Shown here in pieces: positions 1 to 34,040 of a DNA stretch of 34,040 nt. The notes under the pieces were generated by a model. It was not told the origin of the DNA. It did not search any database and was given only the letters and a program-made list of their open reading frames with translations. The stretch lies in contig JAIEPP010000711.1 of assembly GCA_019748335.1 (NCBI GenBank), positions 1 through 34,040 of the forward strand, read 5' to 3'. The first letter of the stretch is position 1. Every line of letters begins with the position of its first letter. This DNA comes from Xanthobacteraceae bacterium. Its GTDB lineage: Bacteria > Pseudomonadota > Alphaproteobacteria > Rhizobiales > Xanthobacteraceae. The translations under genes and the position numbers were made by a program.

Positions 1-897
1 CACGGCCTGTTCGTGGCCAGCAACGTCACGCTGTTCGCGCGCGCCTCGATGATCTTCCTGCCGAAGCTCGATCCCGAACTGATCGTCAAGCTGATGGCGC
101 GCTCCACCGTGTTGATGGGCGTGCCGACCTTCTATGCGAGGCTGTTGCAGACTCCCGCGCTGACGAAAGATTCCGCCAAACACATGCGGCTGTTCATTTC
201 GGGCTCGGCGCCGCTGCTCGCCGACACCCATCGCGAATGGTCGGCGCGGACGGGATTCGCCATCCTCGAACGCTATGGCATGACCGAAACCAACATGAAC
301 ACCTCGAACCCCTACGACGGCGACCGTGTCCCCGGCGCCGTCGGCCTACCTTTGCCCGGCGTTTCCGTGCGCGTCACCGATCCCGAGACCGGCAAGGAGA
401 TGGCGCCAGACACTATCGGCATGATCGAGGTCAAGGGCCCGAACGTGTTCAAGGGTTACTGGCGGATGCCCGAGAAGACCAAGGCCGAATTCCGCGCCGA
501 CGGCTTCTTCATCACCGGCGACCTCGGCAAGATCGACGACAAGGGCTACGTCCACATCCTCGGCCGCGGCAAGGATCTCGTCATCTCCGGCGGCTTCAAC
601 GTCTATCCGAAGGAAATCGAGAGCGAGATCGACGCCATGCCGGGCGTGATAGAATCCGCCGTGATCGGCGTACCGCACGCGGACTTCGGCGAGGGCGTCA
701 CCGCAGTGCTGGTCTGCAGCAAGGGCGCCGATGTCAGCGAAGCCGCGGTGCTCAAGGCGCTCGAAGGGCGGCTCGCAAAATTCAAGATGCCCAAGCGTGT
801 CTTCGTCGTCGACGAACTTCCGCGCAACGCCATGGGGAAAGTCCAGAAGAACGTCCTGCGGGAGGTCTACTCGGAGACATTTAAGACGAAAGGATAA
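1..897 (+). CDS. matB: Malonyl-CoA synthetase-like AMP-dependent acyl-CoA ligase, C-terminal part (5' truncated by window)
   Basis: Frame is open from base 1 (HGLFVASN...). Adenylate-forming motifs YGMTETNMNTSNPYDG, GDLGKIDDKGYVHILGRGKDLVISGGFNVYPKEIE and the C-terminal PRNAMGKVQKNVLRE are characteristic of MatB-type ligases. Confidence 0.85.
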   Translation, partial: HGLFVASNVTLFARASMIFLPKLDPELIVKLMARSTVLMGVPTFYARLLQTPALTKDSAKHMRLFISGSAPLLADTHREWSARTGFAILERYGMTETNMNTSNPYDGDRVPGAVGLPLPGVSVRVTDPETGKEMAPDTIGMIEVKGPNVFKGYWRMPEKTKAEFRADGFFITGDLGKIDDKGYVHILGRGKDLVISGGFNVYPKEIESEIDAMPGVIESAVIGVPHADFGEGVTAVLVCSKGADVSEAAVLKALEGRLAKFKMPKRVFVVDELPRNAMGKVQKNVLREVYSETFKTKG

Positions 898-1818
898 TGA
901 CCTGAGCTTCGGGATTGGCCGTCGCTGTCACCGCCAGATGAACGCATAAATTCAATCCTTCCAGCATAGGAAAGACGACGCTTGGCCAGGACAACCGCCA
1001 GCCGTAATTATCGTCCAACAAAGCCCAGATGGAGCTTTGAGATCGGTACGCTACGTTGGAAATGCCGGGCGACAGCCCCCTCAATTTCCTTCCTCAGGTC
1101 ATCTTTAATTTCCGCAAGGAAATGCTGGACCTGCTCGCAACGAAGAGTGCCAATCCGCTTGTCGCCGTGCAACCACCCCAAAGCTATAACGGTTGATCCG
1201 CGGTTCGAGTACCACCATCGCTGATCGCGATCGCAAACGAGGTGAGAATGAACAAAGTCGGCGTTATTGGCACAAAACTAACATGGCACAGAGGGTAAGC
1301 CAGTCAGCACCTGGCGCAAAGCGGCCTTTGGGATGTCATTTCGCTGGCTTTCATCTGCTGGACTTGGCTCAAACTTCCCCATGATGGAATGGAGCAAGAG
1401 TTTAAGTTTTTCAGGCAGCGATGAGGAGGGTGTGCGCTTCGCGTGTCTGGGACATCTGAGAAAATCCAGGAACACAGTTCGAGGCGCCATTGGTGCACCG
1501 ATGCCTAGAGCAAATGAAATTGCATTAGGAAAGCCGGAGGCCGGTGAAGTCTCGCTCGATTGAGGTCAATTTTACGGAATGGACGGCTAAGGAACTATTC
1601 CATCTGACCTAAAATCGCCATCAGCTTTGGATCGCCCTCGTGGCTCATCGAAACTTGCAACTAAAAACCTATCTACCATCTTGCTACGGTCAAGAGTGGC
1701 ACCGTTGCTTGCGCGGCATCACACTGCTCGAATTTCAATAATTGACGAAATGCTCCTGATGAAGGCTCGTGTATGTCACGGGCCCGTTTCATTTTGCCGA
1801 GGGGCGAACGGAGTAGAA

Positions 1819-3414
1819 ATGCGGACACTGAGAAATCACCGCCCCCTGATCATGGGTCGCCACGGCGCTGTCGCCTCGAACCATCCGGCCGCAACGCAGA
1901 TCGGTCTGGACGTGCTTCGCGCCGGGGGGCACGCCGCCGACGCCGCGGTCGCCATTTCCTTTGCGCTCGGGGTTTGCGAACCCATGATGTCGGGGCTGGG
2001 CGGAGACGGCTTCATGCACGTCTTCGAGGCGCGTAGCGGCAGATCCAGGGTGTACAACGGCACCGGACCGGCGCCGCTGGCGGCGACAAAGGACAAGTTT
2101 CCCGGCGGCATACCGAATAACGGTCCGCTTTCGGTTTCGACCCCGGGCCTGCTTGGCGCGCTGGACGCCATGCATCGCGATTTCGGCCGGGCTGCGTGGT
2201 CCGCGCTGGTCTCGCCGGCGAGCAAGCTTGCCCGGGAGGGTGTCGGTGCGACCCACACCTATTGCACCTTTGCCAACGAATGGCCTGGCGTGAAGGAAGC
2301 TTTGGCGGCGGACCCGTTCGCGAGGCAGACGTTCCTCGGCCACTCCGTCGGCAGCATCATCGTGCAGAAGGATCTCGGCAATACGCTCGAAGAAATCGCA
2401 TCAGACGGTGCCGAGACGTTCTATCGGGGAAAGCTGGCCGAGAGGTTCTGCAAGGAGCTGCAGGCAGCGGGGGTGCCGATAACCCGACGCGATCTGGCCG
2501 AGTTTCACTCCGAAACGGTGGATGCTATCTCGATACGTTATCGGGATGTCGAGGTATTGCAAACACCGCCGAACTCGATGGGATTTACGCTGCTGCAGAT
2601 CCTTAAGATCGTGGAGCAGTTCGACATCCGCGCCATGAGCGAAGCCCGGCGAATTCACGTCTTCGTCGAGGCGAAGAAATTGGCTTTCGCCGACCGCGAT
2701 AAATATGCCGACGATCCGCGGAGCAACGACGTGCCTCTTGATTTGCTCTTGTCCGCCGCGCGCGCCGCCGATCATGCCGGTCGGATTGATGGCAGCAAAG
2801 CGAGACCCGTGCCGCTCGTCAGCGCCAGCGGAGGCGGCGATACCACGTATTTCTGTGTCGTCGACCCCGACGGCAACGCCGTCAGCGGCATTCAAAGCAA
2901 TTCTGCCGTATTCGGATCCGCCGTCGTGGCCGGACGTACCGGCATCGTGCTCAATAACCGCCTCTCCACCTTCCATCTTCAGGAGGGCCATGCCAACGAG
3001 TTGCGGCCCGGCAAGCGTGTCCGGCACACGATGAACAGTCCAATTCTCGTGAAGAACGGCCAACTCTGGGCGTTGCTCGGAACGCCTGGCGCCGACAACC
3101 AGGTTCAGGTCAATGCGCAGCTCGTCTCTGCCCTGGTCGACTTCGGATCTGATCCGCAAGCTACCGTCGAATATCCAAGATGGAGCAGCAACCCGGTCGG
3201 TCAGGCCGGCGCGGCAAGCACGAACTCGAATCTGGTGATCGAGACGAGTTTCGATTCCGAGATACTGAGCGAACTCAGGACCATGGGCCACGAACTCCAG
3301 CCGGTCGCCCCGCTCGGCGGCCCTGGTTCGGCAGAGATCATCAGAATTTTCGATAATGGCCTGCGCGCAGCCGGCTCCGACCCGCGACGAGACGGCTGGG
3401 CCGCCGCATACTGA
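1819..3414 (+). CDS. ggt: Gamma-glutamyltransferase / gamma-glutamyltranspeptidase family (Ntn hydrolase)
   Basis: ORF 1627-3414; the likely start is ATG 1819 (MRTLRNHRPLIMGRHGAVASNHPAATQIGLDVLRAGGHAADAAVA). Motifs: GGHAADAAVA, MSGLGGDGFMHV, and the nucleophile region GGGDTTYFCVVDPDGNAVSGIQSN. Confidence 0.9.
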   Translation: MRTLRNHRPLIMGRHGAVASNHPAATQIGLDVLRAGGHAADAAVAISFALGVCEPMMSGLGGDGFMHVFEARSGRSRVYNGTGPAPLAATKDKFPGGIPNNGPLSVSTPGLLGALDAMHRDFGRAAWSALVSPASKLAREGVGATHTYCTFANEWPGVKEALAADPFARQTFLGHSVGSIIVQKDLGNTLEEIASDGAETFYRGKLAERFCKELQAAGVPITRRDLAEFHSETVDAISIRYRDVEVLQTPPNSMGFTLLQILKIVEQFDIRAMSEARRIHVFVEAKKLAFADRDKYADDPRSNDVPLDLLLSAARAADHAGRIDGSKARPVPLVSASGGGDTTYFCVVDPDGNAVSGIQSNSAVFGSAVVAGRTGIVLNNRLSTFHLQEGHANELRPGKRVRHTMNSPILVKNGQLWALLGTPGADNQVQVNAQLVSALVDFGSDPQATVEYPRWSSNPVGQAGAASTNSNLVIETSFDSEILSELRTMGHELQPVAPLGGPGSAEIIRIFDNGLRAAGSDPRRDGWAAAY

Positions 3415-3461
3415 GTCGTGTGGCGTGAGCTGCGACCAGAAATCACAACGGAGACGAGAAG

Positions 3462-4517
3462 ATGTTTCAATGTTTCGGGTACGCGGCCGACGAGCCGCAA
3501 GCTGCGCTGTCGCCGTTTTCGTTCGAGCGGCGCGACCCGGGACCGAGCGATGTCGTGATCAAGATATTATACTGCGGTGTCTGTCATTCGGATCTGCACG
3601 TCGCCCGTAACGAGTGGGGAAAAACGACATATCCGTGCGTACCCGGACATGAAATCGTCGGCGAAGTGATTGCCGTCGGCCAGGCCGTGAGGAAGTTCAA
3701 GGCGGGCGATCTTGCTGGGGTCGGCTGCCTCGTCGATTCCGACCGGACCTGCCAGCACTGCCGGGCCGGATTGCAGCAATTCTGCGAATCGGGATCGGTC
3801 CCGACCTACAATGGCAGGGACAAGCACAACGGCAAGCAGACCTTCGGCGGCTATTCCAGCCATATCGTGGTGGATCAGGACTTCACCCTGCGCATCCCGC
3901 CAAACCTGCCGCTGGCGGGTGTGGCGCCATTGCTTTGTGCCGGTATCACCAACTATTCGGCGATGCGGCATTGGGACGTTCAGCCGGACGACAAGATCGG
4001 CGTCATAGGGCTCGGTGGGCTCGGGCATGTAGCGGTGAAAATCGCACGCGCCATGGGTGCCCATGTGACTGTGCTGACAACATCCGCCGGCAAGATAGAG
4101 GACGCGTTCAGGCTCGGGGCGAACGATGTCGTGGTGACGACCGATCCGGCAGCGCTTGCTCCGCTCGCCAACAAGCTCGATCTGGTGATCGACACGATTT
4201 CCACCGATCACGACGTGGCCATGTACCTCGACTTGTTGGGATTGGACGGTACCTACGTCCAAGTAGGCATCCCCGAGAAGCCACTTTCCGTTCCTGCGTT
4301 CAGCGTCATCGCGCGCCGGCGCAACTTCACCGGCGCCCGCATCGGCGGCCTGCCGGAAACGCAGGAGATGCTCGATTTTTGCGCCGAACACAACATCGTT
4401 GCCGATGTCGAGCTGATTTCACCCGCGGAAATCAATTCGGCCTACGAACGCATGGTGAAGAACGACGTCAAATACCGCTTCGTGATCGATATGGCATCGC
4501 TTCACGCATCCGGCTGA
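3462..4517 (+). CDS. Zinc-dependent NAD(P) alcohol dehydrogenase (cinnamyl-alcohol dehydrogenase / YahK-like)
   Basis: GVCHSDLHVARNEWGKTTYPCVPGHEIVGEV catalytic zinc region, structural zinc cysteines CLVDSDRTCQHCRAGLQQFCESG, and Rossmann motif GVIGLGGLGHVAVKIA. Confidence 0.92.
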   Translation: MFQCFGYAADEPQAALSPFSFERRDPGPSDVVIKILYCGVCHSDLHVARNEWGKTTYPCVPGHEIVGEVIAVGQAVRKFKAGDLAGVGCLVDSDRTCQHCRAGLQQFCESGSVPTYNGRDKHNGKQTFGGYSSHIVVDQDFTLRIPPNLPLAGVAPLLCAGITNYSAMRHWDVQPDDKIGVIGLGGLGHVAVKIARAMGAHVTVLTTSAGKIEDAFRLGANDVVVTTDPAALAPLANKLDLVIDTISTDHDVAMYLDLLGLDGTYVQVGIPEKPLSVPAFSVIARRRNFTGARIGGLPETQEMLDFCAEHNIVADVELISPAEINSAYERMVKNDVKYRFVIDMASLHASG

Positions 4518-4577
4518 GGGCATTCGCTGACCAATGTCAGGAGTTGCGACCCATTAGAGCGTTGGTGAGGCGTTCAA

Positions 4578-5510
4578 ATGAACAGTGTGGCGCTGAGATA
4601 TTTCCACGAAGTGGCGCGCGCAGGGTCGATCGCCGCAGCATGTCAGCGTCTGAACGTAGCGGGGTCAGCCGTCAGCAGGCAGATCGCGGCGCTGGAGTAT
4701 GAAGTGGGTGCCCAGCTCTTCGACCGTCAGCCGCGTGGTATGGTGCTGACCGAAGCGGGCCGTTTGCTGGCGCAACATGTGCGATTGTCGCTGTTGGAGG
4801 AGGAGAGGGTCCTTGCGGACATCCGCAGCAACGGCACCCGAAACATCGGCACTATAAAGGTCGCCACCAGCCAGGGACTGGCTTCGAATTTCGTGCCGGA
4901 AGCGGCACGGATATATCGGCAGCGGTTTAACGATGTTCGTTTCGACATCCGCGCGTTGGGTCCGACGGACATCATTGCAGCGGTTACCGCTGGCGAAGCC
5001 GATCTCGGCATAGCTTATGCGCTAGGCAACCACCCTGGTGTCATTGTAAGGCACCGGGCGATAACGCCTACGTTCGTTATTCTTGCGCCGAAGCATCAGC
5101 TTGGGCGCAGAAAGCTGATCAGGCTCGAGGAACTCGATGGGCTACCGGTGGCGACTTCCCGTGATTCGACCCTGAGAGGCATGGTCAGCCGGCGCGCGGC
5201 GGTACTGGGCGTTCACTTCGACATTGTTTACGAAAGCGATTACAGCGATGGCCTCTTCAACTATTGCGCATCGGGAGAGGCCCTGGCGTTTGCATCGAGA
5301 TTTTCGGCGGCGCGCTGGATGGACCGGGGTGAGCTCAGAGCTGTGCCTCTTGCCGATGCCGAACTGTTCGAGCGCAGCATCGAGGTACAAACGATGGCCG
5401 GACGAACGCTGCCCGGCTACGTCGAAGACTGGATCAGATTTCTGTTGGGGCGCCTGCCCGCCGACGAGAAGCCGGTGATCCCGGCGCAACGTCGTGCCGA
5501 CGGGGCGTGA
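4578..5510 (+). CDS. LysR-family transcriptional regulator (LysR-1)
   Basis: N-terminal wHTH LRYFHEVARAGSIAAACQRLNVAGSAVSRQIAALEYEVGAQLFDRQPRGMVLTEAG, followed by a substrate-binding fold. Confidence 0.92.
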   Translation: MNSVALRYFHEVARAGSIAAACQRLNVAGSAVSRQIAALEYEVGAQLFDRQPRGMVLTEAGRLLAQHVRLSLLEEERVLADIRSNGTRNIGTIKVATSQGLASNFVPEAARIYRQRFNDVRFDIRALGPTDIIAAVTAGEADLGIAYALGNHPGVIVRHRAITPTFVILAPKHQLGRRKLIRLEELDGLPVATSRDSTLRGMVSRRAAVLGVHFDIVYESDYSDGLFNYCASGEALAFASRFSAARWMDRGELRAVPLADAELFERSIEVQTMAGRTLPGYVEDWIRFLLGRLPADEKPVIPAQRRADGA

Positions 5511-5516
5511 CCTGAT

Positions 5517-6653
5517 TCAGGGATAGATGGCCGGCTTACCCAGTATCGGTATCTCCATCGGCGAGAGGCCAAGGGTAAGGAGGCGGTGTCCAGTCTCCGT
5601 TATCACGACGGCATCCTCGATGTGGTAGCAGCTTCCCTCGGCGTCGATCGTCATCGGTTCGATGTTGATCACCATCCCCGGCGCCAGCGGGGTCATGTCG
5701 CCCGGTCGGATCATCGGCGTTTCATGGGTCTCGATACCGAAGGAGTGGCCGATATGGGGAAGCGTGCAGGGCAAATCCCGTCTCTCGAGTTCCGTCTTGC
5801 ATAGCGTGAACAGATGGCTGGCCAGGACGCCGGGTTTCATGGCTGTGATGATCGCTTCATGAACCTCGCGAAGCTTGCGGTAGGTGACCCGCTGCAACTG
5901 GGACGGGCTACCCGTGGAATAGGTTCGGGCCAGGTCGCTGCAATAAGGTCCGTAAAGACCGCCGACGTCCAGCCGAAGGATCTCGCCCTCCCGGGTTTTG
6001 GCATCACCCGGATGGTTGTGAATTTGGGACGATCGCTCGCCGGAGGCAAGGTGCACATGAAGCAGGCTGTTGGCGCCATCATCGATCATTCTGTGGACGA
6101 TGCGTCTGGCGATCACGCCTTCGCTGTCGCCGACCGTGCTTTCGGCCATGCCTTCGAGTACGGCCCGATGCGTGTCTCGGGTGGTCCGCTCCAGGAATGC
6201 AATTTCCTCGGTCGTCTTGATGCTGCGTATTCTGGCGACATCTTCGGTAACGTCCTCCAGTTTCACGTCCGGGAGCCTCTTGCGCAGTCGTTCGTAAGAC
6301 GATGCGGGTAGGTAGTTCAGGTCGATGCCGATGCGCGCGCTCGCAAGGCCGTTATCGACCAGTGCGTCGGCGAAAGCCAGGACCGGATCGTCGACGAATT
6401 CGATGTAGGGCCGGATATCGTCGATCCAGCTCGATGAACGGGCGAGCGTCGTCTCGATGCCGCAAATCACCAGAAATGGTGTGCCCGTGCGGCGCAAAAT
6501 AGCGAAGGCCAGGCGCGGGCGGATGTTCTCCACGGTGGTGATGTGCACGCCGGCAAGATAAGTGAAATTTTCCGGACTGAGGCAGGCGATCGCCTCAAGG
6601 TTTCTGTCAGCAAGGAGTTGCTCTAGCGAGTTTAGTCGCGGGCGAATGCGCAT
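5517..6653 (-). CDS. M24-family metallopeptidase (Xaa-Pro peptidase/creatinase-like)
   Basis: ORF 5517-6764, start chosen at MRIRPRLNSLEQLL (ATG 6653). All M24 metal-ligand motifs are present: RLDVGGLYGPYCSDLARTY, HIGHSFGIETHE, NIEPM, HIEDAVVIT. Confidence 0.9.
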   Translation of the reverse strand: MRIRPRLNSLEQLLADRNLEAIACLSPENFTYLAGVHITTVENIRPRLAFAILRRTGTPFLVICGIETTLARSSSWIDDIRPYIEFVDDPVLAFADALVDNGLASARIGIDLNYLPASSYERLRKRLPDVKLEDVTEDVARIRSIKTTEEIAFLERTTRDTHRAVLEGMAESTVGDSEGVIARRIVHRMIDDGANSLLHVHLASGERSSQIHNHPGDAKTREGEILRLDVGGLYGPYCSDLARTYSTGSPSQLQRVTYRKLREVHEAIITAMKPGVLASHLFTLCKTELERRDLPCTLPHIGHSFGIETHETPMIRPGDMTPLAPGMVINIEPMTIDAEGSCYHIEDAVVITETGHRLLTLGLSPMEIPILGKPAIYP

Positions 6654-6674
6654 GATCGATCCCGGTGATTTCCA

Positions 6675-6693
6675 ATGGCGCGAAATGCGCCAT
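6675..6693. promoter_or_regulatory. Perfect inverted repeat ATGGCGC-gaaat-GCGCCAT, 22 bp upstream of the M24 start
   Basis: Read directly: 7-bp arms, 5-nt centre, in the divergent M24/SBP-1 intergenic region. Confidence 0.5.
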
Positions 6694-6747
6694 CGATGAT
6701 CCAACCACTTATTCGCAATCCCGAGGAGCATAGGGAATCGGGAGGCC

Positions 6748-6766
6748 CGATGCCTTGACGGCATCG
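6748..6766. promoter_or_regulatory. Putative LysR-type operator (site A): CGATGCC-TTGAC-GGCATCG
   Basis: 7-bp perfect arms; T6751-N11-A6763; matches ATGCY-N5-RGCAT, shared with five other sites in the window. Confidence 0.65.
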
Positions 6767-6840
6767 AACTGCGACAATCACGGGATGCGATCCATCTGTC
6801 TGGCGATCCACCGATCGCGGTGCGGTAGCGTCACGCGCCG

Positions 6841-6855
6841 ATGCCAGGCCAGCAT
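6841..6855. promoter_or_regulatory. Putative LysR-type operator (site B): ATGCC-AGGCC-AGCAT
   Basis: T6842-N11-A6854; matches ATGCY-N5-RGCAT; lies 99 bp upstream of the SBP-1 start codon. Confidence 0.55.
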
Positions 6856-6953
6856 CAGCTACCGCGAACAACGGCACTTCTCGCTTATCCCGCCGCGTGC
6901 TCCCCTGCAGCGTCGGGTCATCAAGCGGCTGAAGATGGGGATCGGGGCACACC

Positions 6954-8504
6954 ATGGCTGAACAAGGACTTTCTGGACGTTTCCATATTGCTTCGAGCCG
7001 CAGGACTTTGGGTATCGCGGCGTGCTCACTGGCCTTCGTGCTCGGTGGCGTGATCTTGGTTTCCGCTCCTGCGAGTGCCCAGCAAAAGGTGCTTACCGTC
7101 GGAGCTGCTACCTTTCCGAGCTCGCTGCAGACCGGCGTGGCTTCCTTTACTTCCGAAAGCCTCATCCTGCAGACTTATGACCCGCTGGTGATGCGTGACA
7201 ATGAAGGCAACTTCGTTCCGGCTCTCGCCGAGAGCTGGGAATCCAAAAGCGATACAGTCTGGCGCTTTCATCTCAGAAAGGGTGTCAAGTGGCATGACGG
7301 CAAGGAGTTTACCGCCGAAGATGTGAAGTTCACGATCGACAGAGTCATCGACCCTCAAACTGCATACGGCTACCTCGGCCGGATCGGACAGGTGAACGGT
7401 GCCACCGTCGTTGACCCATATACGGTCGATATCTCGACCAAGGCGGTATTTCCGATTCTCAGCAAGGGGCTCGCCGACATCGCGATCGAGGCCAAGCATT
7501 ACTACGATGAAGTCGGCGTTGAAGTTCCAAAGCGCAAGCCGATGGGTACGGGGCCTTTCATCGCCGTCAATTGGGTCCCTGGTGACAGGTACGAACTCAC
7601 CGCCAACAAGAATTACTGGAGAGGCGCGCCCAAGGTCGACAAGCTCGTCATCAGGCAAATCCCGGAGGCCGCGACCCGTATCGCGGCGCTCATTTCGGGC
7701 GAGGTCCAGATCATCGAGGAAGTTCCGGTCGACGTCATCGCCGAGATAGAGTCCTCCAAGCGGGCGAGGGTCATCAGCATTCCCACCAGCGCCGCCATGG
7801 TGCTCACTTATGACACGCGGCGGCCGCCGTTCGACAATCCCAAGGTGCGTGAAGCGCTGGATTACGCGGTCGACAAAGAAGTGATCCGCAACGAGATTCT
7901 GAAGGGCAAGGGTGAAATCCTCCAAGGACAATTGCTCACCGCGCGCACATTTGGCTACAACCCGAATGTCAAGGCGCGTCCATTCGATCCCGCGAAAGCC
8001 AAGCAGCTCCTGAAGGAGGCCAATTTCGACTTTTCGAAGCCGGTCGCCATCATGACCCAATCCGGAAAATACCTTTCCGACGTGGACATTTCCAACGCCG
8101 TGGCGGGCATGCTGCGCAACGTCGACATCCAGGCCAATGTCAGCGTCGTCGAGAGCGCGGTTTATCTCAAGCAATGGTCGGCTCTGGAAATGGGGCCGAT
8201 CTACATGGTCGGCTGGTACAGCCTCAACGACGCCGATTTCGCTACCATTTGGTACACCGAAGGGGCGAAACGTAGCGTCTGGAAAAACGCCGAATACGAG
8301 AAGCTATTCGTGGAAGCGCGTTCGACGAATGATCAGGCGACGCGGGACAAGGCGTACCAGCGCATGATGGAGATCATGCATGCCGAAAACCCTTCCATGT
8401 TCCTGTTCGGGATTCCCAGCGTTTATGCCGCGAGCAACAAGGTGAAGAATTTTGGTGCCGCTGCGGACAAGATCCTGAGACTCGAAGCCGTTTCGATCGA
8501 TTGA
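6954..8504 (+). CDS. ABC transporter substrate-binding protein, family 5 (DppA/OppA-like; SBP-1)
   Basis: N-terminal Sec-like signal (SSRRTLGIAACSLAFVLGGVILVSAPASAQQ), then TYDPLVMRDNEGNFVPALAESWESKSDTVWRFHLRKGVKWHDGKEFTAEDVKFTI, typical SBP_bac_5. Confidence 0.93.
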   Translation: MAEQGLSGRFHIASSRRTLGIAACSLAFVLGGVILVSAPASAQQKVLTVGAATFPSSLQTGVASFTSESLILQTYDPLVMRDNEGNFVPALAESWESKSDTVWRFHLRKGVKWHDGKEFTAEDVKFTIDRVIDPQTAYGYLGRIGQVNGATVVDPYTVDISTKAVFPILSKGLADIAIEAKHYYDEVGVEVPKRKPMGTGPFIAVNWVPGDRYELTANKNYWRGAPKVDKLVIRQIPEAATRIAALISGEVQIIEEVPVDVIAEIESSKRARVISIPTSAAMVLTYDTRRPPFDNPKVREALDYAVDKEVIRNEILKGKGEILQGQLLTARTFGYNPNVKARPFDPAKAKQLLKEANFDFSKPVAIMTQSGKYLSDVDISNAVAGMLRNVDIQANVSVVESAVYLKQWSALEMGPIYMVGWYSLNDADFATIWYTEGAKRSVWKNAEYEKLFVEARSTNDQATRDKAYQRMMEIMHAENPSMFLFGIPSVYAASNKVKNFGAAADKILRLEAVSID

Positions 8505-8549
8505 CGTTGGGTGGGGCAGACTGGATACGGATTTGGCCGGTGACGTCTG

Positions 8550-9467
8550 ATGCTTAAATTTACCCTGCGGCGATTAGCCTATGTCCCGGTCTCGCTTCTG
8601 TTCGTGAGCGCCGTATTGTTTACGGTCCTGCGGCTGACGGGAAATCCGATCGATACCTATCTCGACATCAATCGGACCGACGAACAGGTAGCCGCGCTGA
8701 CAAAGCGCCTGCATCTCGATCAATCGCTCCCGGTTCAGTTCCTGATCTATCTGAAGGACGTTCTGAGTGGGGATTTTGGCCAGTCACTGCAATTCGGCGA
8801 GCCTGCCATTCATGTCGTACTAGAACGCGCAGGTGCAAGCATACAACTGGTAACGGCGGCACTGCTGATCGCCGCCATCATTGGAATTCTGGCTGGAATG
8901 GCCTGTGCCGTGTTCAAGGACAAGCTGCCGGACTTCCTGATCTCCACGCTTGCGGTAGCCGCCCAGTCGATGCCGAGTTTCTGGCTCGGGATCCTGCTTA
9001 TTCAGTTTTTTGCGGTCCAGTTGCGCTGGCTTCCGACGTCCGGGCGGGGTGGGTGGGAAAATCTCGTCCTTCCCGCATTTACGCTCGCCGCCTATTTGCT
9101 CCCGAACATCATTCTGATTACCCGCACCAGCATGCTTGAAACGCTCCGGGAACAATTTGTGGTGACGGCGATCGCCAAAGGATTGTCGGGAAGGCAGGTG
9201 CTGTTCCGACATGCCTTGCCGAATGCGCTGAATCCGATCATCAGCTTCATCGGTCTCCAGATCGGGCGGCTGATGGGAGGGGCGATCATTACCGAGACCA
9301 TCTTCGCGTGGCCGGGAATTGGCCGTCTGATGATCGGCAGCATTTTCCAGCGTGATGTCCCGGTCGTCATTGCGGGCGTCCTGATCGTCAGCGTGGTCAT
9401 TGTCGTGGCCAATCTGGCGGTCGACATCCTTCTCTCGATCAACGACCCGCGGATCAGGCTCGATTGA
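8550..9467 (+). CDS. Peptide-type ABC transporter permease (DppB-like)
   Basis: MLKFTLRRLAYVPVSLLFVSAVLFTVLRLTGNPID start; permease EAA-type region FRHALPNALNPIISFIGLQIGRLMGGAIITETIFAWPGIGRL. Confidence 0.93.
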   Translation: MLKFTLRRLAYVPVSLLFVSAVLFTVLRLTGNPIDTYLDINRTDEQVAALTKRLHLDQSLPVQFLIYLKDVLSGDFGQSLQFGEPAIHVVLERAGASIQLVTAALLIAAIIGILAGMACAVFKDKLPDFLISTLAVAAQSMPSFWLGILLIQFFAVQLRWLPTSGRGGWENLVLPAFTLAAYLLPNIILITRTSMLETLREQFVVTAIAKGLSGRQVLFRHALPNALNPIISFIGLQIGRLMGGAIITETIFAWPGIGRLMIGSIFQRDVPVVIAGVLIVSVVIVVANLAVDILLSINDPRIRLD

Positions 9468-9468
9468 C

Positions 9469-10314
9469 ATGAAGCGAAGCCTGTTTGGAAAGCGATTCAA
9501 GATCGTCCTCGGAGCCGGCATTATCGTCGCCATGTGCCTGCTTGCGGCGTTGGCCCCATACCTGGCGCCATACGATCCGCTGCAACAGGATCTGCTGCGC
9601 CGGTTGAAGCCGCCGTTCTTCATGGCCGGGGGAACGGCGAAAAATCTTCTGGGGACCGACAATTACGGCAGGGACCTGTTATCGCGGCTGATTTTCGGTA
9701 CCCAAACCTCCATCATGGTAGGCACCGCATCGATGGCGTTGTCCTGCATCCTGGGTGCGATCGCCGGCCTCATTGCCGGCTACAAGGGTGGCCGCATCGA
9801 GCAGCTCATCATGCGCTTTGCCGACGCCCACATGGCGTTTCCCGATGTGCTGTTTGCGATCATCATGGCGGCAGCGTTCGGCGGCAGCACGTTCAACCTG
9901 ATCCTGGTGCTCGGCATATCCGGGTGGATGATCTACGCCCGCCTTGTCTTCGGGCTGGTGCGGTCCCTCAAGCACAGGTCGTTCGTCGAAGCCGCCGTTT
10001 CCTACGGTGGCGGCGATCGTTACGTGATGTCGCGGCATCTGCTGCCGCAGATTGTTCCGATCCTGACGGTCGTTGCGACGCTGCAGGTAGCGCAGATGAT
10101 CCTTCAGGAGGCTGCGCTCTCGTTTCTCGGTCTTGGCTTGCCGCCGCCGGCGCCGACATGGGGCAATATATTGGCGGAGGGACGAGACCGGATGTTCGGC
10201 GCGCCCTGGATCGCCAACTGCGCGGGCATCGCCATCATCCTGATTGTGTTCGGGATCAACATGTTCGGCAACGGACTGCGCGAATATCTGGACCCACAGG
10301 CGAAGCAGCGATGA
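9469..10314 (+). CDS. Peptide-type ABC transporter permease (DppC-like)
   Basis: Start ATG 9469 right after the DppB stop; PFFMAGGTAKNLLGTDNYGRDLLSRLIFGTQTS and ALSFLGLGLPPPAPTWGNILAEGRD. Confidence 0.93.
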   Translation: MKRSLFGKRFKIVLGAGIIVAMCLLAALAPYLAPYDPLQQDLLRRLKPPFFMAGGTAKNLLGTDNYGRDLLSRLIFGTQTSIMVGTASMALSCILGAIAGLIAGYKGGRIEQLIMRFADAHMAFPDVLFAIIMAAAFGGSTFNLILVLGISGWMIYARLVFGLVRSLKHRSFVEAAVSYGGGDRYVMSRHLLPQIVPILTVVATLQVAQMILQEAALSFLGLGLPPPAPTWGNILAEGRDRMFGAPWIANCAGIAIILIVFGINMFGNGLREYLDPQAKQR

Positions 10315-11351
10315 CGCCTGCAACAGATCACGAGTTGAGCCCGGTCCTCCGGAAACAGGACGCACCGCTCCTGCGCGTCGAGAATCTAAGCGTGGCCTTC
10401 CACACGCGCAACGGTCTGGTTCGCGCCATCGAAGAGGTCAGTTTTGAGGTACCGGCAGGCAAGGTGCTGGGTATCGTTGGCGAGTCCGGCAGCGGCAAGA
10501 GCGTCACCGCACTATCGTTGCTTCGGCTGATACCAAGCGAAATTGCCGAGATTTCATCGGGCAGCGTCTGGTTCGGTGGACGCGATTTGACCAGGTTGTC
10601 CGAAAGGGAGCTGCGCAGGATCCGGGGCCGCGAGATCGCAATGATTTTTCAGGAACCGATGACGTCGCTCAATCCGATCGCCAGCGTCGGGGCCCAGTTG
10701 CGCGAACCGATGCAGCTCCACCTCGGAATGAAGGCGGCCGAAGCGTCGCGCCGCGTCGAGGAACTGCTCGATCTGGTCGGCATTCCCCAGCCGCGCAAGC
10801 GCATGACGCAATATCCGCATGAGCTGTCCGGCGGTATGCGGCAACGCGTCATGATCGCAATGGCGCTCTCTTGCGAACCGAAGTTGTTGATCGCCGACGA
10901 GCCGACGACGGCGCTCGATGTGACTACGCAGGCCCAGATACTCGATTTGCTTCGCTCATTGCAGAGCCGCCTCGGCCTGTCGATCATCCTGATTACGCAC
11001 GATCTCGGAGTCGTGGCGCAATTCGCCGATAACGTTCAGGTCATGTATGCGGGACGTGCCATCGAGCAGGCGGCGGTTGCCGAGATATTCCGGCAACCGG
11101 CTCACCCGTATACGGAAGGGCTATTGAAGATCGTTGCCGATCTGGAGGCCGAGTGTGGGCGGCTGTCGAGCATCGAGGGGACTGTACCGGCGCCGCACGA
11201 ATTGCCGCCCGGTTGTGCCTTTGCACCCCGATGTCCGCGATCGGACACGGCCTGCACCGCTTCGCCGCCGCCTCTCAGCCCAATTTCGCCGGGCCGCCGT
11301 TGCGCGTGCGTGCGCCCTGTGGGATTTCCGCAGTTCAGGGCATCCGCATGA
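10311..11351 (+). CDS. Peptide-type ABC transporter ATP-binding protein (DppD-like)
   Basis: ATG 10311 overlaps the DppC stop (ATGA). Walker A GESGSGKS, signature LSGGMRQRVMIAMAL, Walker B LLIADEPTTALDVT, C-terminal cysteine-rich oligopeptide motif PPGCAFAPRCPRSDTAC. Confidence 0.93.
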   Translation: MTPATDHELSPVLRKQDAPLLRVENLSVAFHTRNGLVRAIEEVSFEVPAGKVLGIVGESGSGKSVTALSLLRLIPSEIAEISSGSVWFGGRDLTRLSERELRRIRGREIAMIFQEPMTSLNPIASVGAQLREPMQLHLGMKAAEASRRVEELLDLVGIPQPRKRMTQYPHELSGGMRQRVMIAMALSCEPKLLIADEPTTALDVTTQAQILDLLRSLQSRLGLSIILITHDLGVVAQFADNVQVMYAGRAIEQAAVAEIFRQPAHPYTEGLLKIVADLEAECGRLSSIEGTVPAPHELPPGCAFAPRCPRSDTACTASPPPLSPISPGRRCACVRPVGFPQFRASA

Positions 11352-12316
11352 CGTCGCATCCCCTGGTTATCGTAGAAGGCCTATCGAAGGTCTTTTCGCC
11401 CGGCACGAAGGCTTCCCTCCGCGCGGTGGACAATGTCAGCTTTGATATGGTGCGGGGCGAGACGCTGGCGCTGGTCGGCGAGAGCGGTTGCGGGAAGTCG
11501 ACCACCGGCCGATTGCTGATGCGCCTGATCGAGCCGAGCGAAGGAAGGGTTCAGTTCGACGGCGTCGACTTTATGTCGTTGTCCAGCAAGGAACTGAAGC
11601 GGGAGCGTCGCCGGCTTCAGCTAGTCTTCCAGGATCCCTACAGCGCATTCAATCCGCGAATGACGGCGGAATCGATCATCGCGGAGCCGATGCTCCTGGC
11701 CGGGGCGTCCGCCTCGGATCGCCGGCAACGGGTCGGCGAGTTGCTTCCGCTCGTCGGGCTTGCCCCGCATCACGCCTCGCGCTATCCGCACCAATTCTCG
11801 GGCGGCCAACGCCAACGCATCGGAATAGCGCGTGCGTTGGCGCTGAGGCCGGAATTCATCGTATGCGACGAGCCTGTGTCCGCGCTGGATGTCTCGGTTC
11901 AGGCACAGGTGATCAATCTGCTGGTCGACCTCCAGCAGAAATTCGGCCTCACCTACCTGTTTATTTCGCACGACCTGAGGGTCGTACGGCACATCGCCGA
12001 TCGCGTCGCGGTGATGTATCTTGGGCGTATCGTGGAACTGGCGGACAAGAAGACGCTGTTTGCGGATCCCCAGCATCCCTATACCCGTCTACTGCTTTCT
12101 GCCGTCCCGCAAATTCGACCGACCGTCCAGGCTGGACTCCTGCGCACGGCGAGCGGCGAGGTCGGTACGGCGGTGACCGAAAGTGGATGCCGCTTCGCCG
12201 GACGGTGTTCGCATGTAATCGACGTCTGTCGCTCAGCGCAACCGCAGCTGCGCCCGATCGCTGGCGGTCATCAAGTCGCCTGCCATCTGGCCGGCAACGT
12301 CGAACCCTCAAAGTGA
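11348..12316 (+). CDS. Peptide-type ABC transporter ATP-binding protein (DppF-like)
   Basis: ATG 11348 overlaps the DppD stop (ATGA). GESGCGKSTTGR, FSGGQRQRIGIARAL, FIVCDEPVSALDVSVQAQVINLL. Confidence 0.93.
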   Translation: MTSHPLVIVEGLSKVFSPGTKASLRAVDNVSFDMVRGETLALVGESGCGKSTTGRLLMRLIEPSEGRVQFDGVDFMSLSSKELKRERRRLQLVFQDPYSAFNPRMTAESIIAEPMLLAGASASDRRQRVGELLPLVGLAPHHASRYPHQFSGGQRQRIGIARALALRPEFIVCDEPVSALDVSVQAQVINLLVDLQQKFGLTYLFISHDLRVVRHIADRVAVMYLGRIVELADKKTLFADPQHPYTRLLLSAVPQIRPTVQAGLLRTASGEVGTAVTESGCRFAGRCSHVIDVCRSAQPQLRPIAGGHQVACHLAGNVEPSK

Positions 12317-12377
12317 ACTGATGTTGGGTCCGCGAGCGCGACGCGACGTCGCGCGGCCGGGCTTTTGGAGCATTCGT

Positions 12378-15300
12378 ATGACGGCCGTGACCCCGGACCA
12401 ACCGACTCGTATCAATCGCCTTCTGGTCGCCAACCGCGGCGAGATAGCGATCAGAATCTTCAGGGCGGCCGCCGAACTCGGCATCGAGACGCTGGCAGTC
12501 TTTGCCGATGAGGACAAACTCTCTCTGCATCGCTTCAAGGCGGACGAAGCCTATCAGATCGGTCGTGGCGCAGACGGGACTCTCCGGCTGGGGCCGCTGG
12601 AGGCCTATTTGTCGATCGAGGAGGTGATCCGTATCGCCCGAATGACGAAGGCCGACGCGATCCATCCGGGATACGGGTTTCTGGCCGAAAGCCCCGAACT
12701 CGCCGAAGCGTGTGCGGCAAACGGTATCGTCTTCGTCGGCCCGTCTCCGCAGACGATGCGGGCGCTCGGCAACAAGGTTTCGGCGCGGGAACTAGCTGTC
12801 TCCGTCAACGTGCCGGTGATACCGGCCACCGGACGGTTACCGGCCGATGCGCCAGCGATCGAGCAACTTGCGCGGCAAATCGGCTACCCGCTCATGGTGA
12901 AGGCCTCGTGGGGCGGGGGCGGCCGTGGAATGAGGTCCGTCGAGAGCGAAAATGAGTTAATTGACGCCGTCCGCGCCGCACGCCGCGAGGCGCTTGCCGC
13001 CTTTGGCAAGGACGAGGTCTATCTCGAGAAGCTCGTGCGCCATGCGCGGCATGTCGAGGTTCAGATTTTGGGAGACATGCACGGCAACCGCCTGCATCTG
13101 TTCGAACGGGATTGCTCGGTGCAGCGGCGCAATCAAAAGATCATCGAACGTGCGCCGGACCCTTATCTCGATCAGACGATCCGGGCAGCATTGTGCGAAG
13201 CGGCGTTGAAACTGGCAGATGCTACCGATTACGTCGGAGCCGGAACCGTTGAGTTCCTGATGGATGTGGATACGAATTCCACCTACTTCATCGAGGTCAA
13301 TCCGCGCATTCAGGTCGAGCATACGGTTACCGAGCAGGTAACCGGTTTGGATATCGTCAAGGCGCAGATCCGGATTATGGAAGGCGGCCGGCTCGGCCTA
13401 GTAGATGAAACCGGAATTCCGCCGCAGTCCGAGATCAGGCTGAACGGCCACGCGCTTCAATGCCGGATCACGACGGAAAGCCCGAACAATAATTTCGTTC
13501 CGGACCATGGCCGTATCACCGCCTATCGCGGTGCGTTCGGGCCCGGCATCCGCGTCGATGGCGGCACCGCCTATTCGGGCGCTGTGGTCAGTCCATTCTA
13601 CGATTCCATGATTGAAAAGGTGACGGCCTGGGCGCCATCCTCCGACGAGGTCGTAGCACGGATGGATCGGGCGCTCCGCGAATATCGTATTCGAGGCATC
13701 GCAACTAATCTCGAATTCCTCGAAGCCGTCGTGAACCATCCCAAATTTCGGAACAGTTCCTACACGACCCGGTTCGTGGACGAGACGCCGGAGCTCTACA
13801 AGGCGAAAACTGGGCGCGATCGCGCGACCAGGCTTCTCAGCTATATTGCCGATGTCAGCGTCAACGGCCATCCGCAGACCCGGGACCGCCCCAGGCCGGT
13901 GCGCTTCGGAAGCGTCCTTGCCCCTGTTATCTCGGACCGCGAACAATCCGTGGAAACGACACGCGACATTCTGGACCGGTCCGGTCCGGCCGGCCTTGCG
14001 CACTGGATGCGCGATCAAAAGCGCCTCCTGGTATCAGACACGACGATGCGGGACGCGCACCAGTCCCTGCTGGCAACCCGTGTCCGCACCTTCGATCTAG
14101 TGGCGGCAGCGCCCGCCTACGAGAAGGGTTTGCCGAACCTGTTGTCGCTTGAATGCTGGGGTGGGGCGACCTTCGACGTTGCCATGCGCTTCCTGACCGA
14201 GGATCCGTGGGAGCGTTTGGCCGCGATACGCGCCGCCGCTCCGAACATGGTCACGCAGATGTTGCTGCGTGGAGCAAACGGCGTCGGCTATACCAATTAT
14301 CCCGATAACGTTGTCCGGCATTTCATCCGGCAGACGGCGGCGGCGGGCATGGATATTTTCCGGATTTTCGATTGCTTCAACTGGGTCGAGAACATGCGCG
14401 TGGCGATCGATGCGGTTCTTGGAGAGGGCAAGGTTGCGGAAGGCGCGATCTGCTATACCGGCGACATTCTGGACCCGAACCGGTCTAGGTATTCGCTTAA
14501 CTACTACGTCGCTCTTGCAAGGGAGCTTGAACGCGCCGGTTGTCAGATTCTTGCGCTCAAGGATATGGCCGGGCTGCTCAAGCCGGGCGCGGCTCGGGTA
14601 CTCGTCAAGGCGCTACGTGAAGCCGTCGGCATGCCCGTTCGACTTCACACCCATGATACCTCCGGCGTCGCCGCTGCGACATTGCTGGCAGCGGTGGATG
14701 CAGGTGTCGATGCAGTCGATGTCGCCATGGACGCCATGTCGGGCACGACATCGCAACCGTGTTTCGGTTCCATCGTTGAAGCCGTGCGCAATACCGAACG
14801 CGATACCGGTCTGGATCCGAAGGCCATACGGGCTATTTCGTCCTACTGGGACCGGGTGCGTGGTCAGTATACGGCATTCGAGAGCGATTTACGCGGCGGC
14901 GCATCGGAAGTGTATCTGCATGAAATGCCGGGCGGGCAATTCACCAATCTCCGGGAGCAGGCGCGCTCGATAGGACTGGAAGGTCGATGGGACGAGGTGG
15001 CGCGGGCCTATCGCGACGCCAATGATCTTCTCGGCGATATCGTCAAAGTGACGCCGTCCTCTAAGGTTGTCGGCGATCTGGCGCTGATGATGGTCGCGCA
15101 GAACCTGGCTGCCGCGGATGTCGTGGATCCGGATATCGACATCGCGTTCCCGGCGTCCCTCGTTGAAATGCTACGAGGCGACCTTGGCAATCCCCCGGGC
15201 GGCTGGCCCGACGGGATCCAGACCAAGGTGCTGCAGGACCAGCCGGCAACGACCGTTCGTCCCGGTTCATTGATTGATGCGGTTGACCTCGACAAGGAGC

Positions 15301-15869
15301 GCGCAACGGCAGAGCGGCTGTGTGACCGTCCTGTCGATGACCGGGAGTTGGCGTCCTACCTGATGTATCCCAGGATCTATGCCGAGTACTGTTCCGCGGA
15401 AAGGAAGTATGGCCCGGTCTCGGCGTTGCCGACGAATGTATTCTTCTACGGGATGAAGCCCGGAGACGAAGTGTCGATCCAGATCGAGCTCGGGAAGATT
15501 CTGCTCGTGCGCTTCCAGGCGTTGACGGCCACAGACGAAGACGGTGAGGTGAAAGTCTTCTTCGAGTTGAATGGACAGCCACGAACAATAAAGGTTCCGG
15601 ATCGGACTTTCGCGGGAGAGCGAACCTCGCGTCGAAAAGCCGATGAGGACAATGAATGCCACGTCGCGGCGCCGATGCCGGGTACGATCTCGTCGGTGCA
15701 GGTGAGATCGGGCGACAGGGTCAAGGCGGGCGATACCTTGCTGACGCTGGAAGCCATGAAGATGGAGACCGCATTGCGGGCACCGCGCGACGGTACCGTC
15801 GCTGAAGTCGTTGTGAAGATCGCCGATAGTGTTGCCGCGCGCGATCTCGTCATCGTTCTCGATGGATGA
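12378..15869 (+). CDS. pyc: Pyruvate carboxylase (full-length BC-CT-BCCP)
   Basis: ORF 12321-15869; ATG 12378 or 12321. Biotin carboxylase domain (LLVANRGEIAIRIFRAAAELGIETLAV..., EVNPRIQVEHTVTEQVTG), carboxyltransferase domain (TTMRDAHQSLLATRVRT, ECWGGATFDVAMRFL, LALKDMAGLLKP), and C-terminal biotinyl motif LEAMKMETALRAP. Confidence 0.93.
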   Translation: MTAVTPDQPTRINRLLVANRGEIAIRIFRAAAELGIETLAVFADEDKLSLHRFKADEAYQIGRGADGTLRLGPLEAYLSIEEVIRIARMTKADAIHPGYGFLAESPELAEACAANGIVFVGPSPQTMRALGNKVSARELAVSVNVPVIPATGRLPADAPAIEQLARQIGYPLMVKASWGGGGRGMRSVESENELIDAVRAARREALAAFGKDEVYLEKLVRHARHVEVQILGDMHGNRLHLFERDCSVQRRNQKIIERAPDPYLDQTIRAALCEAALKLADATDYVGAGTVEFLMDVDTNSTYFIEVNPRIQVEHTVTEQVTGLDIVKAQIRIMEGGRLGLVDETGIPPQSEIRLNGHALQCRITTESPNNNFVPDHGRITAYRGAFGPGIRVDGGTAYSGAVVSPFYDSMIEKVTAWAPSSDEVVARMDRALREYRIRGIATNLEFLEAVVNHPKFRNSSYTTRFVDETPELYKAKTGRDRATRLLSYIADVSVNGHPQTRDRPRPVRFGSVLAPVISDREQSVETTRDILDRSGPAGLAHWMRDQKRLLVSDTTMRDAHQSLLATRVRTFDLVAAAPAYEKGLPNLLSLECWGGATFDVAMRFLTEDPWERLAAIRAAAPNMVTQMLLRGANGVGYTNYPDNVVRHFIRQTAAAGMDIFRIFDCFNWVENMRVAIDAVLGEGKVAEGAICYTGDILDPNRSRYSLNYYVALARELERAGCQILALKDMAGLLKPGAARVLVKALREAVGMPVRLHTHDTSGVAAATLLAAVDAGVDAVDVAMDAMSGTTSQPCFGSIVEAVRNTERDTGLDPKAIRAISSYWDRVRGQYTAFESDLRGGASEVYLHEMPGGQFTNLREQARSIGLEGRWDEVARAYRDANDLLGDIVKVTPSSKVVGDLALMMVAQNLAAADVVDPDIDIAFPASLVEMLRGDLGNPPGGWPDGIQTKVLQDQPATTVRPGSLIDAVDLDKERATAERLCDRPVDDRELASYLMYPRIYAEYCSAERKYGPVSALPTNVFFYGMKPGDEVSIQIELGKILLVRFQALTATDEDGEVKVFFELNGQPRTIKVPDRTFAGERTSRRKADEDNECHVAAPMPGTISSVQVRSGDRVKAGDTLLTLEAMKMETALRAPRDGTVAEVVVKIADSVAARDLVIVLDG

Positions 15870-15902
15870 GGGGCACGGTCATTGTTTGTTAGCGTGTCCC
15901 TC
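15868..15902. terminator. Hairpin between convergent operons: GAGGGGCACG-N15-CGTGTCCCTC
   Basis: 10-bp stem with one G.U wobble just after the pyc stop. No clear T-tract, so it is a weak or bidirectional terminator candidate. Confidence 0.4.
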
Positions 15903-15941
15903 GCGGCGCCGGTAACGACTGGCAGTACCAATCCACGGAAT

Positions 15942-16661
15942 TTATCTTGGGATGTTCGATTGCGGCTGCAACAGCGCCTGTACGAAAGCCTCTTGAGGTA
16001 GTGCGGTGGCCGGGTCCAGCCATCGGTTCCGGTGATAAGCAAGATAGGGGAGGTAGTGATCGTAAAGCCGCCTTAGTTCCGAAACGGCATCGATATGCAT
16101 ATCGATACGCAAGTCCAGTTCGGCAACGTCCCGCGTGCCATGGACAAGAATGGACGCCGAGCGTTCCGGTAGCGGGCCGGATGCGCCCTTTTGTCCGCCG
16201 GCGGTCCGGCCGCCTTCCAACGACCTGACCAGGCGCTCCGCGAGTGGCTCTCCGGCGGACTGTTCAAACGCCGAAGCCATCGCAAGCAGGACGTTCTCGC
16301 TCGCCAAAACGTTGCCAAAAACCGCGTAGTCGGTTCCGGACCGATGACCCGAGAACGCGCGCGTCGACGCGCCCGTGTAAACGGCGGTCCGGCCTTCGCG
16401 GTCCATGATGCCCACCTGCCGGAACTCGCGCAGCGGGTCGGCCTGCATCACGAGTTCGAGGGCGCTTGCCGCGGGGTGGCCGGCGGCAAGAAGGTTGATC
16501 GCCAATGGCCGCAGTTCGGGATTGACGAAAGCCTGGCTCGACATGGCGCCGACATGGCTCGCCGCCTGCGGACACAAGCCGCCGACGCCGAGCGAGTAGG
16601 TTGCGATCGCAACTCCGAGTTCGCCACTGCGGGGGCAACGTCCGATCACTGTGTAGGTCAA
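15942..16661 (-). CDS. DUF1028-family protein (Ntn-hydrolase-like)
   Basis: TTG start 16661 preceded by GAAGGAG 7 nt upstream. M-TYTVIGRCPRSGELGVAIATYSLGVGGLCPQAASHVGAMSSQAFVNPELRPLAINLL... has the DUF1028 pattern. Confidence 0.8.
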   Translation of the reverse strand: MTYTVIGRCPRSGELGVAIATYSLGVGGLCPQAASHVGAMSSQAFVNPELRPLAINLLAAGHPAASALELVMQADPLREFRQVGIMDREGRTAVYTGASTRAFSGHRSGTDYAVFGNVLASENVLLAMASAFEQSAGEPLAERLVRSLEGGRTAGGQKGASGPLPERSASILVHGTRDVAELDLRIDMHIDAVSELRRLYDHYLPYLAYHRNRWLDPATALPQEAFVQALLQPQSNIPR

Positions 16662-17653
16662 TACCGAACTCCTTCGAATAGGCTGGTTTCCGGGATTCCC
16701 TGGATCCGAATGCAAGCCGCATGGTGGGTTTCGCTCAGTGTCTTCCAGGGGGGATCGATTTGAGCGCAATCATCGATGGGGACCGGGCAGCGCGTTCGAA
16801 ACCGGCAGCCCGACGGCGGGTTGGCCGGACTTGGCAGATCGCCCCTGAGCACGATGCGCTCGCGTGTCCGTTCCATATCCGGGTCGGGAACCGGCACGGC
16901 GGAAAGCAGCGCCTTGGTATAGGGATGAGCGGCAGAACCGAAGATCTCGTGCTTGTCGGCGGTTTCGACGATGCGACCGAGATACATCACGGCAATCCGG
17001 TCACTGATGTGCCGAACGACGGACAAGTCGTGCGAGATGAAGAGGTAGGCTAGCCCCAGTTCTTTCTGAAGGTCCTGCATGAGATTGATGATCTGCGCCT
17101 GGATCGAGACGTCGAGCGCCGACACCGGCTCGTCGCAGACGATCAGCATGGGTTCGACCGCCAGCGCACGGCAGATCGCGACCCGCTGCGCCTGGCCTCC
17201 ACTCAGTTCATGCGGAAATCGCTGGAGCAGGCGCGCGGGAATACCAACGAGATCGAGCAGTTTTCGGATGCGTGGAAGGCGCGCCGTTCCCCGCGCCAAT
17301 CCGTGGATGTCGAGAGCTTCTCCGATCAGGTCGCCAACGGACATGCGCGGATCGAGCGAGGCCGCGGCATCCTGGAAAATGATCTGCAGCCGGCGGCGGT
17401 ACGGCCGCATTTCTCGTCGCGAGAGGCTGGCAATGTCGATCCCGTCCACGATCACGCGACCGGAGGTCGGTTTGATCAGTTGCAACAGGGAGTACCCCGT
17501 GGTGGATTTTCCGCAGCCGGACTCGCCGACCAGTCCGAGCGTCTTGCCCCGCTCGATGGTGAAACTGACGCCATCGACCGCTCGGACGCGCGCGCCGCCG
17601 GTTCCCGGAAACGACACGCAGAGATTTTCCACCTGAAGCAGCGGCGAGGTCAC
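16658..17653 (-). CDS. Peptide-type ABC transporter ATP-binding protein (DppF-like)
   Basis: GTG 17653 overlaps the upstream DppD stop (GTGA). VTSPLLQVENLCVSFPGTGG..., GESGCGKSTTGYSLL, LSGGQAQRVAICRALAVEPMLIVCDEPVSALDVS. Confidence 0.92.
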   Translation of the reverse strand: MTSPLLQVENLCVSFPGTGGARVRAVDGVSFTIERGKTLGLVGESGCGKSTTGYSLLQLIKPTSGRVIVDGIDIASLSRREMRPYRRRLQIIFQDAAASLDPRMSVGDLIGEALDIHGLARGTARLPRIRKLLDLVGIPARLLQRFPHELSGGQAQRVAICRALAVEPMLIVCDEPVSALDVSIQAQIINLMQDLQKELGLAYLFISHDLSVVRHISDRIAVMYLGRIVETADKHEIFGSAAHPYTKALLSAVPVPDPDMERTRERIVLRGDLPSPANPPSGCRFRTRCPVPIDDCAQIDPPWKTLSETHHAACIRIQGIPETSLFEGVRY

Positions 17654-18642
17654 GTCGTTTGTCTCCAGGAGCCCGTCAGGTCGGCAAAGCAGCTTGCCCA
17701 ATGCGCGGGCTGTTCCTCGATCAAGGCGGGCCGCTCGGTCCGGCAGCGGTCGACGCTATGGGCACAGCGTGGCAGGAAAGGACAGAGCGTCATGGGCCTG
17801 CTGAGGTCGGGCGGAAGTCCCTCGATCGGCCGGAGCCTCTCGCCGACCAGGTCGATGCGGGGCGTGCAGGACATCAGGCCCAGCGTATAGCCGTGCGAGG
17901 GCCGGTAAAACACGTCCCGGATCGGACCGCTTTCGACGATCCGCCCGGCGTACATAACGTTGACCCGGTCGCACAAATTGGCGACGAGACCGAGATCATG
18001 ACTGATCCAGATCACCGACGCCCCGATGTCCTTGACGAGCGTCTTGATCAGGTCGACGATTTGCGCCTGTACCGTCACGTCGAGCGCGGTCGTCGCCTCG
18101 TCTGCAATGAGAAGCGATGGATTGCATGACAAGGCAATCGCGATCATCACGCGTTGGCGCATTCCGCCGGAGAATTCATGCGGATATGCGCCGAGGCGCG
18201 ATTTCGCCATGGGGATACCGACCATCTCGAGCAGCTCGATCGCCCGGCGACGCGCGGCGGCTCCATCCAGCGCGAGATGCCGGCGCAAGGTTTCTGTGAG
18301 CTGCCGCCCGACCGAGAGCACCGGGTTGAGCGACCGCATCGGGTCTTGAAAGATCATGGCGATTCGTGCCGCCCGCACGTCGAGCATCTGGCGTTCCGAT
18401 AGCGCAAGAAGATCGATCCCGTCGAACCGCAGTTCGTCCGCCTCCACGGAGCCGGGTGGTTCCGGAATCAGCCGCATGATCGACATGGCGGTCATGCTCT
18501 TGCCGCTTCCGCTTTCGCCGACAAGGCCGAGTATTTCGCCCCGGTTCAGGGTGAACGACACGCCGTCGACAGCCCGCACGGTGCCACGGTCGGACCGAAA
18601 CGAAGTCCGCAGGTTATTGACGGTCAGAAGCGGCGAGGTCAT
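17650..18642 (-). CDS. Peptide-type ABC transporter ATP-binding protein (DppD-like)
   Basis: ATG 18642 overlaps the upstream DppC stop (ATGA). GESGSGKSMTAMSIMRL, FSGGMRQRVMIAIALSCNPSLLIADEATTALDVTVQ. Confidence 0.92.
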   Translation of the reverse strand: MTSPLLTVNNLRTSFRSDRGTVRAVDGVSFTLNRGEILGLVGESGSGKSMTAMSIMRLIPEPPGSVEADELRFDGIDLLALSERQMLDVRAARIAMIFQDPMRSLNPVLSVGRQLTETLRRHLALDGAAARRRAIELLEMVGIPMAKSRLGAYPHEFSGGMRQRVMIAIALSCNPSLLIADEATTALDVTVQAQIVDLIKTLVKDIGASVIWISHDLGLVANLCDRVNVMYAGRIVESGPIRDVFYRPSHGYTLGLMSCTPRIDLVGERLRPIEGLPPDLSRPMTLCPFLPRCAHSVDRCRTERPALIEEQPAHWASCFADLTGSWRQTT

Positions 18643-19562
18643 GTCGCGTTCGGCTCCTTGGCAGCCGGCCGGTGCGAACGCCACGACCGCGGCTGAAGCG
18701 CGTCGCGCAATCCGTCACCCAGGAAATTGATCGACATCACGCAGATCATGATCGCGGCCGTCGGGGCAAGGAACAGCCAGGGCGCATCGTTCATGAAACG
18801 GCGCGCCTCGGACAGATCGCGTCCCCAGGATGAAGCTGGCGGCTGAACGCCAAGGCCCAGGAAACTCAGCGAAGCTTCGGCAATCACCGCGGCGGAGAAG
18901 CCGATGGTAACCTGTACGACGATGGCCGACATAATATTGCCGAGGATGTGGCCAATGATGCGTCCGACACCGGCGCCCAAGGCCCGCGTCGCCGTAATGT
19001 AGGTCTCCTCCCGGACCGCCAGGGTGGCGGATCGCACGATACGGGCGAATACCGGCATTTGCACGATTCCCAGCGCCAGCATGACGTTCTGAACGTCGGG
19101 TCCGAGCAGGCCGACGATGGCGACACCGAGCAGAAGCGGGGGAAAGGTGAGGAAGCCGTCCATCAGCCGCATCAGGGTATTGTCCGTATTGCCGCCGGTG
19201 TAGCCGGAGATCAGCCCGACCGGGACGCCGGTTGCGAGTGCAAAAATGACGACGGTGAGGCCCACCGAAAGCGAAATGCGCGCGCCCCAGATCATGCGGG
19301 ACAGAACGTCACGGCCAAAATGGTCGGTGCCCAGCCAGTGAATCAATGAAGGTGGCCGCAGTTTTTCGGATAGTTTGATGGCGGCCGGGTCGAATGGCGC
19401 GATCAGCGGGGCTGCGATCGCGACCAGACAGATGACCAGAAGGCATACCAATCCCACCGTCGCGGCGCGATTCCGCAGGAACTGGCGAAACGCCAGTTGT
19501 CTGCCGGTTTCATTTCGGACGATCTCGATTTCCGTTTCCGCCGATGGCGATGAATAGGTCAC
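18639..19562 (-). CDS. Peptide-type ABC transporter permease (DppC-like)
   Basis: Likely GTG start 19562 inside longer ORF 18639-20306 (exact start uncertain); LRPPSLIHWLGTDHFGRDVLSRMIWGARISLSVG, ASLSFLGLGVQPPASSWGRDLSEARRF. Confidence 0.9.
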   Translation of the reverse strand: MTYSSPSAETEIEIVRNETGRQLAFRQFLRNRAATVGLVCLLVICLVAIAAPLIAPFDPAAIKLSEKLRPPSLIHWLGTDHFGRDVLSRMIWGARISLSVGLTVVIFALATGVPVGLISGYTGGNTDNTLMRLMDGFLTFPPLLLGVAIVGLLGPDVQNVMLALGIVQMPVFARIVRSATLAVREETYITATRALGAGVGRIIGHILGNIMSAIVVQVTIGFSAAVIAEASLSFLGLGVQPPASSWGRDLSEARRFMNDAPWLFLAPTAAIMICVMSINFLGDGLRDALQPRSWRSHRPAAKEPNAT

Positions 19563-19570
19563 GGCGGGCC

Positions 19571-20512
19571 TCAGTACCGAATTCGTGGATCGAGGACGGA
19601 ATAAAGGATGTCGGCGAGAATGTTGGTCAACAGGAAGAACGACGCGATGACGAGGGTGAAGCCCTGGATGACCGGGAAGTCGCGGTTGACGACGGCGTTC
19701 AGGATCGCCGTTCCCATTCCAGGGATTGCAAAGGTGTATTCGATCGTAACCTGGATACCGATGAGATAACCGAATTGAATGGCGATCATCGTTACGAACG
19801 GAATGAGCGCGTTCTTGAGCGCATGGACGACCAATACGGTACTGGGCATCAGTCCCTTCGCTCTTGCCGTGCGGATGTAGTCTTGCGAGAGCACATCGAT
19901 CATGGACGATCTGAGAAGTCGCGTCAGAACGGCCACTTGCAACATGCCCAATGCCAGGGATGGCAGCACATAGGGCGCGATCGACGCCCATAACGAACTG
20001 CTCGTGGCTCCAATTCCGGTTATCGGCAGCAACTGCAGCTTGACCGAGAGCACGAAGATCAGCACGAGCGCGAGCGCGAAGTTGGGGATCGAAAAACCGA
20101 TCAGGGTGACGCCGGTACAGAGATAGTCGACCCAGGTGTTGCGCCTCAGTGCGGAGATGATTCCGAGCGGAATCGATACCAGCACGGCAAACACCATGGC
20201 TGCCAGCGCGAGCCGGAAGCTGACGGGGAAGCGTTCCGTCAGCAGCGAAACGACGGATTGATTGAGGCGCACGGATCGTCCCAGATCGCCGTGCACGACG
20301 TCCCAAAGCCAGAGCAGATATTGCCGATAGAGGGGCTGGTCGAAGCGGAATTCATGACGAATCGCCGCAACGGCATCCGGCGACGTCTGCATGCCGAGCA
20401 TGATCTGGATCGGGTCTCCAGGAGTCGAACGTACGACGATGAAAATCGTAATCGTTACGACGACGAGAACGATCGGTATTTGACCCAGACGTCTGAAGAC
20501 GTAACGCCACAT
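19571..20512 (-). CDS. Peptide-type ABC transporter permease (DppB-like)
   Basis: ATG 20512 (MWRYVFRRLGQIPIVLVVVTITIFIVVRSTPGDPIQIMLG); VVHALKNALIPFVTMIAIQFGYLIGIQVTIEYTFAIPGMGTAI. Confidence 0.92.
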   Translation of the reverse strand: MWRYVFRRLGQIPIVLVVVTITIFIVVRSTPGDPIQIMLGMQTSPDAVAAIRHEFRFDQPLYRQYLLWLWDVVHGDLGRSVRLNQSVVSLLTERFPVSFRLALAAMVFAVLVSIPLGIISALRRNTWVDYLCTGVTLIGFSIPNFALALVLIFVLSVKLQLLPITGIGATSSSLWASIAPYVLPSLALGMLQVAVLTRLLRSSMIDVLSQDYIRTARAKGLMPSTVLVVHALKNALIPFVTMIAIQFGYLIGIQVTIEYTFAIPGMGTAILNAVVNRDFPVIQGFTLVIASFFLLTNILADILYSVLDPRIRY

Positions 20513-20606
20513 CTTTTGCGACCTATCGCTCTCCCATGCGCATTGCGACGGCAATGCCGATGACCGCAAAAAGGTTAGGCAGGTGAAGAGTCTCAGTAAA
20601 AGCGGT

Positions 20607-21548
20607 TTATTTCGATGTAGCCGATGCTCTGACGGCATCGACGGGCATGACAGGGAAGGGAAGTCCGGACAGTTCTTCGCGAATGGTCAGAAGAAAAGCT
20701 TCCGCTGCGAGAGGCAACTTGCGTTCCTTCAGGGTGATGACGCTGACGTCACCCCGGAAGTCGTCGCCTTCCACCGGAATCGCACAAAGTTCCTTGTTCT
20801 TGAAGGACGACATGCCGGCATGTCTCAACATCAGGGTGATGCCGGTTCCGCCGAGTGCGAAGCGATGCATCAGCTCGACGGAATTGGTTTCCAGCGCCGG
20901 CTTGATGATGACGCCCGCTTTGGCGCACCCCTTGTCGAAAATCACGCGTGAACTCGACCGCGGCGGCGCCAGTGCGATCGGCCAATTGGCCAATTCCGTT
21001 ATGCTGATGCTCTTGAATTTCGCTAATGGATGGTCAGGCGTCATCGTGGCCAGCAGCGGTTCGCTCGAATTGTAGTCGACGTGGATCTCGTCGCTGAACT
21101 CGCCGCCAAACGTCAATCCGATGTCGACGTCGCCTTCGCAGACGGTATCGAGAACCTTATCGGACGTCAGGATGTCGACCGAGAAGTTGATGTTGGGATG
21201 CTTGGCCCGAAAAGCATCGATCGCGTTGCAGAGGACCGAGGTCACTGCGGATTCCATCGAGGCCAGGCGAACCCTGCCTCGTCTCAGGCCCTTCAGTTCG
21301 TCGATCTCGGAATACAGCCGCTCGATCGCGAAGGTCGAATTGAGACAGTAGGAGTAGAGAAGCTCGCCGGCTTCGGTCAGGGCAACGCCGCGTGGTTTTC
21401 GTTCGAACAGCGGCGTGCCGACCTGATACTCCAGCGCCTGCAGGCGCCGGCTGACGGCCGATTGCGCGATGTTCAGTTCGCCGGAGGCGGCCCGGATCGA
21501 ACCGTGCCGGGCGACGGACATGAGATACCGCAAGGAGGTCTTCAACAT
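20607..21548 (-). CDS. LysR-family transcriptional regulator (LysR-2)
   Basis: ORF 20607-21557; ATG 21548 (MLKTSLRYLMSVARHGSIRAASGELNIAQSAVSRRLQALEYQVGTPLFERKPRGVALTEAG) or GTG 21557. C-terminal LysR effector domain. Confidence 0.92.
   Translation of the reverse strand: MLKTSLRYLMSVARHGSIRAASGELNIAQSAVSRRLQALEYQVGTPLFERKPRGVALTEAGELLYSYCLNSTFAIERLYSEIDELKGLRRGRVRLASMESAVTSVLCNAIDAFRAKHPNINFSVDILTSDKVLDTVCEGDVDIGLTFGGEFSDEIHVDYNSSEPLLATMTPDHPLAKFKSISITELANWPIALAPPRSSSRVIFDKGCAKAGVIIKPALETNSVELMHRFALGGTGITLMLRHAGMSSFKNKELCAIPVEGDDFRGDVSVITLKERKLPLAAEAFLLTIREELSGLPFPVMPVDAVRASATSK
20621..20640. promoter_or_regulatory. Putative LysR-type operator (site C): CCGATGCT-CTGAC-GGCATCG
   Basis: ATGCT-N5-GGCAT at 20624-20638, T20625-N11-A20637. 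Nearly identical to site A (CCGATGCCTTGACGGCATCGA vs CCGATGCTCTGACGGCATCGA, 2 mismatches). Lies in the last codons of LysR-2, ~110 bp upstream of the permease genes. Confidence 0.5.
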
Positions 21549-21564
21549 TGGCTTCACCGGTCAG

Positions 21565-21579
21565 ATGCCATTTTGGCAT
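21565..21579. promoter_or_regulatory. Putative LysR-type operator (site D): ATGCCATTTTGGCAT
   Basis: 6-bp perfect arms, T21566-N11-A21578, 16 bp upstream of the LysR-2 ATG (21548). Confidence 0.6.
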
Positions 21580-21731
21580 AGGGCGAAGAAAATATTGCCA
21601 CTCTTCGGCATACCGTGCACGGTGTTTCTTGTCATCCCGGTGTCATTCTCGTGGTATCGCTCCGGAACGTATAGATTCGAAATATCAAGTAAATTCAAAT
21701 ACTTGTCTATTTGGCGGTGTCTTCCAACGAA

Positions 21732-21754
21732 AAGGCCGGGCTGAGCCCGGCCTT
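21732..21754 (-). terminator. Rho-independent-type terminator of SBP-2: AAGGCCGGGC-TGA-GCCCGGCCTT
   Basis: 10-bp perfect stem. On the - strand it is followed by TTTTCGTT, 21 bp after the SBP-2 stop. Confidence 0.8.
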
Positions 21755-21775
21755 CCCAAGAAGCGAATGTGTTCG

Positions 21776-23341
21776 TCACGCCGACCAGGTCGTGGCGTCG
21801 TGCAGCTCGACATATTCCTGCGGAGAAGGTTTGAAGCCGGTCAGGCGCTTGTCGAAGATCTGCACCATGTTGACGTTGCAGTGATAAACCAGCGGGCAGT
21901 CCTCCAGCGTACGGTCGACGATCTGGTGGTAGAGCCCTTCTCGTTTCTCGGGATCCGACTCGGCCCGCGCGCTGTCGGTGAGGGCGTCCATCTCCGGATT
22001 GTTCAGTCCACTCGATGAGCCCTTGCTGTTGAGGAACCACCAACTCGTCGCATCCGGATCGGGCGCTACCAGAGTGATGTCCTCAAGGTGCTGCTCGAAT
22101 TTCTGGTTGAGCCAGAGGTTGTTGAAGCCGCCCATATCAAGGTTTCGGATCTTGTAGTTGATGCCGATCTGGCTGACCATTGCGGCAACCAGTTCGAGTT
22201 CGCGCCGCAGCCAATCCTTGTCGCTGGTTATTACCTCGACTTCGTAACCCTTGACGCCGGCCTGGGCCATCAGGGCTTTCGCCTTGTTCAAATCGCCGTT
22301 CTTTGGATAGCGCTGCAGCGACGCGCGGTGGCCGAGATACCCCTTCGGGATCTGATTGTCGGTGATATTTGCCTCGCCATTATAGATTTCCTTGACGATC
22401 GCTTCCCGGTCGATCGCGTAGGAGATGGCCTGACGGACAAGCTTGTTCTGGAACGGGGCCTTCGGATCGCCCTTCAGATTGAACTGCTGGTAATCCCAAT
22501 TCCATCCGGGTGTGCGAACCGTGGTATAATTCGTATTCTTGGCGGCGTCGGCGACCTCCCGCGACTCCGGATGGGTCATGAAGTCGAGTTCGCCGCGCAT
22601 CAATGCCTGCAGCCGCACGCTGGAATCCGGCACGGCGCGGTACATCAGCTTGTCGAGCTTTGGGAAACCCGGTCGCCAATATTCCGGATTACGAACCAGC
22701 TCCAGTTCGTTGCCCCGCAGGGTCTCGACCATGTACGGACCCTGTCCGATCGGCTTGGCGCTGTAAGCCTGGTTGCCCATCTCCTTGTGAGCATTCTGCG
22801 AGATAATCATGCCGCCGTATCCCATCGCGACGCCGGGGAATGCGCCAAATGGTCGCTTGGTCTTCACCTCGACGACATACTTGCCGTCGGCCTTGATGGT
22901 ATCGAGCGCGAACAGCGCAAATCCGACCTGGAAGCTTTTCGATTCCAGATGATATCGCCAAGTGTAAACCAGATCTTCGGCGGTCATCTCGCCAAAGCCG
23001 CGGTGCCACTTCACGCCTTCACGCAGTTTGATGCGCCAGACGTCGGGCGCGGTGTTGGTCCATTCCTCTGCGATATGCGGGATGATCTTTCGATTCTCGT
23101 AGTCGATCCTGACAAGATTATCGAAGATGTTGAGCATCGGAAGGCCGGCCTGGATATCCCAGCGGACGACCGGACTGATGTTGCCGAAGTCGCCACCCCA
23201 GATTCCGATCCGCATGTCCCGGCGAGCCGATTGAGCAATCGCGGGCGCACCTGGAAACGTGAGCGCTGCGGCGGCAGACGCGGCGCCCTGCAACAGCTGC
23301 CGACGTGAAGGTCCGCTCCGCAGCTTAAACGTGTCTGTCAT
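21776..23341 (-). CDS. ABC transporter substrate-binding protein, family 5 (SBP-2), probable Tat/twin-arginine signal
   Basis: ORF 21776-23365, start at MTDTFKLRSGPSRRQLLQGAASAAAALTFPGAPAIAQS (RR motif). EGVKWHRGFGEMTAEDLVYTWRYH, PIGQGPYMVETLRGNELELVRNPEYW typical SBP_bac_5. Confidence 0.92.
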   Translation of the reverse strand: MTDTFKLRSGPSRRQLLQGAASAAAALTFPGAPAIAQSARRDMRIGIWGGDFGNISPVVRWDIQAGLPMLNIFDNLVRIDYENRKIIPHIAEEWTNTAPDVWRIKLREGVKWHRGFGEMTAEDLVYTWRYHLESKSFQVGFALFALDTIKADGKYVVEVKTKRPFGAFPGVAMGYGGMIISQNAHKEMGNQAYSAKPIGQGPYMVETLRGNELELVRNPEYWRPGFPKLDKLMYRAVPDSSVRLQALMRGELDFMTHPESREVADAAKNTNYTTVRTPGWNWDYQQFNLKGDPKAPFQNKLVRQAISYAIDREAIVKEIYNGEANITDNQIPKGYLGHRASLQRYPKNGDLNKAKALMAQAGVKGYEVEVITSDKDWLRRELELVAAMVSQIGINYKIRNLDMGGFNNLWLNQKFEQHLEDITLVAPDPDATSWWFLNSKGSSSGLNNPEMDALTDSARAESDPEKREGLYHQIVDRTLEDCPLVYHCNVNMVQIFDKRLTGFKPSPQEYVELHDATTWSA

Positions 23342-23458
23342 TATCCTCTCCATCTTTCGGACCACCGCGACGACACCGCGGATGCATCTTCAACTGTAGC
23401 CTTGATTCAGTGGATCACCGCGAGGACGTGTCGAACAGCGCCGTGATTCGTACGCGGT

Positions 23459-23475
23459 GATGCCCGGCGGGCATC
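23459..23475. promoter_or_regulatory. Putative LysR-type operator (site E): GATGCCC-GGC-GGGCATC
   Basis: 7-bp perfect arms, T23461-N11-A23473, in the divergent SBP-2 / DUF4392 promoter region. Confidence 0.65.
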
Positions 23476-23600
23476 GCAATGGTTGTGGTCGAGGCCGCAG
23501 GGTGGGGTGGGGACGTTGCTGCATGTATGGGCGCCAGCCCTCCAACGTGTGCCCTTTCGAAGCTCATATCGATCAAAACGCCCCGGCAGGCAAGCTACTG

Positions 23601-23615
23601 ATGCTGGCTCGGCAT
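23601..23615. promoter_or_regulatory. Putative LysR-type operator (site F): ATGCT-GGCTC-GGCAT
   Basis: T23602-N11-A23614, same divergent intergenic region, 90 bp upstream of the DUF4392 start. Confidence 0.6.
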
Positions 23616-23704
23616 AATATCCCTCGAAAAACAGCTCTTTATGCGCACGGCAAAGCGAGCTTGGTTTCCGCCGCACCAAAACGCCACTGAGCAAGGGCCT
23701 CAAA

Positions 23705-24784
23705 ATGAACATCACGACGACTGCCTCGAAGAGCCGCCAAGGCTCGAACAAGATTTCAACGGCCGACTTTGTCGGAGAAGCCATCGATCAGGTGATTACG
23801 GTTGAGGCAAAGAACCCCGGCCTGCCACACAACGTGACTCGGACCTTTTACAACGCGGCACGGGCATTGGTCGGCGATCGTCCGATCTCGATGGTTGCCG
23901 CCGAGAGCATCATCAAATCGGTTTCCCCGGGAGACACCGTGCTGATCCTCACGGGCGCTGGATATCCTCCCCACATGCCCAAGGGCGAAGACGACGGCCC
24001 TCCCGGTGCGGCGTCGCTGGCGATGGCCTTGTGGAAGGGAATCGGTGCGGTACCGGTGTTCGTCTGCGAACCCTGCCATGTCGACCCGATCGTTGCGTCG
24101 AGCATGGCGGCCGGTCTGATGATCAAGGACTCCTTCAAGGATGCGCGGGATCGCCGTCTCGGTGCGGCACTTGCCATTTCGCCGAGGAAGCAGACGGAAG
24201 TGAAAGGCTGGGTCGAGAAGATCTTTGCGGAAATGAAGCCCAAGGCGGTCGTGACCGCTGAGCGGCTTGGACCCGCCGCTGATGGCTTCCTCTACAACCT
24301 GACGGCACAGGCCTATATGGGACCTGAAACGACCGTCGAGCACGAGGTCATCGACATTTCGCAGATCGTTACCATGGCGAAGGAAAAGGGCGTCCTCAGC
24401 ATCGGCATCGGCGATCACGGCAACGAGATCGGATTCGGCCGTATCGTCGAGACCGTGGCTGCCGCGATGCCTAACGGCGACCGGCTCTGTACCCGGGTAG
24501 GCACCGACATTCTGCTTCCCGCGATGATGTCGAACTGGGGCTGCTATGGCATCGAGGCCGCCCTGGCTTTCCTGCTCAAGAAGCCGAAGCTGGTGCATTC
24601 CCCTGCCCAGGAGGAACGCATCATCCGTGCCTGCCAGATGGCCGGTGGTATCGACGCGATCTATGCCAGCACCGAATTCGGTGTCGACGGTCTGGACGGC
24701 GAGACGTCGATGGCCTGCATGCAGTTCCTCGGCAATATCGTTCGCAAGTCGCTCGAGGATCCGGACACGGGCGCAGCGCACTAG
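23705..24784 (+). CDS. D-glutamate cyclase-like protein (DUF4392 domain)
   Basis: DGPPGAASLAMAL, VVTAERLGPAADGFLYNL and SIGIGDHGNEIGFG match motifs recalled for the DUF4392/DGLUCY C-terminal domain. Confidence 0.78.
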   Translation: MNITTTASKSRQGSNKISTADFVGEAIDQVITVEAKNPGLPHNVTRTFYNAARALVGDRPISMVAAESIIKSVSPGDTVLILTGAGYPPHMPKGEDDGPPGAASLAMALWKGIGAVPVFVCEPCHVDPIVASSMAAGLMIKDSFKDARDRRLGAALAISPRKQTEVKGWVEKIFAEMKPKAVVTAERLGPAADGFLYNLTAQAYMGPETTVEHEVIDISQIVTMAKEKGVLSIGIGDHGNEIGFGRIVETVAAAMPNGDRLCTRVGTDILLPAMMSNWGCYGIEAALAFLLKKPKLVHSPAQEERIIRACQMAGGIDAIYASTEFGVDGLDGETSMACMQFLGNIVRKSLEDPDTGAAH

Positions 24785-24885
24785 TCGGCAGACGCGGCGA
24801 CGGGCGGCAGAACCGTCCGTTGCCGCAGCCGCTTGCTTTGCTGGACTTGTCTAAACCTCCAAGACTCAAAAAAGAGAATAAGAAA

Positions 24886-27042
24886 ATGAACCAGGAAATC
24901 CGCCCGCGGCCAAACGGTTCGGCGGCCGGGAACGAAAAGACATTGGTTCGCCTGGCCGCGGATATCGGCGGAACATTTACCGATATCGTTCTCGAGGTCG
25001 GCGACAAGCGCCTGACCAGGAAAATCTTGACGACGGCGAAATATCCGGAATTGGGCGTCATGAACGGCGCCGGACTGGCGCTGGACGAGGCCGGCCTGAC
25101 CTACGCCGACATCGACATTTTCGTCCATGGCACGACCTTGGCGACCAACGCCGTGCTCGAGCGAAGTGGCGCGACGACGGCTCTGATCGCGACTGAAGGT
25201 TTCCGCGATGTCATCGAGATCGGTACCGAAGGACGGTTCGATCAGTATGATCTCCAGATCGAAAAGCAGGTTCCGCTGGTGCCGCGCTCGTTGCGACTGA
25301 CCGTTCGTGAACGGATCGATTCGCGCGGAAATGTTCTGGTCGAACTGGACGAGGCCGCGCTTGCCGATCACGCACGGCGCTTGGAGAAAGAAAAGATCGA
25401 GAGCATCGCCATCTGCTTCATCCACGCCTATGCGAACGGCGAGCACGAGCGGCGCGCGCGCGACATCCTTGCCGGCGCGCTCCCGAATGTCCCGATCTCG
25501 ATCTCGTCGGAAGTCTGCCCCGAAATCCGCGAATACGAGCGGACCTCCACGACGGTTGCCAACGCCTACGTCCGTCCGCAGATGGCGGATTACCTCGCGC
25601 GCATGAAATCGGCGTTGTCGCGCGTGAAATTCAAGGGGGTCATCTACCTGGTGACGTCGAACGGAGGCCTGACCTCACTGGAGACCGCGCGCCGTTTCCC
25701 GGTCCGGCTCATCGAATCCGGCCCGGCCGGCGGGGCGATATTCGCCGCCGATATTGCGGCGCGCCTTGACGAACGAAGCGTGCTGTCGTTCGACATGGGC
25801 GGAACCACCGCAAAGATGTGCCTGATCGAGAATCTGCGTCCGGACACGGACCGCGTCTACGAGGTTGACCGCGCGGCGCGCTTTCAGAAAGGCAGCGGGC
25901 TTCCCCTGCGCATCCCGGTGATCGACCTCGTCGAGATCGGCGCCGGCGGGGGCTCGATTGCCCACGTCGATTCCCTGAAGAACGTCATGGTTGGGCCGCG
26001 AAGTGCCGGATCGCAGCCGGGACCGGCCTGCTATGGGTTGGGCGGAACGCTTCCGACGGTTACCGATGCCGATGCCGTGCTTGGACTGATCGAACCCGCG
26101 GCATTTGCCGGTGGAACGGTCGAACTCGACCTTGCTGCCGCCACGACGGCGCTTGAGGACCATGTTGGACAGCCCTTGCAGATGTCCGCCGAACTGGCCG
26201 CCTATGCCGTCCACGAAATGGTCTGCGAAAGTATGGCGAGCGCCGCGCGGGTTCACGCGATCGAGAAGGGGAAGACCACGGCCAATCACACCATGATCGC
26301 ATTCGGCGGCGCCGCGCCTCTGCATGCGGCGCGCGTCGCCGAAAAGATAGGTGTCCGCCGCGTCGTGATTCCGCAGAATGCCGGCGTCGGCTCGGCGGTA
26401 GGTTTTCTCAGGGCGCCGATCTCCTACGAACTCGTGCAAAGCCGGCACGCGTTGGTGGAGACACTCGAGTACTCCGGCATCTCCGAGATGCTGCATCAAA
26501 TGGAGCGGGAAGCGCGGCTGCTGGTCGAAGAGGGGGCCGGGGACGCGCCGCTGAAGACCCGCAAGCTCGCTTTCATGCGATATGTCGGCCAAGGCCACGA
26601 GATCGCGGTCTCGATTCCCGATCGGGATCTGACGGAGAACGATCGTGAAACCCTGGCGAGGGATTTCGAAGACACCTATACGCGGTTGTTCAATCGAACC
26701 ATTCCCGGGGCCGCCAAGGAAATCCTGAGCTGGTCGGTTCTTGTCACAGCGGAGAGCGCGGATAGACTGGGTCCCATCGCGCAAGTGACGGCTGTGGAAG
26801 GGACGGCGGTGGCGCACCGGGTCCGGCGCTTCTTTGATGGACGCAAGGGGACGCATATCGAGCTGCCGCTCTTCGAGCGGGAGGCGCTCGCCGCAGGAGT
26901 CAGGATCAGCGGACCGGCTCTGATCTCGGAGCGTGAAACGACCACCTTCGTATCGGCCGCGTTCGATGCTCACATCGACCGCCACGGCAATATCGTGTTG
27001 AACCGCAATCAACCCGCCGGAAGCAAAAATGCAGCAAATTGA
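24886..27042 (+). CDS. Hydantoinase/5-oxoprolinase family subunit A (HyuA-like)
   Basis: ATG 24886 (MNQEIRPRPNG). RLAADIGGTFTDIVLE, HGTTLATNAVLERSG, FDMGGTTAKMCLI, GAGGGSIAHVDSLKNVMVGPRSAGSQPGPACYGLGGTLPTVTDA. Confidence 0.92.
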   Translation: MNQEIRPRPNGSAAGNEKTLVRLAADIGGTFTDIVLEVGDKRLTRKILTTAKYPELGVMNGAGLALDEAGLTYADIDIFVHGTTLATNAVLERSGATTALIATEGFRDVIEIGTEGRFDQYDLQIEKQVPLVPRSLRLTVRERIDSRGNVLVELDEAALADHARRLEKEKIESIAICFIHAYANGEHERRARDILAGALPNVPISISSEVCPEIREYERTSTTVANAYVRPQMADYLARMKSALSRVKFKGVIYLVTSNGGLTSLETARRFPVRLIESGPAGGAIFAADIAARLDERSVLSFDMGGTTAKMCLIENLRPDTDRVYEVDRAARFQKGSGLPLRIPVIDLVEIGAGGGSIAHVDSLKNVMVGPRSAGSQPGPACYGLGGTLPTVTDADAVLGLIEPAAFAGGTVELDLAAATTALEDHVGQPLQMSAELAAYAVHEMVCESMASAARVHAIEKGKTTANHTMIAFGGAAPLHAARVAEKIGVRRVVIPQNAGVGSAVGFLRAPISYELVQSRHALVETLEYSGISEMLHQMEREARLLVEEGAGDAPLKTRKLAFMRYVGQGHEIAVSIPDRDLTENDRETLARDFEDTYTRLFNRTIPGAAKEILSWSVLVTAESADRLGPIAQVTAVEGTAVAHRVRRFFDGRKGTHIELPLFEREALAAGVRISGPALISERETTTFVSAAFDAHIDRHGNIVLNRNQPAGSKNAAN

Positions 27043-28684
27043 CGCAAGCGCGAGTATCGACCTCCAGGTCATGTGGCATCGATTGATCGCAATCGTCGAG
27101 GAGCAGGCTCAGGTCCTGATACGAACGGCGTTCAGTCCTATCGTGCGGGAATGCGCCGACCTTTCCGCCGGGGTCTTCGACACCAGCGGTAACATGCTGG
27201 CGCAGGCGATTACGGGTGCTCCCGGCCACGTCAACACCATGGCGGAATCGGTGCGGCATTTCATGCGTCGCTATCCGCTGCAAACGATGCAGCCGGGCGA
27301 CGTGTTCATCACCAACGATCCCTGGAAAGGAACCGGCCACCTCAACGATTTTGTGGTCGTAACGCCCTGTTTCAGGAACGGCAGGGCGGTGGCGCTGTTC
27401 TGCTGCACCAGCCACGTCATGGACATCGGTGGGCTCGGTTTCGGTCCCGACGGCTCCGACGTTTACATGGAGGGCCTTCACATTCCGATGCTCAAGTTGT
27501 TCGAGCGGGGGCAAGTCAACGAAACGTTGATGGCGATGATCTGCGGCAATACCCGCCAGGAGGTCGAGACGGAAGGGGATACCTACGCGCTTGCCGCCTG
27601 TAACGATGTCGGCGCCACGCGTTTGCTGGAAATGATGGAGGAGTTCGAGATCGACGATCTCGAGGCACTTTCTTCGCACGTGCTGTCGCGTTCGCGCGAG
27701 GCGATGATTTCGGAGATCAGCAAGTTGCCGAAAGGTACTTGGAAAAACAGCATGACGGTCGATGGTTACGATACCCCGATCGTACTGTCGGCAACGCTGA
27801 CGATCTCCGACGAGGGTATCCACGTCGATTATTCCGGTTCGTCCGCACAGTCTCCGCGGGGCATCAACGTCGCCATCAACTACACCGCAGCCTACACCAT
27901 GTTCGGGCTTGCATGTGCCATTGGCGGACGGATTCCGAACAATTCGGGTTCGCTCTCGATGTTTACGATCACCGCGCCCGAGGGGTCGGTATTGAACGCA
28001 CTGAAGCCGGCACCGGTGTCGACGCGGCATGTAATCGGGCAGATGCTCCCGGATGTGGTGTTCGGATGTCTTCGCCAGGTGGTGCCCGATCGCGTGCCGG
28101 CGGAAGGCGCCTCGTCGGTTTGGTTGATCACGATGCGCGGGGAAACCGCCGATGGGCGCTCGGGCCGTTACGGCTTTACGGTAGGCTTTACCAGCAATGG
28201 CGGCACTGGCGCGAGGAGTGGCAAGGACGGTTTGTCCGCGACCGCGTTCCCGACCAGTCTATCGGGAACGCCGGTGGAGATCGCCGAGACGCAGACGCCG
28301 TTGCTGTTCTGGCGCAAGGAACTGCGCGAAGGATCCGGCGGTGCGGGCAAGACTCGCGGCGGTCTCGGTCAGGTGCTGGAAATCGAATCGGCCTGCAACA
28401 AGCCGTTCCAGGTTCTCGCTTCCTTCGATCGTATCTCGTTCGCAGCCCGTGGCCACGAAGGTGCTGATGACGGATCGGCGGGCTTTATCGGACTGAAGTC
28501 GGGACAGAAGCTGAAGGGCAAGGGGGCTCAGGAGGTGGAAGCCGGGGAACGGCTGATCCTGATGACACCTGGCGGTGGGGGCCGGGGGAATCCGCGGTCG
28601 CGTGCACAGGAAGATGTGGCGCGCGACGTCCGGGACGGGCTGATTTCCATCGAGGTCGCCAGATCGGTGTATGGCGCGCGATAG
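27029..28684 (+). CDS. Hydantoinase/5-oxoprolinase family subunit B (HyuB-like)
   Basis: Overlaps HyuA by 14 bp. VLIRTAFSPIVRECADLSAGVFDTSGNMLAQA, GDVFITNDPWKGTGHLNDFVVVTP, GGGGRGNPRSR. Confidence 0.92.
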   Translation: MQQIDASASIDLQVMWHRLIAIVEEQAQVLIRTAFSPIVRECADLSAGVFDTSGNMLAQAITGAPGHVNTMAESVRHFMRRYPLQTMQPGDVFITNDPWKGTGHLNDFVVVTPCFRNGRAVALFCCTSHVMDIGGLGFGPDGSDVYMEGLHIPMLKLFERGQVNETLMAMICGNTRQEVETEGDTYALAACNDVGATRLLEMMEEFEIDDLEALSSHVLSRSREAMISEISKLPKGTWKNSMTVDGYDTPIVLSATLTISDEGIHVDYSGSSAQSPRGINVAINYTAAYTMFGLACAIGGRIPNNSGSLSMFTITAPEGSVLNALKPAPVSTRHVIGQMLPDVVFGCLRQVVPDRVPAEGASSVWLITMRGETADGRSGRYGFTVGFTSNGGTGARSGKDGLSATAFPTSLSGTPVEIAETQTPLLFWRKELREGSGGAGKTRGGLGQVLEIESACNKPFQVLASFDRISFAARGHEGADDGSAGFIGLKSGQKLKGKGAQEVEAGERLILMTPGGGGRGNPRSRAQEDVARDVRDGLISIEVARSVYGAR

Positions 28685-28692
28685 AGGCGTCG

Positions 28693-29622
28693 GTGTCGGA
28701 TCGGCTCAACGAACTCGACGTCTCGCTCCTGATGGCGCTGGACGCCCTGCTGATCGAACGTAATGTCAGTCGTGCGGCACATCGTCTTGGCATCACACAA
28801 CCGGCGCTCTCCGGTCGGCTCGGCCGGCTGCGGGTGCTATTCGACGATCGGATGTTCGTGCCGATCGCCGGTCGGGGCGTGACCCCGACACCCCGCGCGG
28901 TAGGGGTCGAGAAGAACCTGACAAAGGTCCTGGCGCAGTTGCGGGAGCTTGTCGGGCCGGAACAGGCGTTTGATCCCCAGCTGGATGAACGGACATTCGT
29001 CGTCGCCGCTTACGACAATCCGGCCGCGATGCTTGCGCCGGAATTGCTGCCGAGCTTCAAGGTTGACGCGCCGCGCGTCCGATTGGCATTCGTGTTGCCC
29101 GATCATGACAAGCTGGCGATAGAGCTGGAACGGGGTGATATCGATCTGTTTGTCGGTGTCATCAAGCACCAGCATCCTGATCTGCTGAGTCGGACGTTGT
29201 TCGAGGAGGAATGGATGACCGCCCAGCGGCGCGGACATCCCCGTGGCAGAGTGAGACCGACCCTGGACGAATTCTGTGAACTCGACCACCTTCTGATCTC
29301 GGCCGAAGGCGCCGAATTCACCGGAATGGTGGACCGGGAGCTTGCCAAACTTGGCCGGAAGCGACATGTGAGCATTTCGATACAGAGCTACGCCCTTGCT
29401 CCGCTGATGATTGCGAACAGCGATTGTCTGTGTACCCTGCCAAGGCGATTTCTGCAGCGCTTCGAGCCTCTGCTCGAGCTGTTTGAGCCGCCGCTGGAAC
29501 TCGGTCGTTTCCGTCTTCAGGCGCTCTGGCACCGTCGCATGCAGGATGATGCAGCGCACCGCTGGATCCGCGAGCGAATTTTTGCGGCGGCCGCGGCGCA
29601 GGTTTCCCAAGCGTCAATCTGA
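28693..29622 (+). CDS. LysR-family transcriptional regulator (LysR-3; NodD/NahR-like subtype)
   Basis: GTG start; LNELDVSLLMALDALLIERNVSRAAHRLGITQPALSGRLGRLRVLFDDRMFV...GVTPTPRA is the NodD/NahR-type N-terminus. Confidence 0.9.
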   Translation: MSDRLNELDVSLLMALDALLIERNVSRAAHRLGITQPALSGRLGRLRVLFDDRMFVPIAGRGVTPTPRAVGVEKNLTKVLAQLRELVGPEQAFDPQLDERTFVVAAYDNPAAMLAPELLPSFKVDAPRVRLAFVLPDHDKLAIELERGDIDLFVGVIKHQHPDLLSRTLFEEEWMTAQRRGHPRGRVRPTLDEFCELDHLLISAEGAEFTGMVDRELAKLGRKRHVSISIQSYALAPLMIANSDCLCTLPRRFLQRFEPLLELFEPPLELGRFRLQALWHRRMQDDAAHRWIRERIFAAAAAQVSQASI

Positions 29623-29827
29623 TCGCGGGCAAGAACGGTGCCCGGAGTGCCTCACCGGGCTCTTCAACCCGCCGATATCAGCCATTCGTCCTATCGATTT
29701 CAACCGCGGCCGGCAGGCGCCTAAACGTCGCATTGGCTCGGCGGCAGACGCTGGCCGCAACAGGCGTCGCCACGCGGGTGAGCCGCTTGCTTCGCCTTAC
29801 CAGTCTCACAATCGAAGGTACGCCAAC

Positions 29828-30511
29828 ATGCTGAAACTTTACTTCCACTCCACGCCGAATTCGATGAAGGTGGCTCTCCTGCTCGAGGAGTTGCAGTTGC
29901 CGTTCGAGGTCCTGCCCATCGACATTATGAAGGGCGAGCAGCACCAGATCGAATTCCTGAAGATCAATCCCAATGCCAAGGTGCCCGCCGTCGAGGATGA
30001 TGGCATCCAGGTATTCGATTCGCATGCCATTCTGCTCCACCTCGCAGCCAAGCACGGGAAATACATTCCAGCCGCGCCGCAAGCGCAGGCCGCAACACTC
30101 TCCTGGCTCGAATTTGTTGCCACCGGCCTGTCAGTCTTCTCCGGTCAGGCCGTTCATTTCCTGCACTATGCCCCGGAGGCGCTGCCTTACGCCAAGAACC
30201 GGTATGTCAAGGAAGTGGAACGACACTACGGTGTCCTGGACAAACATCTCGAAGGATCGAAATATCTGGCCGGGTCCGAATACAGCATCGCCGATATGGC
30301 GCTATGGGGCTGGGCCATTTCCGCCGGCTACATTTTCGGTGAGCAGGGGCTCGCTGCCTTCCCGAACGTTCAGCGGCTGGTCACGGAAATCGGAGCAAGG
30401 CCGGCGGCCCTCAAGGCGCTCAAGCTGAAGGAGAGCACGTCCTTCAAATCGGAGCTGGATGAGCAGGCCCGTAAGGCGATGTTCCCCCAGAACGAAGGAC
30501 TAGCCGCGTAA
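29828..30511 (+). CDS. Glutathione S-transferase family protein
   Basis: ATG 29828. Thioredoxin-fold N-domain MLKLYFHSTPNSMKVALLLEELQLPFEVLPIDIMKGEQHQIEFLKINPNAKVPAVEDDGIQVFDSHAILLHLA and alpha-helical C-domain (YSIADMALWGW). Confidence 0.92.
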   Translation: MLKLYFHSTPNSMKVALLLEELQLPFEVLPIDIMKGEQHQIEFLKINPNAKVPAVEDDGIQVFDSHAILLHLAAKHGKYIPAAPQAQAATLSWLEFVATGLSVFSGQAVHFLHYAPEALPYAKNRYVKEVERHYGVLDKHLEGSKYLAGSEYSIADMALWGWAISAGYIFGEQGLAAFPNVQRLVTEIGARPAALKALKLKESTSFKSELDEQARKAMFPQNEGLAA

Positions 30512-30533
30512 GAAGCGCGCCGCTTCACTTCGA

Positions 30534-30561
30534 GCGGAGACCGGGCATGCCCGGCCTCCGC
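30534..30561. terminator. Hairpin GCGGAG-a-CCGGGCATGCCCGG-c-CTCCGC between convergent GST and M20 genes
   Basis: Strong palindromic stem, 22 bp after the GST stop; no clear T-tract. Confidence 0.55.
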
Positions 30562-30601
30562 CGCATGGCCATCGGGCCTCCGCTATTACCGACTTGGCAG
30601 T

Positions 30602-31765
30602 TTAGCCCGGCAGCCGGTTCCGGACGATCTCGCTCCACAGCGACATGCCAAAGGGCAGCACGTCGTCGTTGAAATTATAGGCCGGGTGGTGGAGCGACTC
30701 CGAGTCTCCATTTCCGATCAGGATGAACGCCCCCGGGCGCTCCAGCAGGAATTCTGCGAAGTCTTCCGATCCCATCTGCGGAGCGATATTGGTGTCGACA
30801 TGTTCCTCACCGACGAGTTGAGCGGCAGCTTCCGCAAAATAGCCGCTGCAGCCAGCCTCATTTACCATTGCCGGTATCGTGTGCCTGTAGGTGACCATTG
30901 CCCTTGCACCGTATGAGTGGGCCGTCGCCTCTGCGATCATGCGCATTCGTCCTTCGCAGAACTTGCTCGCTGCCGCAGTCAGGGTTCGAACCGATCCGGA
31001 CAGGCGACCGAACTGCGGAATGACGTTATCAGCCTCGCCGGCGTGTATCTGGCAAGCGGAAATGACGACGGCGTCCCTTGGGTCGACATTTCTGGCGACG
31101 ATCGTCTGCAGCGCATTCACGATGGCAGCCAGAACAACGACCGTGTCGACGGCCTTGTCCGGCGTGGCGGCGTGACCGCCCTTTCCCTCGATCTCGATCG
31201 TGAACGAGTCGAACGCCGCCATAATCGAGCCGGTCCGTATAGCGAAGCTGCCAACCGGAATACCCGGCCAGTTGTGCATACCGTAGATCTCGTCGATGCC
31301 GAAGCGCTTCATCAAACCATCGTCGATCATCGCGCGGGCACCACCGGCGCCACCTTCCTCCGCCGGTTGAAACACGAGGATGACCGTCCCCGAAAAGTCT
31401 CGGACTTCGGCGAGGTATCTTGCGGCCCCCAGCAGCATCGAGCTGTGTCCGTCGTGGCCGCAGGCATGCATCAGGCCCGGGACGCGCGATCGATAGGGCA
31501 GATTCGTTTGCTCCGTGATCGGGAGGGCGTCCATGTCCGCGCGCAGGCCGACCGTCCGGCTGCCGGCCGTGCCGCGGCCTTTGATGATGCCGACGACGCC
31601 GGTTCGTCCCAATCCCTCGATAACATCGTCGCAACCGAACTCGCGAAGACGTTGCGCCACGAAGGCCGCGGTGTTCTGGACGTCAAACTCCAATTCCGGA
31701 TTTTCGTGCAGATGATGCCGCCATGAGATGACGTCCGGCAATAGCTCAGAAATGCGCTCCAGCAT
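30602..31765 (-). CDS. M20-family amidohydrolase/aminoacylase (hippurate hydrolase-like)
   Basis: ISWRHHLHENPELEFDVQNTAAFV, LRADMDALPI, MHACGHDGHSSMLLGAARYLAE, VFQPAEEGGAGGARAMIDDGL, GSEDFAEFL. Confidence 0.93.
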   Translation of the reverse strand: MLERISELLPDVISWRHHLHENPELEFDVQNTAAFVAQRLREFGCDDVIEGLGRTGVVGIIKGRGTAGSRTVGLRADMDALPITEQTNLPYRSRVPGLMHACGHDGHSSMLLGAARYLAEVRDFSGTVILVFQPAEEGGAGGARAMIDDGLMKRFGIDEIYGMHNWPGIPVGSFAIRTGSIMAAFDSFTIEIEGKGGHAATPDKAVDTVVVLAAIVNALQTIVARNVDPRDAVVISACQIHAGEADNVIPQFGRLSGSVRTLTAAASKFCEGRMRMIAEATAHSYGARAMVTYRHTIPAMVNEAGCSGYFAEAAAQLVGEEHVDTNIAPQMGSEDFAEFLLERPGAFILIGNGDSESLHHPAYNFNDDVLPFGMSLWSEIVRNRLPG

Positions 31766-31846
31766 CGATCTGTCTCCAGGAAAGCTGGCCGTAGCACCCC
31801 CCCAAGGAAGCGCGACCGCTTCGCAGTTCCGGCCATTGGTAAAAAG

Positions 31847-31873
31847 GGACCACCGACCGAAGGTCGGTGGTCC
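31847..31873 (-). terminator. Strong hairpin GGACCACCGACC-gaa-GGTCGGTGGTCC, T-tract on - strand
   Basis: 12-bp perfect stem with 3-nt loop. The - strand reads ...GGTCGGTGGTCCCTTTTTACC. Located 82 bp upstream of the M20 start. Confidence 0.65.
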
Positions 31874-32181
31874 GAGTCTTGGGAGGAAACGCAGATGCCG
31901 TCCCTATCAAGAAAGGCATGAGCGGCACTGGCTTAGCATCCCAGGCGGAACTGACCAGCGCAGAATGGAGAACGGACCGATGCCAGCCGCGCAACGGCGG
32001 GTGAAAACCGGGATCAGGCTGCACTGCTGCCGATCGGAGTCTGGCCAACGACAAGTCTCGGTGACCGGCTCCGAAGTTGGCATTGCCATGGCGGCAACGC
32101 CCCGCCGCCGAAATTGTGCTTTTCATGCGTTCGCGCGTGGGCAAAGTGATCGGATGGTCCGCCAACCCCACATGGTTTCTA

Positions 32182-33243
32182 ATGCATAACGCAATCCCGG
32201 TCTTTGACGGCCACAACGACGTCCTCCTGAGGCTCTTGAAGTCGACGTCGGGTGATCCGGTCTCGGACTTTCTCCAAGGCGAGGAGCGGGGACATATCGA
32301 TCTGAAAAAGGCAAAGGCTGGGTCGCTGGTAGGAGGCCTGTTCGCGCTGTATTCGCCGTCCACGTCCGAACCGCTTGCGTTTTCCCGTCAAATGGCCGGC
32401 GGACAATACAAGCTGCCGTTGCCGCCTCGTCTGAGTCTTGAGGAGGCAAGAAATCCGATCCTCTCGATGCTGGCGACGCTGCTGAAGATCGAGAGATCGT
32501 CGCTCGGAGGCGTGGCGATCTGTCGGACCGTCAAGGAAATCAGGTCGACGATCGCGCGTGGCGCGCTCGCCGTGGTGCTGCATATCGAGGGCGCCGACGC
32601 GATCGATGCGAATCTCGATCTGCTTGAGCTTCTCTATGCGGCCGGTTTGCGTTCGCTCGGGCCGGTCTGGAGTCGGGACAATATCTTTGGCCACGGCGTT
32701 CCCTTTCATTTCCCTTCGGGGCCGGATATCGGCGAAGGCTTGACGGCCGATGGCGAGCGACTTGTCAAAGTCTGCAACGACAAGCGTATCCTGGTCGATC
32801 TGTCGCACATCACCGAGAAGGGATTTTGGGATGTCGCCCGTCTCAGCCATGCTCCCTTGGTCGCCACCCATTCCAATGCCCATGCGCTGTGCCCATCACC
32901 CCGAAATCTCACCGATAAGCAGCTCGCGGCGATCAGGGAGACCAAGGGCATCGCCGGCTTGAATTTCGCGACGTGTTTTCTGAGACCGGATGGCAGCATG
33001 CGGCCCGATACCGAGGTCGACTTGATGGTCAGGCAAATCGATTATCTGATCGAAAAGCTCGGAGAGGACCACGTCGGATTGGGCTCGGATTTCGACGGTG
33101 CTGTCGTGCCGGAGGCGATTGGTTCGGCCGCCGGCCTGCAGGTCCTGTTCGAGGCATTACGAAAGCGCGGCTACACCGATCCGTTGTTGCGAAAAATCGG
33201 CTCGGAAAACTGGCTGGCCGTTCTGGAAAGAACCATCGGCTGA
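32182..33243 (+). CDS. M19-family (membrane/renal) dipeptidase-like
   Basis: ATG 32182 (MHNAIPVFDGHNDVLLRLL). M19 motifs DGHND, VLHIEGADAI, VDLSHITEKGFWDVA, ATHSNAHAL, VGLGSDFDGA. Confidence 0.92.
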   Translation: MHNAIPVFDGHNDVLLRLLKSTSGDPVSDFLQGEERGHIDLKKAKAGSLVGGLFALYSPSTSEPLAFSRQMAGGQYKLPLPPRLSLEEARNPILSMLATLLKIERSSLGGVAICRTVKEIRSTIARGALAVVLHIEGADAIDANLDLLELLYAAGLRSLGPVWSRDNIFGHGVPFHFPSGPDIGEGLTADGERLVKVCNDKRILVDLSHITEKGFWDVARLSHAPLVATHSNAHALCPSPRNLTDKQLAAIRETKGIAGLNFATCFLRPDGSMRPDTEVDLMVRQIDYLIEKLGEDHVGLGSDFDGAVVPEAIGSAAGLQVLFEALRKRGYTDPLLRKIGSENWLAVLERTIG

Positions 33244-33252
33244 TCCGTATCC

Positions 33253-33273
33253 GATCACCAAAGCCCGGTGATC
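33253..33273 (+). terminator. Hairpin GATCACC-aaagccc-GGTGATC after the M19 dipeptidase
   Basis: 7-bp perfect arms, 10 bp after the stop codon, with TTTTATT a few bases downstream. Confidence 0.45.
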
Positions 33274-33345
33274 AGGCCATTTTATTCCATCGTTCGCGCT
33301 GACCGTCGGATGTCCGGCGTTCGCCCTCAATCCCGAGTCCGTGAC

Positions 33346-34040
33346 ATGACCAAAACCCTTGCCGGCGACTTTGACTACGTGGTGGTCGGTGCCGGTACCG
33401 CTGGCTGCATCGTGGCCAACCGCCTTTCCGCCGATCCCAAATCCCGGGTTCTGCTGCTCGAGGCCGGCGGCATGGACAACTGGATCTGGTTCCACATCCC
33501 GGTCGGTTATCTCTTCACGATTGGTAATCCGCGCGCAGACTGGATGTTCAAGACCGAAGCCGAGCCGGGACTGAACGGTCGTGCGCTGGCTTACCCCCGG
33601 GGCAAGGTCGTGGGAGGGTCGTCATCGATCAATGCGATGATTTCGATGCGGGGCCAAGCTGGTGATTATGACGGCTGGCGGCAGCTCGGACTGGCGGGTT
33701 GGGGCTGGTCCGACATCTTGCCGATGTTCCAAAGGCTGGAAGATCATTTTCTGGGGGAGAGCGAATTTCATGGCGTAGGCGGCGGCTGGCGTATCGAAGC
33801 GCCACGCGTCTCCTGGCCGGTTCTTGACGCGGTAGCCGAGGCTGCCACGGAGATGGGCATACCCGCCCAAGCCGACTTCAACACCGGAGACAACGAGGGC
33901 GTAGGCTACTTTCACGTCAATCAGAAGCGTGGCCGGCGCTGGTCTTCGGCCCGCGGCTTCCTGAAGCTCGTTCTGTCCAGGAAAAACCTTCAACTGGAAA
34001 CCGGCGTGCTCGCGCATCGCTTGATCATCGAGGACGGGCG
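33346..34040 (+). CDS. GMC-family oxidoreductase (choline dehydrogenase-like), 3' truncated by window
   Basis: MTKTLAGDFDYVVVGAGTAGCIVANRLSADPKSRVLLLEAGG (FAD GxGxxG) and AYPRGKVVGGSSSINAMISMRGQAGDYDGW; frame open to the window end. Confidence 0.92.
   Translation, partial: MTKTLAGDFDYVVVGAGTAGCIVANRLSADPKSRVLLLEAGGMDNWIWFHIPVGYLFTIGNPRADWMFKTEAEPGLNGRALAYPRGKVVGGSSSINAMISMRGQAGDYDGWRQLGLAGWGWSDILPMFQRLEDHFLGESEFHGVGGGWRIEAPRVSWPVLDAVAEAATEMGIPAQADFNTGDNEGVGYFHVNQKRGRRWSSARGFLKLVLSRKNLQLETGVLAHRLIIEDG

Follow-up and report, generated by a model that had tools for sequence, protein, structure and literature searches.

Gene content of the locus

The window analysed here, a contig of 34,040 nucleotides from a Xanthobacteraceae genome, carries on its forward strand a gene for a stand-alone DUF4392 protein, followed by HyuA, HyuB and a LysR-family regulator (Table 1). 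On the opposite strand lies a divergent block (15942–23365) with the order DUF1028-OppFDCB-LysR-SBP5, which was not mentioned in the preliminary description of this DNA. The order DUF4392, HyuA, HyuB and the ORF coordinates given in that description (24820–27042 for the HyuA ORF) agree with the profile matches. The most likely start of HyuA is ATG 24886 rather than TTG 24820, so that the gap between DUF4392 and HyuA would be about 101 bp. There is a 14-bp overlap between HyuA and HyuB, and the LysR gene (28693) starts 8 bp past the end of HyuB. The gap of 101 bp leaves space for independent transcription, and the tight HyuA-HyuB-LysR spacing was counted in favour of a regulated cluster. In the divergent block, the ORF containing the OppC-type permease (18639..20306) probably has its real start at an internal position. 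Rfam and tRNA scans gave no matches.

Table 1. Genes of the DUF4392-HyuAB locus and of the divergent transporter block, in contig order.
Feature	Coordinates	Strand	Basis
DUF1028 (PF06267) protein, end of transporter block	15942..16769	-	PDB relative 2IMH
OppF-type ATPase	16658..17701	-	NCBIfam and relatives' loci
OppD-type ATPase	17650..18684	-	NCBIfam and relatives' loci
ORF with OppC/DppC-type permease in C-terminal half	18639..20306	-	NCBIfam Opp4C, residues 270-540
OppB/DppB-type permease	19571..20638	-	NCBIfam Opp2B 311 bits, below cut-off
LysR regulator	20607..21557	-	Matches the LysR of L057-L060 that is divergent from DUF4392, 216-267 bits
SBP_bac_5 substrate-binding protein, Tat-like signal, divergent from DUF4392	21776..23365	-	PF00496 260 bits; linkage shared with L057-L062
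DUF4392 / GLUCM-like_C (PF14336) protein, 359 aa, single domain	23705..24784	+	Profile, ligand mapping, AlphaFold
HyuA (Hydantoinase/oxoprolinase A; ATPase-type subunit)	24886..27042, ORF opens TTG 24820	+	PF05378, PF01968, PF19278 above cut-off
HyuB (Hydantoinase B/oxoprolinase)	27029..28684	+	PF02538, 490 bits
LysR-family regulator, GTG start	28693..29622	+	HTH_1 and LysR_substrate

A single operon had been proposed earlier from the co-orientation of the genes and from two putative promoters ("promoter sites E and F"). The co-orientation stands, but the promoter sites are unsupported, because promoter-like sites are no commoner than expected by chance (2 sites, compared with 2.8 in shuffles) and the promoter scan found no sigma-70-like promoter upstream of DUF4392. 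We consider that DUF4392, HyuA and HyuB probably form one operon.

The DUF4392 protein and its metal site

Stand-alone DUF4392 proteins are found in bacteria and archaea without a settled physiological reaction, and the domain is one of the two halves of the D-glutamate cyclase of animals. The window protein is a genuine member of PF14336, as had been claimed, together with the preservation of its motifs, in the preliminary description. Its profile match reaches 192.7 bits (E 1.3e-56) against a cut-off of 27.9, and in the alignment the acidic metal ligands E59, D61, E115, D157, E161 and D246 of TON_0340 correspond to E95, D97, E186, D237, E241 and D328; all six are retained in 126 of the 131 homologue domains collected. 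An AlphaFold2 model of the product of 23705–24784, obtained with 7 sequences as input, has a pLDDT of 87.5 and a pTM of 0.90, and the top solved structures in a Foldseek search with this model were all TON_0340 (E ~3e-20, TM 0.88 by target length; 5GL2/4FC5).

TON_0340 of Thermococcus (PDB 4FC5/5GL4), in whose crystal structure the six acidic residues coordinate metal, is like the window protein a single-domain DUF4392 with the same fold and the same ligands, although the two share only ~25% identity and TON_0340 is archaeal; it is the sole stand-alone DUF4392 studied and was reported to be a weak Mn2+-dependent phosphatase (PMC5132392). Mammalian DGLUCY also has the DUF4392 domain, but joined to DUF1445, and the conversion of D-glutamate to 5-oxo-D-proline was measured on the whole two-domain mouse protein 9030617O03Rik (PMC5339696). 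Pfam attaches the name D-Glu_cyclase to DUF1445, not to DUF4392. This domain, which we looked for as the mark of D-glutamate cyclase (EC 4.2.1.48), is absent from the window protein and, as noted before, from the window; the only copy in the genome lies on a different contig (C625).

HyuA and HyuB

The HyuAB pair is assigned to the ATP-dependent lactamase family by its profiles, its ATP-site aspartates and an Asp-His-Asp-His metal site. The DxGGT and DMGGT motifs of HyuA align with the ATP-site aspartates D11 and D295 of CapA, and an alignment to CapB (6YRA) matches D44, H104, D107 and H129 of HyuB with the CapB metal ligands D41, H99, D102 and H124, both sets of residues being taken as defined for caprolactamase (PMC8453981). 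The HyuAB architecture is that of caprolactamase CapAB from P. jessenii (PDB 6YRA) and of N-methylhydantoinase (PDB 7HK5). The best NCBIfam models were CapA (475 bits) and CapB (213 bits), but these scores are far under the equivalog cut-offs of 1000 and do not support an identification of HyuAB as caprolactamase CapAB.

DUF4392 neighbourhoods across the family

We surveyed 104 DUF4392 loci, 24 from whole-genome surveys and the best 80 by the query profile, a sample skewed to the kin of the window and to Bacillota because these 80 are the loci nearest to that profile. Neighbouring genes were predicted with a simple gene caller and named by family from HMMER or BLAST matches. Counting genes on the DUF4392 strand at a distance of up to 6 kb, we found DUF1445 at 29 of the 104 loci, PxpBC at 19, PxpA at 17 and aminotransferase IV at 20. 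An ATP-dependent oxoprolinase-family gene lay at most 6 kb from DUF4392 at 23/104 loci (19 PxpABC, 4 HyuAB), 20 of these 23 having DUF1445 too, and Pxp and Hyu never occurred together at one locus (0/104).

The gene order in Bacillota is aminotransferase IV-DUF4392-PxpBC-DUF1445-PxpA. As in the window, DUF4392 adjoins in these clusters (e.g., L109, L119, L125) an ATP-dependent oxoprolinase-type enzyme, although PxpABC replaces HyuAB, DUF1445 and the aminotransferase are present and the DUF4392 belongs to another clade. Two Methylomirabilota loci (L087 and L098) have the order DUF1445-HyuA-HyuB-DUF4392; there HyuAB and DUF4392 are close and on the same strand, like those of the window, but the gene order differs, HyuB and DUF4392 come from other clades and DUF1445 is present. 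The co-occurrence with DUF1445, Pxp, aminotransferase and HyuAB therefore supports a general link of DUF4392 to glutamate/5-oxoproline metabolism, and the survey suggests a Bacillota clade whose DUF4392 genes go together with DUF1445, PxpABC and the aminotransferase. Searches of open-access literature gave nothing useful on DUF4392-hydantoinase linkage or on DUF1028.

In a tree of 127 DUF4392 domains, the window protein falls among copies that are linked to Opp genes (5 rows, support 99; 12-sequence clade, SH-aLRT 100). Members of this clade have a LysR gene adjoining one to three DUF4392 copies, plus an importer, which is SBP5-OppBCDF in L057-L062, TctABC in L063-L065, S. meliloti, Roseinatronobacter and Devosia, and TRAP in L041/L056 and Sagittula. 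The closest DUF4392 relatives (57–59% identity) come from the LysR-DUF4392(x2-3)-SBP5-OppBCDF loci of Reyranella (L057), Enhydrobacter-labelled MAGs (L058/L059) and a member of the Rhizobiales (L060). These loci share with the window the same LysR, SBP5 and Opp families, and in L057-L059 also DUF1028, which lies near DUF4392 in four close relatives (L057, L058, L059, L066), but they carry two or three copies of DUF4392 and lack HyuAB. The arrangement in L060 is that of the window, with OppFDCB-SBP5-LysR on one strand and DUF4392 divergent, and a second DUF4392 stands at the place held by HyuAB in the window. Among the nearest collected relatives of the window protein, none has HyuAB adjoining DUF4392. 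The LysR-DUF4392-importer linkage is thus common to the window (16658–23365) and L057-L060, and, as judged from these neighbourhoods, the conserved functional unit is LysR plus DUF4392 plus importer. The pattern suggests a LysR-DUF4392-importer clade in which three types of importer can replace one another.

As to what is imported, the solved structures closest to the SBP5 protein are binders of various peptides, heme and opines, a range that does not single out one ligand class, and they include AgaA, presumably with an opine-type binding role. The solved relative of DUF1028 has what we take to be an Ntn-hydrolase fold.

The HyuAB subfamily and its link to DUF4392

The HyuB of the window belongs to a subfamily that forms its own clade in the HyuB tree (support 100/100), the nearest HyuB in the plasmid collection being 67% identical (Terrarubrum). 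Elsewhere HyuAB of this subfamily is found beside aminotransferase, KdgD and ALDH genes, RidA and amino-acid transporters, TctC, xanthine dehydrogenase and Asp/Glu racemase, and others, a context that points to several pathways, and its loci outside the window are generally without DUF4392. Where plasmid loci had no annotated HyuAB, its absence was checked by tblastn for L177 and L181-L190 only, the PLSDB gene table being incomplete. S. meliloti has the same DUF4392 and HyuAB subfamilies ~6 kb apart and in a different order, and in S. medicae HyuAB is missing at the corresponding DUF4392 locus.

Two candidate parallels were rejected. The DUF4392-linked HyuAB of other phyla is not of the window type, the two falling in separate clades of the HyuB tree. 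G270 (L042) does not provide a second case of the linkage either, its HyuB being outside the window clade and the DUF4392 that entered the tree grouping with the second-copy type. The adjacency of both subfamilies was not encountered in the other genomes collected, and among the collected relatives it is unique to the window contig. A lack of conserved linkage had been named beforehand as an outcome that would speak against the pairing, and this is largely what we find for this gene pair, whereas the families at large are linked.

Proposed function and alternative explanations

The explanation that we prefer, tentatively and with slightly less than even confidence, is a cluster under LysR control that would import and degrade a small glutamate-type amide or peptide, and in which HyuAB would be a lineage-specific, lactam-opening addition. 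The Opp-type ABC importer (SBP5 and OppBCDF) would take the compound into the cell, where DUF1028, possibly an amide hydrolase, may trim it. DUF4392, as a predicted two-metal (Mn2+-type) enzyme, would act on the imported acid or on a breakdown product, our leading guess being the interconversion of a D-glutamate-like acid and its lactam, and HyuA (with ATP) and HyuB (with metal) could open a lactam or another ring amide with ATP being spent. The gene content, the metal- and ATP-site residues, the LysR-DUF4392-importer linkage and the wider DUF4392-oxoprolinase linkage are read from the DNA; the single operon, the substrate, the order of the steps and the DUF4392 chemistry are what we infer. 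The addition of HyuAB seems to be specific to this lineage, as no second DUF4392 was found and HyuAB occupies the slot that this copy has in several relatives.

The DUF4392 gene with its Opp importer and the HyuAB-LysR genes (acting on a hydantoin or lactam) might also be unrelated routes that became neighbours by recent rearrangement, a scenario we judge rather unlikely. It would account for the two subfamilies being adjacent in the window contig only, for HyuAB elsewhere accompanying xanthine dehydrogenase and Asp/Glu racemase, or aminotransferase and KdgD, for the separate LysR immediately downstream of HyuAB and for the distance between DUF4392 and HyuA; however, the genes are codirectional and closely spaced, chance adjacency is rare a priori because there are only three HyuB genes in 6.5 Mb, S. 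meliloti keeps both subfamilies in proximity, and analogous DUF4392-HyuAB loci exist in Methylomirabilota and G270. The preliminary description had proposed instead a module leading from D-glutamate through 5-oxoproline to glutamate, in which DUF4392 would convert D-glutamate to 5-oxo-D-proline and HyuAB would return 5-oxoproline to glutamate with ATP. Its family-level basis holds, in that many loci combine DUF4392 with DUF1445, aminotransferase IV and the PxpABC 5-oxoprolinase, and those of Methylomirabilota combine it with DUF1445-HyuA-HyuB. Bacteria are moreover known to have a eukaryotic-type 5-oxoprolinase as an alternative to PxpABC (PMC13274462), PxpA was not found in the source genome, and the top NCBIfam models for HyuAB are lactamase subunits, yet below cut-off. 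At the window itself the proposal fares worse, since the nearest DUF4392 relatives have no adjacent HyuAB, the HyuAB present is outside the DUF1445/DUF4392-linked subfamily and has relatives in other pathways, and the only DUF1445 copy is unlinked to the locus. The mouse cyclase activity, too, is known from a protein whose two domains the assay did not separate (PMC5339696). A cyclase and an ATP-dependent ring-opener of the same stereochemistry would also make a futile cycle, because ring closure and reopening gain nothing without a stereochemical change or another source of lactam. Since DUF4392 in close relatives accompanies the importer and not HyuAB, we treat the D-glutamate pathway at this locus as conjectural and unlikely.

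A variant to which we give very little credence has DUF4392 and DUF1445 catalysing different steps, one cyclising D-glutamate and the other epimerising or otherwise processing 5-oxoproline, while PxpABC and HyuAB, two ring-openers that both use ATP but are not related, would be interchangeable in completing a salvage of D- to L-glutamate by way of 5-oxoproline; the window would then be a transporter-coupled version, with DUF4392 working on an imported glutamate-type lactam. Equally improbable in our estimation is an opine-type cluster, whose importer would take up an N-substituted pyroglutamate (agropinic-acid-like), HyuAB opening the lactam and DUF4392 acting on the glutamate-type acid released. 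On a Ti plasmid, Opp-type transporter genes adjoin an FAD oxidoreductase and HyuA-HyuB (35% and 30% identity), which we take to be the agropinic-acid genes, AgaA is one of the solved structures closest to SBP5, and L063, L041/L056 and Sagittula have genes of the octopine/nopaline-dehydrogenase family in the vicinity of DUF4392. However, the identity to the Ti HyuAB is low, no FAD oxidoreductase stands beside the window HyuAB, SBP5 is just as close to peptide-binding proteins, and the agropinic-acid hydantoinase assignment is without support in the open-access literature searched.

Source genome and origin of the contig

The source genome, from an organism described as a soil bacterium, is 80.7% complete and 3.5% contaminated, in 711 contigs, and contains in its 6.5 Mb one DUF4392, one DUF1445 (C625) and three HyuB; searches of it for PxpA and for a second DUF4392 copy found neither. 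PF14336 is present in 19 of 272 genomes of the genus, the window's own included, and recent acquisition of the locus or a misbinned contig is possible because no other of these 272 genomes has the window-type DUF4392. A pyruvate-carboxylase-like gene, used as a marker of contig origin, had a best match of 47% in the 12 relatives searched. This gene lies farther out in the window, together with genes for a gamma-glutamyltranspeptidase, an M24 peptidase, a second SBP5-OppBCDF set, a glutathione S-transferase, an M20 peptidase and an M19 dipeptidase.

Gene neighborhoods of the window and of related DUF4392 loci

By its predicted peptidase gene content, the DNA surrounding the window's DUF4392 gene is a peptide or gamma-glutamyl catabolic region. 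An SBP5-GGT-OppBCDF-M20 cluster is found in S. medicae (L186), about 7–15 kb away from its DUF4392 gene. The pyruvate-carboxylase-like gene of the window may be a sign of foreign DNA; no close homologue of its product was detected in the 12 relatives searched (best 47%).

Features of the window and of the comparison loci (L numbers)
Position	Strand	Feature
Window 1627-6764, 30602-33243		gamma-glutamyltranspeptidase, M24 and M20 peptidases, M19 dipeptidase, around DUF4392 locus
Window 12321-15869		biotin carboxylase/HMGL-like/PYC_OADA/biotinyl protein, pyruvate-carboxylase-like, 1182 aa
L087:4827-10912; L098:1563-7474		DUF1445-HyuA-HyuB-(unknown, about 210 aa)-DUF4392, operon-like, Methylomirabilota
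L057:1322-8934; also L058, L059		four to six DUF1028 genes per array, adjoining LysR-DUF4392-Opp cluster
L051:4880-15601	minus	giant ORF, 3573 aa, two DUF4392 domains
L042:8677-10410		two abutting DUF4392 copies
L106:8697-10028		conserved protein, about 440 aa, beside or between DUF4392 genes

In both Methylomirabilota loci HyuAB takes the position of PxpABC. One DUF4392 domain of the giant ORF, which adjoins a DUF1445 gene, is short of some metal ligands (ENEDER vs. EDEDED), and one copy of the L042 pair is apparently truncated or frameshifted, with Opp transporter remnants and a HyuAB pair of a different subfamily from the window's lying upstream on the same strand.

The L106 protein has homologues encoded in L035, L036, L068, L069, L071, L081, L095, L101, L114, and L132; like it, they lie beside or between DUF4392 genes, and all of them neighbor aldehyde dehydrogenase and 3-hydroxyisobutyrate-dehydrogenase-like genes. 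None of these proteins has a Pfam match; their profile matches PDB 2AEU (MJ0158; E 2e-50), which suggests a PLP-type fold.
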